This document shows, in pieces, positions 1 to 64,000 of a stretch of DNA of 64,000 nucleotides. A program made the position numbers and the translations under genes. The DNA is from a virus: positions 1 to 64,000 of IMG/VR virus record IMGVR_UViG_3300036770_005214. One strand, given 5' to 3'. Within the stretch, counting starts at the first letter, position 1. Each line of letters starts with the position of its first letter. The notes under the pieces were generated by a model. That model did no database searches, was not told where the DNA came from, and saw nothing but the letters and a program-made list of their open reading frames with translations.

Positions 1-331
1 ACAGCCCCGAGTCCCCCATCCACCCGAAGTCGAGGCGTTTCGCGTCCGCGTTGGCCTCGAAGGCGACGATGGTGGTCGACCCCTCGCCCTCGCTCACGCC
101 CGCGCGGGAGGCTTCCAGCACACGGGACCACTCGTCGGCGACGATGCCGCAGCGCACCGCGTTCCACGCCGCCTGCTCCCCGTAGTCTTGTCCGCCGAGC
201 CCGTCTGCGACGATGCCCCGGATGCGGCGCTCGCCCTCCATCGGCCGGACGGCGATCGCGTCTTGGTTGTCGGGCCGCTCACCAGTGACGGAGGCCCAAC
301 CATAGAGGATGCGGGGGGAGAGTTTTGCCAT
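1..331 (-). CDS. PP2C-family protein phosphatase, partial
   Basis: This is the N-terminal 110 residues of a PPM/PP2C-type serine/threonine phosphatase; the rest lies beyond the left edge. The ATG is at 331-329. An Arg-x-Asp-Asn-Gln-Asp segment at residues 19-24 and Ala-Asp-Gly-Leu-Gly-Gly at 42-47 match the family's first two metal-binding motifs. Gly-Ser-Thr-Thr (84-87) and Gly-Asp-Ser-Gly (106-109) follow in the expected order and spacing. Enzymes of this family use two metal ions to remove phosphate from Ser/Thr of cytoplasmic proteins. A promoter ends only 6 nt upstream of the ATG and no Shine-Dalgarno is visible, so the mRNA is probably leaderless. It is divergent from a second, unrelated phosphatase at 649-1119, which suggests interference with host phospho-signalling (inference). 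Family assignment is firm; the target is unknown. Confidence 0.85.
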   Translation of the reverse strand, partial: MAKLSPRILYGWASVTGERPDNQDAIAVRPMEGERRIRGIVADGLGGQDYGEQAAWNAVRCGIVADEWSRVLEASRAGVSEGEGSTTIVAFEANADAKRLDFGWMGDSGL

Positions 332-337
332 GCCGCC

Positions 338-366
338 CTTGTAGCCCATAGGGCACAATGCGTCAA
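338..366 (-). promoter_or_regulatory. Spacer-palindrome promoter, PP2C gene
   Basis: On the minus strand this reads TTGACG, 17 nt, TACAAG. The spacer ends TGCCC-TAT-GGGC, the inverted repeat shared by the whole promoter family in this window. Only 6 nt separate the -10 box from the ATG at 331, so the transcript should start at or next to the start codon. Confidence 0.75.
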
Positions 367-415
367 CCCCGACGCGAATCTTTCCCTCGTGATAGGCTCC
401 CGAGGCGGAGAGAAC

Positions 416-652
416 ATGAGCGGGAAAGCTGGACAGGTGGCGGAGCGTGTGGGCGATGTGTTGGGCGATGTACCGGGGCCGATTGGCGATGTGATCGACT
501 TGTCGCCGGCGGTCGTGAAGCTGATCGACGAGATCAAGGATGCCGTGAGCGCAACAGGAGCGGGCGGGAAGAAGATCACCCGACAAGAAGCCCGCCGGAT
601 TGTTCGCGCCGCCCTCGCGCTGGTGCCGAAGCTCCTCGACGTGCTGCTGTGA
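416..652 (+). CDS. Small hypothetical protein
   Basis: The product has 78 residues and no family I recognise. The ATG at 416 is preceded by a GAGGCGGAGAG ribosome-binding site; in-frame upstream codons lack one. The sequence is rich in Val, Asp and Gly in its first half (several Gly-Asp-Val turns) and ends in an amphipathic, Leu/Ala-rich helix (about residues 54-78). There is no clear signal peptide or hydrophobic span long enough to be a membrane segment, so a holin is possible but not supported. Its stop codon overlaps the GTG of the following phosphatase gene (GTGA), which implies translational coupling and perhaps a shared function. Confidence 0.6.
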   Translation: MSGKAGQVAERVGDVLGDVPGPIGDVIDLSPAVVKLIDEIKDAVSATGAGGKKITRQEARRIVRAALALVPKLLDVLL

Positions 653-1119
653 GTTACCCCCGCTGGATCAACCAGGAACAGAACCTCCGCGAGGTCGCCC
701 CCGGTCTGTACGTCGGCAACGAGTTCGCCCCCGGGTCAGAACGCGTGCGGTTCGGCATCATCGTCGACCTATGCGGCTCGTCTGCGAGCCTGCCCGAGTT
801 GTACCCGTCTTACGCTTCGCTGGTGCGCATCCCCTTGATCGACGGGGAAGCCGTCCCAACGGAGGTGCTGGAGGAGGTGTACGATGCGGTGTGGAGCGGC
901 CAGCGCCGGCAGCTACCCGTGCTCATCCACTGCGTCATGGGGCTGTCGCGTTCGGCCTCGGTCGCCTACGGGATGCTCCGCACGATCTACGGGCTGAAGC
1001 ATCGCGAAGCCCTGCTACGGGTCGTCACCCCCGAGGGGCTTGCCGACGGCTACCCCTTGCGCGAGACGCTGCGGAGCGTCAGCCGGTGGGCCGATGCTCG
1101 CCAGCGCGACATGGCGTAG
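649..1119 (+). CDS. Dual-specificity protein phosphatase
   Basis: A 156-residue protein with the cysteine-phosphatase signature His-Cys-x5-Arg-Ser (His94, Cys95, Arg101) and an upstream Asp65 in the position of the general acid loop. Size and order (short N-terminal strand region with Leu-Tyr-Val-Gly-Asn, acid loop, P-loop, then a helical tail) fit the small DUSP family, which hydrolyses phosphotyrosine and phosphoserine/threonine. The GTG start at 649 overlaps the stop of the upstream gene (GTGA) and gives the full N-terminal strand. It sits back to back with a PP2C gene, so this phage carries two mechanistically distinct phosphatases side by side. Substrates, and whether they are host or viral, are unknown. 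The gene ends 4 nt before the convergent tail cluster. Confidence 0.82.
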   Translation: MSYPRWINQEQNLREVAPGLYVGNEFAPGSERVRFGIIVDLCGSSASLPELYPSYASLVRIPLIDGEAVPTEVLEEVYDAVWSGQRRQLPVLIHCVMGLSRSASVAYGMLRTIYGLKHREALLRVVTPEGLADGYPLRETLRSVSRWADARQRDMA

Positions 1120-1123
1120 GCGG

Positions 1124-1468
1124 TCAGAGCGCCGAGGTCGTGATCAACTCATAGGCTGCGATGGAGCCGGTCCAGTTCGGGATAGTCGCGGCCGGGAGCG
1201 GCGTGGTGTCGATCCCGTTCTGCGTTGTGTAGTAGCACCAGTCGTTCAGGCCCGACGAGAAGACGCGCTGGTAGTAGTAGATGGTGGCGCCCCCGGCACG
1301 CGAGGGCCATAGGAAGGTCGGCGACTCGAAGTAGGTCGCCGCCAAGGGGTTCTGCTGCTGCCAGAAGAAGTCAGGAGATGCGAAGTAGGTGGCAGTCAGC
1401 GGGTTCTGCTGCTGCCACAGGAAGGCCGGTGACGAAAAGTACGTCGCGGCGTTGTCGACGCTCGGCAT
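1124..1468 (-). CDS. Repeat-containing tail-associated protein
   Basis: The product has 114 residues, reading from ATG at 1468. The N-terminal half consists of three near-copies of an approximately 18-residue unit built around Ala-Thr-Tyr-Phe-x-Ser-Pro and Phe-Leu/Phe-Trp-Gln-Gln-Gln-Asn-Pro-Leu; the last copy is truncated after Leu-Trp. The C-terminal half is Tyr-rich without a recognised fold. It is the last gene of the minus-strand virion cluster, 3 nt after the tail gene at 1472-2551, and is probably co-transcribed with it. A minor structural or adhesin role is inferred from position and aromatic repeats only. Confidence 0.65.
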   Translation of the reverse strand: MPSVDNAATYFSSPAFLWQQQNPLTATYFASPDFFWQQQNPLAATYFESPTFLWPSRAGGATIYYYQRVFSSGLNDWCYYTTQNGIDTTPLPAATIPNWTGSIAAYELITTSAL

Positions 1469-1471
1469 GGA

Positions 1472-2551
1472 TCACACCAGCGGTAGGACGTTCTGGAGCC
1501 AGGGGAAAGTGAGCCACTGCGGCAGGAGTCCCGGAAACGTATTGATCGCCTGCGTGACCACGATCCGCGCCGTGGTGGTCGTCAGGTCCAGCGTGTCGGT
1601 GGGATTGAACGGGCCGCTCACCATCATCACGTTGCTCGTGAAGCCCTTGGGGGGAGACCCTGCGACGTTGGAGGCGCCAACGAGGTATGGCGTCACCTGC
1701 GAGCGGTCGTTGTAGACGCTCAAGCCCGTGGCTGTGCCGGAGAGCGGCCAGATGTTCGAGAGGGCGCCTCCGCCGCTGTTGGTCGAGACGAAGGCCGTAA
1801 AGCCCGGTGCGTCGGTACGATACACGGCCGTCGTCGGCGAGGACCAGACCAGCGGATAGGCCTGCCAGTATTGGCAGCGATAGAAGACGGCCGCATCCAC
1901 CGCCCACCAGCCTGCGTTCAACCCGAGTTGCCGGTACGAGGGGTCGTAGTCGGTCGCGGGGGCAGTGCCGGACGCCACCGCATCGGTGTAGATGATAAAC
2001 TGGTTCAGCCCGGTGCCTTGGGTGTACGCGGTGGTCCACCAGCCGTAGACCCCATTCGTGGTCGTGTCCGACGCGACACACGAGACGTAGCCATTACCGG
2101 TGACAGACAGGGTGGCGCATTGAGCCGCACCAGTCGAGGCGAGGTCGTAGGTGTTGGTCCCGGTGCCCGTAGCCGAGAAGCCGACGGTCGACCCGAACCA
2201 CACCACGCCATCGCCGGACGCCCCGGTCGTTGGAGCGGCAGTGAGGGCGCCGCCGGTCCCGAAGCCCACCGACCGGGAATACTTGATCAGTACCGTCGTC
2301 GCCGTGCCCCGGTAGAAGACGTACTCCCGGCCGCCCACGCCCGACGGTTCGCGGATGCGGAGCCACGAGCCGTTCGACACGAAGTCACCGGTGTTGTCCA
2401 CCGAGGACGCGTTCGAGAAGGTGCTCGTTCCGTTCGATGATCCCTGGATGACCCAGCCGGCCGCGAGCAGCGCGGTCTTGATCGCGGTGAACGTAGGCGC
2501 GACAGCATCAGCAGTCGTGACGATGTTGTTGGTAGAGCCGACGAAGGCCAT
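1472..2551 (-). CDS. Tail protein, paralogue A
   Basis: A 359-residue Gly/Thr/Ser/Ala-rich protein, clearly paralogous to its neighbour at 2561-3556. Both begin Met-Ala-(Phe/Tyr)-Val-Gly-Ser-x-Asn-Asn and continue with a matching helix ending Leu-Leu-Ala-Ala-Gly-Trp. Both share Gly-Gly-Arg-Glu-Tyr near residue 80, the segment Gly-Tyr-Val-Ser-Cys-Val-Ala-Ser-Asp, and Tyr-Gly-Trp-Trp. Both end Trp-(Leu/Ile)-x-(Asn/Ser)-Val-Leu-Pro. The composition and location downstream of tail-fibre genes point to a virion surface or receptor-binding protein. No enzymatic motif is seen. The ATG at 2551 is followed immediately by the paralogue-conserved N-terminus, which supports this start. Confidence 0.72.
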   Translation of the reverse strand: MAFVGSTNNIVTTADAVAPTFTAIKTALLAAGWVIQGSSNGTSTFSNASSVDNTGDFVSNGSWLRIREPSGVGGREYVFYRGTATTVLIKYSRSVGFGTGGALTAAPTTGASGDGVVWFGSTVGFSATGTGTNTYDLASTGAAQCATLSVTGNGYVSCVASDTTTNGVYGWWTTAYTQGTGLNQFIIYTDAVASGTAPATDYDPSYRQLGLNAGWWAVDAAVFYRCQYWQAYPLVWSSPTTAVYRTDAPGFTAFVSTNSGGGALSNIWPLSGTATGLSVYNDRSQVTPYLVGASNVAGSPPKGFTSNVMMVSGPFNPTDTLDLTTTTARIVVTQAINTFPGLLPQWLTFPWLQNVLPLV

Positions 2552-2560
2552 GGGTCACTC

Positions 2561-3556
2561 TCAGTAGATGGGGAGAACGCTGGTGATCCAAGGCATCGCG
2601 AAGCCATTGGTGGCTTGGATGATGACCTTGGGCTCTGCCGTCGCCAGATTGAGCGTGTCGCAGTTGTTCAACGTGACGTTGTAGCAGCAGAGACCCGTCG
2701 TCATGCCCTTGGGGTAGGTGGCGCCGTTGCCGACCATCACCGGGTAGGTCTGCACGCCGACACCGTAGGGGCCGAGGCCGACCGTGGTCCGGGGCGCAAG
2801 AAGCTGCCCGCTCAAACCCGAGAAGTAGATGTAATGGAGCCCGTAGGTCCCGTTGATCAGGTAGGACCGATACGGCGAGACGGGAGCCGTGAAGTCGTAG
2901 GCCTGCCAATACTGGGCGCTGGTCAGCGAGAAGAAGGTCGCGGTTGCACCGGAATAGCGGTAGCTCGGGTCCGCATCCTGGGACGGGTAGGTGTTCGCCT
3001 GCACCGCTTCGGTGTAGGTCAACTCTCCCGGGGTACTGCCGGACGCCCAACGGGTCATCCACCAGCCGTACACGCCATTGACCGCGGTGTCCGAGGCGAC
3101 GCACGAGACGTAGCCGCTGGTAGCTGCATAGGCGGCACCGGAAGCGGGGCCCGTGATGGCGGCCTCGTTGCCGAAGCCAATGCTGGCGCTCGCGACCCAC
3201 ACCACGCCGTCACCGCCAGCGCCCGTGGTCGGGAGCGTGGTCGCGCCGGGCGAGCCACCGATGAAGCCGGTCGCGCGAGAATACTTGATGATGGCCGTCG
3301 TCGCGGCCGAGCCGCGCATGAAGCAGTACTCGCGACCGCCCGCGCCACCCGGCTCGCGCAACCGGCACCACGCGCCGCTGGCGTTCCAGGCGGTCGCGTC
3401 GGGAAGCTGGTCGGGGGTCGAGCCCGCCGTGTAGGTCGTCCCGTTGGACGACGCCATGAGTTCCCAACCGGCTGCGAGCAGCGCGGTCTTGATGGCGTTG
3501 AAGTAGTCCGCCGTGCCGAGGGTCACGACGTTGTTGACGGAGCCGACGTAGGCCAT
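2561..3556 (-). CDS. Tail protein, paralogue B
   Basis: A 331-residue protein paralogous along its whole length to the adjacent 1472-2551 product (same N-terminal helix, Gly-Gly-Arg-Glu-Tyr, Gly-Tyr-Val-Ser-Cys-Val-Ala-Ser-Asp, Val-Tyr-Gly-Trp-Trp and terminal Val-Leu-Pro). The two diverge most in the central and C-terminal thirds, as expected if those parts contact different receptors. It sits 3 nt after the stop-proximal end of the large fibre gene 3560-5824 and 9 nt before paralogue A, in one transcription unit. A tail-tip or receptor-binding role is inferred from context; no catalytic motif is visible. Confidence 0.72.
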   Translation of the reverse strand: MAYVGSVNNVVTLGTADYFNAIKTALLAAGWELMASSNGTTYTAGSTPDQLPDATAWNASGAWCRLREPGGAGGREYCFMRGSAATTAIIKYSRATGFIGGSPGATTLPTTGAGGDGVVWVASASIGFGNEAAITGPASGAAYAATSGYVSCVASDTAVNGVYGWWMTRWASGSTPGELTYTEAVQANTYPSQDADPSYRYSGATATFFSLTSAQYWQAYDFTAPVSPYRSYLINGTYGLHYIYFSGLSGQLLAPRTTVGLGPYGVGVQTYPVMVGNGATYPKGMTTGLCCYNVTLNNCDTLNLATAEPKVIIQATNGFAMPWITSVLPIY

Positions 3557-3559
3557 GTG

Positions 3560-5824
3560 TTACACCGTAGTCAGGTGCATACCTCGCGCGAAGACGGTTG
3601 TCCCCGCGGAGACAGCGGTGAGGGTGAGATTGTACCACCCGGCCGAGAAAGAGACCGGAGCAGCGAGCGTCACGTCGAAGAAGCCCGACGTGCCCGCAAC
3701 GTAAGTGAAGGTAGCAACCGTGACGTTGACGAGATCTTTCACGTCGACTTGGATGGTTCCGGCGGCGTTGATCCCGAGGTACATCCGGCTGTTGACCGTG
3801 TACGTAGCCGCTGCCGGCACATAGAAGCCGCCGACGAAGGTGGGAGCGCCGTTCGTCGCCGACCCGTTCAACGACACGCTCACCGTCGCCGAGACAACGG
3901 GCGTGGGCGGGGTCGAGTCGATCTTGTCGAGGATCGACCAGTTCGTGCCATCCGAGACGACCGTGATGGCGTCGTACTGGTAGGCGATGCTCTGCGTCCC
4001 GGCTCCGTCAATCAGAACGCCGACGCCACCCGTCACCGTCACCACGTTCGCCGTGGCGTCGGTCTTCTTGATGGTCAGCCACTTGTCCGTCCACGTCAGC
4101 GGGTTCGGAAGCGTGATGACGACGGCGCCGGCTGACGCGTCCACCAGCAGGACCGATACGGAGTCGTCGGCCACGATGGCGTTGCCGGACACCGTTCGCG
4201 TCTCGACCGTGCGCAGATTGAGCCAGCGGTAGAAGTTCTGCTCCGCCAACTGGTCGAGGGCGGCGGCCACCGACGTCGGCGCGGTCCCCGTGCCGGAAGG
4301 GGCTGGGGGAGTGACCGCGGTCCAGTCGCCCGCCGTCGTGGGCGTATAGGCGATGTTCGTGACGGTCAGCGTGCCCGACACGCCATCGAAGGTCATGGGG
4401 AGCGTCGTGCCGATGCTCACCGTCTCGGCGCCCGTGACCACCAGATTGACGGTGTTGGTCGCAGCGGCGTCGGAGAGGATGATGAAGCCGTCGGCGGCAC
4501 CCGAGCCGGCACCCGTGCGCAGGATGACGTCGCCGCCTGCCACGACGCCGCTCGTGGGGCTGCCCGCGTGCAGGATGAGGTCACCGCCGACGCCCGCGCC
4601 GGACTCGCCCTGGATCTCCGCGCCGGACGAGACGACGATGCTCGTGGGGCCCGTCGTGTTCCCGATGAGCAACGTGGCCGCGAGAGACCCCGCACCGCCT
4701 CCGCCGCCCGGCTGCCACGTCACGTTGCCGGCGCCGTCGGTCGTCAGGACCTCGCCGGCCGCCCCGTCGACCACGGGGAAGGTGAAGGCCCCTGCGAAGG
4801 TCACCGGCGCCGTCCCCGAGCCCAGCGTGACGCCAGTCGCGTTCACCGAGCCCACGTTGACGATGCTGGTCGAGTCGAGGTCGAGGGTGATTCCAGAGGA
4901 GAGGATGCCGCTCGGCGTGACCGCGAGCGTCTGGCCGGCGCCCGTGTTGGTTACATTCAGGAAGGACGAGCCGCCGGTCGCCCCGATGTTGATGCTGTAG
5001 CCGCCCGCGACGTCCGCGAAGGTCATCGTGTTGGTGGCGACCTGATACAGCGCCGTCTCGCCCGCGACCGTGCCAACCCACTGCGAGTCGCCGTAGAAGT
5101 TGCTGGTGCTGTTGGCGTTGAAGACGTTGAACGCGGTGACGACGTTGTTGAAGTCGAGCGTACCGTCGACCGTGACGACGGTCCCAGCCCCACCAATGGA
5201 GACGTTGGTCGCGGTGGTGCTGCCGATGTTGACCGCGCCGTCGCTGTCGATGAGCAGGCTACCGCCGGTCGCGCTGATGACAGCGCCCGCCGACGAGGAG
5301 ACGCCCACCGAGAAGGGTCCGGCGGGGTCAAGGAAGGTCATGCCCCCCGACGCGTCGGTGTAGATCGACTGTCCGCCCGCCGCCGTGACCTGGATGTTCC
5401 CGAGCACGTCCAGGGCTTCGGTCGGCGCTGCGACGTTGATGCCCGTGCTCCCGTTGATGACCACGAAGCCGGTCGCGTCCGGGGTCAGCGTCACGTCCGA
5501 GCCGGCGCCCGCCGCCGTCAGCGTCAGATCTCCCGCGTTCGCCGTGAGGTCGAGGCTGGTCTGACCGATGATGGTGTCCCCGGTCGAGACCTCGATGTCC
5601 GTCCCGCTGGTCGTGTTGCCGATGACCAGCGTGGCCGCCAACGACACGCCACCGCCGCCCCCGCCCACCGGAACCCATCCGAGCGTCGTGTAGACGTACA
5701 GGAGTTGATCGGCTTGGTTGAAGGCCGTATCGCCCACTTCGGTGTTCGGCGTGACAGGCAACGCCGCGAAGTTGGGATAGAAGCCCCAGAACGAGTGCGC
5801 GTTGGAAGGTGAGCGGAGGGCCAC
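3560..5824 (-). CDS. Tail fibre protein with N-terminal module
   Basis: 754 residues. The first ~50 residues (Met-Ala-Leu-Arg-Ser-Pro, a Phe-Trp-Gly pair, Ala-Ala-Leu-Pro-Val, Gly-Asp-Thr-Ala-Phe, then an aromatic strand before a Gly run) are shared with the fibre genes at 5850, 8270 and 9760. They are probably the virion-attachment domain. After a Gly6 linker come two Ser-Leu-Ala-Ala-Thr-Leu-x-Ile-Gly-Asn-Thr-Thr blocks (about residues 60 and 380), separated by a long beta-rich shaft. The second is preceded by a Gly-Glu-Val-Leu-Thr-Thr-Asp-Gly cassette. The last ~110 residues look like a beta-sandwich tip. The start is GTG at 5824, with GAGG upstream in the spacer GAGGTAGCCTGTGG that is reused by the next gene. 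No enzymatic motif. Confidence 0.78.
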   Translation of the reverse strand: MALRSPSNAHSFWGFYPNFAALPVTPNTEVGDTAFNQADQLLYVYTTLGWVPVGGGGGGVSLAATLVIGNTTSGTDIEVSTGDTIIGQTSLDLTANAGDLTLTAAGAGSDVTLTPDATGFVVINGSTGINVAAPTEALDVLGNIQVTAAGGQSIYTDASGGMTFLDPAGPFSVGVSSSAGAVISATGGSLLIDSDGAVNIGSTTATNVSIGGAGTVVTVDGTLDFNNVVTAFNVFNANSTSNFYGDSQWVGTVAGETALYQVATNTMTFADVAGGYSINIGATGGSSFLNVTNTGAGQTLAVTPSGILSSGITLDLDSTSIVNVGSVNATGVTLGSGTAPVTFAGAFTFPVVDGAAGEVLTTDGAGNVTWQPGGGGGAGSLAATLLIGNTTGPTSIVVSSGAEIQGESGAGVGGDLILHAGSPTSGVVAGGDVILRTGAGSGAADGFIILSDAAATNTVNLVVTGAETVSIGTTLPMTFDGVSGTLTVTNIAYTPTTAGDWTAVTPPAPSGTGTAPTSVAAALDQLAEQNFYRWLNLRTVETRTVSGNAIVADDSVSVLLVDASAGAVVITLPNPLTWTDKWLTIKKTDATANVVTVTGGVGVLIDGAGTQSIAYQYDAITVVSDGTNWSILDKIDSTPPTPVVSATVSVSLNGSATNGAPTFVGGFYVPAAATYTVNSRMYLGINAAGTIQVDVKDLVNVTVATFTYVAGTSGFFDVTLAAPVSFSAGWYNLTLTAVSAGTTVFARGMHLTTV

Positions 5825-5849
5825 AGGCTACCTCGGGAAAGGGGGCTGC

Positions 5850-8261
5850 TTACGGAGCGGCTTGGACTTGGACGGTGGTCGTCCAATCCCACAACGCAGG
5901 AACGGGGGTGGAGAGCGGCTGGTTCGGATCGGACCAGTTTGCCGTTTGCACTCCAAGTAGCGCATCGGTCGCGGGCACGCCGGAAGGATCGATCCCCGTG
6001 GCCCATCCCGTGATGAAGGCGGTCGCGCCCAGGGTGTTGTTGTTCGCGTAGTACGTCGTGGTCCCAGGGGAGATCGGGCCGCCCGAAACGCCGCCGATGG
6101 CGAGCGCACCCTTGCCGTGCGAGTTGGTCAAGGTGTTCCCCGCGAGCGTGATGCTCGCGCAACGGGTCAGGGGAGGCTGGGTCGAGGGGAGCACGAACCC
6201 GACGAACAAGCTCGTCTCCGCGGCGGTGCAGCCATCCACCACAAGCGTCAACGGGGTCGCCCCGATGCCGAAGTAGTCACAGTTGAAGAACTGGTGGACT
6301 GGGAAGGCGTTGCTGGGGGTGACGTTGCCGATGCGGAGGTAGCCGCCGAGCACTTCATCGGGGGGAGAGGCGCCCGTCGTGATGGCCACGACGCGGGTGC
6401 TCCCCGTGATGACGCCGTTCTGGCTAGAGTCATAGGTGGAGTTGGTGAACAACCCTTGACCGTCGCTGCGGTAGATTCCGATGAGCCGGCGGGTGCTGTT
6501 GTTCGGGCCGACGTAGGCCAGTTGGCAGTTGTTGATCTGCCAGCCGTCGCTCTTGATGACGACGCAGAACTCCATCCCTTCGACCCGAACGCCCTCGAAG
6601 TAGTGCCCGGACGAGCCCACCCCCGCGGTGATCGACACGGCCGCTTCGATGCTCGTGTTCGTCGTCCGACGATGCTTGATGGTCAGGTCGCGGATCGTGA
6701 CGTTGCTCGTGCTGATAGTGATGAAGACGACGGGCGCTGCGCCGTCCGCGGTCGTTTGCAGGACCGTGCCCGCGAGGCCCGCGCCCTGGATGGTCACCTG
6801 CTTGGAGACGGTGATGGCGCCAGTGGTGAAGGTCTCCGCCGACAGGAGCAAGCGGTCCCCGTTGACCACGCTCCCCGAGGCGAGCGCGGTGGCGAGGTCC
6901 GGGAAGTCTTCGCCGCCGAGCGTGCCGACCGTCCACGTCGAGCCGGAAGGGGCAGGAGGCGTCACGGGCTCAATCACAGCGGGACCAACGGGCGCCTGCC
7001 CGGTGACCTCCAACTGCACTGCACCTCCCGCGATCACGAAGTCTGCATTGAGCGCAGGATCGCTCTCATGCGACCACACCACGTTGGTCGTGCCCAACTG
7101 CGTCACCACGCCCGAGTCCTCGACGAAGGTGCCCGCGATGCGGTAGCTGGCGGCGTCCGTCGAGCCCTGCTTGCGGGCCGCGACCGTGGCCTCATAGACG
7201 GTGGTCGTCGAAGGCGCCGGCGCCAAGGTCAAGAGGGGGGTCGGCGTCGCGTTGGTCGTAGTGACCGACCCCGTGATCCCACCACCTCCGCCGCCGCCGG
7301 CCTGCCACGTCGGAGCCGCACCAGCCCCGTTGCTCGTGAGCACATAGCCCGCGGTCCCCGCGTCCCCGTTGACCTGAAGCTCCCCAACGACGACATTCAG
7401 CGCCACGGGCGTCGAGGTGCTGTCGAGGGCGCTCAAGGTCGCGACGCCGCTCGGGACCGAGAGGGCCGCCGTGTGGGTGGTCCCGTTGTCCGTCGCGCTC
7501 ACCTGCCCGGCGTACACGTTGCCCGACTGGCTTCCGTTGCCGATGCCAAGGTCCCCAGGGCCGAAGACACCCGCGCTCGTGGGATTGAGAGGGTCGGTGA
7601 GGGTGATGGTGTAGAGGGCCCCGTTCACCTCAAGAAACTGACCATCGAAGGGGCTCGTCACCGTCAACGGGAACAGAGACCCCGTGATGTTCAACGTGTT
7701 CCCATCCCAGGTCAGGTCCGCCGAGGCTCCGAAGGCGCCCGAGTTGTTAAACTGGATCTGGGTGTCAGCGCCGGCGGGAGAGCCCCCACCACCGCCCGCT
7801 TGCCACGTCGGTGCGAGGCCAGGGCCGTTGCTGGTCAGGACCTCGCCGGAAGCGCCCGACGTGCCACCAATGACCAGTTCAGCGATGTCAAGCTCCAGCG
7901 CCGCCGGGGAGCCCGACTGCGACGTCGACAGCTTCGGGCGCATCGTCGTGGCGGCAAGCTCCGCCGAGAAGCCCGACCCGGTATGCACGAGGCGCACGGA
8001 CGCGTCGCCGGTGCTCGTCTCGGAGGACAGCATCGCCGAGCCGTTGCTCGTCTGCGTGTTGACCGCGGGGCCGAGCACGGGGGCGTTTGCGATCTCCGCC
8101 GTGACGATGGCCCACGTCGTCCCATCGTACTGGTAGTCGTCCGCGATGACGATGGCGGTGTCCCCCGCGGACAGCGCAGGGTTGCCGAGGGTCGCGGCGT
8201 TGAGGGCTACCAAGCTCGGGTAGGCGCCCCAATGCTCGTTGTATGTCGGAGACTGGGCCAC
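5850..8261 (-). CDS. Tail spike with beta-helix domain
   Basis: 803 residues from GTG at 8261. The N-terminal attachment module is a divergent copy of that in the neighbouring fibres (Trp-Gly-Ala-Tyr-Pro, Gly-Asp-Thr-Ala). Two Gly-Xaa-Val-Leu-Thr-Ser-Asn-Gly cassettes followed by Pro-Thr-Trp-Gln-Ala and a Gly run punctuate the shaft. Between about residues 470 and 700 the sequence becomes a right-handed beta-helix of the pectate-lyase type. It has repeated Val/Ile-Thr-Ile turns, Asn-ladder-like Ser-Asn-Val-Thr-Ile-Arg-Asp-Leu and Ile-Asn-Asn-Cys. This fold is usual in tail spikes that bind or cut surface polysaccharide. No catalytic residues can be assigned by eye. Confidence 0.78.
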   Translation of the reverse strand: MAQSPTYNEHWGAYPSLVALNAATLGNPALSAGDTAIVIADDYQYDGTTWAIVTAEIANAPVLGPAVNTQTSNGSAMLSSETSTGDASVRLVHTGSGFSAELAATTMRPKLSTSQSGSPAALELDIAELVIGGTSGASGEVLTSNGPGLAPTWQAGGGGGSPAGADTQIQFNNSGAFGASADLTWDGNTLNITGSLFPLTVTSPFDGQFLEVNGALYTITLTDPLNPTSAGVFGPGDLGIGNGSQSGNVYAGQVSATDNGTTHTAALSVPSGVATLSALDSTSTPVALNVVVGELQVNGDAGTAGYVLTSNGAGAAPTWQAGGGGGGGITGSVTTTNATPTPLLTLAPAPSTTTVYEATVAARKQGSTDAASYRIAGTFVEDSGVVTQLGTTNVVWSHESDPALNADFVIAGGAVQLEVTGQAPVGPAVIEPVTPPAPSGSTWTVGTLGGEDFPDLATALASGSVVNGDRLLLSAETFTTGAITVSKQVTIQGAGLAGTVLQTTADGAAPVVFITISTSNVTIRDLTIKHRRTTNTSIEAAVSITAGVGSSGHYFEGVRVEGMEFCVVIKSDGWQINNCQLAYVGPNNSTRRLIGIYRSDGQGLFTNSTYDSSQNGVITGSTRVVAITTGASPPDEVLGGYLRIGNVTPSNAFPVHQFFNCDYFGIGATPLTLVVDGCTAAETSLFVGFVLPSTQPPLTRCASITLAGNTLTNSHGKGALAIGGVSGGPISPGTTTYYANNNTLGATAFITGWATGIDPSGVPATDALLGVQTANWSDPNQPLSTPVPALWDWTTTVQVQAAP

Positions 8262-8269
8262 AGGCTACC

Positions 8270-9751
8270 TCACGGAGACAAGGTGAAGGCTTGGGTGATG
8301 GGGAACGCGGTGATGATGTTCTTCACCTTCACGTTGTACGCCAGCGCCGCCGAGTTCGAGTAGGTGATGGGCCCGTAGAGGAAGATGGACCCCGCCACCC
8401 CATTGACGCAGTAGCCAGTACCCGTCGCGATCGCGAAGGTCGCATCCCCCATCCCGAAGGCGGCGCCCGCGTTGACGAGGTTGACGCCCGTCGAGTTCGC
8501 GGTCGCGTTGCGGATGGTCGAGTAGCCCAGGAAGACCGTCCCGCCGGTGATGCGGATGACCTCGTTCGCGAGGGAGCCCTCAATCTGGCTGTTGTAGACC
8601 TCCACCGTCCCGGCGGCGCACTGGATCTGATACTGGTAGTCCGCGACCTCGCAGCCGTTGCGGATGAGCGTGTAGCCCTGGACGTGGTTCACGCCGACGC
8701 CCGCCGTCCCTGCCCCTTGGATGGTGGTCCCGTCGAGGTAGCAGGACGAGCCGGCGCCCGAGTTGTTGACCACCACAGCGTCACCGCTGACGCCGGACAG
8801 GTTGTAGATGTAGCAGTTGACCATGCGCAGCCGAGCCGGCGCCGTCCCTGCGAAGTTCACGCCCTGCGCACCCGCGAAGCTCGCATTGATGAACAGGTTT
8901 TCGAGGTGGATCGTGTTTTCGAGGATGTTTAGGCCCGCGGCGGGCGCGAAGGTCACCTTGCCGATGTTCGGGGCGTAGCTGCGGGGAGAGGACAGCCCGA
9001 TGACGCTAAGGCGCTTCTGCGCCGGGAAGGTCACGTCGCCCCAGGACGTGATGGGCGACACGGCCCCGATGGGTCCGACGAAGATGGTGTCGTTCGCCGC
9101 CGCGGCGTTCACCGCGTCTTGAAGCGTGGCGTACTTCCCGCCCACGATGACGAAGTGAACCTTCGACGTGGAGCCGCCCATGCCCTGCACGGTGGCCGCC
9201 TGGGAGCCTGCACCCGGACCCGCGATGACGTCCTGGGTCAGTTCGGTGATGCCTCCGCCGCCCCCGCCTGCCTGCCACGTCGGCGCGAGGCCGGCACCGT
9301 TGCTGGTGAGTACTTCACCGGCCGCGCCTGCCGCACTGTTGACGAGGATGTTCGTCCCAATGAGGTCGACCGTTTCGCCCGCGGTGCCGAGGGTGAGCGT
9401 GCCGCCGATTCCGGTCTCCACGATCAGGCCTGGGTTGCCCGTGATGATGCCCTGGCCAATGTCGATGGCCGATCCGCCCGTGGCGACCGTCAGGTTCGTC
9501 GTGTCATAGGTGAAGTTCGGATCGCCGGCGAGCGCCCCGCCGCTGTTGTACTGCACCTCGTTGGGGTTGCCCGCGGGCGCGGTCGTCGTCGCAGGCGCCC
9601 ACGCGGCCCCATCGTAGGCATACAGCGAGTTCGCCGAGACGACGAAGGCCGTGTCCCCCGTCTCCAGGTTCGGGTTGCCGACCGGCAAAGCGGCGGGGTT
9701 CGCGAACGAGCCCCAGTAGGAGTGTGCAGAGGTGGGAGAGCGGAGGGCCAT
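8270..9751 (-). CDS. Tail spike, beta-helix
   Basis: 493 residues from ATG at 9751, preceded by the same TGAGGTAG spacer as its neighbours. The order is the attachment module (Met-Ala-Leu-Arg-Ser-Pro, Tyr-Trp-Gly, Gly-Asp-Thr-Ala-Phe), a Gly-Glu-Val-Leu-Thr-Ser-Asn-Gly / Thr-Trp-Gln-Ala-Gly cassette near residue 140, then Lys-Tyr-Ala-Thr-Leu-Gln-Asp-Ala-Val-Asn-Ala-Ala. That last stretch is a typical entry helix of pectate-lyase-like spikes. A long right-handed beta-helix fills the rest. The likely role is host-surface recognition. It shares architecture but not sequence detail in the helix with 5850-8261, consistent with swapping of C-terminal receptor domains onto a common base. Confidence 0.78.
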   Translation of the reverse strand: MALRSPTSAHSYWGSFANPAALPVGNPNLETGDTAFVVSANSLYAYDGAAWAPATTTAPAGNPNEVQYNSGGALAGDPNFTYDTTNLTVATGGSAIDIGQGIITGNPGLIVETGIGGTLTLGTAGETVDLIGTNILVNSAAGAAGEVLTSNGAGLAPTWQAGGGGGGITELTQDVIAGPGAGSQAATVQGMGGSTSKVHFVIVGGKYATLQDAVNAAAANDTIFVGPIGAVSPITSWGDVTFPAQKRLSVIGLSSPRSYAPNIGKVTFAPAAGLNILENTIHLENLFINASFAGAQGVNFAGTAPARLRMVNCYIYNLSGVSGDAVVVNNSGAGSSCYLDGTTIQGAGTAGVGVNHVQGYTLIRNGCEVADYQYQIQCAAGTVEVYNSQIEGSLANEVIRITGGTVFLGYSTIRNATANSTGVNLVNAGAAFGMGDATFAIATGTGYCVNGVAGSIFLYGPITYSNSAALAYNVKVKNIITAFPITQAFTLSP

Positions 9752-9759
9752 GAGCTACC

Positions 9760-11121
9760 TCAGGTGAGCGCGAGCCAGTCGATCGCGGCAAGATAGTTGG
9801 CGTTACCGCCGGAAAGGTTCGTCACGAGGAGCGAGATGGTGTCCGAGGTTCCGGCCACGTCTGCGCCCAGTGTGAGCGTCGTGTTGGTGAGTTCGAGGTT
9901 CGCGGGTGGCGTGGTGTTGGAGAACACGCCCGCTGCGATGACGGTCCCGGTCCCTGGCGTCACCGAGCCCGCGATGTCCACGTCACAGTAGCCCACCGAG
10001 CCCGCTGCCCACGTCGCCCCGGCGATGGTGCCGTTGTAGATCAGTTCCCACTTGCTCGTCCCGTTGCTGTCGGCGAGCGGGCCCACAGCCGTCGGGATGA
10101 TGGTCACGCGGGGGTAGGCGCCCATGTGACGGATCGAGAACATGGTGTAGTTCGCGCCGTTGCCAACGCCCGTGATCCGAGCCGGACACGCGAACCCAAA
10201 CTTGGTCCCGGTGCCCGTCAGGCCGCCCTCACTCATCACCGTCGAGCAGATGCACGCGATCGAGGCGGGCGCCGCGAGGCCCACATCGCCCGTCACCTCG
10301 TACCGGATGGGGAGGTTGGGGGTGGTCATGTAGACGGACGGATTCAGGTTCGCGTTGTCGAAGCGGTGCGCGTAGATGACCTGACCGTTGATCACGAAGC
10401 CGAGACGGGCCGAGCCCACGCCCAGCCACTCAAAGTCGATCACCAAGATCTGCGTCGCGGTGAAGTCGAGCGTCACGCCGCTCGGTCCCGAGCCATCCAT
10501 GGGGTCGAGGTTCCACGCCGCCTGCGCGACCGTCGTCGTGGGGACCAGCGAGGTCGAGCGCCGCACGAGGTACGCGGTCCCGCCCGACAGTTCCAAGAAG
10601 AAGCCGTTGCCCGAGTCGAAGTAGCCCGCCCGCTTGGTCGCGTTGGCCGTGATGCCGTTCAGGTTGAACGTGCAGAAGATCAGTTGGCTCTTGCCGGGCT
10701 GGTAGGTGAAGTACCGCCGCGACTGCCGCACCGAGGACTGCCCCGCCGCCACCGTCAGCGCCACGGTCGCATTGAGCGCCGACCACACGCCGGCCCCAGC
10801 CCCGCCCGACTGCGACTCGGCCCAGTAGAGCGGCTGCGCATCATAGACGAGCTTCGAGTCGAATACCGTCTGGGGGTTCGAGGTGCGCAGCCGCCCGAAG
10901 GCGTCGAAGTTGGCAGAGGTGAGAGCCATAGCCGTCCAGGTTGCTGCGCCCAAGGTGGCGTTGATGCAGAAGTAGAGCATGGCGTCGCTGGTGACGTAAG
11001 CCGTGTCCCCCGGTTGGAGGTTCGGGTTTTGCGTCGCGCTGCCGGTGATGTTCGGAAGATCTCCGTAGGTGGCGAAGATGCCCCAATAGCCATGGTAAGC
11101 GACTGGCGAGCGGAGAGCCAA
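9760..11121 (-). CDS. Virion structural protein, tail-fibre-like
   Basis: 453 residues, starting at TTG (11121) with GAGG 9-12 nt upstream. The first 60 residues carry the shared attachment module. The remainder has the features of a virion protein family widespread in phages. These include Phe-Gly-Arg-Leu-Arg near residue 75, Arg-Gln-Ser-x-Arg-Tyr-Phe-Thr-Tyr-Gln-Pro-Gly-Lys-Ser-Gln near 140, Gly-Tyr-Phe-Asp, Trp-Asn-x-Asp-x-Met-Asp-Gly-Ser-Gly-Pro-Ser-Gly, Asp-Phe-Glu-Trp-Leu-Gly-Val-Gly and Thr-Pro-Asn-Leu-Pro-Ile-Arg-Tyr-Glu. The fold is probably beta-sandwich; there is no beta-helix. Family recognition comes from these motifs; the exact location on the virion is not known. Confidence 0.78.
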   Translation of the reverse strand: MALRSPVAYHGYWGIFATYGDLPNITGSATQNPNLQPGDTAYVTSDAMLYFCINATLGAATWTAMALTSANFDAFGRLRTSNPQTVFDSKLVYDAQPLYWAESQSGGAGAGVWSALNATVALTVAAGQSSVRQSRRYFTYQPGKSQLIFCTFNLNGITANATKRAGYFDSGNGFFLELSGGTAYLVRRSTSLVPTTTVAQAAWNLDPMDGSGPSGVTLDFTATQILVIDFEWLGVGSARLGFVINGQVIYAHRFDNANLNPSVYMTTPNLPIRYEVTGDVGLAAPASIACICSTVMSEGGLTGTGTKFGFACPARITGVGNGANYTMFSIRHMGAYPRVTIIPTAVGPLADSNGTSKWELIYNGTIAGATWAAGSVGYCDVDIAGSVTPGTGTVIAAGVFSNTTPPANLELTNTTLTLGADVAGTSDTISLLVTNLSGGNANYLAAIDWLALT

Positions 11122-11129
11122 GGCTTACC

Positions 11130-12560
11130 TCAGAGCAGAATGTTGTGCGCGGCCTCGTCGCTTCCCGCAGTGACCAGTTGCGTCCCCGGCTGCGCCGTGA
11201 TGACGTTCGCGACGATGATGTCGTTGGAGCCCGCAGAGGAGTCGACACCCGTCTCCGCCGTGATGTCCGACCCGCCGATGCGGACCTGGGTGCCCGCGTT
11301 CACCACCACGCCGAAGGTGCCGGAAGCGGGGGCGGAGTCGAGCGCGATGGTCGAACCCTGCACCGATCCGGTCGCAGTAGAGCCCAGGTTCAGGAACAGC
11401 ACGCCGATGGTGCCCCCCGACGGGGAGGAGATGGTGCAGCCACCGTCGACCGCCAGCGAAGCGGAGCCGGTAGCCCCGTAGGACACCATACCGTAGCTGG
11501 TGAAGTTGGTGGCGGAGCACCCGTTGGCCGCGAGCCGGGTCGTGATGAACGCCCCGTTGGCGATCATGCCGCCGTCGCCGCCGTTCGCCGAGCAGCCCGA
11601 GAGCGTCATGGTCGACCCACGGCTCACGAAGCTCGCCAAGGCCTCATCGGGGTTCACCGGGCTGCGCGTGCCGCTCACGGTCGCCCGGCAGCCAACGCAG
11701 GTCATCGGCGTGAAGTTGCCGTAGAAGGCCCCGCGGATGTTGCTGGTCGCGGTGGCGTCGCGGGTGTACTCGACGGTGACGTTCTCGATGTAGACCGGAT
11801 CTCCACCGCTTCCTTCCACGATGCCGAGGCCGCCGCCGTTGCCGGTGTCCAAGGTCGTCTGGATCAGCAGGTCGCGAAGGGTGCCGCCGTTGCCGACCTC
11901 GAACACGGTCGTCTCGGCGGGCGCCGAGTTGTTGCCGAGGATGATGGTCCCAGCCCCGGCCCCGCTGACCACGACGCCAGGGACCTGGAACTGCACGCCG
12001 GGCGAGCCGGGCTGATTCAGGTCGTAGGTGCCGGCCCGGATGTGGATGTCGCCGGGAGCCCCACCGGCCGCGCTGCAAGCCGTGGCGATGCCCGAGCCGT
12101 CACCCGGATCGGGGATGTACACGAAGCCGCCGGCGCTGAAGGCGACCGCCGAGTCGCCGTTCGGGACGTTGCCGACGACGTAGCGGGGACCGAAGTAGGT
12201 CGAGCCGCCGCCACCGCCGCCGGGAGCGAGGATGTACTCCGCCCCGTCCCAGATGAAGGTGTCGCCGATGGCCGGCGCCGCAGAACTGACGGGATTGTTC
12301 TGGATGCCCGTGACGGGGGACTGGCCAGGGGCGCCGAAGCCCCCGGTCGACGTCCAGAGGGTGACCCAGACCGTCCCGCCGAGACAGAGGTACAGAGCGG
12401 TGGGCGGGCCTACGCCAGAGCCACCGCGCAGAGCCGCGAAGGATCCGCCACGGCGGTCGAGGATGCCGTTCGGATCGGCTTCCACAGACTCGACGTCCGG
12501 GTACTGGTTTCCGCCCAGGGACAGACGCCGGCTGTAGAGCCGGCCGATGGTATCGCCCAC
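11130..12560 (-). CDS. Tail spike, beta-helix, first of cluster
   Basis: 476 residues from GTG at 12560. Its N-terminus differs from the neighbouring module (it begins Gly-Asp-Thr-Ile-Gly-Arg-Leu-Tyr-Ser-Arg-Arg), so it may anchor elsewhere on the particle. After a Gly-rich linker near residue 140 comes a right-handed beta-helix (from about residue 180). It has turns such as Val-Val-Ser-Gly-Ala-Gly-Ala-Gly-Thr-Ile-Ile and Leu-Arg-Asp-Leu-Leu-Ile-Gln. Ends of turns are rich in Gly, Ser and Asn. It is the first gene of the minus-strand virion cluster; a short, hairpin-rich leader precedes it. Surface recognition or polysaccharide binding is inferred from the fold. Confidence 0.75.
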   Translation of the reverse strand: MGDTIGRLYSRRLSLGGNQYPDVESVEADPNGILDRRGGSFAALRGGSGVGPPTALYLCLGGTVWVTLWTSTGGFGAPGQSPVTGIQNNPVSSAAPAIGDTFIWDGAEYILAPGGGGGGSTYFGPRYVVGNVPNGDSAVAFSAGGFVYIPDPGDGSGIATACSAAGGAPGDIHIRAGTYDLNQPGSPGVQFQVPGVVVSGAGAGTIILGNNSAPAETTVFEVGNGGTLRDLLIQTTLDTGNGGGLGIVEGSGGDPVYIENVTVEYTRDATATSNIRGAFYGNFTPMTCVGCRATVSGTRSPVNPDEALASFVSRGSTMTLSGCSANGGDGGMIANGAFITTRLAANGCSATNFTSYGMVSYGATGSASLAVDGGCTISSPSGGTIGVLFLNLGSTATGSVQGSTIALDSAPASGTFGVVVNAGTQVRIGGSDITAETGVDSSAGSNDIIVANVITAQPGTQLVTAGSDEAAHNILL

Positions 12561-12600
12561 GAGACCCCCAAGGGGGGCGCACCCCCACGGGGAGTACCTA
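12561..12600 (-). promoter_or_regulatory. Hairpin-rich leader of tail cluster
   Basis: Three overlapping GC hairpins can form here: CCCCC-AA-GGGGG (12565-12576), GGGGG-CGCA-CCCCC (12573-12586) and CCCC-AC-GGGG (12583-12592). They share bases, so forming one excludes its neighbour, a layout that could control read-through or translation of the GTG at 12560. There is no U-tract. Function is inferred. Confidence 0.35.
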
Positions 12601-12602
12601 CC

Positions 12603-13076
12603 TCACTTCACGCCGACCGAGCAAGGGGTAACAGGGGTGGCAAGCCCCTTTGGAGGTCTACCAAAGCGCAGGCCCGTCGCGATGGCCACTTGAGCGACCA
12701 TGATGGTCAGCGGACCGACCACGAAGGGCCAGTACGGGTGGAGGATAACCCGGAGCGACAGCGGATCACAACCGAGCACGCTGCGGTAGAGCCGCTGCAT
12801 GGAGCGGGCCAAGATCTCGGTGTGGTCGTCGCCGTCCTCGGGCGCGAGGGCGTGGCCAGCCTCGTGGAGGGCCACCACGGTCCAGAGGGTGCCAGGGATG
12901 CGGGGATCGACCCAGATGGTCCGCCGAGTGAGGCGCTTGCCGCCGACCCGACAGCCGGCCGTGGCGCACAGGCCGCCGAAGCCTTCCGGGGGCGGGGCGT
13001 GGATGACCGCGATGCGAAGCCGCTGGATGGCAGCGGTGACCTCCGCCCGCGTCACAGGGTCACCACGCTGGGCCAT
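12603..13076 (-). CDS. HExxH metallopeptidase, membrane-anchored
   Basis: 157 residues from ATG at 13076. Residues 68-75 read Ala-Leu-His-Glu-Ala-Gly-His-Ala, the zinc-binding HExxH motif of metallopeptidases. It is followed by an Asp-Asp-His that could supply the third ligand. A hydrophobic segment (about residues 119-136) near the C-terminus looks like a single membrane span. The predicted size is small for a secreted protease, so it may act on a specific protein at the membrane, for example during lysis, entry or modification of the host surface (inference). The start overlaps the end of the upstream gene by 25 nt. The catalytic motif is clear; substrate and topology are not. Confidence 0.65.
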   Translation of the reverse strand: MAQRGDPVTRAEVTAAIQRLRIAVIHAPPPEGFGGLCATAGCRVGGKRLTRRTIWVDPRIPGTLWTVVALHEAGHALAPEDGDDHTEILARSMQRLYRSVLGCDPLSLRVILHPYWPFVVGPLTIMVAQVAIATGLRFGRPPKGLATPVTPCSVGVK

Positions 13077-13654
13077 GCGTGGCTGCTTAGGACGGCGTGC
13101 TCCAGGGCCGTGCGGTAGGCCAAGATCTCACCGGAGGTCGGGGGCCGGTCCAGGAACCGCCGAAGGGCCAGGAGGCCCCGGAACGGCACCGCGGGCGGAA
13201 GGTCCTCGGGGTCCGAGAGGAGACCCACCTCCAGGTGCCCCGAAGCCGTCAGCCGGGCCGCCATCGTCCGCCCGAAGGCGTCGAGGTGGCTCGCCAGGGT
13301 CAGCTTGACCGACCCCTCGGGCTGCTCGGGGAGAGGGTGCAGGCGAAGCTCGTAGGTCAGCGCCCCGATACCCGACCCCCAAAGGGCGCCCGTGGGGTGC
13401 TCCTGGGTGTCCTCCCGCTCCATGCCGTGCGCCTGGAGCAGGTCATCCACCACCGGCAGAACCTCGACCACACACGGCTGGTACCACGCCAGCAGGGTGC
13501 AGGGGAGCGGCCGATCGGGCTCGTGGGAGCGGCGGGCGCAGGGCCGGGCCTCGAAGCCGGGCAGGTCGCCTAGCGTCTCCCGGATGGCGTCCAGGGCGCC
13601 GCGGTACAGGGCGCTGCGCAGCGTCCGATGCGCGAGGTAGGGAAGGCCGCTCAC
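13052..13654 (-). CDS. Hypothetical protein
   Basis: 200 residues, GTG start at 13654 overlapping the stop of the upstream gene (GTGA). No motif is recognised. The protein is Leu/Pro/Arg-rich with a run of acidic and hydrophobic segments and no membrane span. It lies between a small basic protein gene and the metallopeptidase gene in an overlapping three-gene block, so the three products are likely made together. Its position next to the tail cluster is the only clue to its role. Confidence 0.6.
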   Translation of the reverse strand: MSGLPYLAHRTLRSALYRGALDAIRETLGDLPGFEARPCARRSHEPDRPLPCTLLAWYQPCVVEVLPVVDDLLQAHGMEREDTQEHPTGALWGSGIGALTYELRLHPLPEQPEGSVKLTLASHLDAFGRTMAARLTASGHLEVGLLSDPEDLPPAVPFRGLLALRRFLDRPPTSGEILAYRTALEHAVLSSHAWPSVVTL

Positions 13655-13959
13655 AGGTCCCTCATGTCCCGCAAGGGGCCGGGAAGACGGGCGATCACCG
13701 ACCGGAGGTAGATGGCTCGGGGCACGCTGCCCCGCTGGCGGTCTAGCTCGGCTAGCTCGTCGTCCGAGAGCCGGACGTACTGCTCCTGGGGGACGTCTCG
13801 GACCTCGTTCTGGGACAGGATCAGCTTGCCGTCGCGGATGCCGCGGAGCATACGCCGGAAGTCGGTGATCCCGTTCAAGATCTTGGGGTCGGAGCGAAAC
13901 TTGACCGCGACCTTCGCGGTCCGGTCGGGGCTGTTCTTGACGTGGGGTGTTCTGGGCAT
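13651..13959 (-). CDS. Small basic hypothetical protein
   Basis: 102 residues from ATG at 13959, chosen because AGGAG lies 5 nt upstream; a longer frame from 14019 has a Pro-rich, implausible N-terminus. The N-terminal 35 residues are basic (Lys/Arg rich). The C-terminal half, with Leu-Ser-Asp-Asp-Glu-Leu-Ala-Glu-Leu-Asp and then Pro-Arg-Ala-Ile-Tyr-Leu-Arg-Ser-Val-Ile, resembles the end of a ribbon-helix-helix or similar DNA-binding domain, but I cannot assign a family. A DNA-binding accessory protein is possible. Confidence 0.55.
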   Translation of the reverse strand: MPRTPHVKNSPDRTAKVAVKFRSDPKILNGITDFRRMLRGIRDGKLILSQNEVRDVPQEQYVRLSDDELAELDRQRGSVPRAIYLRSVIARLPGPLRDMRDL

Positions 13960-13993
13960 GGGGTCTCCTGGTGGGCTGGTATATGCCGGGGGG

Positions 13994-14494
13994 CTACGGG
14001 GTGCAAGGGGATAGGGCAAGCCAGTCCGGGGGCTCGCGACGCGTCCAGCGGGCTGCTGGGCCCCAGGCTTGATACTTGGCCGTGAGGCAGCGCCGGTAGG
14101 CGGCGTAGGGGTCGGGGCCGCGCAAGGCCTCGGGCATGGCCTGGGGGATCGGGGGAGCGGGATCGGCCGGGATCAGGGAGGCCGCCGCACGGGCGCCTAG
14201 CAGGGCCGCCAGGGAGCCGTGGACGCGGCCGTACCGGTGGGCGTACTCGGCGCAGAGGGCTTCGCCGTGGTCCGCTACCCAGAGGTAGGCGGCTCGCGAG
14301 GAGGCCGCCCAGCGGACGCAGGGATGACCCTGGTGGGTGGGCCGGTAGCCACCCGGGGGGACCTCGGAAGGGGCCGCAAGGTGCAGGGCGGTCCACACGA
14401 TCTGCGCCGACTCCAACGCCATCTTGACGACGTGGCGATCGGCCAGGGCGAGAGCCGCCCTAGCCGGATCGGGATCGGAGGCAAAGACGTTCAC
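13994..14494 (-). CDS. Conserved phage protein of unknown function
   Basis: 166 residues from GTG at 14494. The pattern Met-Asn-x-Phe-x-x-Asp-x-Asp-Pro near the start, Asp-x-His-Val-Val-Lys-Met-x-Leu-Glu-x-Ala-Gln (about residues 19-31) and Tyr-Arg-Pro-Thr-His-Gln-x-His-Pro-Cys (about 50-59) is one I know from uncharacterised proteins in many tailed phages. So are the Tyr-Leu-Trp and the later His-Arg-Tyr-Gly-Arg-Val-His. The conserved His, Asp and Cys positions suggest metal binding or catalysis, but no function is established. It begins 3 nt after the stop of the DUF2958 gene, in the same transcription unit. Confidence 0.7.
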   Translation of the reverse strand: MNVFASDPDPARAALALADRHVVKMALESAQIVWTALHLAAPSEVPPGGYRPTHQGHPCVRWAASSRAAYLWVADHGEALCAEYAHRYGRVHGSLAALLGARAAASLIPADPAPPIPQAMPEALRGPDPYAAYRRCLTAKYQAWGPAARWTRREPPDWLALSPCTP

Positions 14495-14497
14495 GGG

Positions 14498-14848
14498 TCA
14501 CCCGTTCCGGCGGGCTTCGGACATCGGGCAGGGCTTCCAGTAGAGGTCCCGCTCGATCAGGGGCAGGTTGCCGCCCCGCATGACGCGGACCGTCATCGCA
14601 AGATCGCCCACGTCGATGTACCCGTACTCCCCCATGCCCATGCCCATATCGGCCCAGCCGAAGGCCTCGCCCGTCTTGGGGTCGTACTCGGTCAGGAACC
14701 AAGTCGCGCCGCTGTACGGCGAGAACAGCTTGACGTGGGCGATGGGGTCGGGGTTCTTCTCCTGGCCGCGAAGGGGTGGGAGCTTCTTGGCTACCGAGTC
14801 GGGGAGCAGTTGGTGCTTGCGGGGGCCGTCAGTGGGGAAGCGGGGCAT
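14498..14848 (-). CDS. DUF2958 family protein
   Basis: 116 residues from ATG at 14848, supported by the upstream sequence GGAGAC and by a leader identical to those of two neighbouring genes. The sequence Lys-Lys-Leu-Pro-Pro-Leu, Asp-Pro-Ile-x-His-Val-Lys-x-Phe, Thr-Trp-Phe-Leu-Thr-Glu-Tyr-Asp, Ala-Phe-Gly-Trp-Ala and the closing Leu-Pro-Ile/Leu-Ile-Glu-Arg-Asp-Leu-Tyr-Trp-Lys-Pro follows the DUF2958 pattern. DUF2958 proteins are common on plasmids, integrative elements and phages and have no defined biochemical role. Longer frames upstream are low-complexity and rejected. Confidence 0.82.
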   Translation of the reverse strand: MPRFPTDGPRKHQLLPDSVAKKLPPLRGQEKNPDPIAHVKLFSPYSGATWFLTEYDPKTGEAFGWADMGMGMGEYGYIDVGDLAMTVRVMRGGNLPLIERDLYWKPCPMSEARRNG

Positions 14849-14878
14849 GGTCGTGTCTCCAGAGTGAAAGGGAAGGGA
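14846..14878 (-). repeat. Repeated translation-start leader, copy 1
   Basis: The ~30 nt upstream of the ATG at 14848 (minus strand, CCCTTCCC then TTTCACTCTGGAGACACGACC) recurs before the gene at 15321 and, slightly altered, before the gene at 16348. GGAGAC is the ribosome-binding site. This points to duplication of small gene cassettes or a shared translational control site. Confidence 0.7.
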
Positions 14879-14922
14879 AGGGAAGGGGAGCCCAGCCGAA
14901 GCCGGGCCCCACCAGGGAAGGA

Positions 14923-15321
14923 TCACCGGATCTCGGCGAGGGTCTGGAGCATGGCCTCCGCGTGGGCCTTGCGGGCCTGCACGAGGGCCGTCTTGTGGAT
15001 GGGGCGGACGGGGGGATGGCCGTCCTCGGCAGTCCAGGCGCGAGCGATCATGTCCGCGTCTTGGCGGGTCCAGAGGAGCGTCCCACACACGTCACCGCGG
15101 ACGCCCTTGAGGGCGTAGCCCTTGCGGCCGTCGCGGCCGGCTACGGAGCCGATCGCCAGGGTGCAGTCCTCCAGGGCCACGGCCCACACATGAGCGACCA
15201 GGGCCACATGGCCCAGCCGGGCGGACTCGGCCTCACGAGCGAGGTACTCCTCGGCCTCGGCGATCGTCTGGGTGTAGAGGGCGACGTACTGGTCGCGGAT
15301 AGAGGAGCGGGCGGTCATCAT
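14923..15321 (-). CDS. Hypothetical protein, helical
   Basis: 132 residues starting Met-Met at 15321. The first ATG is preferred because the preceding leader is identical to that of the 14848 gene at the same spacing. The protein is mainly helical, Ala/Arg/Glu-rich, with no cysteines in a metal-binding arrangement and no membrane span. No family is recognised. It is one of the run of short minus-strand accessory genes. Confidence 0.65.
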   Translation of the reverse strand: MMTARSSIRDQYVALYTQTIAEAEEYLAREAESARLGHVALVAHVWAVALEDCTLAIGSVAGRDGRKGYALKGVRGDVCGTLLWTRQDADMIARAWTAEDGHPPVRPIHKTALVQARKAHAEAMLQTLAEIR

Positions 15322-15352
15322 GGTCGTGTCTCCAGAGTGAAAGGGAAGGGAA
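15319..15352 (-). repeat. Repeated translation-start leader, copy 2
   Basis: Identical over about 30 nt to the leader at 14846-14878, including the GGAGAC ribosome-binding site. It is placed directly before the ATG at 15321. Confidence 0.7.
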
Positions 15353-15358
15353 GGGGGA

Positions 15359-15694
15359 TCAGGCTTGGGCGTCGATCAGCGCGTCGACCTGGGCGGGGAA
15401 GCTCGAATCGAAGGCCGCCCCGCTGTTGCGCAGGACTTGGAGCAGCGACCAGTCCGAGTAGGCAAACCCGAAGGGGCCGGCGCTACGGGGGCCCGCCGCC
15501 GCGAAGTCGTTGAAGAGGACCACCGTCCAGTGATCGAGGGCTTCCACCTTCCCGCCCTTGCGGCGGGCTCCGCGGCGGTCAGCGGCAGCGGCGTCGACCA
15601 GATAGGCCTTGGCGGCCGAGCGGTAGGCTCGGAGGACCTTGGAGGCGGCGGGGTGCTGCGCGAAGAACTTGGCAAGGGAGGTCTTGGTGGCCAT
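15359..15694 (-). CDS. Hypothetical protein
   Basis: 111 residues from ATG at 15694, with AGGAGAC upstream. The N-terminal 50 residues are basic and Ala-rich (Thr-Lys-Thr-Ser-Leu-Ala-Lys-Phe-Phe then a helix). The middle carries Asp-His-Trp-Thr-Val-Val-Leu-Phe-Asn-Asp-Phe, and the end is acidic. No family is recognised. It is the first gene after a promoter with the shared leader block (15715-15772), so its expression is probably linked to the genes at 17363, 19041 and 26343. Confidence 0.62.
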   Translation of the reverse strand: MATKTSLAKFFAQHPAASKVLRAYRSAAKAYLVDAAAADRRGARRKGGKVEALDHWTVVLFNDFAAAGPRSAGPFGFAYSDWSLLQVLRNSGAAFDSSFPAQVDALIDAQA

Positions 15695-15714
15695 GGTCGG
15701 GTCTCCTGTTTGCC

Positions 15715-15778
15715 GGGCGGGCACCGTTGCCGCCGGCACTGTCTCTGTATCCAGGGGCGGCCGTACCGTCAACCAAGA
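15715..15778 (-). promoter_or_regulatory. TTGACG promoter with shared leader, copy 1
   Basis: On the minus strand the sequence reads TTGACG (15772-15767), 17 nt, TACAGA (15749-15744). The leader ACAGTGCCGGCGGCAACGG then TGCC follows and can fold as GCCGG...CCGGC. The region upstream of -35 reads ATCTGCACCTTCTTGG, also conserved in copy 2. A second TTGACG lies further upstream (at 15813-15818), giving a possible tandem promoter with TAGCAA as its -10. Confidence 0.7.
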
Positions 15779-15917
15779 AGGTGCAGATTGCTAAAAAAGG
15801 GCCTTAGAACCGTCAATCTTTCTGATCGGTGGTTCGGGCGGTTCGCCCGCGGGAGGCCCGGCCAGAGGGCAAGGCCCCCAGAGGGGGAAGGGGCAAAGGG
15901 GGAAGGGGTAAGGGGGG

Positions 15918-16118
15918 TCAGGCCCACAAGCGCAGTAGGCGCTCGTCCTGCGCAGCCCGTACCCTTGCCCTGCGGGCCCGCTCCTCGGGATGCCTCCGCA
16001 TCTCGGCACGCAGCCGGATGATGGCTGCCTCGGCCGTCAGGGCCACGCAGGGGTCGTCCGAGAAGACGTCCCGGCGAGCGGCGTGCAGGTCCCGCTCGAT
16101 CTCCTCCAGGGCCCTCAC
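15918..16118 (-). CDS. Small helical protein
   Basis: 66 residues from GTG at 16118, which overlaps the stop of the preceding gene (GTGA). The protein is almost entirely charged helix (Arg/Glu/Ala), probably a short coiled coil. No family is recognised; translational coupling to the 77-residue product upstream suggests they act together. Confidence 0.55.
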   Translation of the reverse strand: MRALEEIERDLHAARRDVFSDDPCVALTAEAAIIRLRAEMRRHPEERARRARVRAAQDERLLRLWA

Positions 16119-16348
16119 GAGGCCACCTCGGCCATGAGGTCCATGGCGGCCCGCTGGCGCAGGTCAACGAGGTCCATCCCGGTCAGCCAGTCCGCACCCA
16201 CGCGGATCGCCTCGGCCTCGGCGTCGGCCAGCCACGCGAGCAAGCCCGGGAGGTCCAGGGTATCGAGGCCATGGGCGGAGACCAGTCCCCGGGGGGTCGA
16301 GGCTTCGCCGAGCACGGTGTTCCAGTAGGTCTCATGGGCGGTCGTCAT
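16115..16348 (-). CDS. Small hypothetical protein
   Basis: 77 residues from ATG at 16348. The start is supported by GGAGACACGACC, the third copy of the leader seen at 14848 and 15321. The protein is acidic with a Leu/Ala-rich central helix, Leu-Ala-Trp-Leu-Ala-Asp-Ala-Glu-Ala-Glu. No motif is recognised. It overlaps the following gene by 4 nt. Confidence 0.6.
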   Translation of the reverse strand: MTTAHETYWNTVLGEASTPRGLVSAHGLDTLDLPGLLAWLADAEAEAIRVGADWLTGMDLVDLRQRAAMDLMAEVAS

Positions 16349-16373
16349 GGTCGTGTCTCCAGGTGAAGGGGAA

Positions 16374-16389
16374 GGGGGGCAAGCCCCCC
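16374..16389 (-). promoter_or_regulatory. Intergenic GC hairpin
   Basis: A perfect 7-bp stem (GGGGGGC / GCCCCCC) with a 2-nt loop lies between two short minus-strand genes. It is followed by a purine- or pyrimidine-rich stretch and no U-tract. The same hairpin with the same flanks recurs at 16712-16727. It could reduce read-through or shield an mRNA end. Confidence 0.5.
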
Positions 16390-16422
16390 AGGGAAGGGCG
16401 ATTGTCGTTCGGGGCCTCGGGG

Positions 16423-16683
16423 CTACGCCCCCTGGGCGGCCATGGCCCCAGCCCAAGCGGTGAGCGCGTCGGCCGCCCCCGCGTAGTCCCGGGCCTTGAA
16501 CTTCTGGCCGGTGATCTGGGCCGCCGCCTTCATCATCGCGCTCGGGGTGTAGGCGCGGTTCACCTTCATACCGGTCCGGGCGTAGAAGCGCAGGGCCGAT
16601 GCGATGGCGCTGGCGCGGTAGATGCTGACGGCTGCGGGACCGCTGAAGGTGGTGGTCCCGCCCGGGGTGGTTTCGATCGGCAT
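16423..16683 (-). CDS. Small hypothetical protein
   Basis: 86 residues from ATG at 16683, with AAGGAGAC upstream. It begins Thr/Gly-rich, then has two amphipathic helices with Ala and Lys (Ala-Ile-Ala-Ser-Ala-Leu-Arg-Phe-Tyr-Ala and Met-Met-Lys-Ala-Ala-Ala-Gln-Ile). No family is recognised. It is flanked by identical GC hairpins on both sides, as if carried in a repeated cassette. Confidence 0.6.
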   Translation of the reverse strand: MPIETTPGGTTTFSGPAAVSIYRASAIASALRFYARTGMKVNRAYTPSAMMKAAAQITGQKFKARDYAGAADALTAWAGAMAAQGA

Positions 16684-16711
16684 GTGAGTCTCCTTGTGTT
16701 GAGTAGGTGAA

Positions 16712-16727
16712 GGGGGGCAAGCCCCCC
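16712..16727 (-). promoter_or_regulatory. Intergenic GC hairpin, second copy
   Basis: Same 7-bp GGGGGGC / GCCCCCC stem and same flank (AGGGAAGGGCG on the plus strand) as 16374-16389. It sits between the stop of the 16740-17363 gene and the start of the 16683 gene. An imperfect third copy is at 17386-17401. Confidence 0.5.
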
Positions 16728-16739
16728 AGGGAAGGGCGG

Positions 16740-17363
16740 TCAGGCGATCTCGGCGCCGAAGACCGTACAGGGGGCATGGGCGCCGTTCTGGGAGCGATAC
16801 CAGTCGGGGGGGCTCAGGGGGAGCACGAGCAGCCCGGTGTACCCGTGGACGAGCACCCGGCGGAGCACCAAGGCAGGGCCGATCCGGTTGATCGTCACGG
16901 TGACGTCCTCGCCCGCAGCGGGGATCGCACCGGAGCCCGACCACTGGCCCCCTTGCCAGCCTTCCTGGTCAGGCTGGACGGCTACGCCCAGGTAGGCGTA
17001 GCCGCCGCTCACCCGGGCATGGGCCTGCACGCCCATTCCAGAGAGGGCGAAGTCGCGATCTCCGGTCTTCTCGTGGTGGGCCTCTAGCTGGCTGACGTAG
17101 GCCGCGGTCAGCCCGGAGAGTGCCTCACGAGCAGCGGGGCTCAGGTGCCCGGGGGTGCGGCTACCGCAGCGATCCCCCAGGAGGGCGAAGCGGTAGCCCG
17201 AGATCGTCACGGGGCGGCGGTTGGCCACCTTGGGGCGCCCCGTGGGGGTCAGCACCGGACGGCTGACCGACTCCACGATGGCGCGGGCCCCGAAGGCGAT
17301 GGGGGACTCCGGGATGATATCGAGGCCGAAGGTGAAGGAAGGGGCAGGGGAGAGGGTAGACAT
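16740..17363 (-). CDS. Hypothetical protein
   Basis: 207 residues from ATG at 17363. Alternating strands with a Gly/Pro-rich composition suggest a mostly beta protein. One helix (about residues 75-95) precedes His-His-Glu-Lys-Thr-Gly-Asp-Arg. There is no signal peptide or membrane span. I recognise no family. It is the first gene after promoter copy 2 of the shared-leader class, so its transcript probably continues through the small genes down to 15918. Confidence 0.6.
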   Translation of the reverse strand: MSTLSPAPSFTFGLDIIPESPIAFGARAIVESVSRPVLTPTGRPKVANRRPVTISGYRFALLGDRCGSRTPGHLSPAAREALSGLTAAYVSQLEAHHEKTGDRDFALSGMGVQAHARVSGGYAYLGVAVQPDQEGWQGGQWSGSGAIPAAGEDVTVTINRIGPALVLRRVLVHGYTGLLVLPLSPPDWYRSQNGAHAPCTVFGAEIA

Positions 17364-17412
17364 TGGGGATCTCCTAGTAGGTGCAGGGGGACAAGCCCCC
17401 CAGGGGAAGGTC

Positions 17413-17500
17413 GGCGGGCACCGTTGCCGCCGGCACTGTCTCTGTATCCAGGGGCGGCCCTACCGTCAACCATAAAGGTGCAGATACCGTGAAAGTGTAG
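17413..17500 (-). promoter_or_regulatory. TTGACG promoter with shared leader, copy 2
   Basis: On the minus strand the sequence reads TTGACG (17469-17464), 17 nt, TACAGA (17446-17441), then the leader ACAGTGCCGGCGGCAACGG. Upstream of -35 the sequence TTTCACGGTATCTGCACC / TTTATGG is nearly identical to that before copy 3 (19121-19148), which suggests an activator or operator site. Confidence 0.7.
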
Positions 17501-17690
17501 TTTCTACCGTGATCCGGGGGCAGTCCTCCCGCTGCCTCCTGGGGGCAGTCCTCCCCCGCGGGTCGCGCGCACGAGGGCGGACCCCGAAGGGGTAAGGGGG
17601 AAGGGGGGAAGGGGTAAGGGGGGAAGGGCGGGATCAGGGGTCTGCTGCCGACCCTGCCCGGGGCCCCATGGGGATGGGCGTCATACGAGT
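17501..17690. other. Non-coding GC-rich spacer
   Basis: No gene is supported. It contains a direct repeat of GGGGGCAGTCCTCCC (about 17515 and 17544) and purine-rich GGGGTAAGGGGGAAGG runs (17588-17632). Similar GGGGTAAGG runs occur near 15906 and 26540, beside other accessory genes. Confidence 0.5.
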
Positions 17691-17727
17691 CGTCCCCTCG
17701 CCCGCGAGCGATACCACGGCCAGCGAA

Positions 17728-18205
17728 GCGACCGCGACCGAGACCACGACAAGGGCCCCGATCGCGACTGCGGACGGACAGCACCGATGGTCAAGGGGGT
17801 CACAGCCGCCCCCTCGCCTGCGACCGCGACCGAGACCGCAACAACGATCGAGGGCCGACCCCGGACCGCGACTCGGAAACCGGCCACGGCCCCGACCCGG
17901 ACTCCGACCACGGCCATGGCCCTGACCCGGACTCCGACCCCAAGCTGCTCCGACCCCCGCGCAGCGCGATCATGGCTGACCTCCTACGGGCTGCGACCGC
18001 GACCGCGACCACGACAACGACCACAACCGCGACCCTGGCCCTGACCACGACCCCGACCCCGACCACGACCCCGACCGCGACCGCGACCGCAACCGCAACC
18101 CCAACCACGACCGCGACCCCGACCGCGACCCCGACCACGACCACGACCACGGCCACGACCACGACCATGACCGCGGCCCCGACCACGACCGCGACCGCGG
18201 CGTCG
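17728..18205. repeat. Degenerate T-poor hexanucleotide tract
   Basis: The plus strand is a long degenerate run of GACCRC / CGACCA hexamers. From about 17991 to 18205 it is almost free of T. A 16-nt direct repeat (GACCCGGACTCCGACC at 17894 and 17924) lies in its left part. All plus frames are open here simply because stop codons need T, so the long reading frames with Thr/Ala/Pro repeats are not credible genes. The strand asymmetry could favour R-loops or unusual DNA structure. It could also be a partition, replication or recombination site (inference). Confidence 0.7.
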
Positions 18206-18226
18206 CCCCCGCAAGTAGCGCCACCA

Positions 18227-18496
18227 CTAGCGCACGTCGCGAGGGAGCGGATGGGGCCACGGCGCGACGTCAACGATCGCAGCACGCGAGACGATGCACT
18301 GACCCGGGTAGGGCTCGACCTCGGCGAGACGGCCCGTGGAGAGGGCTTCCGACCAGCGCCCCGTATCCGCGATCCAGGCGGCCTCGGAGAGGACAAGCTC
18401 GCCCGGGAGCACTCGTTCGAGGCGTCCGGTGTAGTACATGGTCACGGTGCGGATTATGTAGGCTTGGCCTACGACGTAGGGATGATCTGCGGACAT
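18227..18496 (-). CDS. Small hypothetical protein
   Basis: 89 residues from ATG at 18496, chosen over an ATG 30 nt upstream because AAGGAG sits at the right distance. A compact beta-rich sequence (Tyr-Val-Val-Gly-Gln-Ala-Tyr-Ile-Ile-Arg-Thr-Val-Thr-Met-Tyr-Tyr-Thr-Gly) looks like a small barrel. Phage proteins of this shape often bind nucleic acid or a host protein, but no family is recognised. It is the last gene before the T-poor tract. Confidence 0.62.
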   Translation of the reverse strand: MSADHPYVVGQAYIIRTVTMYYTGRLERVLPGELVLSEAAWIADTGRWSEALSTGRLAEVEPYPGQCIVSRAAIVDVAPWPHPLPRDVR

Positions 18497-18538
18497 GGCT
18501 GGCTCCTTGTTGGTGAGAGTGATCATGGGGGTAGGGGG

Positions 18539-18754
18539 TTAGCGCGACAGGCCGTAGACGCGGTGGCCGTCTTGCCAGCGGATCTTGCTGGCCTCACGGT
18601 CCGTCAGCACGCGGACCGGCAGGGATCCGACCGCGGGGTGCTGGTCGCGGATCTCCTGGGATCGGGCGCTGGCCCACTCCTCCCCTTCCGTGCGAGTCTT
18701 GACGCGGCACCAGTCGTGATGGGTGGAGCCGTGGATACCGACGATGGCGAGCAT
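18539..18754 (-). CDS. Small hypothetical protein
   Basis: 71 residues from ATG at 18754, with GCAGGAGAT upstream. It begins with a short hydrophobic strand, then Gly-Ser-Thr-His-His-Asp-Trp-Cys-Arg-Val-Lys-Thr-Arg-Thr, and is basic and polar afterwards. The His-His-Asp-x-Cys cluster might bind a metal. No family is recognised. Confidence 0.6.
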   Translation of the reverse strand: MLAIVGIHGSTHHDWCRVKTRTEGEEWASARSQEIRDQHPAVGSLPVRVLTDREASKIRWQDGHRVYGLSR

Positions 18755-18789
18755 GAGATCTCCTGCGAGAGGTGTGTTGCGCTGACTGA

Positions 18790-19041
18790 CTAGTACGATT
18801 CGACGATGTTCTGGTGGCAAAGGCCCTTCCCGCCCCGCTGGATATAGGCCGTACCGAGGTTCGAGTATTGGGCGACGTAGATCCGGTGCGTCTTGCTCCC
18901 CACCCGCACCACCCAGGGGGTCGGGATCTTCCCGCCGTAGCCGGACGCGGTGTAGGAGAGGCCTTTTTCGTGCCACCACAAGGGACGGTAGGTGGCGGAG
19001 AGGGACTGCCCCTCGATCTGAACCTGACGGGTGGTGGACAC
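18790..19041 (-). CDS. Small hypothetical protein
   Basis: 83 residues from GTG at 19041, with AGGAGGTCCCC directly upstream. Starting at the ATG of 19092 would add an Arg-rich tail lying inside the promoter leader and is rejected. The sequence is beta-rich with many aromatic residues (Tyr-Arg-Pro-Leu-Trp-Trp-His-Glu-Lys-Gly). No family is recognised. It is the first gene after promoter copy 3. Confidence 0.62.
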   Translation of the reverse strand: MSTTRQVQIEGQSLSATYRPLWWHEKGLSYTASGYGGKIPTPWVVRVGSKTHRIYVAQYSNLGTAYIQRGGKGLCHQNIVESY

Positions 19042-19055
19042 GGGGACCTCCTGGG

Positions 19056-19148
19056 GGTTGCCGGCTCGGCATCTTCGCCGCCGGTGACTCACTGGTATCT
19101 CGGTCTCCCCGCACCGTCAACCATAAAGGGGCAGATACCGTGAAAGGC
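19056..19148 (-). promoter_or_regulatory. TTGACG promoter with shared leader, copy 3
   Basis: On the minus strand the sequence reads TTGACG (19120-19115), 17 nt, TACCAG (19097-19092). The upstream region (19121-19148) matches copy 2 closely, including CACGGTATCTGC and TTTATGG. The leader is diverged from the other copies but keeps the GCCGGC core. Confidence 0.65.
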
Positions 19149-19513
19149 TAGGTTTGACCGTCAATCCCCCTGGCCGGCTCGGCGCCTTGGGGGACGCTGG
19201 GCGGGGGTCCTCCAGGGGGCGCCCTCACGGGGGCGGGGCCAGCCTTGAAGGGGGCATGGGGGGTAAGGGTCGCCAGGGCTTCCAGGATGGGAAGGTGGCA
19301 GCGGGTACAAGCCCCGACCCCCTTGGGGGCTCCGACGGCGGAGATCATCCGAATCTCCCCCACCTCGACCCCTTGGGCCTCGCCGCACCGAACACACCGC
19401 GGGGCTCCCAAGCGGGTGCGCCACTGGTGAGGCGTGGTCCCCTGCGCGAGCGCGTAGGCGAGGCGTTGGTCCCACATGGGCAGGGGAGTTCGCCGGACGT
19501 AACGGACGGACAC
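19148..19513 (-). CDS. Zinc-finger-like small protein
   Basis: 121 residues from GTG at 19513, with AGGAGG at the right spacing. Two Cys-x2-Cys pairs (Cys-Val-Arg-Cys-Gly about residue 40 and Cys-Thr-Arg-Cys-His about residue 69) make a plausible treble-clef or ribbon zinc site. The C-terminal 40 residues are Pro/Ala/Gly-rich and probably disordered. Such proteins typically bind nucleic acid or a host protein. It is the first gene of the minus-strand accessory block and has its own spacer-palindrome promoter. Confidence 0.65.
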   Translation of the reverse strand: MSVRYVRRTPLPMWDQRLAYALAQGTTPHQWRTRLGAPRCVRCGEAQGVEVGEIRMISAVGAPKGVGACTRCHLPILEALATLTPHAPFKAGPAPVRAPPGGPPPSVPQGAEPARGIDGQT

Positions 19514-19531
19514 GGGGGCACCTCCTGCCTA

Positions 19532-19560
19532 CCGGTAGCCCGGTGGGCTCTAGTGCGCAA
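19532..19560 (-). promoter_or_regulatory. Spacer-palindrome promoter, zinc-finger gene
   Basis: On the minus strand the sequence reads TTGCGC, 17 nt ending GAGCCC-ACC-GGGC, then TACCGG. The -10 box is 18 nt upstream of the GTG at 19513, with an AGGAGG ribosome-binding site in between. Confidence 0.75.
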
Positions 19561-19573
19561 CCCCCTGGCCCCC

Positions 19574-19602
19574 TTGACACGCGAGGGCCGCTCGACTACA
19601 AC
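19574..19602 (+). promoter_or_regulatory. Sigma70-like promoter into non-coding region
   Basis: A consensus TTGACA, 17 nt, TACAAC faces rightward. It lacks the GCCC/GGGC spacer repeat. No credible gene lies downstream before 20646, so it may drive a non-coding RNA or the long leader of the plus-strand operon. A possible terminator is at 20154-20198. Confidence 0.55.
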
Positions 19603-19792
19603 AGGGAGGTCGGAGGGCCCGGAAGGCCCCGAGACGAGACCGGGCTAGGTAGCCGCATCGGGTGAACCCGCTGAAAGGCGCCTAGCAGGCTTTGACATTC
19701 AGGAGCACTTGTCCGCTAGAAGTAAGCCGTCAGTATCTGTTGTCAGACGGATGCCAGTCTGCAATCGGCTCTGGGGCCGTAGGCATCACCAA

Positions 19793-19816
19793 CGAACACG
19801 ACTACGAACACAACTA
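19793..19816 (+). repeat. 12-mer direct repeats, cluster 1
   Basis: Two tandem copies of the 12-mer CGAACACRACTA (exact form CGAACACGACTA at 19793-19804). The exact form recurs at 20009-20020 and a two-mismatch copy lies at 19961-19972. The arrangement resembles initiator-binding iterons. Confidence 0.6.
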
Positions 19817-19997
19817 CAAACTAGGTCAGAGAAGGCGGAAGAAACTGGAATCCAAGTGCTCGGGATGAAAGGGGAAGGCTAGAGAGTCAATCTGCAACTC
19901 AACGTGAAAGCAGCGCGCAGAGTCGCCACAAGACCGAGGCCAAGGTCGACCACCAACACACGAACATCACTACACCAAGAACCAGACCGCGGCCGAA

Positions 19998-20032
19998 AAA
20001 CACGACTACGAACACGACTACGAACACAACCA
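19998..20032 (+). repeat. 12-mer direct repeats, cluster 2
   Basis: About two and a half tandem copies of the same 12-mer as cluster 1, about 200 nt to the right. Both clusters are T-poor on the plus strand, like the tract at 17.7-18.2 kb. Confidence 0.6.
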
Positions 20033-20153
20033 AGACGAAGCGCAACGTCGACACGAAGCTCCCACGGCAGGGCCGGTGGATGTGAGCAACGAGAAGCAGT
20101 ATCCGAGGATAGTACCCGATTAGTTCCAAACTGAAGGTCAGGGGAGGCGCATA

Positions 20154-20198
20154 CCTAGACGCGGCCCAAACAGGGTCTAGGGGCTCTCACATTTTTTT
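20154..20198 (+). terminator. Possible rho-independent terminator
   Basis: Inverted repeat CCTAGAC (20154-20160) and GTCTAGG (20175-20181) with a 14-nt loop, followed after 10 nt by a run of seven T (20192-20198). The gap before the T-run is unusual, so this may be weak or have another function. Confidence 0.4.
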
Positions 20199-20645
20199 GC
20201 CTCACCGGAAAACCGATGGGGACGCTGCGGCGGCGACGTCGTTAGCGCGGGGAAACTCGCGAGCGTTCTACGGGGGTCCTGGGGCGGATCGAATCGGAAG
20301 CGTTCAGGGGCGTTTCTTGGGGTGTAAAGCTCTGTCTCGAAATGTGCAACTTTCTGCATACTCGACGTGGGGCTCCATAACCCAACGCCAACTAACATAA
20401 AGAGAAGAAATATATGCTTATTCCTTATACTATTACTTGCAGCTTAGAAGTGACCTTAAGAAAGTGACCTACTTGGTTTGCTTCCTAGCGCCCGCGCGCG
20501 ACTATTAGGTCGACCTCCGGGGCGCAAGTAAATGTAACAACTTTCCCTAGCTGCGATCGCACGGTCTTTACATCTCCTTGACACTTGGGAACGCGCTTGA
20601 CCCCCAGGGCTACATGCGCTAAATACGCTGCGGAAGGTGAACCGG
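20199..20645. other. Non-coding divergent region with AT-rich patch
   Basis: No gene is supported. About 20390-20465 is strikingly AT-rich (AACATAAAGAGAAGAAATATA, then TTATTCCTTATACTATTAC) compared with the GC-rich surroundings. With the 12-mer clusters to its left and divergent transcription on both sides, this is the best origin candidate in the window. Confidence 0.5.
20594..20616 (+). promoter_or_regulatory. Spacer-palindrome promoter element, weak -35
   Basis: Spacer end ACCC-CCA-GGGC followed by TACATG matches the promoter family, but the -35 position (GGAACG) is poor. A TTGACA at 20579-20584 and a TTGACC within the spacer are near but wrongly placed. It lies 30 nt before the ATG of the large plus-strand gene. 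Confidence 0.5.
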
Positions 20646-22829
20646 ATGCTTCGCGACTTCTCCCGCGACGTCACTACAGGACTGCCGCGTGCAGCGCGTC
20701 AGTTCTACCAAGCGGTGAGTTCCGCCACGCGCGGTTTCGACCTTGAACAACTGCTCGGCGTGCGTTGGTCTGACATTCGGCTCCTGGGGCTGTCTCACTT
20801 TGCGGACGTCAGAGGCATCCGCGGCCCGGTGAAGCTCCTCCCCGAGTGCGCCACGGACCTGGAGCGGTGGTCGCGGGTCGCGTTGGACCCTCTCGGTCGC
20901 CTCGTCCCGGTCGAGCGGCCTCCACGCGCCTACGTCTTCGGGCTCCCGGGCACAGAGGAGCCCATGCCCCGCTGGTTGCTCAACTGGCTGCTCCACGAGG
21001 TCCGGTTCCCAGGCGTCATCGACCACCGGCGCATCCTCAGCGCCCTGTCCTCGACGCTCATGTGGCATCCGACGGTCACCGCCGCGGGGCTCCAGTACGA
21101 GGCCTTCGTGGGCGCCTACGGGGGCACGACGCCCGTGCCTCCCGCCTTCGAGGAGTACCTACGCGAGATGCCCTTCCTGGCGCCGAAGGACCGGATCCGC
21201 GTCTACCGCATCCGCTCGTGGGCCCGGGAGTTCGGCCCGGTCGCGCTGCCGCCCACCGACCCGATTGTCTACTCGTGGTCGTTCGGGCGCAGCCACCAGG
21301 AGTCCCAGGTCATCGCGCTGCGGGAGATCTGGACGGGCTGGCGAGCCTACATGCAGCGCCGGTACAACATCGCCATCCCCGCGCTGCCCGGCTGGCCCTC
21401 CAACGTGATCGAGGCGTACCGGACCCTCGGGCAGCCCGACAAGTGGACCGAGAAGCTGCTATTCGACCCCTCGCCGGCCGCGGAGACGCTGCGGGGCTGG
21501 GCGAGCGCCGACGGGCGGGTGACCCTGCGCATGGGCATGACCACACTCCCCCGCTACGCCGGCTGCGCCAGTCGGGCGGTCAACTTCCGGGAGCGGATGG
21601 TCCTGCTGGAGCACCCCTGGGACTGCCAGGAGCCCTCCCGCCTCTCCGAAGGCCCGAACGGCTGGCTCGCCCTGCGCGAGCTTCCGCACTACCCCCGCGA
21701 GGCCTTGGAGTCGCGCCGCGGCCCCCTGCGCATGAGCGCCGAAGAGCCGCCGCTCCCCGTGATGGAGGACATCGAGACCGAGCCGGCCCTCGCGCCGGAC
21801 GAGTTCGAGGCGCTGCTGGAGAAGCACTGGAACCAGAACCGGCCGCCCACGCCGAAGCACCTGCCCCCGAGCGGCCTCACCGAAGAGCCCGCCGAGACCG
21901 AACACGTCGAGATCCGAGTCCCCCAGGTCATCGGCAAAGAGGTCCTGGCTTACGCCCGCGCCTGCCTCTCCGCCTACGGCACCCGCTACTACCCGCCGCC
22001 CTTCGAGGCTCCGCCCGGAAGCATCCCGGCCAACTCCAAGGCACCCCGCATCCAGCCCGACCCCCCCAAGGTCGACCGCGTGGCCCCCGACCCGTTCCAC
22101 GGGATTCGCGCAAAACAGCCCCAGGAAGACGTCGCGCAGCCCTACCCCTGGTCCGACCAGCCCCCCGCTACTCGGAAGCCTAAGAAAGGCAAACAGGGGC
22201 CTTCCGCGAAGCCTCCGAATAACCAAGCTACAAAGCCTACCGAACCGATCAAGCTCAAGCAGCCCCCCGGAAAACCCTCGATCGAACTCGACACCATCGA
22301 ACCCGACCACACACCCGCACCCGAGCCCGCACCCGAGCCTCCCCCCGAGCCCGAGACCACCCCCGAGACCACCCCCGATCCCGAAGCCAAGTCGGGCGTT
22401 TCCCACCTGCTACCGGAAGTGTTCGACTCCGAGGAACGCGAAGACGTCCGCGGTGTTGCTCTCGATCCGGTCGCGGACCCCGACAGCTACAAGTCGACAG
22501 AATGGCCAGAAGCTCCCAAGGTCAGTGCTCGCGATGCGGTGCGCGATCGCTGGGTTCGGGAGTCCTGGCTGTGGGCGTTCGGTCGGAAGCCCGGCGTCCC
22601 CAACCCCTATGACCTTGAAGCCGAAGAGTGGCCGGAGACCTATCCGCGCTTCCGCAACGGCTTCCGCGTCCCGCCGGACTGGCTGGGGCGGCTCTCCCTT
22701 CGCTGGCGTCAGTTTGGCCTGTTCACGGAGGAGGACGAGGAGATCCCCGGCCTCCGTGAGTACGCCATGCTGATCGATCCATGGCGAAAAGAGGCGGTCG
22801 AGGAGTGGGATCGCGAGTCCGACCGCTGA
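20646..22829 (+). CDS. Large hypothetical protein with Pro-rich linker
   Basis: 727 residues from ATG at 20646, preferred to the GTG at 20637 because GGAAGG is then 8 nt upstream. The N-terminal ~430 residues look globular and Trp/Tyr/Pro-rich. About residues 430-600 are a Pro/Lys/Glu linker with repeated Pro-Glu-Pro and Thr-Pro-Glu steps. The last ~110 residues form a second globular part with many Trp and Arg. No catalytic motif or family is recognised. It is the first gene downstream of the candidate origin and precedes the DUF3987-like ATPase, so a replication-initiation or scaffold role is possible, but this is inference from position only. Confidence 0.65.
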   Translation: MLRDFSRDVTTGLPRAARQFYQAVSSATRGFDLEQLLGVRWSDIRLLGLSHFADVRGIRGPVKLLPECATDLERWSRVALDPLGRLVPVERPPRAYVFGLPGTEEPMPRWLLNWLLHEVRFPGVIDHRRILSALSSTLMWHPTVTAAGLQYEAFVGAYGGTTPVPPAFEEYLREMPFLAPKDRIRVYRIRSWAREFGPVALPPTDPIVYSWSFGRSHQESQVIALREIWTGWRAYMQRRYNIAIPALPGWPSNVIEAYRTLGQPDKWTEKLLFDPSPAAETLRGWASADGRVTLRMGMTTLPRYAGCASRAVNFRERMVLLEHPWDCQEPSRLSEGPNGWLALRELPHYPREALESRRGPLRMSAEEPPLPVMEDIETEPALAPDEFEALLEKHWNQNRPPTPKHLPPSGLTEEPAETEHVEIRVPQVIGKEVLAYARACLSAYGTRYYPPPFEAPPGSIPANSKAPRIQPDPPKVDRVAPDPFHGIRAKQPQEDVAQPYPWSDQPPATRKPKKGKQGPSAKPPNNQATKPTEPIKLKQPPGKPSIELDTIEPDHTPAPEPAPEPPPEPETTPETTPDPEAKSGVSHLLPEVFDSEEREDVRGVALDPVADPDSYKSTEWPEAPKVSARDAVRDRWVRESWLWAFGRKPGVPNPYDLEAEEWPETYPRFRNGFRVPPDWLGRLSLRWRQFGLFTEEDEEIPGLREYAMLIDPWRKEAVEEWDRESDR

Positions 22830-22834
22830 CCCCA

Positions 22835-22863
22835 TGGACGGCTTGTAGCCCTTACGTTACCCT
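22835..22863 (+). promoter_or_regulatory. Degenerate spacer-palindrome promoter
   Basis: TGGACG, 17 nt, TACCCT. The spacer contains TAGCCC-TTA but the right arm is degenerate (ACGT). It lies 40 nt upstream of the DUF3987-like gene. Confidence 0.45.
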
Positions 22864-22902
22864 CCTGCCACAACCCCTAGCGCCGCCTGAGCTTGGGAAC
22901 CC

Positions 22903-24384
22903 ATGACTGACTCCTTCTCCCCTGACGGGGTAGTATACCGTCGGGACGACCCCTATCGCCCCAACCCCACCTCGATGCTGTGGAACATCGTCCCTCCCGA
23001 GGGCGTGCTTTCACCCCCTGACGTAGAGCCTGCCGTCCGAGATATGCTGCCCTCTTCGGGCTCCATGAGAGGCTTTGTCGAGTGGTCGCACATGACCTCC
23101 GATGCGCCCTCGATCTACGCCCTGGCCGGCTGGCTGACCGCTGTCAGCACGGCGCTGCCCCTCGACGTGAAGGTGATGGGCCCCGGTGGCGTCCCGGTCC
23201 GGCCCAACCTGTTCACGATGATCACTGGCCCTGCGGGTAACGGGCGCAAGACGTTCACGATCAACCGTCTTCGCTCCTACATGCACGCCAAGTTCGCCGG
23301 CCGCATCCTCCCCAACCCCGGATCGACGGCGGGTCTGGCGCTGGCGCTCGTCGAGCTTGAGTCGCTGTTCCCCGGCATCATCATCGACTCCGACCTCTCC
23401 CGCTTCCTGCAAGCCTCGCAGGGGTTCGGCTACCTCGCCAACCTCAAGCAAGCCTTGAACACGGCCTTCGACGCGGAGCCCATCTCCGATAAGATCCGCA
23501 AAGAGGACGTCCGGGTCACCACCTACAGCCTCTCCTTCCTCGCCGGCGTCAACCGCGAGCAGCTTGAGCAGTTCGCTGACCCGCTCGACTTCACCGGCGG
23601 CTTCCTGTCCCGCTGGCTGATGATCGACGCGACCCGCGCCCGCTACCTGCCGCCGACCGGAACCGGTCTGTCCAACGACACCATCGCCCGCGGTGAAGCC
23701 TACTTCACCGAAGAGCTTGGGAAGCGTCAGATGGTCCCGCCGGGGATCTACACGTTCTCGCGAGACGCCGGCAAGCTGGCTGACCTGTGGTCGCAGCGGA
23801 CGGAGGCGTATCAGACGCACCTCGTGACCCAGTACGGGCGCCTCGCCGAGCGGTATCGGTCGCTGTACGGTCGCGTGCCGATGCTGCTCGTGCGCCTCGC
23901 CACCCTGTATGCGGTCGACCGTTGGACGGACGCCCCGATGGTCCGCCGCATGATCGAGGTCGAGGACGTCACGCGAGCCATCTCGCTGCTCTCCTACCAC
24001 CTCTACTCCGCCCACGGCATCTACGACTTTGTGGAGCCGAACCGCGACATGCGCGACCGCCGGAAGATTCTGGAGGTCATCCCGTTCTGGGCTCCGACCG
24101 CTCCGGGCGTGACCGAGGGCGAGATCTGCCGGGTCGCTCGGATGCTGCGCCGTCAGACCGCCCCCATCCTGGAGACCCTGGTGCTGGAAGGCACGGTGTT
24201 GAAGAACGTCGGCACCGGCAACGGCTACCTGTACGCCCGCACGACCACCACCAAGGCGATCCACGCCCCGAAGCGCGACGAGATGATCGGCCCCGTGGTC
24301 CGCCCGAGCAAGATGGTCAAGAAGCCCTCCGTCTGGGAGCTTCACATGGATGGCACCGTCACCGACGGACCGGATGGCGACTGA
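22903..24384 (+). CDS. DUF3987-like replicative ATPase
   Basis: 493 residues from ATG at 22903. The central region carries a Walker-A-like Gly-Pro-Ala-Gly-Asn-Gly-Arg-Lys-Thr (about residues 109-117). An Ile-Ile-Ile-Asp-Ser-Asp pair follows about 50 residues later, then Phe-Leu-Ala-Gly-Val-Asn and Gly-Gly-Phe-Leu-Ser-Arg-Trp, the sensor/arginine region. This order is typical of DUF3987 (YfjI-type) helicase-like ATPases, which in phages and elements replace a classical replicative helicase. The C-terminal ~130 residues appear winged-helix-like (Val-Thr-Glu-Gly-Glu-Ile). Note the Arg inserted before the P-loop Lys. Position next to the candidate origin fits a role in replication. Confidence 0.7.
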   Translation: MTDSFSPDGVVYRRDDPYRPNPTSMLWNIVPPEGVLSPPDVEPAVRDMLPSSGSMRGFVEWSHMTSDAPSIYALAGWLTAVSTALPLDVKVMGPGGVPVRPNLFTMITGPAGNGRKTFTINRLRSYMHAKFAGRILPNPGSTAGLALALVELESLFPGIIIDSDLSRFLQASQGFGYLANLKQALNTAFDAEPISDKIRKEDVRVTTYSLSFLAGVNREQLEQFADPLDFTGGFLSRWLMIDATRARYLPPTGTGLSNDTIARGEAYFTEELGKRQMVPPGIYTFSRDAGKLADLWSQRTEAYQTHLVTQYGRLAERYRSLYGRVPMLLVRLATLYAVDRWTDAPMVRRMIEVEDVTRAISLLSYHLYSAHGIYDFVEPNRDMRDRRKILEVIPFWAPTAPGVTEGEICRVARMLRRQTAPILETLVLEGTVLKNVGTGNGYLYARTTTTKAIHAPKRDEMIGPVVRPSKMVKKPSVWELHMDGTVTDGPDGD

Positions 24385-24402
24385 AGGGGGAAAGGGGTAG
24401 GG

Positions 24403-24437
24403 GGGTGACGAGGCGATCCGTTTCGGGTTAGCCTCCC
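24403..24437 (+). promoter_or_regulatory. Possible promoter, small membrane protein
   Basis: GTGACG (or TGACGA), 17-18 nt ending TTTCGGGT, TAGCCT. Only the right arm (GGGT) of the family's inverted repeat is kept. It is 18 nt from the GTG at 24455. Confidence 0.35.
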
Positions 24438-24454
24438 GCCCAAGGGGGTCCAGC

Positions 24455-24811
24455 GTGGCGCTCGTGCGTATCGGGAACATCTACGGCGGGCGCCGCGTCC
24501 TCTCGGCGCCGGAAGCGGAGTATACGCACGACTTGGACGCCCTAGAGGCTCGGGACGCGCAGACCGGCGAGGTCATCCAGGGGGCCATCATCGGCCACCG
24601 CCAGCAGGTGCAGGCCCACACGGGCGCGCTCCAGATGACCCACACGATCGATAGCAAGTCGCTGAACCAACTGACGGGCATCCTTCAGAACATGCGCGCC
24701 GAGCGGACCCGGACCATCCTCATGGTGGCGGCCATCGCGGCGGCGCTGATCTGGTGGTGGGGCCAGCAGAAGAAGGCCCCTGCCCGCCGCCGCGCCAAGG
24801 CCAAAAAGTAG
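24455..24811 (+). CDS. Small membrane protein, C-tail anchored
   Basis: 118 residues from GTG at 24455. The first 85 residues are soluble and polar (with a Gly-Gly-Arg-Arg start and a Gln/His-rich helix). A single hydrophobic span follows (Ile-Leu-Met-Val-Ala-Ala-Ile-Ala-Ala-Ala-Leu-Ile-Trp-Trp-Trp, about residues 89-103). The last 15 residues are strongly basic (Lys/Arg/Ala), fixing the C-terminus in the cytoplasm or at a nucleic-acid surface. It might tether the replication complex to the membrane (inference). The gene is closed by a strong hairpin. Confidence 0.65.
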   Translation: MALVRIGNIYGGRRVLSAPEAEYTHDLDALEARDAQTGEVIQGAIIGHRQQVQAHTGALQMTHTIDSKSLNQLTGILQNMRAERTRTILMVAAIAAALIWWWGQQKKAPARRRAKAKK

Positions 24812-24848
24812 AAGGGCTCGGACGGGTGCCTGTTCCCGCCGAGCCCTT
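24812..24848. terminator. Strong bidirectional hairpin terminator
   Basis: AAGGGCTCGG-A-CGGG pairs with CCCG-C-CGAGCCCTT around an 8-nt loop (14 bp with one mismatch position). It starts directly at the stop of the plus gene (24811) and faces convergent minus genes ending at 24949. The AA/TT ends give short U-tracts on both sides. Confidence 0.75.
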
Positions 24849-24948
24849 CGCGCCGGATCGTGTTGCGCACCCACACCGTAGCATGGGTGTCGCAGGGGTG
24901 CAAGTGTCCCCGATACGACTTCCTGCTACCGACTCCCCCTCGGGGGCA

Positions 24949-25041
24949 TCACGCCCCCACCACACGCCCCCGAAGGATGCGCAGGCTAGCCCGGTAGCCG
25001 AGCCACGACGCCGCTAGCAGCGCCACCACCCCGGCGGTCAC
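24949..25041 (-). CDS. Very small membrane peptide
   Basis: 30 residues from GTG at 25041, which overlaps the stop of the upstream gene (GTGA), the same coupling used throughout this block. The first 16 residues are a hydrophobic span (Val-Val-Ala-Leu-Leu-Ala-Ala-Ser-Trp-Leu-Gly-Tyr). The rest is basic (Arg-x5-Arg-x2-Arg-Gly-Arg). The pattern fits a small single-span membrane peptide. Too short for family assignment; supported by coupling and composition only. Confidence 0.4.
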   Translation of the reverse strand: MTAGVVALLAASWLGYRASLRILRGRVVGA

Positions 25042-25334
25042 TTGCCACCCCCCAGGCCCAAGATGGCCCGCACACACTCGTCCTGCGCCCGCTCCGCCCG
25101 CGTCAACACCTGACCCGCCAAGGCTACCGAGTCGGCGATCGCCCCCTCCGACGTCGTAGCCCGCAGGTCCACCACGGCCTCTCCCCCGCGGTGCGCCACC
25201 GTCAGGTGGCCGAGCAGCCTACGCAGGACGATCCGGCAGTCCGAGTTCGCGTCGTGCAAGGCTTCCATCGTCCGCTTCACCCGCTGCGGGTCTTCCTCGA
25301 TCCCCCTGGGGACGCACGAGATAGGCTCACTCAC
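25038..25334 (-). CDS. Small helical hypothetical protein
   Basis: 98 residues from GTG at 25334, overlapping the stop of the 25331-25834 gene by GTGA. The protein is mainly helical and acidic/basic with a conserved-looking Ala-Asp-Ser-Val-Ala-Leu-Ala-Gly-Gln-Val-Leu-Thr-Arg-Ala segment. No family is recognised. In the second accessory island. Confidence 0.58.
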   Translation of the reverse strand: MSEPISCVPRGIEEDPQRVKRTMEALHDANSDCRIVLRRLLGHLTVAHRGGEAVVDLRATTSEGAIADSVALAGQVLTRAERAQDECVRAILGLGGGK

Positions 25335-25834
25335 TGGACACCCCCTTCCAAGCAGTCGAGTTCATCATCGTAGGCGAGCCGGGTATCCCCGGTCTCTGTC
25401 TCTTTGACCACCACGAATGGCCAATCTCCGCTCACGCCGACGTTGTACCCGAGCACAACCCCGAAGCCCGAAAACCTATCGTCGTGATCCTTCACCGCGC
25501 CCGCACGGCTCCCCTTCACCAAGCTCCCGACCGGCAGCCGCCGGCTGACATCCTTCAGCCATGCGGCCTTCTTCGCGGGCGACTCCTGTAGGCAAGAGTC
25601 ATCCTCCCCTGGCGGTAGTGCCGACGCCATCGCACCGATCAGCGCGTCCGCTTGCCGCAGGTCGGCGGCGTACTGCCGTTCGCCCTGCACCTGGGCCCGT
25701 CCGTGCTCTACCCCCAGGGAGTAGGCGCGCTCAAAGAGGGCGTCTAGCCCCAGCCTCTCGATCACAAGGGGCGTCAGCCACGCGGGCACGCCGATCGCTT
25801 GCAACAACTGCTCCGAGTCATGGATGATGGACAC
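25331..25834 (-). CDS. Hypothetical protein
   Basis: 167 residues from GTG at 25834, with AGGAGG upstream. The N-terminal half is helical (ends Ala-Ser-Ala-Leu-Pro-Pro-Gly). The C-terminal half has a barrel-like pattern (Val-Gly-Ser-Leu-Val-Lys-Gly, Phe-Gly-Val-Val-Leu-Gly-Tyr-Asn, Trp-Pro-Phe-Val-Val-Val-Lys-Glu), as in small SH3-like or KOW-like domains. No family is assigned. It is translationally coupled to two smaller proteins downstream. Confidence 0.6.
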   Translation of the reverse strand: MSIIHDSEQLLQAIGVPAWLTPLVIERLGLDALFERAYSLGVEHGRAQVQGERQYAADLRQADALIGAMASALPPGEDDSCLQESPAKKAAWLKDVSRRLPVGSLVKGSRAGAVKDHDDRFSGFGVVLGYNVGVSGDWPFVVVKETETGDTRLAYDDELDCLEGGVQ

Positions 25835-25884
25835 TGGGAACCTCCTTTCCGCCAGCTTCCGCCGGCGGGCTAGTCGAGTGTGAA

Positions 25885-26343
25885 TCAGGCCACGGTCAGG
25901 CGGGCGGTGGCGCAGCGATACCGCTTGCCCGCGGCGTCAGCGATCAGCCATTGGGTCGCGCTATGGCGACCCTCCACCGTGTAGACAGCCCGCGAGCCGT
26001 CGACCCTGACCTGAGACCCGGGAGCGAAAACCGCCTTCTTCGCGGCCTTAGCCGCCAGGACCTTGGACCGCCATTCGGCGTTAGGGGCGCCCGTTGCCGC
26101 CTTCAAGATCTTGTCCGGCACGTCGTAGTAGCAAGGGCCCATATCCTCGGAGATCGCCTTGCGGCTCCATTCGCCGCCCCGACCCTCGATCAGCACGAGG
26201 ACGGCCATCGACCCCACAGACGTCTCGATCACGCCCCACAGGTGGTTGCCCACCAGGGAGTGTGCGGTGAGCTTGTACTCCCGGATCGACGCGTCCACCA
26301 CATCCGCCTTGCTACGCCAGTCCAAGCAGCTATCCCAACCCAT
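25885..26343 (-). CDS. Phage Met-Gly-Trp-type conserved protein
   Basis: 152 residues from ATG at 26343. It begins Met-Gly-Trp-Asp, has Asp-Met-Gly-Pro-Cys-Tyr-Tyr near residue 68 followed by Pro-Asp-Lys-Ile-Leu, and then Trp-Arg-Ser-Lys. This layout is shared with uncharacterised phage and plasmid proteins that start Met-Gly-Trp and contain Gly-Pro-x4-Cys-Pro-x2-Ile-Leu. The C-terminal 50 residues look like a small barrel. Function unknown. First gene after promoter copy 4 of the shared-leader class, so co-regulated with other accessory genes. Confidence 0.65.
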   Translation of the reverse strand: MGWDSCLDWRSKADVVDASIREYKLTAHSLVGNHLWGVIETSVGSMAVLVLIEGRGGEWSRKAISEDMGPCYYDVPDKILKAATGAPNAEWRSKVLAAKAAKKAVFAPGSQVRVDGSRAVYTVEGRHSATQWLIADAAGKRYRCATARLTVA

Positions 26344-26363
26344 GTGAACCTCCTCGCCGGCCG

Positions 26364-26420
26364 GGCACCGTTGCCGCCGGCACTGTCTCTGTATCTCGGG
26401 GGGGCCGGACCGTCAACCAA
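26364..26420 (-). promoter_or_regulatory. TTGACG promoter with shared leader, copy 4
   Basis: On the minus strand the sequence reads TTGACG (26416-26411), 17 nt, TACAGA (26393-26388), followed by the shared ACAGTGCCGGCGGCAACGG leader. This copy is 7-11 kb from the other three, which shows that the block is a genome-wide element and not a local duplication. Confidence 0.7.
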
Positions 26421-26561
26421 CAGTTTCCACTATTTCCTAAAAGGTAGGTTAGACCGTACTTTCCGCCTACCTCTCCCGGCCCCTCCTGCCTGCCCAGCCG
26501 ACCGCCCAGCCGACCGCCCAGCCGACCGCCCAAGTCCGAAGGGGGTAAGGGGTAAGGGGGG

Positions 26562-26975
26562 TCACCACTCCCGGCTCACGGGGGCGTAGTCCCGCACGCA
26601 GGCAAGCCCCCGCAGGGAGACCTCAAAGGCGGGGGCCTGGAAGTCCGAGACCTCGAAGTACAAGGAGGCCTCGGTCGGGGTGCTCTCGCTCCCGTAGGCG
26701 TAGGGGTTGCCGGGGCAGGCCCCCACGGCGGCCAGGGAGCGGGCGAAGTCCTCCCGCGTGTGCAGGTCGACCCGGTAGTGGACCCGGCATAGCTGGTCCT
26801 CGGGCGAGGCGAACCGGACCCGGCTAGTCCCGCCCCAGCGGACGGTGTGTCGACCCAGGCCGCAGCGAGCACAGACCTCCATCTCGTGAAGGACGGGCCA
26901 CAAGAGGGCCGGTCTGCACCGGGGATACCAGATGTGCGGGGCGCCGGCGCAGGAAGACTCGTGATGCTGGGCCAT
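26562..26975 (-). CDS. Hypothetical protein with Cys-x2-Cys motif
   Basis: 137 residues from ATG at 26975, with GGAGAG upstream. It has Cys-Ala-Arg-Cys-Gly near residue 35, a second Cys-x-Val-His about 30 residues on, and a final Gly-Leu-Ala-Cys. A zinc site is plausible. The remainder is mixed alpha/beta. No family is recognised. First gene of the second accessory island, under its own spacer-palindrome promoter. Confidence 0.6.
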   Translation of the reverse strand: MAQHHESSCAGAPHIWYPRCRPALLWPVLHEMEVCARCGLGRHTVRWGGTSRVRFASPEDQLCRVHYRVDLHTREDFARSLAAVGACPGNPYAYGSESTPTEASLYFEVSDFQAPAFEVSLRGLACVRDYAPVSREW

Positions 26976-26991
26976 TCTCTCTCCTGCCCAA

Positions 26992-27020
26992 AGGATAGCC
27001 CGTCGGGCTCTGTCCGCCTA
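26992..27020 (-). promoter_or_regulatory. Spacer-palindrome promoter, minus strand
   Basis: TAGGCG (weak -35), 17 nt ending GAGCCC-GAC-GGGC, TATCCT. It is divergent from the promoter at 27051 and separated from it by 30 nt. Confidence 0.6.
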
Positions 27021-27050
27021 CCACTCGGCGGGTCAATCTTTCCGATCGAC

Positions 27051-27079
27051 TTGCGTACTGTGTGCCGCTGGGCTACGAC
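27051..27079 (+). promoter_or_regulatory. Spacer-palindrome promoter, SF2 helicase
   Basis: TTGCGT, 17 nt ending TGCC-GCT-GGGC, TACGAC. The ATG of the helicase lies 7 nt after the -10 box, where transcription would be expected to start, so the message is probably leaderless. Confidence 0.75.
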
Positions 27080-27085
27080 GTGGCC

Positions 27086-29437
27086 ATGCCTGATCTGCTT
27101 CCGCCGTTCGTCCGAGTCCGTGGGGCTCGGTGCCACGTCTTCGTCCGCCCGTGCCTTCCGCCCGATGTGACCTCCGTTCTGGAGACCATGCCCGGCGTCG
27201 ACTGCATCACGGGGCCGGGCGAGACCTCGATCGCCATCCCGGTTCACGCCTACGAAACGGTGTGGCCCTTCCTGTCGAGCGCCATCCAGCGGTACATGGC
27301 GCAGGGTTGGACCGCCAACGTGCTCTGGGGCTGGCGAAAGGACTACAAAGGCCGCCCGGCGCCCTACCAGCCCTTTCCGATCCAGGTCGACCCGGAGCGG
27401 GTGCCCGGCTTGGCGCCGGCGACCTACGAGCTTCAGCTACCGCATCAGGTCGCGGCTTGGCGTCGGTTCTTCACGCGGGGCTGCTCGCTTGAGGAGGTTC
27501 CGACGGGCGGCGGGAAGACGCTGATCGCGCTCGGGGCGGCGGCGGGCTGCCGGGCGATGGGCTGGCGCGTGCTGCTCGTCTGCCGGCCCGGCTCCGAGGG
27601 GCACTGGGAAGCGGAGATCGAGAAGTGGCTCGATCCTGCCATCGTGGGTGGAATCACCATCCTGCGGGGCGAGAACGGCTGCGCGGTCCGCATCTACCAG
27701 GAGAAGCGCAAGGAGGTGCTGATCCCTCTCCTGCCGTGGGAGAAGGTGCGCGAACTCGGGAAGGCGAACGGGGTCAAGGGGCTCGGGCCGAAGCTGGCGG
27801 GCGCCTGGGTCGTGGGCGAGCCGCTGCCGGCGACGCTCGTCTCCAAGGCGGTGCGGGAGTCGGTCATCGCGTTCGGGTTCGCTCGGGCGGAGATCGTGGT
27901 CAGCGAGCCCCGGCGCTACGTCATCTATGACGAGGACGTTGGCAAGGCGGTGCGCACCTACACGGATGCGGACGGGCGCGAACTGGCCCAGCAGGACGGC
28001 TCCTTCCGGTTCGTCCCGGCCCTGGAGCAAGCGGAGACGGCGGCCCGGCTGCTCAATGACACCCTGCGAACGGAAGCGCAGATCGTGATCGTTTCGTCGT
28101 CGGTGCTCTCGAACCGGCGCAAGTCGCTGCGGGCCTGGGAGCCCCAGGTGGTGATCCTCGACGAGTCGCACGAGTACGCGGACTGGAGTCGGTGGACGCG
28201 CATCCCCCCGAAGGAGGTCGGACACCGCCCGACCTACGTCCTGAAAGAGTCGCAGGCGGCGAGCGGCTGGTACGTCAGCGAGCGGGCGTCGGCGCTCCTG
28301 CTCCTCTCGGCGACGCCCGACCCGGACCGGCGCCGGCAACTGTGGGCGCAGTATGACCTGCTCGATCCGAAGGGCTGGGGCTCGTTCCGTCAGTGGACGC
28401 AGCGGTATTGCGGCGCCCGTGAGCAAGAGGTCGGCGCGGGCCGCGTCATCTGGAACAGCAGCGGCGAGCTTCGCAAGGGCGTACCCATCCCCGTGCCGCC
28501 CGAGCTAGAGGCCGAGCTACGCGCTCGCGGGCAGTGGCTCCACGCGATCACGCCCCGGTCGGAGTCCCATCGGGCCATCCCGCCTATCAACCGGCAACTG
28601 ATCTGGCTCGGTCGTGACAAGCTCGCGACGCCGGCGAAAGACCCCGAGTTTCGACTTCCCACGCGGACGATGCACGACAAGCTCAATCGGCTGCTTGACC
28701 TCGCAGCGGAGATGAAGCGGACCGAGGCGGTCAAGCGGGCTTGGGGCCGGATGCAGGAAGGCACGCGGGGCGTGATCTTGACGGGCTCGCACGCGTCCGC
28801 GAACCGCATCGCCGAGTCGCTGCGCAAGAAGGTGGGGGACAAGCTCTTCACCGACGAGAAGACCGGGAGCGTGGTGCAGTACAAAGTGGTGCTGTCGCAC
28901 GGTGGAACGGACGACCAAGAGGACCGCCGGCCGGTCCTGCTCGACTTCATGCGCTGCCAGCAGTGCGGGAAGATCAACACCTCCACCTGCGGCCACAAGT
29001 CCCCGGGGGCCTTGATCGGAACCACGGATGCCTGGGGCCAGGGCTGGGATGGGATGCAGTTCGTTCACTGGGCGAGCATCGTCCGGCTCCCGTGGAACCA
29101 CGGCCGGCTGCTCCAACTGGAGGGGCGCTTCGAGCGGTTGGGGGGTCTGTGGAGCGTCGAGGTTGAGTACCTGTTGGCGCTCCACACGATCGACGAGCGG
29201 TTGCTTCGCACGGTGCTCGGCAAGGGGGAGGCGAGCCTGCGCCTCTTCGGCCGGGATGACCTGGAGCGGCTGACGCGAGGGCTTCGCGAAGAAGAGAGCG
29301 AGGCGGACATTCTGGGTGCGATGCTCGCCGGCCTGATCGGCGAGGACGAGGAAGGCGACGAGGACGAAGAGCCGTTCGATGTGCGGTCCACGGTGGAGCG
29401 TGCAGTCGAGCGGGGAACAGACCGAGAAGAGTTCTAG
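27086..29437 (+). CDS. SF2 (SNF2/DEAD-like) helicase
   Basis: 783 residues from ATG at 27086. An earlier GTG (27062) lies inside the promoter and is rejected. Walker A Pro-Thr-Gly-Gly-Gly-Lys-Thr (about 139-145), Walker B Leu-Asp-Glu-Ser-His (358-362), motif III Leu-Ser-Ala-Thr-Pro (407-411) and motif VI Gln-Leu-Glu-Gly-Arg-Phe-Glu-Arg in the C-lobe place it in superfamily 2. About 200 residues between motifs I and II form an insertion. The C-lobe contains a Cys-Gln-Gln-Cys...Cys-Gly-His zinc-ribbon-like insert. It probably remodels DNA or DNA-protein complexes during replication or recombination. It heads the main plus-strand operon, with 9 nt to the vWA gene. Confidence 0.82.
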   Translation: MPDLLPPFVRVRGARCHVFVRPCLPPDVTSVLETMPGVDCITGPGETSIAIPVHAYETVWPFLSSAIQRYMAQGWTANVLWGWRKDYKGRPAPYQPFPIQVDPERVPGLAPATYELQLPHQVAAWRRFFTRGCSLEEVPTGGGKTLIALGAAAGCRAMGWRVLLVCRPGSEGHWEAEIEKWLDPAIVGGITILRGENGCAVRIYQEKRKEVLIPLLPWEKVRELGKANGVKGLGPKLAGAWVVGEPLPATLVSKAVRESVIAFGFARAEIVVSEPRRYVIYDEDVGKAVRTYTDADGRELAQQDGSFRFVPALEQAETAARLLNDTLRTEAQIVIVSSSVLSNRRKSLRAWEPQVVILDESHEYADWSRWTRIPPKEVGHRPTYVLKESQAASGWYVSERASALLLLSATPDPDRRRQLWAQYDLLDPKGWGSFRQWTQRYCGAREQEVGAGRVIWNSSGELRKGVPIPVPPELEAELRARGQWLHAITPRSESHRAIPPINRQLIWLGRDKLATPAKDPEFRLPTRTMHDKLNRLLDLAAEMKRTEAVKRAWGRMQEGTRGVILTGSHASANRIAESLRKKVGDKLFTDEKTGSVVQYKVVLSHGGTDDQEDRRPVLLDFMRCQQCGKINTSTCGHKSPGALIGTTDAWGQGWDGMQFVHWASIVRLPWNHGRLLQLEGRFERLGGLWSVEVEYLLALHTIDERLLRTVLGKGEASLRLFGRDDLERLTRGLREEESEADILGAMLAGLIGEDEEGDEDEEPFDVRSTVERAVERGTDREEF

Positions 29438-29446
29438 GAGGGAAGG

Positions 29447-31978
29447 ATGGGACCGGAGATCGTGAAGTTTGCGACCCGAAACTACTCGGGCGAGAAAGTG
29501 GACTGCTATCTGGTCGAGGAGCGCGACCCGCCCAAGGCAGAGCCGAAGGCCGAGGTCGGTCACTTGGTCCTGGTCCTCGACCGGTCGGGCTCCATGTACG
29601 GGGACCGGATCGAAGAGGCGAAGTGGGCCATTCAGCGGGTCATCACGCTGCAAGGGTTCCTGCACGAGCAGACCCGCATCTCCTTCTATGGCTACTCTTC
29701 GGACGGAGACGTGACGGAGTATTGGCACGACTGGCCGGCGAACGACATCCTCCTGCCGCACGCGTCGACCATCCAGAGCATCCAGGCCGGCGGCCTGACC
29801 TGCGTAACGCAGGTGCTCGACGAGGTGATGCAGGGGGTTGGCGACGAGACGACGGCCATCGTGCTGCACTCCGATGGGTGGTTCAACGACCCGAGCCCGA
29901 CTGCGGAGCGCAGGGGGATTCGCAACTGGATCGAGTCGGTTCGTCCGCGCAAGAACGTCATGGTCAACACCATCGCCTACGGAGACGCCGACTTCGGCAT
30001 CCTCTCCGAGATGGCCAACGCCCTGTCGGGCCGGTGCGTCCAGACGACGGATAGCAAGGTGCTGTACGAGGTGATGCACGACACCGCGAAGCTCATTAGC
30101 GGTCGGGTGTGCCCGGTCATCGAACTGACCGACGAGGACGACTACAAGACCGCGGTCAACATCACGCAGCGCCGGGTCAACGGCTCGGCGACGGCCCTGT
30201 TCATCCGGGGCGTGGCGCCCGATGACTCCCTGCGCACCTACCACTACCGGAAGGTGACGGCGGAGGAGTACGACGCGTCCGAGGCGCATGAGGTGTTCGG
30301 GCATCCGGCCGTCTACGCGTTCGCGCGGGCGAAGCTGGCGGAGGGCTCGCTGAACGCGGCCAAGTATGCGTTGATCGCCACCCGCGACCGGGCGTTGATT
30401 GAGGCGCACGCGAAGGCGCTGACCTCGACGCAACTCCTGGCGCTGGCGCAAGACCTGGAGGGCCGTCTGTATGACGTGCAGGCGAGCGACTTCCAAGACC
30501 GGTATGGCGTGCTCGACTCTCGCATGGCGATTACGGAGATCGCAGCCCTTCTCCAGGCGAACAAGAACGCGTACCGCGTCCACCTGCACCGGTTCCTTCC
30601 GACCTACAAGCGGCGTGGTCTGCGCCGGCTGCAAGGCCACTGGGGGATGGATGGGTTCGTCCCGGCCCCGTACATCGCGACGGCGCGCCACATCCACGAC
30701 GCGTTGGAAGCGACCTTCGAGTACAACAACGAGAACGCGACCTTGAACATGACGGTGAGCATCCCCGCGGTGCTTATGGACCGCGAGACGGAAGAGGAGA
30801 TTGATTCCGTCGCCGGTCACAGCCTCGACCGCTTCTCGCTGTACCGCTCCTACACCCTGGTCGGGGACGGCAACGTGAACGTGGACGTGCTTCCGATCAC
30901 GATCAACGACAAGCGGCTGCACGCAGCCCTGGTCGCGGGCGGCGCCTTGCCCGACGAGCCCTATAACCACAAGCAACTGTACGAGATCAAGCTCCACAGC
31001 CATCCCCTTGTCCCCTTCCGGCCCATCGCAGCCCCGAGCAGCGCCGACATTGTTCGGCTGGCTTACCTGCGGGCGATCCGGTCGGTCTTCGAGGCGCTTG
31101 TGGACGACAAGGCCGTCGCATCGGTCGCGTGGACGGACGAGCAACTGGCCGAACTCAAGGCGCACCACCTGACGCGAACGCTCGGGTTCAACCCGCCGAC
31201 GGTGCTCCCGTATCAGCAGATGGCCGATGCGCTGGCGACTGGGCTTGCTGACTCGCGGGTCAGTTATGAGGTCATCGTCGGCTTGGGCGACAAGGAGGAC
31301 CCCACGAGGGCCCTGCCGGTGCTGTCGGATATGCCGAGCGCGAACGAGGTCTTCGGCCGGTACTTCACCGCCACCCGGGAGCGCCCGGACACCGCGCCTG
31401 TGGAAGGCGTCGAGTTTGACGCCGCTGGCAAGGTGAAGAAGGCGAAGCTGTCGCTGCTCCGCAAGGGGTTCGCGGGAGAGTCCAAGGCCCCGAAGGCGCT
31501 GGCCCGTCTGAAGCGGCAGCCGTTTGACGACATCTTCAACGACGTGCTGACCTTGTTCGTCGAGAACCGGGCCCCGTCGCCGGCGTGGCAGCGGCAGCTT
31601 GCGGTCGGCGAGGCCCTGGAAGCGGCTGGCGTGACCGTGACGCGGGACCTCTTCGACCTGAAAGCGCCTGACTTCGACGTGCGGCTCGCGGAGGCCACGG
31701 CGGCCGTCGAGCGGGAGATCGAACGCATGTACGACGAGAAGATCCGTCCCCTGGTGTTCTTCATCGGCTCGTCGGGCCTCGTGCCGGACGAGTGGAAGGG
31801 GGCGACCATGCTCACCGAAGAGGAGGTGTCGTCGGTGGCGCCGGGCGTCTCGGGGGGCAACTTTGTGTGGTTTGAGGACCGGGGCTTGCTCGTGACCATC
31901 CGCACGAAGGTCGCCTACTACAGCACCGAGGAAGGCCTCGCGGCGGCGAAGGCTCTCCAGGCGCCGGAGTACGTCTGA
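29447..31978 (+). CDS. vWA-domain protein
   Basis: 843 residues from ATG at 29447, with GGAGGGAAGG upstream. A von Willebrand factor A domain with an intact MIDAS (Asp-Arg-Ser-Gly-Ser-Met, residues 45-50; Thr-Cys-Val near 123; Asp-Gly-Trp near 143) fills about residues 38-215. The remaining ~600 residues have no family I recognise and are mostly alpha/beta with a helical end. vWA proteins act as metal-dependent partner-binding modules, often with an AAA+ ATPase or helicase. Its place directly after the SF2 helicase, and the second vWA protein at 39080, suggest assembly of large nucleoprotein complexes (inference). No signal peptide, so cytoplasmic. Confidence 0.8.
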   Translation: MGPEIVKFATRNYSGEKVDCYLVEERDPPKAEPKAEVGHLVLVLDRSGSMYGDRIEEAKWAIQRVITLQGFLHEQTRISFYGYSSDGDVTEYWHDWPANDILLPHASTIQSIQAGGLTCVTQVLDEVMQGVGDETTAIVLHSDGWFNDPSPTAERRGIRNWIESVRPRKNVMVNTIAYGDADFGILSEMANALSGRCVQTTDSKVLYEVMHDTAKLISGRVCPVIELTDEDDYKTAVNITQRRVNGSATALFIRGVAPDDSLRTYHYRKVTAEEYDASEAHEVFGHPAVYAFARAKLAEGSLNAAKYALIATRDRALIEAHAKALTSTQLLALAQDLEGRLYDVQASDFQDRYGVLDSRMAITEIAALLQANKNAYRVHLHRFLPTYKRRGLRRLQGHWGMDGFVPAPYIATARHIHDALEATFEYNNENATLNMTVSIPAVLMDRETEEEIDSVAGHSLDRFSLYRSYTLVGDGNVNVDVLPITINDKRLHAALVAGGALPDEPYNHKQLYEIKLHSHPLVPFRPIAAPSSADIVRLAYLRAIRSVFEALVDDKAVASVAWTDEQLAELKAHHLTRTLGFNPPTVLPYQQMADALATGLADSRVSYEVIVGLGDKEDPTRALPVLSDMPSANEVFGRYFTATRERPDTAPVEGVEFDAAGKVKKAKLSLLRKGFAGESKAPKALARLKRQPFDDIFNDVLTLFVENRAPSPAWQRQLAVGEALEAAGVTVTRDLFDLKAPDFDVRLAEATAAVEREIERMYDEKIRPLVFFIGSSGLVPDEWKGATMLTEEEVSSVAPGVSGGNFVWFEDRGLLVTIRTKVAYYSTEEGLAAAKALQAPEYV

Positions 31979-32733
31979 TGCCTCGCCGCTCCTCTTGGAT
32001 TCGGGAGTCGACCCGCTTCGCGATCTACCTGCGAGACGAGTTGACGTGTGTCTGGTGTGGGCGGACCCACGACGAAGGGATCACGCTCACCCTCGACCAC
32101 ATCGAGAACCGAAGCGAGGGGGGCGGCAACGAGTGGGACAACATCGTGACCGCGTGTTGGCGCTGCAACAGCCAGCACGTCGGTCAGAAGGGTACGCGGA
32201 CGAAAGAGGTGCGGAGGCGGCTGGAACGCTCCCGCGCCCGCAACGCGCAGGCGGACGCCTACCGGGTCGCGGCCCGCATCGTGACGTCACAAGCGGTCGG
32301 GTGGGTATCGGAGATCAAGCGACGCTCGCTCATGGCGAGAGGGGAGGAAGGCGTGACGTGGCAGCAGGTCGTGAACATCACGAAGGGTGCGAAGTACGAC
32401 GTGTACGTCGGAAGGCCCGGCAAGGGGCAAGACGGGTACTTCGGGAACCCAGTCGAGCTACGCAAGCCCTGCCCCGTGTGCGGCGGTACGCACTGGACGC
32501 GGAGCGACACAATCGGGTGCTTCGAGGTCCACGCCCGCGCCCGTGGCGAGCGCGACCCCGAGTACCGCGCCCGGGTCGCCGACCTGCACGACAAGGTGCT
32601 CGGGTGTTTCTGCTCCCCGGCGCCCTGCCACGGCGAGGTGCTGCTACGTCTCGCGCAAGAGTGGGAGGGCGAGCGGCAGACGGCCCGTGCGGAAGCGGCG
32701 GGCATCTACTACGACGAGACAATCCCCTTCTAG
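31978..32733 (+). CDS. HNH endonuclease-DUF4326 fusion
   Basis: 251 residues; ATG at 31978 shares its A with the upstream stop (TGATG). The first ~100 residues are an HNH nuclease: Cys-Val-Trp-Cys-Gly, Leu-Asp-His-Ile-Glu-Asn-Arg, Asn-Ile-Val-Thr-Ala-Cys-Trp-Arg-Cys-Asn. The last ~115 residues carry Tyr-Asp-Val-Tyr-Val-Gly-Arg-Pro...Tyr-Phe-Gly-Asn-Pro and end with Leu-Gly-Cys-Phe-Cys-Ser-Pro-Ala-Pro-Cys-His-Gly-Glu-Val-Leu, the DUF4326 signature. DUF4326 function is unknown. The fusion couples DNA cleavage with a DUF of possible nucleotide- or metal-linked chemistry (inference). A homing nuclease is possible but the operon context argues for a phage function. Confidence 0.78.
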   Translation: MPRRSSWIRESTRFAIYLRDELTCVWCGRTHDEGITLTLDHIENRSEGGGNEWDNIVTACWRCNSQHVGQKGTRTKEVRRRLERSRARNAQADAYRVAARIVTSQAVGWVSEIKRRSLMARGEEGVTWQQVVNITKGAKYDVYVGRPGKGQDGYFGNPVELRKPCPVCGGTHWTRSDTIGCFEVHARARGERDPEYRARVADLHDKVLGCFCSPAPCHGEVLLRLAQEWEGERQTARAEAAGIYYDETIPF

Positions 32734-32736
32734 GGG

Positions 32737-32765
32737 TTGCGCAGGCGTGCCCCCTGGGCTACGAG
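32737..32765 (+). promoter_or_regulatory. Spacer-palindrome promoter, methyltransferase
   Basis: TTGCGC, 17 nt ending TGCCC-CCT-GGGC, TACGAG, 21 nt before the ATG at 32787. Confidence 0.75.
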
Positions 32766-32786
32766 GCGAGCAGATGAGGTGGTCCG

Positions 32787-33827
32787 ATGGCACGGCGAAA
32801 GAAACCAGTGGAGGGGCAGGTTGCGCTTCCATTCAGCAGCCCGCCCGTCCCGGCGCCGCCCGCGGTAGAGGCTGTGAGTGAGTCGGGGGGCACACTCATG
32901 GGGCAACGGGACGAGAGCGGCACGACGCCGTTTGTGGACTCCCCCTCTACACCGCGGACGCCCCCACGGCCATTGATCAAGTGGATCGGCGGCAAGGTCG
33001 CGCTCGCATCGCCCATCGTCGACTGGTACGCGGCCCGCTCGGACGGTACGCCGATCACCTGGGTCGAGCCGTTCTTCGGCGCCGGCTCGGTGTACGCGGA
33101 AGCGTGGGCCCGGCTCCCCATCGTCGCGGCCAGTGTCAGCGACGGCTCGCCCGAGTTGGCGAACCTGTGGACCTATGTCAAGAACGCCCCGCTGACGCTC
33201 GCGGCCGAGTACGAGGGCTGGCGGCTGCGTCAGGAGGCAGCAGACCCGGCGACGCTGGGCGAGGCGGTGTTCTATGAGGCCCGCGATCGGGCGCAGGGCG
33301 ACACGGTAGAGGCCGCGGGCGCGTTCCTGTTCGTGAACCGCACCAGCTTCAACGGGCTGTGGCGCGTCAACAAGAAAGGCAAGGCCAACCCGTCCTGGGG
33401 GAAGCGGTACGCCCCGAAGATCGTGGCGCTGGCCGACTGGATTCCCCTGTTCTCCGGGTTCACTCTGGTCGGGAACCAGACTTGGAGGCCGCTCCCGCCG
33501 GCGGCGATGAAGCCGCTACCGGGACGGGGGCAGACCTTTGTGTACTGCGACCCGCCTTACCCGGGCACCTATGACCTGTATGTGCCCGAGCGCCTGGACC
33601 ACGCCGCCCTGGCGCGATGGGTGGCGGAGCTTGGCACCCATCGGGGCATCGTCGCCGCCATCTCGGGCACCGACTCGGAAGCCGAGCACGCCATCTATGG
33701 GGCCGCGGGCCTCGTGCCAGAGCCCATCGGCGAGTATCACCGCCGCTGCGGGCGCACGGCGCAGAGCCGCATCCGAGTCGTCGAGACGTTGTGGACACTA
33801 CCGCGGAGGGAAGGATGGTCGAGCTAA
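32787..33827 (+). CDS. D12-class DNA adenine methyltransferase
   Basis: 346 residues from ATG at 32787. After a ~55-residue Pro-rich N-terminus come Ile-Lys-Trp-Ile-Gly-Gly-Lys (N-terminal motif of Dam/D12 enzymes), Glu-Pro-Phe-Phe-Gly-Ala-Gly-Ser-Val (AdoMet-binding motif I), Asn-Arg-Thr-Ser-Phe-Asn-Gly-Leu-Trp-Arg and Asp-Pro-Pro-Tyr (motif IV, catalytic). This is a complete N6-adenine methyltransferase of the Dam type. No cognate endonuclease is adjacent, so it probably protects phage DNA from restriction or marks it (inference). Its end overlaps the start of the next helicase by 13 nt. Confidence 0.87.
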   Translation: MARRKKPVEGQVALPFSSPPVPAPPAVEAVSESGGTLMGQRDESGTTPFVDSPSTPRTPPRPLIKWIGGKVALASPIVDWYAARSDGTPITWVEPFFGAGSVYAEAWARLPIVAASVSDGSPELANLWTYVKNAPLTLAAEYEGWRLRQEAADPATLGEAVFYEARDRAQGDTVEAAGAFLFVNRTSFNGLWRVNKKGKANPSWGKRYAPKIVALADWIPLFSGFTLVGNQTWRPLPPAAMKPLPGRGQTFVYCDPPYPGTYDLYVPERLDHAALARWVAELGTHRGIVAAISGTDSEAEHAIYGAAGLVPEPIGEYHRRCGRTAQSRIRVVETLWTLPRREGWSS

Positions 33828-35173
33828 CGGAGGAGCAAGAGGCAGCAGTGGTGGAGATCATGTCCTGGGAAGGGGACGACTTCATCCTGGCGGGCGCAGC
33901 AGGGACCGGAAAGACGACCATCATGCGCGAGGTCGCCGACCGTATGTCAGCGGGCCGGTCGGGGGCGGTTCATCTTCTCGCCCCGACCAACCAAGCGGCC
34001 CGCCGGCTGGCGAAGCTGACGGGGTATGAGACGCTGACGATCCACAAGCTCATCTATGGCAAGCCCGAGGAGCTTCCGAACGGCTCGCTCGTGTTCCCTC
34101 CGCCTCGCCTGACGGAGGACTACGACCCGGCGGCGACCTACATCGTGGACGAGGCGTCGATGGTCGGGAAGCGGCTCGGCGAAGACTTGCGCTCCATCGT
34201 GTCGGGCTTGATCGTGTGGGTCGGCGACCAGGAGCAGTTGAAGCCGGTAGAGGAGACGCCCTACGTCGACCTGCTACGGGCGAACTTCACGCTCGGCACG
34301 GTCCACCGGCAGGCGAAGGGGTCGAAGACGTTGGCCATCGCGACGGAAGTGCGCGCCTTCTCGGCGAACACGCCGCCGGTCCCCCGGCAAGCCTCCCTGT
34401 GGGCGCTGACGCAGCGGCATGGCGTGTCGATGATGGCGTCGGGGAGCGTGACGGCGGCGGCGCAGCGGCTCTTGCACCTGCACCAGAACCCCGACTCGCA
34501 AAGCTCGGTCATCCTCGCGTGGCGCAACGCGGTCCGGCGGGCGACCAACGCGGAGTATCGGCGCATCTGCGCGGCCTCGACGCCGCTGCACCCGGGTGAG
34601 CGGCTGGTGGTGCAGAACAACCACTACAGCGAGGGCTACCTGAATGGGGACGTGCTCCGCGTCCGGCAGGTGGAGTGGCGCGACACGCCGGCATGGCTCG
34701 CGGACTTGCTGGGCCGCCGCATGGCCACCTTCTATGTCGAGGGCGACGACAAGCCGCTCTACACGACGGACTGGCTCTTGCACGGTACGCCGGGCTCGCT
34801 CGAAGAGAAGGACAAGATCGCGGGCGTCGTCTACCCGCCGGGCCTGTCGCGGCGCGACTATATGCAGGCCATCGCGATGGCCCGGGACCGCGCCAAGACG
34901 ATGTATGGCAGCGAGCAGGCGACCCAGGAACAGCTAGACAACCTGGAGAAGATCAATCGCGGCCTGTCGCGGATGCTGTACGTTGACTACGCCTACTGTA
35001 TGACCGTCCACCGCTTCCAGGGTAGCCAAGCGCACACGGTCGTGCTCGTGTGGGAGCAGGAGTGGATGTGGACGGGGAAGAAGGCGCCGCCCGACCGCCG
35101 AGACGACACGCGGCGGTGGCTCTACACCGCCCTGACGCGCGCCGAGAAAGACGTGTTCGTCGTGCAGTTGTGA
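33815..35173 (+). CDS. RecD/Dda-like SF1 helicase
   Basis: 452 residues from ATG at 33815, with GGAGGGAAGG upstream inside the methyltransferase gene. Motifs are Leu-Ala-Gly-Ala-Ala-Gly-Thr-Gly-Lys-Thr-Thr (Walker A, about residue 25), Ala-Pro-Thr-Asn-Gln-Ala-Ala (Ia), Ile-Val-Asp-Glu-Ala-Ser-Met (II), Val-Gly-Asp-Gln-Glu-Gln-Leu-Lys-Pro-Val (III), Thr-Val-His-Arg-Phe-Gln-Gly-Ser-Gln (V) and Tyr-Thr-Ala-Leu-Thr-Arg-Ala (VI). This is the 5'-3' SF1B helicase type of T4 Dda and RecD2. It is likely to act at stalled forks or in recombination. Its stop overlaps a small zinc-ribbon gene. Confidence 0.87.
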   Translation: MVELTEEQEAAVVEIMSWEGDDFILAGAAGTGKTTIMREVADRMSAGRSGAVHLLAPTNQAARRLAKLTGYETLTIHKLIYGKPEELPNGSLVFPPPRLTEDYDPAATYIVDEASMVGKRLGEDLRSIVSGLIVWVGDQEQLKPVEETPYVDLLRANFTLGTVHRQAKGSKTLAIATEVRAFSANTPPVPRQASLWALTQRHGVSMMASGSVTAAAQRLLHLHQNPDSQSSVILAWRNAVRRATNAEYRRICAASTPLHPGERLVVQNNHYSEGYLNGDVLRVRQVEWRDTPAWLADLLGRRMATFYVEGDDKPLYTTDWLLHGTPGSLEEKDKIAGVVYPPGLSRRDYMQAIAMARDRAKTMYGSEQATQEQLDNLEKINRGLSRMLYVDYAYCMTVHRFQGSQAHTVVLVWEQEWMWTGKKAPPDRRDDTRRWLYTALTRAEKDVFVVQL

Positions 35174-35397
35174 GGTGGCCCAATGGCATCCGAGCAACCT
35201 GTGTTCTGTGCGGAACCCCAGTCTGCTACACCGGACGCGAGCCCGGTGGCATGGTCGTGCTGGTGCCTCGCTGCGGTTCGTGCCGTTCCTTCCGTCCGCT
35301 ACTTCACGGTGGTGAGCGAACCGGGGTCGAGGAGGCTTCACGCCGTCGCGACGCCTGGGTGCGCCTCCACGCTGCCATCGAGTACACCGCCCCCTGA
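35170..35397 (+). CDS. Zinc-ribbon small protein
   Basis: 75 residues from GTG at 35170, overlapping the helicase stop by GTGA. Cys-Val-Leu-Cys-Gly (about residue 11-15) and Cys-Gly-Ser-Cys-Arg (about 35-39) form a four-cysteine ribbon. The remainder is Arg-rich. A competing frame from ATG 35183 lacks such structure and is rejected. A nucleic-acid-binding helper of the helicase is plausible. Confidence 0.6.
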   Translation: MRWPNGIRATCVLCGTPVCYTGREPGGMVVLVPRCGSCRSFRPLLHGGERTGVEEASRRRDAWVRLHAAIEYTAP

Positions 35398-35422
35398 TCT
35401 CTCCCACCCGGTACAACCTCGC

Positions 35423-35451
35423 TCGCCCTTGTGAGCCCTCCGGGTTACACG
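35423..35451 (+). promoter_or_regulatory. Spacer-palindrome promoter, weak -35
   Basis: TCGCCC (poor -35), 17 nt ending GAGCCC-TCC-GGGT, TACACG, 19 nt upstream of the ATG at 35471. Confidence 0.6.
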
Positions 35452-35470
35452 GTGGCCGGAGGATGGACCG

Positions 35471-36976
35471 ATGCCGGACTTTCAAGTCAAGCTGGTGGCG
35501 CCGAACGACAACCACATGCGCCAGTTGCGTTTCGCGATCAGCGGCAGCACGGGCAACGTGAAGGAAGGGGACAGCGGCGGCTACCAGACCGCGGCGAATG
35601 ACGCCAACGCGCAACAGAAGCTAGAACTGGCGTTGCTCCAGTTTCATAGCCAGTTGGCCCGGCTCACCGTCTGGCGCTCCTTCGGAACAGGCAACGGGGA
35701 ACTGCTCGATCTGGACGAGATGATTCGGACCTCCGCCCCCGGCACCTTGCCTCCCGTCCAAGTCCCCGTGCAGACCGCACCGAAGCTGGTCCCGACGCCG
35801 GGCCTGACGCCGGGCGAGATGATTCCACGGTACAACCCGGACGGGGGCATCTTCGCCTATGAGGGCGTGGACGAGGACGGCAAGACGTTCGCGTACCAAG
35901 TCAAGCAACTCAAGCCCGCGAACATCCGCATCGTGGAGTGGCCGGCGAAGCCCATCCCATTCCGCGAACAGCCCGGCAACGCCTACGATCTCATCCGGCT
36001 GCGCAAGACGAGCAACGACGAGCGCCTGAGGATCGACCTGCGCAAGCCCGGCCCGCATCGCGTCGTCGTGCGCATGGGGGATATGACCGCCGGAACGGGC
36101 CGGCACTACCGCGTCCAGTACGACCCGACGCAGCCGGCGGACCAGCGGTACGGGACCATGACGACGGACGCCTCGGGGGGTCTGACGGTGGTCGCCCGGT
36201 CCTCCAACTATGAGGCGGCGGTGTGGGCCATCGGCGTGTACGAGCGGGCGCAGCGCACCGGCTGGGAGCAGTGGGTCGAGAAGCAGTACGGGGCGGCGAT
36301 CAACCCGAACGGCCCGACGACCAGCGTCGCGACCGACCCCCAGACCCTTCAACCGGTCGGAATCCCCTCTCCTCTTCAGCCCCTTCACTCGGTCCCGCAG
36401 ATCTCCGCATCGGACGTAAACCCCGGTGACCCGACGCACGAGCCCAGCATCCGCCCGCCGATCGAAACGGGTGACCCATCCAACAAGCCCGACCTGCTCA
36501 CGCCCGAGATCGCCCTACTCAAGGGAAGGAACAGGGCCCTAGAGCAGCAGATCGAACAGATGGCAAAGCAGGTGGAGATCCCTGGCCCCGGCGTGGCGGC
36601 GGAGCTTGCTCGGGCTCGGTCTGACCTCAAGCTCCTTCGGTCGGGGCTGGAGGGTCTGGTGGGCGCGTCGCCGACGGCGAGCATCCATGACCTCGCCTCG
36701 CAGGTGTTCTTCCGGCTGCGCGAGCAGACGAACGAGTTGGCGGCATGGCGGCAGATCCGGGAGACCTTCCCGGCAGACCTCACCGATGCGGAGGTTATCG
36801 AGGCGGCCGTGTGGGCGGTCGACGCGGCCCGCAAGGCAAAGGAAGCGCAGCCGGCGGAAGGGAAGCGCACGGGCAGCCGTCGGAAGCGGGCCGAGCCGCA
36901 GACGCTCCCCGACCCGCTCCCCTTGCCGGTGGCGGAGGAGGAGGTGGGCGTTCTGCCCTCCGTGGAGGGGGCGTGA
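35471..36976 (+). CDS. Hypothetical protein with coiled coil
   Basis: 501 residues from ATG at 35471, with GGAGGATGG upstream. The N-terminal ~90 residues and the region 110-280 appear to be two beta-rich domains joined by a Pro-rich linker. A second Pro/Ser-rich linker (about 285-340) leads to a coiled coil (about 345-405, heptads with Leu/Ile and Glu/Gln), and the tail is basic then acidic. No family is recognised. It overlaps the Cas4-like nuclease gene (GTGA) and shares its promoter, so it probably works with the nuclease/MoxR/vWA set downstream. Confidence 0.65.
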   Translation: MPDFQVKLVAPNDNHMRQLRFAISGSTGNVKEGDSGGYQTAANDANAQQKLELALLQFHSQLARLTVWRSFGTGNGELLDLDEMIRTSAPGTLPPVQVPVQTAPKLVPTPGLTPGEMIPRYNPDGGIFAYEGVDEDGKTFAYQVKQLKPANIRIVEWPAKPIPFREQPGNAYDLIRLRKTSNDERLRIDLRKPGPHRVVVRMGDMTAGTGRHYRVQYDPTQPADQRYGTMTTDASGGLTVVARSSNYEAAVWAIGVYERAQRTGWEQWVEKQYGAAINPNGPTTSVATDPQTLQPVGIPSPLQPLHSVPQISASDVNPGDPTHEPSIRPPIETGDPSNKPDLLTPEIALLKGRNRALEQQIEQMAKQVEIPGPGVAAELARARSDLKLLRSGLEGLVGASPTASIHDLASQVFFRLREQTNELAAWRQIRETFPADLTDAEVIEAAVWAVDAARKAKEAQPAEGKRTGSRRKRAEPQTLPDPLPLPVAEEEVGVLPSVEGA

Positions 36977-37914
36977 TCTTCAACGCCGAGGCGCTTCAGA
37001 CTGCGCGGTCGGCGGAGGACGACACGCGGGCCCGGCCTGTCGAGCCGTCCTTCGAGCCGCGGGGCTTGTTGCTCATCGACACGGGTCCGTCCCGCGCCGG
37101 TGCGCACCAGATGGAGACGTTTGAGATCTGCCCCCGCATGTTCCGCCTCATTCAAGAGGCGCGTTCGGAGGTGCAGGTCGCGGGGCAGTTGCCGGCCACC
37201 TTCTACCTCGACCGGGGCTCGCTGGTTCACATCGGGCTCGCGCACTACCACGCCCAGCGGGCCATCCGGGAGCAAGGGGTTGTCCGGGTGGGCGACGATC
37301 AGGTGCGCGACCCGGCAGCGATGTACGACCCCCTGGAAGCGGTCCACGTCGCGGCGCACGCGAGCACCGAGCGCAAGGCCACGCTCCGCGAGAGCGAGAT
37401 GCTGGTGCGGCGGTATATCGAGTGGTCGGAAGGGGCTGGGCCTATCCCGTGGCAGGTGCTCGGCATCGAGGTGGAGCTAGGCATCATGCTGACGCCGAGC
37501 GAGCTATACACGGCGCGGGTCGATATGCTGGTCCGCGACCGCACAACGGGGCGAATCCTGGTGGTTGACCACAAGACCGCCTACAACCCCGCGGACGCGC
37601 CAACGATGTACGGGCACTCGTGGCAGATGCTCGGCATCCAGGAGATCGGGCGGGAGCGGTTCGGCGACAAGTGGGGCGGGGTCGTGCTCAACTGCATCGC
37701 GTCGTCTCGCGAGCCGAAGAAGCTGGTCGTGCGGGCGCCGCCCTCGGTGGCCCCGGTCCTCGCAGGTCGGTGGCGCGAGATGGCCATCGCCCGGCGTGCA
37801 GAGTTGCGGGCCGCGCAAGCGGCGGACCTCGCGGACGTCCCCTTTCGCCTGTCGTCGTGTTGGCGGCCTCGCGAGGGTCTGTGTCCTGTCTACAAGGCAT
37901 GTGGTGTGCGATGA
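36973..37914 (+). CDS. Cas4/RecB-like PD-(D/E)XK nuclease
   Basis: 313 residues from GTG at 36973 (GTGA overlap). The core motif is Ala-Arg-Val-Asp-Met-Leu...Ile-Leu-Val-Val-Asp-His-Lys-Thr (about residues 178-199), with an upstream Glu-Val-Glu and a later Gln-Met-Leu-Gly. One Cys in Ile-Cys-Pro-Arg-Met-Phe near residue 54 and three C-terminal cysteines (Ser-Cys-Trp, Leu-Cys-Pro, Ala-Cys-Gly) match the iron-sulphur arrangement of Cas4/AddB/Dna2 nucleases. Such enzymes resect DNA ends. Directly followed (ATGA overlap) by a RavA-like ATPase, an unusual pairing. No Cas1/Cas2 or CRISPR array is nearby, so it is not an adaptation gene here. Confidence 0.8.
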   Translation: MIFNAEALQTARSAEDDTRARPVEPSFEPRGLLLIDTGPSRAGAHQMETFEICPRMFRLIQEARSEVQVAGQLPATFYLDRGSLVHIGLAHYHAQRAIREQGVVRVGDDQVRDPAAMYDPLEAVHVAAHASTERKATLRESEMLVRRYIEWSEGAGPIPWQVLGIEVELGIMLTPSELYTARVDMLVRDRTTGRILVVDHKTAYNPADAPTMYGHSWQMLGIQEIGRERFGDKWGGVVLNCIASSREPKKLVVRAPPSVAPVLAGRWREMAIARRAELRAAQAADLADVPFRLSSCWRPREGLCPVYKACGVR

Positions 37915-39095
37915 CGTGGCAGCGCGGACTGGTCAGTATCTCCCGAGCCGTCGAGGAGTTGAACCTCGGGCTGATCGAGCGCAAGCGCGAGGTCTACCTG
38001 TCGATGGTGGCCTTGGTCGCACGCCAACACCTCTTCCTGCTCGGCCCTCCGGGTACGGGCAAGAGCTTTGTGGCACGGAAGGTCGGGCAGGCGACCGGCG
38101 GGCCCTTCTATGAGATCTTGCTTACCAAGTTCACCACGCCGGATGAAGTCTTCGGACCCATCAGCGTGAAGGGGCTTATCGAGCGCGAGACCTATGAGCG
38201 GAAGGTGGACGGCTACCTGCCGACGGCGCGGGTCGCGTTCACCGACGAGATCTGGAAGGCCTCGTCTGCCATCTTGAACAACCTGCTCACCATCATCAAC
38301 GAACGGGTATTCGACAACGGCGGCCGGCGCATCGCGGTCCCGCTCGACACGGTGATCGCAGCCTCGAACGAGCTACCCGAGGATGACACGCTGTCGGCGC
38401 TCTATGACCGCTTCCTGCTCCGCCACGAGGTAGCGCCCGTATCGAACCCCATCCAACTCCTCTCCCCCCTTCCCGAGGTCGCCCCGAAGATCGACCACCT
38501 GGGCGACGTGCAGGAAGCGGCCCGGCACGTCACGCTCCCGAGCAACGTCCAGGGGGCGATGGTCGCGCTGAAAGGGGTGCTGGCGAAGAAGGGGATTGAG
38601 ATCGGCGACCGGCGGTTTCAGCAGTCCGCCCGGCTCGTGCAGGCGACCGCGTTGCTCGACGGGGGCAAGATGGTCGCGGGGCCCGAGCACCTGCGCATCC
38701 TGACGGCCTGCTACTGGGAGACGCCCGACCAGATACCGGCCGTCGAGACGGAAGTGCTGCGGGCGATCGGCCCCGGCATCCCCTTGGCGAGCGGGCAGCG
38801 GGCAGCGCCGGCCCAGAACCGCGCACCGGCGGGCCCTTCGGCGCTCGCGCAGGTCATCGCAGGCGAGCCGATGGCGACCACCATCGCCATGGCCATGCGG
38901 GGCATGAATCAGGGCGCCATTGACCTGTTGCGCGACCACGCCCTGCACCTGCGGATCGACAAGATGCTGACGCAGCCCCAGGTGACCGAAGCGGCGACGC
39001 CGGTCAAGAACATCGTCGACCAAGCGCAGAACTGGAAGACGAGCATCCAGGGCCACATCGCCAACACACCGGGGGCGTCGTGGGGCCCGCCCTAA
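37911..39095 (+). CDS. RavA-like MoxR AAA+ ATPase
   Basis: 394 residues from ATG at 37911 (ATGA overlap). Walker A Gly-Pro-Pro-Gly-Thr-Gly-Lys-Ser (about 45-52), Thr-Lys-Phe-Thr-Thr-Pro-Asp-Glu-Val-Phe-Gly-Pro, Walker B Val-Ala-Phe-Thr-Asp-Glu-Ile-Trp-Lys-Ala (about 108-117), Leu-Asn-Asn-Leu-Leu-Thr-Ile-Ile-Asn-Glu-Arg, Ala-Ala-Ser-Asn-Glu-Leu-Pro and Ala-Leu-Tyr-Asp-Arg-Phe follow Escherichia coli RavA almost motif by motif. MoxR ATPases remodel or load partner proteins with a vWA co-factor. The next gene encodes exactly such a partner. The last ~120 residues are helical and unknown. A chaperone role in building phage nucleoprotein complexes is inferred. Confidence 0.85.
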   Translation: MTWQRGLVSISRAVEELNLGLIERKREVYLSMVALVARQHLFLLGPPGTGKSFVARKVGQATGGPFYEILLTKFTTPDEVFGPISVKGLIERETYERKVDGYLPTARVAFTDEIWKASSAILNNLLTIINERVFDNGGRRIAVPLDTVIAASNELPEDDTLSALYDRFLLRHEVAPVSNPIQLLSPLPEVAPKIDHLGDVQEAARHVTLPSNVQGAMVALKGVLAKKGIEIGDRRFQQSARLVQATALLDGGKMVAGPEHLRILTACYWETPDQIPAVETEVLRAIGPGIPLASGQRAAPAQNRAPAGPSALAQVIAGEPMATTIAMAMRGMNQGAIDLLRDHALHLRIDKMLTQPQVTEAATPVKNIVDQAQNWKTSIQGHIANTPGASWGPP

Positions 39096-40519
39096 CGCCG
39101 CTGCGTGTCCCTTACCGGCTCCCGCTCCCCGACCGGCCCATCCTGGCGGCGGAGGGGCCGGCTGTCGACGACCTCTACGTCCCACCGCTCGACGTGCCCC
39201 CGAACCTGCCCGAGCCGTTGGTGCGGCAGGTCGAGCGCGACCTCTTGCACATCGTCTATCGGGACGGCGGCGGTCACCCGGGCTGGGCCATCCCCGACGA
39301 GGTAGAGCAGCTATGCGAGGGCTTCGCGGGCCGCTGGGAAGAGGCGTGCTCGGAGGGCGGCAAGCTCGAAGACCTCTTGAGCCGCTTGTGGCTTCAACCC
39401 GCCGAACCAACCTGGAATGGACTCCCCTATGACCCACGAGACGACCTTCGAGATCTGGCTGCGCATCTGTTGGGCATGGACGGTGGTGGCGGGGGCGGCG
39501 GCGGCGCTGGCGCTGGTGGCGGGGGCGAAGGGTCTGACGCGGAGGGGGAGGACCAAGAAGCGGAAGGGATGGCGCCTCTTGGCACGGGCGAGGAGACGGA
39601 TGGAGATCCGAAGGATGCGGAGCGGCGCGAAACGCTAGCGAAGCTGCTCCCGGACCTGCGACACCTGGGCTCGTCTGCGCTCGACGCGACGATGGACGAG
39701 GCCCAGCTACGGAAGCTGGCGGATGACCTCGACCGCGATCCGCACCTGCGGCGGATGCTCGACCTCATCGGCCGCGTCTCGTCGTCGGCGTGGATGCCGG
39801 CGAAGCGTCAGCCGTCCGGGGCGCGGGAGGATGTGCGGGACCTGGAGCAAGGGGCGGACCTCTCCCGGCTCATCCCGATCGAGTACGCACGCTTCGCGAC
39901 CCCTCTTGCCCCCTTCGCCTACGTCGACTTTGTGGAGCGCCGGCTGCTTCAGCTTCGGGTGGACGGCTCGGAGCCGAAGGGGCGCGGACCCATCGTGGCG
40001 GCGATTGACCTCTCGGGCTCTATGTCGATGGACGTGTTGAACCTCTCGGGCATGACGAAGCCGATTGACGTGGCGAAGGTGCTGGCGGTGGCGCTCGTGA
40101 AGATCGCGAGCGTGCAGCGAAGGGGCATCCACATCATCGGGTTCGATACGCGGGTGCTGTGGGAGACGGGGGCGCGGAAAGGGACGGGCAACTATCTGAA
40201 GGTCATCGAGCAGATCATGGGCGCCCGGGTGGTCGGCGGGACCGACTTCACCGCGCCTGTCTTGCGGATGCTCTCGCAGGTGCGGGGGGACATGCGCGAG
40301 GCCGACTTGCTGATGATCACCGACGGGGACGCGCACCTCGCCGACCACGCGCAGTCGGAGCTACGCCACGAGCAGCGTCGGAAGGGCACGCGATTGTTCT
40401 CCCTGTTGATTGGCAACGGGGCGCAGGGGAGCGTGCTGACCACCTTGTCCGACGCCGCGATCCCGTTGCGATCGTTTGACGACTTGGAGCGTATCGGGCG
40501 GGAAATCGCGAAGCGATAG
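39080..40519 (+). CDS. ViaA-like vWA protein
   Basis: 479 residues from GTG at 39080, overlapping the ATPase gene by 16 nt. The N-terminal 120 residues are unknown. A Gly/Ala/Asp/Glu low-complexity hinge (about 134-180) contains eight Gly in a row. A helical part (185-290) follows. The C-terminal vWA domain has a complete MIDAS: Asp-Leu-Ser-Gly-Ser (310-314), Gly-Gly-Thr-Asp and Thr-Asp-Gly-Asp. The order ATPase then vWA, with overlapping genes, is that of RavA-ViaA and other MoxR-vWA pairs. It ends the operon; a new promoter follows at 40553. Confidence 0.82.
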   Translation: MGPALTPLRVPYRLPLPDRPILAAEGPAVDDLYVPPLDVPPNLPEPLVRQVERDLLHIVYRDGGGHPGWAIPDEVEQLCEGFAGRWEEACSEGGKLEDLLSRLWLQPAEPTWNGLPYDPRDDLRDLAAHLLGMDGGGGGGGGAGAGGGGEGSDAEGEDQEAEGMAPLGTGEETDGDPKDAERRETLAKLLPDLRHLGSSALDATMDEAQLRKLADDLDRDPHLRRMLDLIGRVSSSAWMPAKRQPSGAREDVRDLEQGADLSRLIPIEYARFATPLAPFAYVDFVERRLLQLRVDGSEPKGRGPIVAAIDLSGSMSMDVLNLSGMTKPIDVAKVLAVALVKIASVQRRGIHIIGFDTRVLWETGARKGTGNYLKVIEQIMGARVVGGTDFTAPVLRMLSQVRGDMREADLLMITDGDAHLADHAQSELRHEQRRKGTRLFSLLIGNGAQGSVLTTLSDAAIPLRSFDDLERIGREIAKR

Positions 40520-40552
40520 CGGCTTGGTATTCCCCGACTTGATCTTTCTTCC

Positions 40553-40581
40553 TTGCAGGCCTGTGCCCCCTGGGCTACACA
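40553..40581 (+). promoter_or_regulatory. Spacer-palindrome promoter, Sak4-like gene
   Basis: TTGCAG, 17 nt ending TGCCC-CCT-GGGC, TACACA, 36 nt before the ATG at 40618. Confidence 0.75.
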
Positions 40582-40617
40582 AAGGCCACCAACACGTTCC
40601 TTGCCTGGGGAACACGA

Positions 40618-41667
40618 ATGACGACGACCGCTGACTTGCGGGTAGCCCGTGTGCTGTCCGCGGCTGGTATCTGGGGTGTCTATGGACCTCCCGGTGCCGG
40701 CAAAACGATTGATGGGATCCGCGCCTTCCCCGAAGGGGGATGGGTCGGAGACGAGTTGGATATGCGGTCTGCCGCAGCCCACCTCGGCTGGCTTCCAAAG
40801 GAGATCAAGACGGGGGAGTACACCTTCGTCGACCTCTTCAAGATCATGGATGAGTGGTTTCCGGGGGAGAAGAACCCGAAGGGGCTGACCGCGTTCTGCG
40901 TGGACGAGTTGAACAGCATGGTCACCCGTGCGCTCAATCGCTTCACCTTGAACGGCAAGCCCGTGAAGGACATCCGCCTCGCCCACCTGCACCTGGGCCC
41001 GAAGCTGGTTGAACTGTTTGACCGCTTCCGGCGCTTGAACCACGCGGGCATCCACGTCTACTGGAACGGGCATCTCCTCCGCCCGGTCTATGAGCAGGTC
41101 AAGCAAGGCGACGGCAGCTTTGTCGACGGCGAGCTAGACCGCGAGGGCGGCGCCGACTTCCCCGCCTCCATGCTCAAGACGGTGAGCAAGCGCAGCGATG
41201 GCTTGCTCCGCATCGACACGGACCCCACGCGGGCCATGCAGAAGCACCGTCCGTTCTCCTACTACGGCAACCATTCGCCCGAACTGGTGAACTCGACGGA
41301 CTACTACCAGAAGGATCGCCTCGGCGTCGTGGCGGTTCCGGCTCCGGTCAACCTCGCGGAGGTGCTGCGCAGCCGGGGCATCCGGGTGCCTCGCCCTCGC
41401 GTGCCGGTCTCGGGCATGGAAGGGGCGCCGACCGTCGAAGAGTACCTGGAGCCTCGGATCGCGCACTTCGCGCAGCGTGGGGCCTCCGAGTTTGATGGGA
41501 AGGGAGTCGAGACGGAGTTTGTGCGTCTCCTCCTCTCCGAGCAGCAGCAGTACGGCATCGCAGACGCCGTGGTGCTGTGGGGTATCGAGGACTTCCGAGC
41601 ACGAGTCGAGTTGGCGAAGTCGCAGACCCTCGCCGCACGTCTCGCCTCCATGGGTATCCACGTTTGA
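40618..41667 (+). CDS. P-loop ATPase, Sak4-like
   Basis: 349 residues from ATG at 40618. Walker A Tyr-Gly-Pro-Pro-Gly-Ala-Gly-Lys-Thr (about 21-29) and an acidic Walker B-like Phe-Cys-Val-Asp-Glu-Leu (about 91-96) sit in a RecA-type core of about 220 residues. This kind of small ATPase (AAA_24 / Sak4) serves as a single-strand annealing or recombinase-like protein in phages. The following gene encodes a probable ssDNA-binding protein and then the polymerase, which fits that role. The C-terminal ~120 residues are extra. The exact family is not certain. Confidence 0.62.
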   Translation: MTTTADLRVARVLSAAGIWGVYGPPGAGKTIDGIRAFPEGGWVGDELDMRSAAAHLGWLPKEIKTGEYTFVDLFKIMDEWFPGEKNPKGLTAFCVDELNSMVTRALNRFTLNGKPVKDIRLAHLHLGPKLVELFDRFRRLNHAGIHVYWNGHLLRPVYEQVKQGDGSFVDGELDREGGADFPASMLKTVSKRSDGLLRIDTDPTRAMQKHRPFSYYGNHSPELVNSTDYYQKDRLGVVAVPAPVNLAEVLRSRGIRVPRPRVPVSGMEGAPTVEEYLEPRIAHFAQRGASEFDGKGVETEFVRLLLSEQQQYGIADAVVLWGIEDFRARVELAKSQTLAARLASMGIHV

Positions 41668-41737
41668 TCTACCGCCCGAGTGGCCCGCGCGTGCCGGTTG
41701 CACGTTTGCCTGAAAACACCAACGGAAGAGAACAACC

Positions 41738-42502
41738 ATGATCCACAACTTCGCAGAACTCGCAAAGGCCAACTCCAGCCGCGACACCTCCTACTCGCCT
41801 CCGCAGAAGGGCTACTACATGGCCCGCATCGTGAAGCAGGGTGAGGACGTCACGGAGCCGGACGGAACCATCTCGCGGTTCAAGGCCTTCTTCGAGATCG
41901 ATGCGGCTCACCGCTACGCCGGTGACCCCTCTGCCTCCATCACCAAGTCGGTGCCTTACCACGTCGAGGAAGGGCGCTCCTCCATCCTCAAGAAGATGTT
42001 TCAGATCAAGCACCGCATCTCCGAAGAGGAGTTGAACGCCCGCCTCGCGGCTGGTCAGTTTAGCAGCGTCGACCCCTGCCTCTACTTCGTCGGCGACGTG
42101 TTCCCGATCTACTGGGGCCCCGGTGAGGGCGGCACCTCGGTCGGGGCGGACGGCAAGGAGCGGAAGTGGGACGACTTCCGCATCATCGACGTCAACTCGT
42201 GGATGGCGCAGCGTGACGAGTTTCTGAAGCAGAACCCGAAGCTCCGCGAGAAGCTGCCGAACGGCGGCGTCCTCCAGGGGATGCCGATGCCGGCCGCTCC
42301 CGTCCAGCAGCAGGCGGCCCCGGCCCAGCAGGGCGGGTTCCAGCAGCAGGGTGGGTTCCAGGCCCAGGGCGGCTTCCCGACCCAGCAGGGCGGTTTCCCC
42401 CAGCAGGGTGGGTTCCCGGCCCAGCAGCAGGGCGGTTTCCCCCAGGGTGGTTTCCCGCAGCAGGGCGGATTCCCCCAGGGCGGCGGCTTCCCCCAGGGCT
42501 GA
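41738..42502 (+). CDS. Probable ssDNA-binding protein with Gln-Gly-Gly-Phe tail
   Basis: 254 residues from ATG at 41738. The first ~170 residues are a soluble alpha/beta domain with Gly-Tyr-Tyr-Met-Ala-Arg-Ile-Val-Lys, then Ala-Phe-Phe-Glu-Ile, consistent with an OB-like fold. The last ~75 residues are built from Gln-Gln-Gly-Gly-Phe repeats, varied as Phe-Pro-Gln-Gln-Gly-Gly. Genes after Sak4-like ATPases usually encode ssDNA-binding proteins. The Gln/Gly/Phe tail is prion-like and could drive condensate formation on DNA (inference). There is no acidic C-terminal tip of the bacterial SSB type. A strong terminator follows directly. Confidence 0.62.
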   Translation: MIHNFAELAKANSSRDTSYSPPQKGYYMARIVKQGEDVTEPDGTISRFKAFFEIDAAHRYAGDPSASITKSVPYHVEEGRSSILKKMFQIKHRISEEELNARLAAGQFSSVDPCLYFVGDVFPIYWGPGEGGTSVGADGKERKWDDFRIIDVNSWMAQRDEFLKQNPKLREKLPNGGVLQGMPMPAAPVQQQAAPAQQGGFQQQGGFQAQGGFPTQQGGFPQQGGFPAQQQGGFPQGGFPQQGGFPQGGGFPQG

Positions 42503-42509
42503 TGTGACC

Positions 42510-42538
42510 GACGCCCCCGGCGCGTAGTCGGGGGCGTC
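42510..42538 (+). terminator. Rho-independent terminator
   Basis: A perfect 10-bp stem (GACGCCCCCG / CGGGGGCGTC) with a 9-nt loop starts 8 nt after the stop of the tail-repeat gene, followed by CTCTCGCACC. The T content after the stem is low. Confidence 0.7.
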
Positions 42539-42541
42539 CTC

Positions 42542-42570
42542 TCGCACCTTTCCGGTGCGGGCTCTACTCT
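42542..42570 (+). promoter_or_regulatory. Possible promoter for polymerase gene
   Basis: TCGCAC, 17 nt ending GGGCTC, TACTCT. It resembles the family but the inverted repeat is missing. Another GGGC-TACGCG element (42631-42640) overlaps the start of the polymerase gene itself. Confidence 0.35.
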
Positions 42571-42628
42571 GGCGGGCGCGGTAGCCGAACTGGTTGCAGG
42601 GCCCGCACTTTGCGTTTCGGAGGGCGGC

Positions 42629-45532
42629 TTGGGCTACGCGGATGACTACCCAGACGACAACGAGGTCGTTCTGGAGCGGCCGACGCAAGGACAAGCCTTT
42701 GACCCCCGGACGCTCGGATGCCGATGCGACGCTTGCCCCCTCGGGCAGCGGCTTCGGCGTGACTTCACCTGGGTTCCGGTCCCCCCGGAGCGGCGCACGC
42801 GGACGGGGCGCCTCGGGCGGATGACGGCCGTCTCCACCTTCCCCGGCGGCGGCGAGACGATGCTACTGCGCCCGTTGATTGGGCCCGCCGGCCAGCGGTG
42901 GATGCAGGCGATGGGGGCCCAGCGGGTGCCCCGCGAGGAGGTCACGATCACGAACCTCCTCCTCTGCCGGCCGCCCGGCGACGACCTGCGGGCCTTCACG
43001 GCGCAGACCCGGCGGGACTGGAAGCGGGACGTCAAGCGGTGGAAGCGGGCCGGCAGCATAGGCGACGCGCCCCCCGAACCCCTCGACCCCATCGAAGCCT
43101 GCGCCCCGCACCTGTGGGGCATCCTGTGGACGGACACCGACCACCTGCTCCCGATGGGGAGCGAGGCGGCGAACGTCATGCTCAATGCGAACAAGTCGAT
43201 CGACAAGCTACGCGGCGGATTCTATGAGGTCATCCTCGTCCGCGATCCGTCGGGCAAAGTGGCGAGCTTCCGGCGGGGGGAGGCGACCGAACATCTGCTC
43301 ACGAGCGGCTATGAGGCGCGGGTGGTCAAGGTGGCGCCCACCATCTCTCCCGCCCAGCCGATCCACGACCCGACCTACAACCGGGTGCTGTGGCGGGACA
43401 TTGACCGGGCGGCGCGGTGGTGGACCGATTCGCTCCGCTGGCCGATCGAGAACCGCCTGCTCTCCACCTACCCGCCGGCGGCCCTCGTGGCGGACTTTCT
43501 CTCCCGCCCCGGCCCCTTCGCCTTCGACATCGAGACGACCAAGCATGGGCCCCTGCACTCGACGCTCCGGTGCATCGGGATCTACGATATGGCGAACAGC
43601 GAAGGGCTTGTCATCCCCTGGGAGTCGCTGGATGGCAAGGTCGGGCTCTACACGGGCGAGCGCCGCTACGGCTGGCGCCTCATGGAGCACGGCGACGGCG
43701 AGTACATGGAGGGGCACTACAGCCCCGCGGACGCCGCCACCATCATTCACAGCCTGCGGAACTGGCTGACCGGTCGGATGTGGGGGCGGCCGGTGGAACT
43801 GGTCGGCCACAACGCCATCCTCTTCGACCTCTCCATCTTGGAGCGGGTGCTCGGGTTGCTCCGCGAGCCGTCCTACCTCGCGCACCCTGACCCCATCTTC
43901 GTCTACGACGGCATCTTCCTGGCCCGGTGCGAGGACTCGGAACTCGACCGCTCGCTGTACCTGCGGGGCACGCTGGAGGTCGACGTGCCGGACTGGAAGG
44001 GGGGCGGCGAAGAAGACGAGGACATTCGCGTCTCGCCCCGCACCTACGAGCAACTGGCGACCTACAACCATACGGACAACCTTGTCACCGCCGAGACCGC
44101 GAAACGGCTGTGGCCTCGCGTGGTGAACCGGCGTCAGGCGGAGGTCTTCGACTTCGACCGGCGGGCGGCCCGCGTGGCCCGCGAGATGACGCATCTGGGG
44201 CTTCGGGTCAACCAGAGCGTGCGGGAGCGGTTGGAGCGGGAGTACGTCGAGAAGATCAAGGCGAGCCGGGAGAAGATTGCAAAGCTCGTTGGGCGGGCGG
44301 ACTTCAACCCCGCGTCGACCTTGCAACTCGGCGAACTCCTCTATGAGGAGATGGGTCTACCCATCGTGCGCTACACCGATACGCACGCCCCGAGCACCGA
44401 CGACGACACGCTACGCGACCTGATGCAGCACACGTCCGGCGACCAGCGCGAGCTACTGGCGGCCATCCGACACGACCGCCAACTGAACAAGATGCTGGGC
44501 ACGAGCATCCTGCCCCTGCGCCCCTGGAATGACCTGCGCGAGGGGAGCAGCGGCAAAGCGGTCGGGGGGCTCGTTGGCCCTGATGGCCGCGTCCACCCCC
44601 AGTACCCCATCTTCGTTCCGGCGACGGGCCGCTTCTCCAGTAAGAACCCGAACTCGCAGAACTACCCCGCATCGCTCCGCGTCATGTTCGAGCCGGAAGA
44701 CGGGCACGTCTACCTGATGGCGGACTTCGACCAGATCGAACTGCGCCTGTTCGCAGCCCTGGCCGGGGTCCGCGGCTACCTCGACGTGTTCGACCAGGGC
44801 GGCGACCCGCACGCCATCACGGCGATCCTCATCTACCAGGAAGCGTTCCGAAAGGAACTCATCGCCGGTATGTCGCCCGAGCAGCGGGAGCGGTACGAGC
44901 GCACCAAGGTCCCCGACAAGGTGAAGGGGAGCAAGAAGTACAACCTCCTGCGGACCTTCGCCAAGACGTTCGTCTACTGCGTCATCTATGGCGGGACCGA
45001 CGACACGGTGTACCTCTCGGTCTCGTCGGCGACCGACCCCGAGACGGGGGCGCTGTTGTTCCCCGATATGACCCGCCGCGAGGTGACGGCCGCTTACAAC
45101 GCGTTCCTGCGCAACGCCCCGGAGATCACTGGTTACTGGCGCAAGCTAGAGCAGTTTGGGCAGGAAAACCGCTTCATCTCCGAGCCCGTCATGGGTCGGC
45201 GGCGGGACTTCCCCGAGTACGACCGCAACGGCATCTTGAACCATCCGATCCAGGGCGCCGCCGCCGTCATCGCGACCCGCGGCCTCTTGTCGCTGCGCGA
45301 ATACTTCATCCCCGACTTCGACCGGCGCACGGGCATCGTGAACCAGATGCACGACGCGTACACCATCGAGGTCCCGGAGAGCATCGCCCTGGAAGCGAAG
45401 GCGGCGATGGAAGAGCGGGTCAATATGCGCTTCGAGCAGGTTCCGGGGATGCTGTTCTCGGCGGAAGCGGATGTGTGCGTGAACTGGAGAGCGAAGGAGA
45501 AATCGGACTTCTGGAAGCCTCCGGTGGGGTGA
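42629..45532 (+). CDS. UDG-like/exonuclease/family A DNA polymerase
   Basis: 967 residues, probably from TTG at 42629 with GGAGGG 4 nt upstream. Residues 25-210 are a uracil-DNA-glycosylase-superfamily domain: Cys31, Cys33, Cys36-Pro-Leu, Pro-Leu-Ile-Gly-Pro-Ala-Gly and Thr-Asn-Leu-Leu-Leu-Cys-Arg-Pro-Pro-Gly. The first catalytic motif is replaced by Phe-Pro-Gly-Gly-Gly, so uracil excision is doubtful. A complete 3'-5' exonuclease follows: Asp300-x-Glu302, Asn395...Asp400, Tyr479-x3-Asp483. The polymerase has motif A (Asp699-Phe-Asp-Gln-Ile-Glu-Leu-Arg region), motif B (Arg775...Lys779...Tyr-Gly) and motif C His908-Asp909-Ala910, where Glu is usual. SPO1-type phages have a similar UDG-like polymerase. 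This is the replicative polymerase. Confidence 0.88.
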   Translation: MGYADDYPDDNEVVLERPTQGQAFDPRTLGCRCDACPLGQRLRRDFTWVPVPPERRTRTGRLGRMTAVSTFPGGGETMLLRPLIGPAGQRWMQAMGAQRVPREEVTITNLLLCRPPGDDLRAFTAQTRRDWKRDVKRWKRAGSIGDAPPEPLDPIEACAPHLWGILWTDTDHLLPMGSEAANVMLNANKSIDKLRGGFYEVILVRDPSGKVASFRRGEATEHLLTSGYEARVVKVAPTISPAQPIHDPTYNRVLWRDIDRAARWWTDSLRWPIENRLLSTYPPAALVADFLSRPGPFAFDIETTKHGPLHSTLRCIGIYDMANSEGLVIPWESLDGKVGLYTGERRYGWRLMEHGDGEYMEGHYSPADAATIIHSLRNWLTGRMWGRPVELVGHNAILFDLSILERVLGLLREPSYLAHPDPIFVYDGIFLARCEDSELDRSLYLRGTLEVDVPDWKGGGEEDEDIRVSPRTYEQLATYNHTDNLVTAETAKRLWPRVVNRRQAEVFDFDRRAARVAREMTHLGLRVNQSVRERLEREYVEKIKASREKIAKLVGRADFNPASTLQLGELLYEEMGLPIVRYTDTHAPSTDDDTLRDLMQHTSGDQRELLAAIRHDRQLNKMLGTSILPLRPWNDLREGSSGKAVGGLVGPDGRVHPQYPIFVPATGRFSSKNPNSQNYPASLRVMFEPEDGHVYLMADFDQIELRLFAALAGVRGYLDVFDQGGDPHAITAILIYQEAFRKELIAGMSPEQRERYERTKVPDKVKGSKKYNLLRTFAKTFVYCVIYGGTDDTVYLSVSSATDPETGALLFPDMTRREVTAAYNAFLRNAPEITGYWRKLEQFGQENRFISEPVMGRRRDFPEYDRNGILNHPIQGAAAVIATRGLLSLREYFIPDFDRRTGIVNQMHDAYTIEVPESIALEAKAAMEERVNMRFEQVPGMLFSAEADVCVNWRAKEKSDFWKPPVG

Positions 45533-45533
45533 G

Positions 45534-45562
45534 TGGCGGCCGGTAGCCCATCGGGTTACACT
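45534..45562 (+). promoter_or_regulatory. Spacer-palindrome promoter, weak -35
   Basis: TGGCGG, 17 nt ending TAGCCC-ATC-GGGT, TACACT, 22 nt upstream of the ATG at 45585. Confidence 0.6.
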
Positions 45563-45584
45563 CGCGACAAGTGGAGGAACGATC

Positions 45585-45920
45585 ATGGAAGCCACGACCC
45601 GCACCCCGGAGGCCTCTCCGCCTGTCGGCGTTCGTATGTCAGCCCGTGACCGGTCGACAATCTTGGAAGCGGCAAAGCACTCCTTCCAGCCCGTGTCGGA
45701 TTGGGCGGTGGATGCGATCGACTATGTGCTGCGCAACGGCTTCCCGAGCATCGCCGAGCGCCCAGACGAGAAGAACCTGACGGACCGGGTGGCGGTGCGC
45801 CTGCCCGACGAGTTGGAGACGCGTATCGAGTCTGCTCGCGGGCCGGCGACTGCACGGTCTTGGATCCGCATGGCGCTTGTGCTCCGGGCCCACCAAATCC
45901 TGCAAGCCCGCGTCGCCTGA
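45585..45920 (+). CDS. Double ribbon-helix-helix-like protein
   Basis: 111 residues from ATG at 45585, with GGAGGAA upstream. Two successive segments look like ribbon-helix-helix units. The first is Val-Arg-Met-Ser-Ala-Arg-Asp-Arg followed by a helix and Ser-Asp-Trp-Ala-Val-Asp-Ala (about 16-50). The second is Val-Ala-Val-Arg-Leu-Pro-Asp-Glu-Leu followed by Ala-Arg-Ser-Trp-Ile-Arg-Met-Ala-Leu (about 68-105). A single-chain, dimer-like DNA-binding repressor or partition-type protein is plausible. It could be a regulator of the promoter family described here (inference). Confidence 0.6.
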   Translation: MEATTRTPEASPPVGVRMSARDRSTILEAAKHSFQPVSDWAVDAIDYVLRNGFPSIAERPDEKNLTDRVAVRLPDELETRIESARGPATARSWIRMALVLRAHQILQARVA

Positions 45921-45925
45921 TAGAC

Positions 45926-45941
45926 AGGGGTCCCCACCCCT
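45926..45941 (+). promoter_or_regulatory. Short intergenic hairpin
   Basis: AGGGGT-CCCC-ACCCCT forms a 6-bp stem 5 nt after the stop of the RHH gene and 38 nt before the GP88-like gene. There is no U-tract, so a weak terminator or processing site. Confidence 0.4.
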
Positions 45942-45978
45942 GATACCCCTTCCGGGAGACTTACGGGAAGGTGCCTCC

Positions 45979-48549
45979 ATGGCCCGACAAGGGACGCTCA
46001 CTCCGGCGGAGATCGCGCCTGCGATCCGCTACATGAAAGACCTCGGCGTGTCGGAGGTGGCGCGGAGTCGGCGGGGGTTCCTGCACCGCTTCATGGCGAT
46101 GGATGGAGACTGGGAGTCGCTTGGCACCGACCGGCACTCGGGCCAGGACTGGCAGGACCGGCAGCGGAACTTTGTGGCGCGTCACTGGACGCAGATCCGC
46201 GAACGCAAAGAGCCCCTGTGGACGACGCACAAGGGCGAGCGCATCCCGACGCGCCATCATCTCGCCTTGATCGCCTGGGCCTGGACGCCGGACATTGAGG
46301 CGTACCGCAAGTGGCTGAAGGGCTTGGAGGCGCAACCGAGCAAGGCGGAGCGCCTGATGGCTCCCGGCTACCGCTCGTGGGCCTGGACGCAACAAGACTG
46401 GCGCTCGGTCGTGAAGGGTCCGGGGGGCCGGCTCGACTGGTCGCGGCAGTGTGGCGCAGAGGGGACGCGGGACGCCTCGGGCAAGCCCGCCCTGTGCCTG
46501 CCGGTCGCGGTCATCGAAGAGTTGGTGAGCGAGGGCGAGTCGGGCCGGCGCATCCTCCGCCAGCAGGTCGAGAAGAAGGCCGCCGCCAAGAAGGGGCAAC
46601 GCGTCCCCTGGCATCCCCGCATCGCCGAACTGTGGAACCGCGTCGAGGCCGACACGGAGCCCGACCGGCTGGCCGCCAAGAAGCAGCCCGGCCTCCGGGT
46701 GCAGTCGCTCCTCTTCGACCGCGACGTGTTCACCAAGACGGACGCTCGCAAGTGGGTCAAGAGCCACGGGTTTGTGGACCTCGGCGTGGACGAGAAGCCG
46801 AACACATGGCGCTTTCGCCAGCATGAGCCCACCGAACACGAACGAGACAGCTTCCGCACCATCTACTTCCGCCCTGGAGTGCAAGCCGTGGTCGCTCGAC
46901 CTGATGTGGAACGGATGCAGACCTACCGCGACGTGGAAGGGATGACGGAGGAGTCGTCCCCGTACTGGGAGATGGGCTACGCGGCCCAGATGCCGACGGC
47001 AGAGCAGTCCGACTACATGGAAGCGCACCCAGCACTGTGGGATGCCTACATGGAGGGGCTGTCTGCCGGTCCGCAGATCTCGGTCATGCCCGAGCGCCCC
47101 ATCGGCTCCTACCCAGACGAGGACCGCATCATCACCGTGTTCGTCGAGCAGGATGCCGACGGCCGGTGGAGCGTCGTCGAGCAAGGCAACAAGGGCACCT
47201 CGCGCCTTCCGGTCCCGGTGCTGTGGGGCTACCAGAGCGAAGAAGAAGCCACCCGCGGGGGCCGTGACCACCTCGCCCAGATGGGCCAGCCCACCGAAGA
47301 GCGGTGCATGTGCGGGCGGACGCTCCACACCCCCCTGGCGCCTGTCGAGCGGCTAGACCGGGTGCGGCGCTCGCAGGTCGCCAAGCGGCGCGAGCAAGCC
47401 CAGGTGTTCTTCCTGATGGAGCCCAGCGCCCACACCCAATGGCTCGCGGGGCGTTCGGGCCTCTCGCCCGATGCGGTGCGGGAGTACGACGCCGCCCTCG
47501 TCCGCAGCGCCAAGACGGCGCAGACCTACACGGTCGGGATGCTCCAGGCCATGTTCACCGGCGGGGCGCTCCGCGTGACCCGGAGCGGGACCTCCCTCGT
47601 GCTGGACGGCAAGGTGCTGATGGCGCACGAGCAGGCTCGCGACGCGTTGGTGAGCCCCTTCGGTGCGCGGCCCAGCATCTTCACGCAGACCACCAAGATG
47701 AGTTGCCCTTCCTTCTCGCTCCCCGCAGGGCCCCCCAGCATCGGCGGCACCTGTGCGCTCGCGAACCACGCCCCCAACGGTCCGGGCGCTGAGGAGCTAC
47801 GAATCTGCTCCAACTGCTACGCGCTCAAGGGGAACTACATGCAGGCCGAAGTGATGGTCGGCCAACTGTTCCGCTTGGCGTGGGTCCACCGGCTCGTCAA
47901 GGGCGATCCCTCGGGGGCGATGTTCGCTCGCGAGATGACCACCGCCATGAACCTGCTCGCGGACCAGGGACCGTCCGAATCGAGCCTGCGGGCCCGTCCC
48001 AATCTGGAGTACGGCGTCATCCGTGCGGGCAAGCTCACCTACAACGCCGGGCGCAGTGCTCGCGTGCTGCCGGCCCATCCGCTCCTCTCCGGTGCGTCGA
48101 GCCAGGAAGGCTTCGACGAGCTTCCCGATGGGACCGTGGCGGGCTACTTCCGCGGGCACGACTCCGGGGACTTCTCGGTGCTCACGGGCGATGACTCGCT
48201 CGGCTACGTCCGAGGCTGGCAGCAGGTCATCGCGGCCTTCCCGCATGTCCACTTCTGGTTTCCAACGCGGCTGTGGAGGATGAAGGGGGGAGCGACGCGG
48301 AACGCGCTCGACAACTTGGCGACCGAGCCGAACCTCGCCCTTCGCCCGAGCGCCCTGTACGTCAACGACCCGCCGCCCATACAGAACGGGTGGGCGGTTG
48401 GCACCACGGCGAACACGCCGAACGCGGACGTCCCCGAGGAGGTTTGGCGTTGCCCGGTGCAAGACGAGGACAAGTCGTCGTGCGCCTCGACTCGGTGTAG
48501 GACGTGCTGGCTGCGCAAGTCGGTCGGCGTGACCTACGGAAAGCACTAG
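45979..48549 (+). CDS. GP88-family protein with long N-terminal extension
   Basis: 856 residues from ATG at 45979 (GGGAAGG upstream; a longer frame from 45877 overlaps the previous gene and is rejected). The last ~330 residues match the phage gene-product-88 family. They contain Cys-Ser-Asn-Cys-Tyr-Ala-Leu-Lys-Gly-Asn-Tyr, His-Asp-Ser-Gly-Asp-Phe, Trp-Phe-Pro-Thr-Arg, and the closing Cys-Pro-Val...Cys-Ala-Ser-Thr-Arg-Cys-Arg-Thr-Cys-Trp-Leu-Arg-Lys cluster, probably a metal or Fe-S site. GP88 proteins have no known activity and are usually much shorter. The N-terminal ~500 residues are unknown, with basic helical segments. The conserved cysteines argue for an enzyme. Confidence 0.75.
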   Translation: MARQGTLTPAEIAPAIRYMKDLGVSEVARSRRGFLHRFMAMDGDWESLGTDRHSGQDWQDRQRNFVARHWTQIRERKEPLWTTHKGERIPTRHHLALIAWAWTPDIEAYRKWLKGLEAQPSKAERLMAPGYRSWAWTQQDWRSVVKGPGGRLDWSRQCGAEGTRDASGKPALCLPVAVIEELVSEGESGRRILRQQVEKKAAAKKGQRVPWHPRIAELWNRVEADTEPDRLAAKKQPGLRVQSLLFDRDVFTKTDARKWVKSHGFVDLGVDEKPNTWRFRQHEPTEHERDSFRTIYFRPGVQAVVARPDVERMQTYRDVEGMTEESSPYWEMGYAAQMPTAEQSDYMEAHPALWDAYMEGLSAGPQISVMPERPIGSYPDEDRIITVFVEQDADGRWSVVEQGNKGTSRLPVPVLWGYQSEEEATRGGRDHLAQMGQPTEERCMCGRTLHTPLAPVERLDRVRRSQVAKRREQAQVFFLMEPSAHTQWLAGRSGLSPDAVREYDAALVRSAKTAQTYTVGMLQAMFTGGALRVTRSGTSLVLDGKVLMAHEQARDALVSPFGARPSIFTQTTKMSCPSFSLPAGPPSIGGTCALANHAPNGPGAEELRICSNCYALKGNYMQAEVMVGQLFRLAWVHRLVKGDPSGAMFAREMTTAMNLLADQGPSESSLRARPNLEYGVIRAGKLTYNAGRSARVLPAHPLLSGASSQEGFDELPDGTVAGYFRGHDSGDFSVLTGDDSLGYVRGWQQVIAAFPHVHFWFPTRLWRMKGGATRNALDNLATEPNLALRPSALYVNDPPPIQNGWAVGTTANTPNADVPEEVWRCPVQDEDKSSCASTRCRTCWLRKSVGVTYGKH

Positions 48550-48565
48550 CAGCAGGAAGGATGGC

Positions 48566-49012
48566 ATGACGACGAAAGAGATTGAGTACGAGAAGACCGA
48601 AGACGGGTTCGACGTGTTGGACCGGGCTGAAGTCTACGCGAGCCGCCCGTATGCGGGGGACAGCTACACCCAGTTCCGGGTGCCGCTGACTCACCAGCCG
48701 GTGCGCGTCGAGGTCAAGTATGAGGGCGAGACGGGCGTTGGCATCCGTAGCGCCTGGAGCATCGGCAACGACCGCAACGTCCTGATGAACGGGCGCCCGG
48801 TCGTCGTGCCCGACGACGCGACCAAGCGCGACTACCCGCTGCTCACGCCCACCCATTCCTGGTGGTGCAAGGATGCGGGAGCGGTCAACGTGCGCTATCT
48901 CGGCGTCGAGACCGACCTGCCCCCCGGCTTGCTCCCCGCGCCCGTCGGAAAGGGCTACATCGACCAGTATTGCAAGATGACCGTCCTGCTGGTTGGTCAG
49001 CGGCGCAGTTGA
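48566..49012 (+). CDS. Hypothetical protein
   Basis: 148 residues from ATG at 48566, with AGGAAGGATGG upstream. It is compact and beta-rich, with Arg-Val-Glu-Val-Lys-Tyr-Glu-Gly-Glu-Thr near residue 45 and His-Ser-Trp-Trp-Cys-Lys-Asp near residue 95. No family is recognised. It sits 16 nt after the GP88-like gene in the same transcription unit. Confidence 0.65.
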   Translation: MTTKEIEYEKTEDGFDVLDRAEVYASRPYAGDSYTQFRVPLTHQPVRVEVKYEGETGVGIRSAWSIGNDRNVLMNGRPVVVPDDATKRDYPLLTPTHSWWCKDAGAVNVRYLGVETDLPPGLLPAPVGKGYIDQYCKMTVLLVGQRRS

Positions 49013-49037
49013 CCGCGTGAACCCTCGGGGCTACCAT
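49009..49037 (+). promoter_or_regulatory. Spacer-palindrome promoter
   Basis: TTGACC, 17 nt ending AACCC-TCG-GGGC, TACCAT, overlapping the stop of the preceding gene and 20 nt before the small membrane peptide start. Confidence 0.7.
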
Positions 49038-49057
49038 GCGTGCCCTGGGGGTTTGGG

Positions 49058-49156
49058 ATGAGGAGCGGGGAGTTCTGGATTATGGCGATCGCCTCGATGC
49101 TCGGGGCGGGCCTCGGCGTGTACGTCTCGACGGCGCTGACGCAGGTGGCCCGATGA
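49058..49156 (+). CDS. Very small membrane peptide
   Basis: 32 residues from ATG at 49058. After Met-Arg-Ser-Gly-Glu comes a hydrophobic span (Phe-Trp-Ile-Met-Ala-Ile-Ala-Ser-Met-Leu-Gly-Ala-Gly-Leu-Gly-Val-Tyr-Val) and a polar end. Its TGA overlaps the ATG of the next gene (ATGA), as elsewhere in this operon. Together with the 30-residue peptide at 24949-25041 it is one of two tiny single-span peptides coupled to other genes. A competing longer frame from 49036 lacks structure. Confidence 0.45.
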   Translation: MRSGEFWIMAIASMLGAGLGVYVSTALTQVAR

Positions 49157-49344
49157 CGTGGGACACCGTTCACGACATTCTGGTCGAGGCCGAGTTGCGG
49201 CGTCAGGCACAAGAGGCGCGGGCTCGGGGCGACGTCTGCCCGGTGTGTCGCGGTGCGAGTCGCGCCGGCTTGCTTTGCGGTGAATGTGCAGCCGCGAAGC
49301 GCGCTCCGTACCGGCCGGTCGACTACGACGAGGATCGGGTGTAG
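49153..49344 (+). CDS. Zinc-ribbon small protein
   Basis: 63 residues from ATG at 49153. Helical start (Asp-Ile-Leu-Val-Glu-Ala-Glu-Leu-Arg-Arg-Gln-Ala-Gln-Glu), then Cys-Pro-Val-Cys-Arg-Gly and Leu-Leu-Cys-Gly-Glu-Cys-Ala, a compact four-Cys zinc site. The role is probably protein or nucleic-acid binding. It is coupled to the small membrane peptide upstream. Confidence 0.58.
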   Translation: MTWDTVHDILVEAELRRQAQEARARGDVCPVCRGASRAGLLCGECAAAKRAPYRPVDYDEDRV

Positions 49345-49352
49345 CCACGCCC

Positions 49353-49381
49353 TTGCGCTCCGGTGCCCTCCGGGCTACGAC
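49353..49381 (+). promoter_or_regulatory. Spacer-palindrome promoter
   Basis: TTGCGC, 17 nt ending TGCCC-TCC-GGGC, TACGAC, 20 nt before the ATG at 49402. One of the best family members. Confidence 0.75.
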
Positions 49382-49401
49382 GGACGAGGAAGGATGGAAC
49401 C

Positions 49402-49809
49402 ATGAACGAAGCACCGGAGCCGGCCGGATCGGTCGTGCTCGACCTGCACATACCACCGAGTACGCGGGATGACATTCGCGAGCGGCTGACCGAGATTGTT
49501 GGTCCGCTCACGTTTCCCTCCTTGTCGGTCCGCGAGCGCATCCGGGAGGTCCTGCACGCCGAGCGGGTCATCGTCCCCGTGTTCGCGCAGAGCCAGCACA
49601 CCATCGGGTTCTCGATCCCGTCCTACGACTACCACGCCCTCACGGCGCGGCTGATCTCGGACTACCGGCGTGACCCGCTGGGGGGATCGAACCCGCAGGT
49701 AGTGTCGGTAGATGGTCAGGGGTCTTGGACCATCTACCAGACCTTCCAATCGGCTCCCGATGAGGAGGGCCGGCAAATGTACTCCCTTTACGCTGAACGA
49801 GGTGCCTGA
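49402..49809 (+). CDS. Hypothetical protein
   Basis: 135 residues from ATG at 49402, with GAGGAAGGATGG upstream. Alpha/beta with Val-Leu-Asp-Leu-His-Ile-Pro-Pro-Ser-Thr-Arg-Asp-Asp-Ile-Arg-Glu-Arg at the start and a beta-rich second half. No family is recognised. Its stop overlaps the start of the Rad50-like gene (TGATG), so it may be a small partner of that ATPase. Confidence 0.62.
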   Translation: MNEAPEPAGSVVLDLHIPPSTRDDIRERLTEIVGPLTFPSLSVRERIREVLHAERVIVPVFAQSQHTIGFSIPSYDYHALTARLISDYRRDPLGGSNPQVVSVDGQGSWTIYQTFQSAPDEEGRQMYSLYAERGA

Positions 49810-51743
49810 TGCTTCACTTCACAGAGTTGTCGACGACGGTTGGATGGAAGCCGGGGCGGTGGCAGGCCGTTCCGCTGGGTCCGCGGGTGGTGGTGATCGG
49901 CAAGAACACGGCCGGCAAGTCTCGGCTGATCACTGCCCTCTCGCTGCTCGTCTCGGGCAAGGCACCGGGTGAGGTGTTCGGAAAGGAGGCCGAGGTCGCG
50001 CTGAGCAGTGACCTCGCCATGCTCTACCCGACCGACGACACCGAGACCTGGGGCCGCACGAGCGACGGGCGCCGCTTGCAGCCGACCAAGGGAGGCTCCC
50101 CCTGGGTGCATCCCATCCGCCACATCACGGGCTCGCTGCGCAAGCCGAGCATCGCGGACACGTTCCTGGGCCAGTTTATCATCGACCCGAAGGCGGACGT
50201 CAGCGCGTTGATCCCGTCCTTCTATGCGGACGAGGCGAAGGCGAACAGCAGCCGCCCGAAGGTGCCGAGCACGGTCAACGAACTTCTCTCCGCCCTCTCT
50301 TCCGCGTCCGAGCACATCCGGGGGCTGAATCAGGCGGTGAAGCAGGCCGAAGACGGCCTCTCCAACAACAACGCCATCGCGGACGTATCAAACGACCAGA
50401 TCTCCGCCGCCGCAGCCCTCGTGCAAGCCCTGGAGCACGACCTAAGCACGGTGCAGCAGCGGACCGCCCTCGCGTCGACCCGCGAGCAGGCGATGCAGGC
50501 GAAGCAGCAGCGGGACAACCGCCTCGCCGAGATCGCCGAGCAGACCGCCCAGATGGAGCCGATGCTCGCGCAGTACGACGCGGAGATCGGTCGCGTCGAG
50601 GCGATGCGCCCGAGCTACGTCGATGCCGTCCGTCAGGCGGAGGTCGGGGCCAACGGCGACCTGTGGCGGGCCATGGCGGCGCTCGACGCGAACAACCCGC
50701 ACTCGCAAGGGTGCCCGGCCTGCGCGAGCAAGATCGATCGAAACGCGTGGCGGAACTGGGTCCAGTACAACGCCGAGCAGGCCGAGAACGCCGTCGTCAA
50801 CGCCCGCCGGGCGCTCTCCGACCTCGACGCCTACCTCGCCCAAGGCAAGACGGGCCGCAGCACGATTGGCGCCAAGTATGACGGGCTGAAGCGAGAGGAG
50901 ACCTGGATCGCCGGGCAGCCCCCGATTGTCATCCCCGAGGTCGGCAACGTGCCCGAGCGTGCGGAGGACGTGGAGAAGCTGCGGGCCGACCTCGCGCAGG
51001 CGAAGCGGGTCCACGCTGACCTCCTCAAGCAGAAGGGAGCGGCCGATCAGGTCGCGACACTCCGCGCTCGCTTGGTCCGCGCCGAGACGGACAGCGTGTG
51101 GTGGAAGGCGTGGCGGGACGCGCTCAACAGCGCCCATGGCATCCTCTTGTCGCGGGGCGTGGCCTCCTTCGAGCAACACGTCCAGCGGTACATGCCGACG
51201 CAGTACACCTTTCGCCTCATCTTGGAGAAGCCGCAGGGCGCTGCGACCTTCCGCTTCGGGCTCGAAACGGACGGCGATAAGCACATCATCGTGTCGGGTG
51301 CGCAGCGGGCGTTGATCTTGTTCGCCCTCGCGGCCACCTGCCTCGACCGCTTGCCCCCCGAGGACCGCCCGCAGATGCCCGTGCTGATGCTCGACGAAGA
51401 GCGGGCGATCGACGGCGAGCACCTGACCATGCTCATGCAGGCGCTCTCCGCCGCCCCCTATCAGGTGGTCGTGACGAGCATCGTGGGCCCGGTCAAGGCG
51501 GTGGACGGCTGGCAGGTGCTCGACCTGTCGACCGTCTCTCCCACGGGCGACGTGGCGCTCACCAGCGAGGTCAAGAAGACCCGCAAGCCGAGCACGCGGA
51601 AGAAGGCCGATGCCCTCGTGACCGCGGACCCGTACTTCGACGCCGGGCTCCCGCTCGCCTCCGGGGGCGTAGCCGCGCCATCCGACACCGTTCCGGCCGT
51701 CTCCGATGGCGAGTTGGACTCACTGATGCCGCGGCTTGTGTAG
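49809..51743 (+). CDS. Rad50/SMC-like ATPase
   Basis: 644 residues, ATG at 49809 overlapping the upstream stop. Walker A Gly-Lys-Asn-Thr-Ala-Gly-Lys-Ser (31-38), a first long coiled coil (about 165-265), Cys-Pro-Ala-Cys at about 302-305 (a zinc-hook motif), a second coiled coil (about 310-425), the ABC signature Val-Ser-Gly-Ala-Gln-Arg-Ala and Walker B Val-Leu-Met-Leu-Asp-Glu-Glu (near 520). This is the layout of the phage gp46/Rad50 class, which holds and processes DNA ends with a nuclease subunit. No Mre11-like nuclease gene is in the window; the Cas4-like nuclease could substitute (inference). The last ~80 residues are an acidic, unstructured tail. Confidence 0.82.
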   Translation: MLHFTELSTTVGWKPGRWQAVPLGPRVVVIGKNTAGKSRLITALSLLVSGKAPGEVFGKEAEVALSSDLAMLYPTDDTETWGRTSDGRRLQPTKGGSPWVHPIRHITGSLRKPSIADTFLGQFIIDPKADVSALIPSFYADEAKANSSRPKVPSTVNELLSALSSASEHIRGLNQAVKQAEDGLSNNNAIADVSNDQISAAAALVQALEHDLSTVQQRTALASTREQAMQAKQQRDNRLAEIAEQTAQMEPMLAQYDAEIGRVEAMRPSYVDAVRQAEVGANGDLWRAMAALDANNPHSQGCPACASKIDRNAWRNWVQYNAEQAENAVVNARRALSDLDAYLAQGKTGRSTIGAKYDGLKREETWIAGQPPIVIPEVGNVPERAEDVEKLRADLAQAKRVHADLLKQKGAADQVATLRARLVRAETDSVWWKAWRDALNSAHGILLSRGVASFEQHVQRYMPTQYTFRLILEKPQGAATFRFGLETDGDKHIIVSGAQRALILFALAATCLDRLPPEDRPQMPVLMLDEERAIDGEHLTMLMQALSAAPYQVVVTSIVGPVKAVDGWQVLDLSTVSPTGDVALTSEVKKTRKPSTRKKADALVTADPYFDAGLPLASGGVAAPSDTVPAVSDGELDSLMPRLV

Positions 51744-51751
51744 CGGTCGGG

Positions 51752-51780
51752 TGGACACACGCCGCCGCTCCCGGTAGGAA
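51752..51780 (+). promoter_or_regulatory. Possible promoter, beta-solenoid gene
   Basis: TGGACA, 17 nt, TAGGAA. The spacer lacks the GCCC/GGGC repeat, so it does not belong to the main family. A TATAAG nearby (51789) has no matching -35. Confidence 0.3.
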
Positions 51781-51803
51781 GGAAGGGGTATAAGGGGTCG
51801 AAA

Positions 51804-54800
51804 ATGAGCTACGCGGACGCACAACGCCGGAAGCACGCCTACCTGTCGTGGATGCTCCGCACAGGTCCCACCCAAGACCCCAAGCGGATGCCGAATCCGA
51901 AGTCCCTCTCTGCACCCTCCAGTCTCATCTGGACTGTCTTGAAGCGGGATGGGAAGTACCTCCCCTATGTGTCCAATGGGCATGTGCTCTTTCCCGGGAT
52001 CTACGACAAGGTGAAGGACGGTGCAAGTAAGCACTTGCACTACCCGAACGAGCAAGACCTCTACCGCCAACTGCACGAGATGGGTGAGGCGCGAAAACTG
52101 CCAGAATGGGCAGGGGAAGACTGGCACTACGTCTCTTCGGGAACAGTGGAGAGCTTGATCCGCGCCGCCGGGGAGGACGCAAACGTCCTTTCCAACCCGA
52201 ACATGGAAGCCCTGTTTCCGGTCCGACTTCGGGACACCGCGAACGGCAAGGAGATGGAGTTCGTTTGGCCGGTCGAGGTCTACGGAAGCCGGCCGGTGTC
52301 TGCTCTTCTGCGCCCCTACGCCGAGATGGTCACCCCCGTTCTGGGGAAGGTCACCAAAGCCTACCTCCCGCGCGGGGGCAGGTCCCCCTTCCGCTTCGAG
52401 AACGATGATGGCGAGGTGTTCCTTGTCATGCCCGCCAACCTTCCCATGACAGAAGAGGAGAGGGAAGCCAAGCGGCAAGTAGAGGAAGAAGAGAACCGCA
52501 AGCGCATGGAGCGTGCTGCCGAGGAGAAGCGGCAAGAAAAGGAGAGGAAGCGGCAGGAAGAGGAGAAGAAGGCCAAGCTCGAAGACACGGACGGCTACGC
52601 GGACCAGTTCGGCAAGCTACGCCGTGGGACCATCGTGAAGTCCCTGCTGGGAAAGATCCGAACCAACACCTTCGGGATCCTCTCTCTCCGAGATCTCATC
52701 CGCAAGCTGGTCAAGGAAGGCTACAGGGTCAAGGTCATCTCGGGAGATCGGGTCATCTCCAACGGTGAGGGTTTCTGGTGGGAGAAGGACCTGGGCAAGA
52801 TTTCCCTCGACTACGCCGAATGGTTGATCGAGAAAGGATACGGTCCTGCGCAGTCCGAACCCGAGCCCACCCCGAGCGACCTCCCTTCGCTGTCTCCCGA
52901 AGAAGAGGCACACTTGTTTGGCGAGGCCCCTGTTGAACCCGCACCAGCGGTCCCGCTCCCGGTGCAGTCGATCTCCCCGGTGACAAAGCACGTCAACGGC
53001 TTTCTCGCCTTCCTGGCGGCGCAGGGCATCTCCTACCCCTATGCGGCGTCCCTGTTGGCGGCGTCCAGTTGGTACAGCACGCACCGCGACCATCACCACC
53101 TTCCGATCGGCCCTTTCGATCCGCTCCCGCCCTTCAACCCCGAGATTGCCGAGCACCGCAAGCTGTCCCAGAAAGGGGTGGAGTATCAGATCGGGAAGTC
53201 CCCGATGTTGTTCCAGGGCTTCGACGGTCAACGCAAGGTCGCGCTCCTCCGAGAGCTAGGCGACCTCGCGCAAGTGGTCGCCTACGGAATCAACCTAAAG
53301 GTCCCTCTGACCGGCGCCTGCCTCGTCGTGGGGCTTGTGCCTCTCCTAGAGGACCGTTGGGCTGCGGCCGGCTATTCGGAGGGCGACGTCGAGTTGTCCG
53401 AGGCCGCCGTCCGCGAGTACCCCTGGCTCTGGAAGCACCTCAAGAAGCGCCTCACCACAGCACCCGTCACCGAGCCCAGCGTGGGCCCGATCGATATGCC
53501 CGATATGCCGGCGGGCACCACGGCCCCCGAAGAGCCCATGGGGCAACTCTACGAACCCGAGCCCTACTACACGGACACGCCCGAGCCCGAACCGGAGCCC
53601 GAACCGGAGCCCGAGCCGGAACCGGAGCCCGAGCCGGAGCCCGGGCCTCCCCGCATCTCCAATGAAGCAGTGTACCACGCCGGAGTTAAGCCGCTGACTC
53701 CGACCCAGCAGCCGGGTGTAGCACTTGCGTCGGACGGAAGCGTCGTCACGCTCACAAACGAGTACGTCAGGCAGCAGCGGGCGACCATGCAGCCGCCTCC
53801 TGGGGAAGCGAACGTACTGAAGCAGCACATCCGCTACAATCCTCCTTACGATGACCCGCAGGTCATCGACAACGCCAGGGTGACGGGCAAAGCCCAGGTC
53901 TCTGACCACGCCACGATCTCCGGGAACGCCCAAGTGTGGGACATCGCGAGCGTGCGAGGTCGGGCGACGGTGACCGACAACGCCAAGGTCTTTGGGGGCG
54001 CCAAGGTGTTCGGCAAAGCCACCATCTCTGGCAACGCTGTCGTCACCGACAGCGCCGAGGTCTGGGACAACGCCGTCGTGACCGAGGATGCCCACATCAT
54101 CGGCAACGCCAAGGTGTTCGGGGACGCGCATATCAGTGGAAAGGCCACGCTGGTCGGCGGTCGGGTGACCGGTAACGCTCGGATCGGCGGGGATGCGCAA
54201 ATCCTCGGGGGCCTTTGGGATGGCTCGGAAGGGGAGATCACCACGGGGATGTGGCACTCGCCGCCCAAGCCCGCCTCTGATGCGCCTCGCAGCGTCGCCC
54301 AACAAGCGGTGGAAGACCTGATCGAAGGCGTCCGCCGAATCGTCGGCGACTACCAGACGACCGGTAAAAGGGAGATTGGGCGGTTCAACAATGAGCTAGT
54401 CCGCCTCGAATGGCGGCGTCTCCGCCCGGGGCAGAAGGCGCGTAGCTACGATCCGCCTGTACCCTATGTCACCTTTGTTATCGGCTGTGACTCCAAGCCG
54501 ATGACGCGGAATGGGGCGTTTCCGAGTTGGAAGCAAGGGGAGGAGCCGGTTGGCAAGCTCTCGGTCGGCGCCAGTGCTCCTTCCGGCTCGTGGGGTCTTC
54601 TGGGGCCGCCCTCACAGATGTCGCCTTACGTCACCCCGGACGGCGGGATGGCGGGACTAAAGCAAGCGATCGACCACATCTTCAAGTGGTTTGAGAGGAA
54701 CAAGAAGGCACTCATCGGTGACTCGCCTCTGCCTGCCCCTTCGGCCCCCGCCGACCCCAACCGCAGCGTTGCTCGGCAGGCGGCTGACGACCTGATCGAA

Positions 54801-55664
54801 GGCATCCGGGGGACCGTCGGCGACTACCGGCTGACCGCAAAGCCGGTGACGTTGATCGGAAGCGAATCCATCCTGCTCGACTGGTATCGCCTGCGCCCAG
54901 GGGAGATCCCTGCGCAGAACATCGTCGAGAACGCGCCTGGGTTCCGCATCCGTGTCTCCCTCGCCGACGACGGCATGTGGAGCCCGGGTCAGGCGCCGAA
55001 GGGGAAGATCAAGGTCCAGATGGTCGCCGTTCACGGCTCGCGAGAGGGCTGGGGGCCCAACGGCACGCCCAACATGCGGGCCTACACCACCACCCGCGTT
55101 GGCGTCGAGGGTCTGGAGCAAGCGGTCGCTTACATCCTCAAGTGGTTCCACGGCAACACGAAAGTCCTCGTCGAGGGGCCGCCCGGAGGCTACGCGCCGA
55201 AGCCGAAGCCGACGGAAGGGGCGCCTCCCGTGGTGCGCGAGGTCCAGCGGGTGCGATACTCGACCGGCGGGCCGAAGGTCTACATCGTCGAGAACCCCGC
55301 CCTTGGGATGGAAGACTCCCTCGACTTCGCCACGATCGGCGAGGCGGAGGAGTTTCTGTCCCGCGCGCACAAGGGCGACAAGAACGTGCGGGTGTACGTC
55401 CGCCTGACGTGGCCGGACGGCGCCAACTATGCCGACGAGGTGGAGTGGCCCCGCCAGCAGATCTCCCCCGCCCTCCGCGGCCATCTGGAGCGCAACCTGA
55501 AGGACGACCCGCGCACCGCAGCGGCACGTCAGATGAAGGCTGCCGCACGCCGGATGACCGTGGAAGAACTGGACGCCGAAGCCCGTGGTTTCTTGGACCG
55601 CGATTGGGGGGTGTCCACGGAGTCCATGCGGGCGTATCGTCGGCAGTGGAAGGGGGGAAGGTGA
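51804..55664 (+). CDS. Giant modular protein with beta-solenoid
   Basis: 1286 residues from ATG at 51804. The order is an unknown N-terminal domain (1-210), a Glu/Lys/Arg coiled coil (about 212-260), a further domain, then a Pro-Glu repeat linker (about 592-613, Glu-Pro dipeptides). Next is a left-handed solenoid-like region (about 686-805) with repeated Asn-Ala-x-Val and Gly-Asn-Ala steps. Last come two copies of a ~135-residue domain (about 828-968 and 986-1122, both starting Arg-Ser-Val-Ala-Xaa-Gln-Ala with Asp-Leu-Ile-Glu-Gly and ending Phe-Lys/Leu-Lys-Trp-Phe) and an acidic C-terminal part. No signal peptide or membrane span. It might be a scaffold, a surface protein or an injected protein. 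Confidence 0.72.
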   Translation: MSYADAQRRKHAYLSWMLRTGPTQDPKRMPNPKSLSAPSSLIWTVLKRDGKYLPYVSNGHVLFPGIYDKVKDGASKHLHYPNEQDLYRQLHEMGEARKLPEWAGEDWHYVSSGTVESLIRAAGEDANVLSNPNMEALFPVRLRDTANGKEMEFVWPVEVYGSRPVSALLRPYAEMVTPVLGKVTKAYLPRGGRSPFRFENDDGEVFLVMPANLPMTEEEREAKRQVEEEENRKRMERAAEEKRQEKERKRQEEEKKAKLEDTDGYADQFGKLRRGTIVKSLLGKIRTNTFGILSLRDLIRKLVKEGYRVKVISGDRVISNGEGFWWEKDLGKISLDYAEWLIEKGYGPAQSEPEPTPSDLPSLSPEEEAHLFGEAPVEPAPAVPLPVQSISPVTKHVNGFLAFLAAQGISYPYAASLLAASSWYSTHRDHHHLPIGPFDPLPPFNPEIAEHRKLSQKGVEYQIGKSPMLFQGFDGQRKVALLRELGDLAQVVAYGINLKVPLTGACLVVGLVPLLEDRWAAAGYSEGDVELSEAAVREYPWLWKHLKKRLTTAPVTEPSVGPIDMPDMPAGTTAPEEPMGQLYEPEPYYTDTPEPEPEPEPEPEPEPEPEPEPGPPRISNEAVYHAGVKPLTPTQQPGVALASDGSVVTLTNEYVRQQRATMQPPPGEANVLKQHIRYNPPYDDPQVIDNARVTGKAQVSDHATISGNAQVWDIASVRGRATVTDNAKVFGGAKVFGKATISGNAVVTDSAEVWDNAVVTEDAHIIGNAKVFGDAHISGKATLVGGRVTGNARIGGDAQILGGLWDGSEGEITTGMWHSPPKPASDAPRSVAQQAVEDLIEGVRRIVGDYQTTGKREIGRFNNELVRLEWRRLRPGQKARSYDPPVPYVTFVIGCDSKPMTRNGAFPSWKQGEEPVGKLSVGASAPSGSWGLLGPPSQMSPYVTPDGGMAGLKQAIDHIFKWFERNKKALIGDSPLPAPSAPADPNRSVARQAADDLIEGIRGTVGDYRLTAKPVTLIGSESILLDWYRLRPGEIPAQNIVENAPGFRIRVSLADDGMWSPGQAPKGKIKVQMVAVHGSREGWGPNGTPNMRAYTTTRVGVEGLEQAVAYILKWFHGNTKVLVEGPPGGYAPKPKPTEGAPPVVREVQRVRYSTGGPKVYIVENPALGMEDSLDFATIGEAEEFLSRAHKGDKNVRVYVRLTWPDGANYADEVEWPRQQISPALRGHLERNLKDDPRTAAARQMKAAARRMTVEELDAEARGFLDRDWGVSTESMRAYRRQWKGGR
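53580..53643 (+). repeat. In-frame Glu-Pro codon repeat
   Basis: A run of alternating GAG/GAA and CCC/CCG codons encodes ten to eleven Glu-Pro pairs, a rigid spacer in the solenoid protein. The synonymous codons vary, so it is selected at protein level and is not a young simple repeat. Confidence 0.7.
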
Positions 55665-56083
55665 CAGCAGGTGAGTGCTATCAAATCGATCTCGGGAGGC
55701 AACGGATTGACTCGAAAGGCTGGGGGGTGAGCCTTTCGATGCAGCCGGGTACGACGCTGGAGGGCGTGTACCTCATCGTCTCCAAGAGCAAGGGCAAGAC
55801 CCGAGCGATGATCAAGGCGGACGGGCGTGTCCAGGTCTGCCGGACCTACACGCTGGAAGCGCAGAACCAGCACGCCATCCCCCGGTTCGATGGCAAGCCG
55901 TCGAGCATCTACCAGTACGGCCTCGACTGCACAGACGAGAGCGGCCGGCACATCTTCCGGGGGTCGACGCTCGCCATCGCCCTGGAGCAGCCCGACGGGC
56001 CGCCTGCGGAGGCGCTGGTGCTCGTGCGATGGCTCGGGCGTCCAGGTGCGGTCCGCGTTCTTTGCATGAGCGACGAGAACTAG
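55661..56083 (+). CDS. Hypothetical protein
   Basis: 140 residues from GTG at 55661 (GTGA overlap with the solenoid gene). It is compact with Tyr-Gln-Ile-Asp-Leu-Gly, Gly-Val-Tyr-Leu-Ile-Val-Ser-Lys and Arg-Gly-Ser-Thr-Leu-Ala-Ile-Ala-Leu-Glu, mostly beta. No family is recognised. Its TAG shares the sequence CTAG with the stop of the convergent gene at 56080, so the two genes overlap by four bases. Confidence 0.62.
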   Translation: MTAGECYQIDLGRQRIDSKGWGVSLSMQPGTTLEGVYLIVSKSKGKTRAMIKADGRVQVCRTYTLEAQNQHAIPRFDGKPSSIYQYGLDCTDESGRHIFRGSTLAIALEQPDGPPAEALVLVRWLGRPGAVRVLCMSDEN

Positions 56084-58800
56084 CGGACCCGGACGAAATC
56101 CAGACCTCCAAGTCCTTTATTCCCTTCGATGATGGCGCGGGCTTCCCGCATCGTCCGGGCAGCATCGGGCTGGATGGGCTCGGGCATCGGGCGGGTGCTC
56201 GCGAGCATGACCTCGATAGCCACCTGGGGGTTGGTGCGGAGCATCTGCACCATCTGGCCCCAGCCTGTCTCGGTGACGCCCGCGGGCCAGTTTGCCGGGC
56301 CCAGCTTGGCGAGCCAATCCGCGAACCGCTGTGCGGCCTCGTGCTGGTCAAGGCGTTGCAGGAGGGTGTGAATGGCCCCCTCGTCCCGCTTGAACCAGTC
56401 GCGGTAGTGGAGCACATCGCGATTCAGCTTCTCGACCTTCGCCCGGTACTCCTCAAGCTCCTTCCGGGTCTGGGCCAACTCCGCCGCCGTCTTGGTGTCG
56501 ACGGTCGACTTCGGCGCCTTCAGCTTGTAGACCTTGCTCACCATCTTGATGATCAGGGGCAGGGCCGGCGCCGCGTTGAAGCCCAGGTCCTCGCGGGCGC
56601 GGGAGAAGTCGTCGTTATGGCCCCTGCCGAGTCGAGGGACGTGTGCGATCTCGTGGGCGGCGATGTTGAACAGGTACGACGCCCAGAGGTCCGGCCGGTT
56701 CGGGTAGAGCTTCTGGTAGTCGTCGAACATGAGGGGGTTCACGCAGACATACGTCCGCATCCCCTTGTCCGTCTTGACCGCGAGCGCCATCCCCCGCGTT
56801 CCATCCTCCAGCACGAACCCGGGCTGGAAGTTCTGTGGCATACGAGCGCCATGGGTCAGCAGGCGCAGCGTCGAGTCCCAGCACGCGAGCAGCGGGACGT
56901 ACCGCTTGATGTTCTTCTTGAACGCCTTGACCTTCTCGGGAGCCATCTTCCGGGAGATTCGGATGAACGCTCGATTGCCGAACGGGTTGATCTTGTCGCG
57001 GGCCTTCTTGACCTCGGCCTGCCCGGCGGGCTCGGTGACGCGAACCACCGCATCGGCGAGCGCGCTCACCGCGGCGGCCTGGGTCATCCCCGTGGGTCCG
57101 CCCCCCAAGCCCCCTTGCACGAGAGCGGTGTCAATGTCTTTGATGAGGCCCAGGATGACCTTCGTATCGCCGGCGGTCGGCGTGTCCCCGTGCGAGAGGT
57201 TGCTCAGGATGGTCTGCACCTCGGTCGGGGGCGCGGCGGTCCCGGTGGCGTCGAGCAACGCGTTCAACACCCGTGCAATATCGGCGGGGTCCGTGGTGGT
57301 GCTGGCGATCTCCGTCGCCTTGTCAAACACCGTCTCGGGCTTCGGAGGCGGCTCCGCGCCCTCCTCTTCGGGTGCATACTGCGCCGGGTCGTTGGTGTAG
57401 CGGGCCATATCGGCCATCACCTCGCGCATATCCGGGGAGAGGCCGCTCACCGCCTCTTGGATCGCATCGTCCACGGCCGCCGCGCCCTTGCGCTCGGACT
57501 CGTCTGCGGCGTCGGGCAGAATGTCCTCCCACTCCGCCTTCTCTTTCTTCTCCTTGGCGAGCGCCTGCTTCTGCCCCTCTTCGCTGGCGAGGGTCGAGCG
57601 GACGGTGCTGTAGCTCTCCATCGCGTTCGGATCGACGAACGAGTCTCGCGAGACGCGAAGGGGGTAGCCGGGGCTGTCGGGAGCCACGCCACGGGCCAGC
57701 GCAATATCGAAGAAGATGTCGCGATTGAGGGTGTTGTAGTCCTTGTCCGCGTGCTGGACGAGGTAGCAGGTTCCCCAAGGGGTCGTCTTGCGAAGGCGCA
57801 AGATCATGCGGTTGAAGTTGCTGGCGTACCCTTCCCGCTTGGCATCGAACATGCGAATGTCGACCGTCGCCGAAGGCGGGTCCGTCGCCGACCAGGACAG
57901 CGACTCCCACTCCGAGGTCGACGACGAACGCTGGCCTTCGTACAGAAACTCGACGGGGGCGCCGTTCAACGTGATGCTGACCCCCGGGATCTTGTTCAAC
58001 GCAAGCATCCCCCGGATGCGCTCATCGACCCAACTGGAAGTAAGGGTGTAGGGGGTCGACAGGTATGTGTTGGGGACGCCGTAAGCCACCACCTCGACGC
58101 CTTGGATGAAGGTGTCCGAGGTGAAGACGTCATACTGCTGCTTCGGGTTGGTGCTCGGGGACCGGATCTCCACATACCCCGTGCGGACACGCCAGCCCTC
58201 TTTGCCCGCGCCAAGGATGACGGCCTTGGCGGCGCCGAAGCCCCCAAACGCATCCCCTTCCTTCTGCGACCCGCCAAGGGTCAGGAACTTGCGGAGGCGC
58301 GGCGTAAGGGGCGCTGCCTTCGAGGGGCGGAAGGAGCGGTCGGCCATGCCGATCCCGTTGTCCGTCATCGTCAGCGTGCCCTTTTCGTAGCTATCGTCCG
58401 GCTCCCACTTGACCGCGAAGCTGGGCGAGAACCCAGACTCGGGCTCTTTCCGATGCCGCTCGGCGAGCCCGTCCAGGCTGTTCTGGAGGGCTTCGCGGAC
58501 CGCGAGCACGGGGAGGTCGCCGCCGGCGTAGAACTTCTCGGTCAGCAGCGCCCACATGCGGGGCGCGTCCACTTCGAGCACGCCGCCGCCCACGGCCTCC
58601 ATGCGGTCGATCGCGGCCATCGCCCCCCGGTGGTGGCTTCCGCACGAGCAGCCGCCCCGAGCGTAGCTGCGAAGCGCCTGCGCGATCGGAGCGTGCATCC
58701 CGAGACGCCCCGCGGCGACGGGCCCATCTCCCACAGACAAGCGGTCCACGGTCCGAGCGGGGAGGGCAAAGTCGAACGTGAACTGACGGGTCGCAGACAT
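56080..58800 (-). CDS. GHKL ATPase-metallopeptidase fusion
   Basis: 906 residues from ATG at 58800, preferred over GTG at 58809 because GAGGTGG lies six nt upstream. The N-terminal third is a GHKL ATPase: Arg-Glu-Ala-Leu-Gln-Asn-Ser-Leu-Asp (N-box, near 102-110), Thr-Asp-Asn-Gly-Ile-Gly-Met (G1, near 146-152) and Gly-Gly-Phe-Gly-Ala-Ala-Lys (G2, near 186-192). This arrangement is that of Hsp90/MutL/MORC-type proteins. An Ala/Glu/Pro linker (about 400-500) and a helical section follow. Then comes His-Glu-Ile-Ala-His with Gly-His-Asn-Asp-Asp-Phe about 6 residues on (near 716-733), a zinc-peptidase site. A coiled coil and helical tail end the protein. I know no described protein with this architecture. 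Confidence 0.78.
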   Translation of the reverse strand: MSATRQFTFDFALPARTVDRLSVGDGPVAAGRLGMHAPIAQALRSYARGGCSCGSHHRGAMAAIDRMEAVGGGVLEVDAPRMWALLTEKFYAGGDLPVLAVREALQNSLDGLAERHRKEPESGFSPSFAVKWEPDDSYEKGTLTMTDNGIGMADRSFRPSKAAPLTPRLRKFLTLGGSQKEGDAFGGFGAAKAVILGAGKEGWRVRTGYVEIRSPSTNPKQQYDVFTSDTFIQGVEVVAYGVPNTYLSTPYTLTSSWVDERIRGMLALNKIPGVSITLNGAPVEFLYEGQRSSSTSEWESLSWSATDPPSATVDIRMFDAKREGYASNFNRMILRLRKTTPWGTCYLVQHADKDYNTLNRDIFFDIALARGVAPDSPGYPLRVSRDSFVDPNAMESYSTVRSTLASEEGQKQALAKEKKEKAEWEDILPDAADESERKGAAAVDDAIQEAVSGLSPDMREVMADMARYTNDPAQYAPEEEGAEPPPKPETVFDKATEIASTTTDPADIARVLNALLDATGTAAPPTEVQTILSNLSHGDTPTAGDTKVILGLIKDIDTALVQGGLGGGPTGMTQAAAVSALADAVVRVTEPAGQAEVKKARDKINPFGNRAFIRISRKMAPEKVKAFKKNIKRYVPLLACWDSTLRLLTHGARMPQNFQPGFVLEDGTRGMALAVKTDKGMRTYVCVNPLMFDDYQKLYPNRPDLWASYLFNIAAHEIAHVPRLGRGHNDDFSRAREDLGFNAAPALPLIIKMVSKVYKLKAPKSTVDTKTAAELAQTRKELEEYRAKVEKLNRDVLHYRDWFKRDEGAIHTLLQRLDQHEAAQRFADWLAKLGPANWPAGVTETGWGQMVQMLRTNPQVAIEVMLASTRPMPEPIQPDAARTMREARAIIEGNKGLGGLDFVRVR

Positions 58801-58818
58801 CGCTTCCACCTCGGCACA

Positions 58819-58847
58819 GGTCTACCCCATGCGACCCTTCCGATCCA
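58819..58847 (-). promoter_or_regulatory. Degenerate promoter before GHKL gene
   Basis: On the minus strand the sequence reads TGGATC, 17 nt ending CATGGGG, TAGACC. Only part of the family's spacer repeat is kept. It could provide extra transcription of the GHKL gene inside the operon. Confidence 0.3.
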
Positions 58848-58853
58848 GCCTTC

Positions 58854-59300
58854 CTATCGGCGGAGGCGAGGCCGCATCGCGGGGAACACCTTGGGAGGCA
58901 CGATGACCTCGCGCACGCCGAGGCCCGGATCGCGGTGCTGGTCGGTCGTCTCGACGCGGCTACGCCATGCGGAGAGGCGCTGGTCCTCTTCGATGACGCG
59001 CAGCCACGAGTAGTTTCGATTGTCGAGAAGGAGCCCCAGGACCTCCGACTGCTCGGTCTCTGGCACGTCGTAGTACCGGAAGAGGTAGTACAAGGTGTGC
59101 TGGCTCGGCGTGCGGGCGCCGCCCTCGTAGGACTTGATCGTGATGGTGGCGACGCCCATCGCCCGCGCGGCCTTGACCTGCCGGACCCCTTTGCGGGCCC
59201 GCCACTCGCGCAGTAGCTCCGCGAGACGCAGATAGCGCACGTTCTGTTGTTCGATCTCCGCTAACGCTTCCGCGACCACCGGATCGAGCGCCGTCTCCAT
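58854..59300 (-). CDS. XRE-family helix-turn-helix regulator
   Basis: 148 residues from ATG at 59300, with GGAGGAAGG upstream. Residues about 22-72 are a Cro/CI-type HTH: Leu-Arg-Leu-Ala-Glu-Leu-Leu-Arg, Arg-Gln-Val-Lys-Ala-Ala-Arg-Ala-Met-Gly-Val, Thr-Ile-Thr-Ile-Lys-Ser-Tyr-Glu-Gly-Gly-Ala-Arg-Thr-Pro. A helical C-terminal part with no peptidase motif follows, then a basic tail. It probably represses or activates its own operon (UvrD-like, XRE, GHKL), a layout often seen in accessory and defence modules. It lies 8 nt downstream of the UvrD-like gene. Confidence 0.78.
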   Translation of the reverse strand: METALDPVVAEALAEIEQQNVRYLRLAELLREWRARKGVRQVKAARAMGVATITIKSYEGGARTPSQHTLYYLFRYYDVPETEQSEVLGLLLDNRNYSWLRVIEEDQRLSAWRSRVETTDQHRDPGLGVREVIVPPKVFPAMRPRLRR

Positions 59301-59308
59301 CCTTCCTC

Positions 59309-62300
59309 CTACGCAGGCAACGCTGGCCCAACCTTTTCCTGCACCCACTCGACAGTGGTCCCGAGAGTCGACTCCGAGACGACCGAGAACCAGCCCGAGG
59401 ACGTCAGCGCCGCGAGGTTGAAGCCCGAGTAGACCGTCGTCCGAGAGCCCCCTTCGGTCAGCGCCGAGGCGTGCAGGTAGTCTCCCAACGAGTAGATCTT
59501 CAACTCGCTGCCAAACTTGGTGGTCTTGATGGTCGGAGGCACACCGTAGGGGTGCGCCATATCGAGCGTCAGGTTTCCGGGCGCCCCCTTGAACGTCAGT
59601 GCTTTCCCGAGCCCAGCCCCCCACAAGAGCAGGTCGCGCACGCCGATGCCGGGCGTGTCCAGGAAGTCGAGCACGAGGTCATCGGTCTGCTGTGCCGCGA
59701 AGGCCGTCAGGTCCATCGCCGGGAGCATGGAGAGGCTGTTCGTCCCGGGCGGGATCTCAAGCGTCATCATGGGGTGCAGAACGCCCGCGAAGCCGTCGCC
59801 GGCAGACACGGTGTAGATCTCCAACGCCGAGCCCGTGTCGTAGGTCAGCGTCGACCCTTCGAGCATGTAGTAGGACCGAACCTTCTCGCCGCTCCGGGGC
59901 TCCAGGGACAGCGTGAAGTTGCCGACGTAGGTCCCGCCCGGCGAGATGATGTGCAGGAGGTAGTTGAAGGCCCCCGTAGCGGAGTCTTCGATCCCGCGGC
60001 GCTTGGGTAGCTCCACCCGCACCAGCTTGCGGATGCGGCGAACCCGAGCGACCGGCGTCGGCACTTCCCCGAACGCGATCGGCGTACCGAGGTTGTTCAG
60101 CGGGACGGATTGAGCGGTCAAGATCTCCGCGGCGGTCTCGCCCACCTGCTCCAGGGGCCGATCGAGCATCGGGCGCTCTTCGGGCTGGTCCAGGTTGATG
60201 GCGCTCCCGGGGCGCTCGCGCTGCTCGGGCACCAGCGTCCCGTACACCGAACGGGCGTCGAGAAGGGCCAGCGAGTCGTCGGCGAACAGAGAGCCGTACC
60301 GGACATTGACCTGTTCGCGGGGGATGACCTCGACCGTGTACTCGTTGAAGGGGGCCCGAAGCTCCATGTACCCGTGGAACACCATCTGTGGCGACCGGAC
60401 CAGATAGCCGATCGTGCGGTCCCCGAAGCGGATGCGCAGCGTGTCTCCCGAGACGTCGGGGAACAGGTCGCCGAGACGGCGCCAGCCGAGCCGTTCGGTG
60501 GACAGGTCGTCGGCGATGATGGCGCTGACGAGTTGCCGGTATGCGGGGTGGACCTGGACGCGAAGGGCGACCTCGGGCGCGTTCTGGTTCAGCCACAGGA
60601 TGAAGGTGTCCACCCGATCGGCCATCGGCCGGGGCGCCTCTTCGTGGGGCACCAAGTAGGCCTCGATGGCCTCCTCGGAGGTGGGCCAGGAGGAGACGAT
60701 CAGCCCATCGACTGTGATGGCGTAGCGGCGCCCCTCCTTGAAGATCTCATACCCTGACGGGCCTTCGATGACCTCGATCTCCCGCAGGCGGGCGGCACGC
60801 TGGGCCTCCTCACGCTGCCGCAGTTGGAGGGCGGTGATCTTTCGGATGGCCCGCGTGGCGAGACCCGACGCCCCCTCCTTCCCGCAAACCATATACACGA
60901 CGTTCTCGGCACGGGTCACCGCGACGTAGAAGAGCCGGACCTGTTCCTCACGCTCGGAACGTGTGCTCTTCTTCCGAGGCCACTCGCGGTCCGCGAGCAC
61001 AAACACCGTCGGCCACTCAAGCCCCTTGCTGGAGTGCGCCGTCGTCAGCGACACAGCGTCCTTGGGCTTCTCTTCCTGGCTGTCATCCGGGTTTTTATTC
61101 TTCCCCTCTCGCCCACCCTTGATGTACTCCATGAAGCTCTTGAAGTCTTGGAACTGCTCCGCCAAGTCTTTCATGGTGGTGTAGATCTCGACGGCGGAAG
61201 AGTTGCTGCCTCCGCCTTCCTCGCTCGTCTCCTCTTCCCCTTCCTCTTCCTCCCCATCTCCCATGGGGAGTTCTTCCCACTCCCTTAGGAGATTCATGGC
61301 GATTATCGGTGCGTCCTCCCACTTTGCATCACACAACTCCTCCAACTCGTCCGCTACCGTGAGAAAGTCGTCGAAGGCGGCATCGCGCTTGCTGGTCACG
61401 AGCTTGTGAAGGCCGCCACGCAGCATGGGGACAATACCGGACTCTCCGCCCCTCCACCTGTCGCGAAATACTTTGTTCACGGACCCGCTGGGCAGGTACT
61501 TGAACCGTCCTCCAAAGAACTTGCTCTCGTCGTTCTTGAGGATCCCCATGAGGGCTTCTTTCGCGGCTTCCGGGTCTTCGATGCTCTTCGCTGCGAGGGC
61601 CAGGAGCATGAAGTACCGGGTGGCGGCTTTCCCCTCCAGCACCCCTTGCGTCTCCCGTGCATACATCGCCTTCAGGCCGCGACGGGTCAGCGCCCGCTCC
61701 ACGAGCGCCAACGGTGCGTTGGTTCGGCTCACCACCGCAAAGTCGGTCAAGGGGCGGCCGTTGCGGACCACCTCATCGTAGATCTTCTCTGCGATAAACT
61801 TGGAAATGCCTATATCGGAAGCAGACGGCTTGAACTTGCGCCGGCCCGCAAGGCTTTCCTTCTCCGCTTCCTTCTCCACGCGCTCCAGGGCGGCCTTCTC
61901 CACCTCCTCTCGCTGCGCTTCGCTCAACGGGAGACCCTTCGAGTCGACCATCGTCAGGGTCACTTGCCCCTGGAACTTCTCGCCGAGCGTGCCACCGTAG
62001 CTGACCTCGTTCGGGCCGGTGATGCGCATGGAGACCGCGGGGGTTCCGCTGGCCCACTCATACCGCTCCGTCTTTACCTTGACACCTTCGTCATTGGCGA
62101 CGTAAGTCTCGTAAGTCGCGGTGATATTCCCCGCCTCGACGATCCAGTGCCCGGAGCGGTAGTTAGACGAGATCTCATACTTCTGCGTCTCGGGGCGCTG
62201 GGTGATCAACTCAAACATGCTGGGGTCGGCGCCGCGGAAGCTGTAGACGGCCTGTCGGGAGTCGCCGATCAGCAGGCAAGTCCCCTCGCTCATGCGGGCG

Positions 62301-63463
62301 ACTTCGGCCGCGATATTCACCTGGATCCAGGTGTTGTCCTGGGCCTCATCCACGATGAACAGCTTGGCTTTCTTCGATACCTTCACGTTCCGGTAGTACG
62401 CGATCAGCAGGTCATCGGCGGTAAGGCGATACCGCCGCCTCTTGAGTTCGTTCGATTGCCTCCACAACTGGATGGCAAGCTCCGCGCCACTGGGGGACAC
62501 TCCTGGCTCGGTCAGGCCATCGACCAACTCTTCCCAATACCGCTTGACATCTTGATACCGAGTATAGTCCGGGTCACCTTTACTCGGAGGCTTGGCCTCA
62601 TAGGCCTCCATATAGGCCTTCAACTCCTTGTAGGAGTTGATGTTGCGGCTTTGTAGCTGACCCTGTACGATGGACTCAAACTTCCGAGCGATGGTCTTCG
62701 GGGCGTCCTTGAACGCGTCAAAGACCGTCTTTCCGGTCTGGGAAGTCTCGCGTCCAAATGAATCGGTCGTGGTCACCGTAAACCGGTAGGCGCGCATATC
62801 TGCCTGCCCGTAAACCTCGACATCGCTGAATGGCCTTCCGGGATCAACCTGTCTGTGTTCGGAGCGCGCCGTTACATGCGGGTTCAGCAGGGAGTTTACA
62901 TGCTCACGCACAAGAGCCTTCCCAAACTTGAAATCCCGGGGGGGAAGCACGGACGGAGGTAGGCTCTTGAAGGGCATCGAGTGATAGGTGCCGACCCGCA
63001 TCCCCCAGATGACACCCTTGGGGATGTACTTTGCCAGCTTGCGGGTGAGGTCTGCGGCTGCCTTGCGGGTGAAGGTCGTGAGGACCATCTCGTTCGGGCT
63101 CATGCCGCCCGGCTCTCGCCGAAGAAACCGGTGATAGGCCTTGGCGGCGCCGAGGGTCACGCACCGGGTCTTGCCCGAGCCCGCGCAGGCGGAAGCCCGA
63201 AGGATGCGGTAGCCCTGCGAACCCGACTCCGCGATGGCGTCCACGAGCAGCCGTTGTTGGGGGTCGCAGCTTTCGTAGTCCCGCAGGAAGTTCTCGTAGC
63301 CCTTCGCATTGGTGATGTCCTCAATGCTGGCAAACAGCTTCTCTTTCTCGGCATCACTTGATTCTTTCTCTGCCTCGTAGGCAGCGTCCCGATCTGCCTG
63401 CGAAACGATCGAGGTCACGCCTGGGATCAGCGGAATGTCTCTGGGGTTCGGGCAGAAGCTCAT
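59309..63463 (-). CDS. UvrD/PcrA-like helicase with long C-terminus
   Basis: 1384 residues from ATG at 63463, with GAGGT upstream. Motifs of a complete SF1A helicase are Ser-Ala-Cys-Ala-Gly-Ser-Gly-Lys-Thr (91-99), Thr-Phe-Thr-Arg-Lys-Ala-Ala (Ia), Ile-Val-Asp-Glu-Ala-Gln-Asp (370-376), Ile-Gly-Asp-Ser-Arg-Gln-Ala-Val-Tyr-Ser-Phe-Arg-Gly (III), Ser-Asn-Tyr-Arg-Ser (IV), Thr-Ala-His-Ser-Ser-Lys-Gly-Leu-Glu-Trp (V) and Phe-Tyr-Val-Ala-Val-Thr-Arg-Ala (VI). The helicase ends near residue 870. The last ~510 residues are unknown, beta-rich and Gly/Pro-rich, and do not look like a nuclease. It starts the UvrD-XRE-GHKL operon. It may process replication or recombination intermediates or antagonise host nucleases (inference). 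Confidence 0.82.
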   Translation of the reverse strand: MSFCPNPRDIPLIPGVTSIVSQADRDAAYEAEKESSDAEKEKLFASIEDITNAKGYENFLRDYESCDPQQRLLVDAIAESGSQGYRILRASACAGSGKTRCVTLGAAKAYHRFLRREPGGMSPNEMVLTTFTRKAAADLTRKLAKYIPKGVIWGMRVGTYHSMPFKSLPPSVLPPRDFKFGKALVREHVNSLLNPHVTARSEHRQVDPGRPFSDVEVYGQADMRAYRFTVTTTDSFGRETSQTGKTVFDAFKDAPKTIARKFESIVQGQLQSRNINSYKELKAYMEAYEAKPPSKGDPDYTRYQDVKRYWEELVDGLTEPGVSPSGAELAIQLWRQSNELKRRRYRLTADDLLIAYYRNVKVSKKAKLFIVDEAQDNTWIQVNIAAEVARMSEGTCLLIGDSRQAVYSFRGADPSMFELITQRPETQKYEISSNYRSGHWIVEAGNITATYETYVANDEGVKVKTERYEWASGTPAVSMRITGPNEVSYGGTLGEKFQGQVTLTMVDSKGLPLSEAQREEVEKAALERVEKEAEKESLAGRRKFKPSASDIGISKFIAEKIYDEVVRNGRPLTDFAVVSRTNAPLALVERALTRRGLKAMYARETQGVLEGKAATRYFMLLALAAKSIEDPEAAKEALMGILKNDESKFFGGRFKYLPSGSVNKVFRDRWRGGESGIVPMLRGGLHKLVTSKRDAAFDDFLTVADELEELCDAKWEDAPIIAMNLLREWEELPMGDGEEEEGEEETSEEGGGSNSSAVEIYTTMKDLAEQFQDFKSFMEYIKGGREGKNKNPDDSQEEKPKDAVSLTTAHSSKGLEWPTVFVLADREWPRKKSTRSEREEQVRLFYVAVTRAENVVYMVCGKEGASGLATRAIRKITALQLRQREEAQRAARLREIEVIEGPSGYEIFKEGRRYAITVDGLIVSSWPTSEEAIEAYLVPHEEAPRPMADRVDTFILWLNQNAPEVALRVQVHPAYRQLVSAIIADDLSTERLGWRRLGDLFPDVSGDTLRIRFGDRTIGYLVRSPQMVFHGYMELRAPFNEYTVEVIPREQVNVRYGSLFADDSLALLDARSVYGTLVPEQRERPGSAINLDQPEERPMLDRPLEQVGETAAEILTAQSVPLNNLGTPIAFGEVPTPVARVRRIRKLVRVELPKRRGIEDSATGAFNYLLHIISPGGTYVGNFTLSLEPRSGEKVRSYYMLEGSTLTYDTGSALEIYTVSAGDGFAGVLHPMMTLEIPPGTNSLSMLPAMDLTAFAAQQTDDLVLDFLDTPGIGVRDLLLWGAGLGKALTFKGAPGNLTLDMAHPYGVPPTIKTTKFGSELKIYSLGDYLHASALTEGGSRTTVYSGFNLAALTSSGWFSVVSESTLGTTVEWVQEKVGPALPA

Positions 63464-63510
63464 GGTGACCTCGGCAAGTGGATCGGGTGGGAGCAGAAAC
63501 CTACGCCCAC

Positions 63511-63539
63511 CGTGTAGCCCTAAGGGCTCTACTTGGCAA
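63511..63539 (-). promoter_or_regulatory. Spacer-palindrome promoter, UvrD operon
   Basis: On the minus strand the sequence reads TTGCCA, 17 nt ending GAGCCC-TTA-GGGC, TACACG. It starts just beyond the stop of the HU-like gene and ends 47 nt before the UvrD-like ATG. Confidence 0.72.
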
Positions 63540-63548
63540 CCTAGTAGA

Positions 63549-63851
63549 TCAGCCCTTCAGTTCGCTGCTCGGGCGGAACACAAACTTCTTCTTGGCCTTC
63601 ACGCGGACCGTCTTGCCAAACGCTTTCATGGTCCGAGCCTTGGTCGCCCGCACGCGGAACGTCCCGAAGCCCTTGATGCGCACCGGATGGCCGCCCTTCA
63701 CATGCGCCACGATCTGCTCAAACAGGAAGCCAACGGCATCCTTCGCCGCCGTCTTCGAGCAGCGCATACCCGCACCGGTCATGTGCTCCGCAAGCTCACG
63801 AGCCAGCGTCACCGTCGTCGCACTCTTCGTCTTCGCCTTCGCCTTTGCCAT
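63549..63851 (-). CDS. HU/IHF-family DNA-binding protein
   Basis: 100 residues from ATG at 63851, with GGAGG upstream. After a basic, Lys/Ala-rich extension come Leu-Ala-Arg-Glu-Leu-Ala-Glu-His-Met, Ser-Lys-Thr-Ala-Ala-Lys-Asp-Ala-Val and Val-Arg-Ile-Lys-Gly-Phe-Gly-Thr-Phe-Arg-Val-Arg, the hallmark HU/IHF arm and dimer strands. Arm residues then follow, with Phe-Gly-Lys-Thr-Val-Arg-Val in place of the usual Pro-x-Thr-Gly. Phage HU proteins bend DNA for packaging, replication or gene control. It has its own promoter. Confidence 0.85.
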   Translation of the reverse strand: MAKAKAKTKSATTVTLARELAEHMTGAGMRCSKTAAKDAVGFLFEQIVAHVKGGHPVRIKGFGTFRVRATKARTMKAFGKTVRVKAKKKFVFRPSSELKG

Positions 63852-63867
63852 AGAAACCTCCGCCGAG

Positions 63868-63896
63868 AGGCTAACATACGCCACCAGCGGAGCAAA
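63868..63896 (-). promoter_or_regulatory. Promoter, HU-like gene
   Basis: On the minus strand the sequence reads TTTGCT, 17 nt ending GCGTATGT, TAGCCT. A TATGTT sits inside the spacer end. The spacer has no GCCC/GGGC arms, so this is a different promoter class. The gene ATG is 17 nt downstream of the -10 box. Confidence 0.5.
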
Positions 63897-64000
63897 CACC
63901 GCTGCTTCCGCGACGTATACCCCCTTTGGGCATCCCCCGTCCCGGATACACCGCTTCGTATACCACGAAAGGCGGAATACGTCACGGCATGGTCCGCGAA
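63897..64000. other. Intergenic edge region
   Basis: No complete gene. An ATG at 63989 runs off the right edge but has no convincing ribosome-binding site. TTCGT-ATACC-ACGAA forms a short inverted repeat at 63954-63968. Confidence 0.3.

Follow-up and report, generated by a model that had tools for sequence, protein, structure and literature searches.

To our knowledge, the known ATP-dependent proteases couple their protease to AAA+ motors, and GHKL clamps, which open and close, are not known to thread polypeptides. GHKL proteins encoded by phages include RIIA, whose T4 member, rIIA, gives protection from RexAB. WLM/SprT-type metallopeptidases (Wss1, SPRTN and YgjP-like proteins) carry no GHKL ATPase, and autoprocessing has been proposed for the zincin domains of polyvalent phage proteins (PMC5512222).

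Here we analyze a gene whose product joins a GHKL ATPase to a zincin, an architecture that we regard as near certain. The window is a stretch of 64,000 nucleotides from a virus record of 108,122 bases (IMGVR_UViG_3300036770_005214), and a phage is the natural reading of this record because its DNA polymerase, helicases and DNA methyltransferase were matched in PHROGs. The two domains are paired in ∼28 divergent lineages of uncultured phages, and this recurrence suggests a protease module that has not been described and may be gated by ATP.

Gene and domain layout

ORF analysis showed that a GTG codon at position 58809 opens a frame of 909 amino acids on the minus strand (56080–58809; all features below are on this strand), comprising a GHKL ATPase, a middle domain, a helical linker, a zincin and C-terminal helices. 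An in-frame ATG at 58800 is an alternative start and yields the 906 residues counted in an earlier, sequence-only reading of this DNA. GC3 of the gene strand was 0.87, versus 0.65 for a 994-aa antisense ORF (56029–59013), and a small ORF on the opposite strand (54977–56083) abuts the gene.

Taken alone, the window protein is hard to recognize. Single-sequence searches returned no HATPase or peptidase match in Pfam, no match in PHROGs and essentially no match in phages, viral contigs or genome contigs; the HSP90 family of NCBIfam was matched below its cut-off (2.5e-4), plasmid GHKL matches were weak, and a plasmid GHKL protein that we read (L001) lacked HExxH. The domains were therefore established with a family profile, structure prediction and Foldseek. 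AlphaFold2 models of the window protein and of the minimal, 490-aa family member (L044) both had a mean pLDDT of 63.8, with pTM values of 0.43 and 0.58, respectively. Most blocks of the ATP-binding domain and the zincin core reached pLDDT 74–92, the ATP-lid region (residues 160–200) reached 46–61, and linkers and domain packing were uncertain in both models. Because model confidence was moderate, any domain packing or dimerization read from the models is tentative.

The Hsp90/RIIA-type ATP-binding domain (residues 80–246; 58072–58572), delimited by the family profile, the model and Foldseek, contains three boxes in the Bergerat order: EALQNSLD at residues 106–113 (E106-x2-Q109-N110-x2-D113; 58471–58494), DNGIGM at residues 150–155 (beginning at D150; 58345–58362) and GGFGAAKA at residues 189–196 (beginning at G189; 58222–58245). 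Against Hsp90 N-domains the family profile matched GRP94 with an E-value of 3.3e-13, and Foldseek searches of the PDB matched TRAP1/Hsp90 with the models of both the window protein (5.9e-9) and the minimal member (1.8e-10), so that structure prediction, one of the checks proposed in the sequence-only reading, supports a GHKL fold. The ATPase half also matched T4 rIIA (E 1.5e-9) and an N4-like RIIA (4e-6), and its closest PHROGs were RIIA (2979 and 612); by these sequence comparisons its nearest phage relatives are the RIIA proteins.

This domain is followed by a transducer-like middle domain (residues 261–395; 57625–58029) that is beta-rich in the model and resembles Hsp90/TRAP1 N+M constructs in Foldseek. 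It contains the motif YPLRVSRD (residues 382–389; 57643–57666), and in a sub-threshold second domain of the HMMER alignment the corresponding YPftanReel of the family profile was aligned with LPLNVSRETL of GRP94, a region which we take to hold the catalytic middle-domain arginine of Hsp90 (Arg380 in yeast Hsp82). R388 thus appears to align with the position of this SRE arginine. Profile matches to Hsp90 reached only the N domain and this sub-threshold M-domain motif; Foldseek alignments to full-length Hsp90 extended further, but with an rmsd above 20 Å, too high for interpretation.

A helical linker (residues 396–620 in the model; 56950–57624), longer than that of compact members, leads to a WLM/SprT-like zincin domain (residues 621–762; 56524–56949), recognized from a profile match to Wss1, from Pfam WLM and from the model, in which a helix, three strands, the HExxH helix and a further helix follow one another. 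Motif and alignment place the zinc site, HEIAHVPRLGRGHNDDF, at residues 719–735 (56605–56655), where the pattern H719-EIAH-x7-H731-x3-F735 supplies the HExxH residues (H719, E720 and H723), a presumed third ligand (H731) and the following aromatic residue (F735). Among solved structures, the zincin profile matched those of Wss1 (5xbn, 0.0037; 5jig, 0.0078) and, weakly, Spartan. Pfam matches among 18 members were to WLM (9 of 18, best 9.8e-5), YgjP-like (5) and SprT-like (1) families, although no single-protein WLM match reached the curated cut-off where one was shown, and the model of the minimal member matched viral SprT-like folds, with BFVD entry A0A516L4L2 as its top match among viral folds. 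From the profile, Pfam and Foldseek matches of the two halves we conclude that the protein is an Hsp90/RIIA-type ATPase joined to a WLM/SprT-type metallopeptidase. The remaining C-terminal region (residues 763–909; 56083–56523) is helical in the model and partially conserved in L021 only. HExxH lies 530 residues beyond the GGFG box, and the domain assignment of the sequence-only reading holds within the libraries and papers searched.

Pairing of ATPase and protease among phages

Viral contigs were first scanned with a DNA pattern for the zinc motif. Two virus contigs, of 178 kb (E 1.7e-82, 33–34% identity) and 105 kb (30% identity), were found to encode full-length homologues of the window protein, and the ATPase and zincin motif residues are all invariant across the three proteins, bearing out the original observation of GHKL boxes and HExxH in one polypeptide. 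The zinc-motif scan also yielded L006, a phage protein longer than 1300 aa in which both domains follow in the same order; a scan of genome contigs for the zinc motif gave three small unrelated zincins. A wider scan of viral contigs, with box 3 written as GGFG(hydrophobic)AKA (GGFGxAKA), returned 78 stretches, and a control set of RIIA-type ORFs, defined by GGFGxGxKxP, was gathered in the same way.

When HExxH was sought at +250 to +600 from box 3, it was present in all 27 GGFGxAKA-type GHKL ORFs in which boxes 1 and 2 were present and the downstream region was complete, versus none of 48 RIIA-type GHKL ORFs; the chance rate in shuffled sequences was 1.4%. HExxH was observed at +345 to +516 in the members found with the pattern. 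The co-occurrence of HATPase and peptidase for which the sequence-only reading had proposed a profile search is thus strict for one GHKL type, and we conclude that the pairing goes beyond chance.

In 30 aligned modules, E106, Q109, N110, D113, D150, G152, G154, H719, E720 and H723 were each present in 30 of 30. The GGFGxAKA box was likewise found in 30 of 30, an invariance that is partly by construction because this box was the search pattern, a bias that the HExxH result does not share; the box also occurs in L006, L021 and L023, which were recovered by other routes. Column 731 held His in 24 modules, Glu in 5 and Tyr in 1, and a swap between His and Glu is what one would expect at a position that binds metal, while F735 was kept in 27 of 30. 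The middle-domain motif YP....R (Y382 to R388) was found in 31 of 31 modules. Such invariance of ATPase, zincin and YP....R residues is expected if both sites are active.

Sequence distances in the ATPase half and in the protease half were correlated across members (r = 0.76; none of 5000 permutations as high), and the zincin regions were homologous across six subgroups (HHalign 67–99.8%) rather than convergent HExxH sites, from which we conclude that the pair has been inherited as a unit. The middle domain was weakly homologous between some subgroups in HHalign. Because GHKL distances fell below 0.35 for only three pairs of members, we count ∼28 independent lineages. The breadth of this module in phages, the RIIA/Hsp90 type of its GHKL half and the WLM/SprT type of its protease half had all been missed when the sequence was first read.

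Searches of 50,697 phage records with five members (L006, L070, L084, L097 and L103) returned RIIA-type proteins or nothing, and in 597 bacterial genomes (Bacteroidota and Bacillota) we found HtpG-like and other GHKL proteins only, whose matches stopped before the protease region; none of seven GHKL frames read from these genomes contained HExxH. Since our queries recovered the pair from neither those phage records nor the sampled bacterial genomes, the module, although widespread in uncultured phages, would have been overlooked. A cellular origin was rejected, the strong matches in the 597 genomes of the two phyla being ATPase-only, and a halovirus HSTV-2 protein with an 'HTPG domain' was rejected as a member because it lacks HExxH. 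No model in Pfam, PHROGs, NCBIfam or PADLOC spans the GHKL-zincin pair, no description of such a fusion was found in the open-licence literature, and GHKL/HATPase is absent from the survey of polyvalent proteins (PMC5512222). These results agree with the initial remark that no characterized protein with this order was known. The two domains were already familiar, as was the polyvalent setting; as far as we searched, the conserved GHKL-zincin tandem has not previously been described.

Candidate mechanism and alternatives

With confidence slightly above even, we favor a two-domain phage enzyme in which an ATP-gated, Hsp90-like clamp is joined to a WLM/SprT protease that acts on other proteins. 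In such an enzyme, ATP binding would close an Hsp90-like dimeric clamp, with Arg388 of the middle domain completing the ATP site, and in closing the clamp would load a substrate protein onto the zinc site or expose it there, making proteolysis ATP-gated. With less certainty, we take the substrate to be a separate protein rather than the enzyme, most likely one of the host that is encountered soon after infection begins and that may be bound to DNA; with similar reserve, polyvalent forms may be delivered with the phage DNA and the stand-alone ones produced inside the cell. A role of the ATPase cycle in protease function is suggested because GHKL proteins of one subtype strictly co-occur with the protease and because the middle-domain arginine is present in 31 of 31 modules. 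The sequence-only reading had proposed that an ATP-driven clamp controls the protease; this proposal is strengthened by the Hsp90-type middle domain with its invariant arginine and by the co-varying halves, from which the gating itself is inferred. The 225-residue linker could, however, mean that the two halves of the window protein work independently. A broader and more tentative proposal, which we consider possible though doubtful, is that these proteins are ATP-dependent proteases of a new class: in place of a AAA+ ring, an Hsp90-type clamp would capture clients and pass them to a Wss1-like metalloprotease attached covalently, making of a chaperone a destroyer that many phages would use on host proteins as infection begins.

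One alternative is an autoprotease: the zincin would cleave the chain to which it belongs, or its polyvalent host protein, during packaging or after injection, leaving the ATPase as the released effector. The autoprocessing argued for polyvalent proteins (PMC5512222) is in line with this, as are the settings in which many members occur, inside proteins of 1300–3500 aa with SLT, LPD38, ART or NUDIX domains. One such protein carries transglycosylase SLT (1.8e-22) and LPD38 (2.4e-22) domains beside the module (L080), another a sub-threshold ART-PolyVal match (L084) and a third a NUDIX domain (L089); in L075 the module is a separate gene adjoining an LPD38 gene, as if the parts need separating, and L083 has a neighboring gene with a lysozyme domain. 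These contexts would also suit delivery with phage DNA. However, there are stand-alone modules of 490 aa (L044), 732 aa (L078), 814 aa (L070), at least 812 aa (L075), 909 aa (the window protein) and 1023 aa (L021), and four of them (L044, L078, L070 and the window protein) have no recognized cargo domain to free and yet keep their protease residues intact. Nor would strict pairing with one ATPase type (27 of 27 versus 0 of 48) be expected of a general processing domain. Because of the stand-alone members without recognized cargo, we favor other proteins as targets and consider autoprocessing unlikely.

Also unlikely, and ranked behind autoprocessing, is a role like that of Wss1 and SPRTN, in which the GHKL clamp and a neighboring helicase would recruit the protease to proteins trapped on DNA; their digestion would free the phage genome for replication or strip incoming DNA of host proteins. 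Wss1 and Spartan are the nearest relatives of the protease half, and the GHKL clamps of MutL, TopoVIB and MORC bind DNA. SF1/SF2 helicase genes lie close to the gene of the stand-alone window protein (P0001) and to those of L023 and L078, a proximity that weakly suits a DNA-related role, although helicases are abundant in phage replication regions anyway. In profile and fold searches, however, the GHKL half was closer to Hsp90 and RIIA than to the DNA clamps, and no DNA-binding motif was identified.

The homology of the GHKL half to RIIA (T4 rIIA, N4-like RIIA and, as the best match, PHROGs RIIA) raises the possibility of an exclusion-resistance or lysis-inhibition protein resembling T4 rIIA, with the zincin as an accessory. 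We consider this improbable, since RIIA was followed by RIIB in all five inspected phage loci carrying the annotated pair, whereas the large neighbors of the window gene (51804–55664 and 58854–59624) gave no PHROGs match to RIIB, and HExxH was found in none of five RIIA proteins and none of the 48 RIIA-type GHKL ORFs. PADLOC returned weak, GHKL-level matches only, so that no defence system was assigned, and neither PADLOC nor the gene neighborhood indicates a particular target, the sequence-only reading having suggested host defence or repair proteins or phage repressor. Finally, although single-sequence searches find almost nothing, two inactive or coincidental domains, with a chance HExxH in a GHKL protein, can be dismissed given invariance over ∼28 lineages, the excess over the 1.4% chance rate and the profile match to Wss1, and a coincidental HExxH is refuted by its 30 of 30 invariance and its pairing in 27 of 27 versus 0 of 48 ORFs.

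If ATP gating were shown for the enzyme that we favor, it would represent a new class of ATP-dependent protease, and the 490-aa minimal member makes the proposal directly testable. The module would also give the RIIA-like GHKL proteins, a classic gene family of phages that is still unsolved, relatives with a concrete, assayable, predicted enzymatic activity.

Comparison with known systems

Phage RIIA proteins (T4 and N4-like) share with the module a homologous, phage-encoded GHKL domain, at or near the N-terminus and with a further region after it. They differ in box 3, which is GGFGLG(S/C)K in RIIA and GGFGxAKA in the module, in lacking the HExxH that the module has, and in their pairing with RIIB, which was not seen among the large neighbors of the window gene. 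The Hsp90 family (HtpG, TRAP1 and GRP94) gives the best profile and fold match to the N-domain, and the (S)RE arginine motif of the middle domain is common to both. In sequence-profile searches, the C-terminal dimerization domain of Hsp90 was not recognized in the module, where the protease instead follows the middle region.

With the WLM/SprT proteases the module has in common the HExxH-x5(-7)-H-x3-F site, Wss1 being the best match among solved structures, although the match is local (∼30 residues) and, for single members, sub-threshold in Pfam. The spacing to the third ligand is 7 residues in the window protein and 5 in a typical member. Several members lie inside polyvalent phage proteins of the kind surveyed previously, in which zincins are common (PMC5512222). 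Polyvalent proteins combine several unrelated effector domains, as do the relatives L080, L084 and L089, whereas the window protein stands alone with two recognizable catalytic domains only. The AAA+ proteases, namely FtsH, which is a zinc protease, ClpXP and Lon, likewise link an ATPase to a protease, but their ATPase folds are unrelated to that of the module and the comparison is one of working principle only. If our proposal is true, fusion of a conserved Hsp90-type clamp to a protease would couple ATP to proteolysis in another way than AAA+ motors do.

Glu at the presumed zinc site of the GHKL-zincin family

Five members of the phage GHKL-zincin family (L049, L056, L064, L065 and L097) carry Glu instead of His as the presumed third zinc ligand, with the register unchanged. 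The zinc motif of this subgroup is HEFNHNxxRxEGxxFTW or similar, giving the pattern HExxH-x5-E-x3-F. The family thus contains a natural His/Glu exchange at this presumed ligand.

Large multidomain neighbours and other phage proteins

A large multidomain protein adjoins the GHKL-zincin gene both in the window phage (51804-55664, + strand) and in a second phage sequence, L022 (53-9226, - strand); the two proteins have repeated domains in common (26-40% identity), and their orientation beside the GHKL-zincin gene differs between the phages. At residues ∼690-800, the protein at 51804-55664 (1286 aa) combines a beta-solenoid (YdcK-like) repeat region with a long (EP)n stretch.

Elsewhere in the window, the 890-aa product of 45877-48549 (+) ends in a GP88 domain (5e-10 to Pfam PF17338). 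Four large proteins encoded side by side at 3560-11121 (-) have similar N-termini (e.g. ALRSPxxxHxYWGxFxNxAALPVxNPNLETGDTAFV) and are probably paralogous tail or fibre proteins. In L023, a phage with a stand-alone family member, RRNP/RRNx motifs lie near the N- or C-termini of many proteins (several ORFs, 1457 to 16865) and could be a common signal for packaging or processing.

GHKL proteins outside the family

At 3577-7346, Pseudomonas aeruginosa plasmid pPUV-9 (L001) carries a GHKL gene, annotated 'ATP-binding protein', that shares one base with the stop of a metallophosphoesterase gene. An 'ABC-three component system' gene lies within a few genes; the GHKL and metallophosphoesterase genes look as if they could form a two-gene defence operon. 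Gene 93 of halovirus HSTV-2 (L248, 8037-10835), annotated 'chaperone protein HTPG domain', encodes a 932-aa GHKL protein in which HExxH was sought and is absent; it is another phage GHKL lineage.
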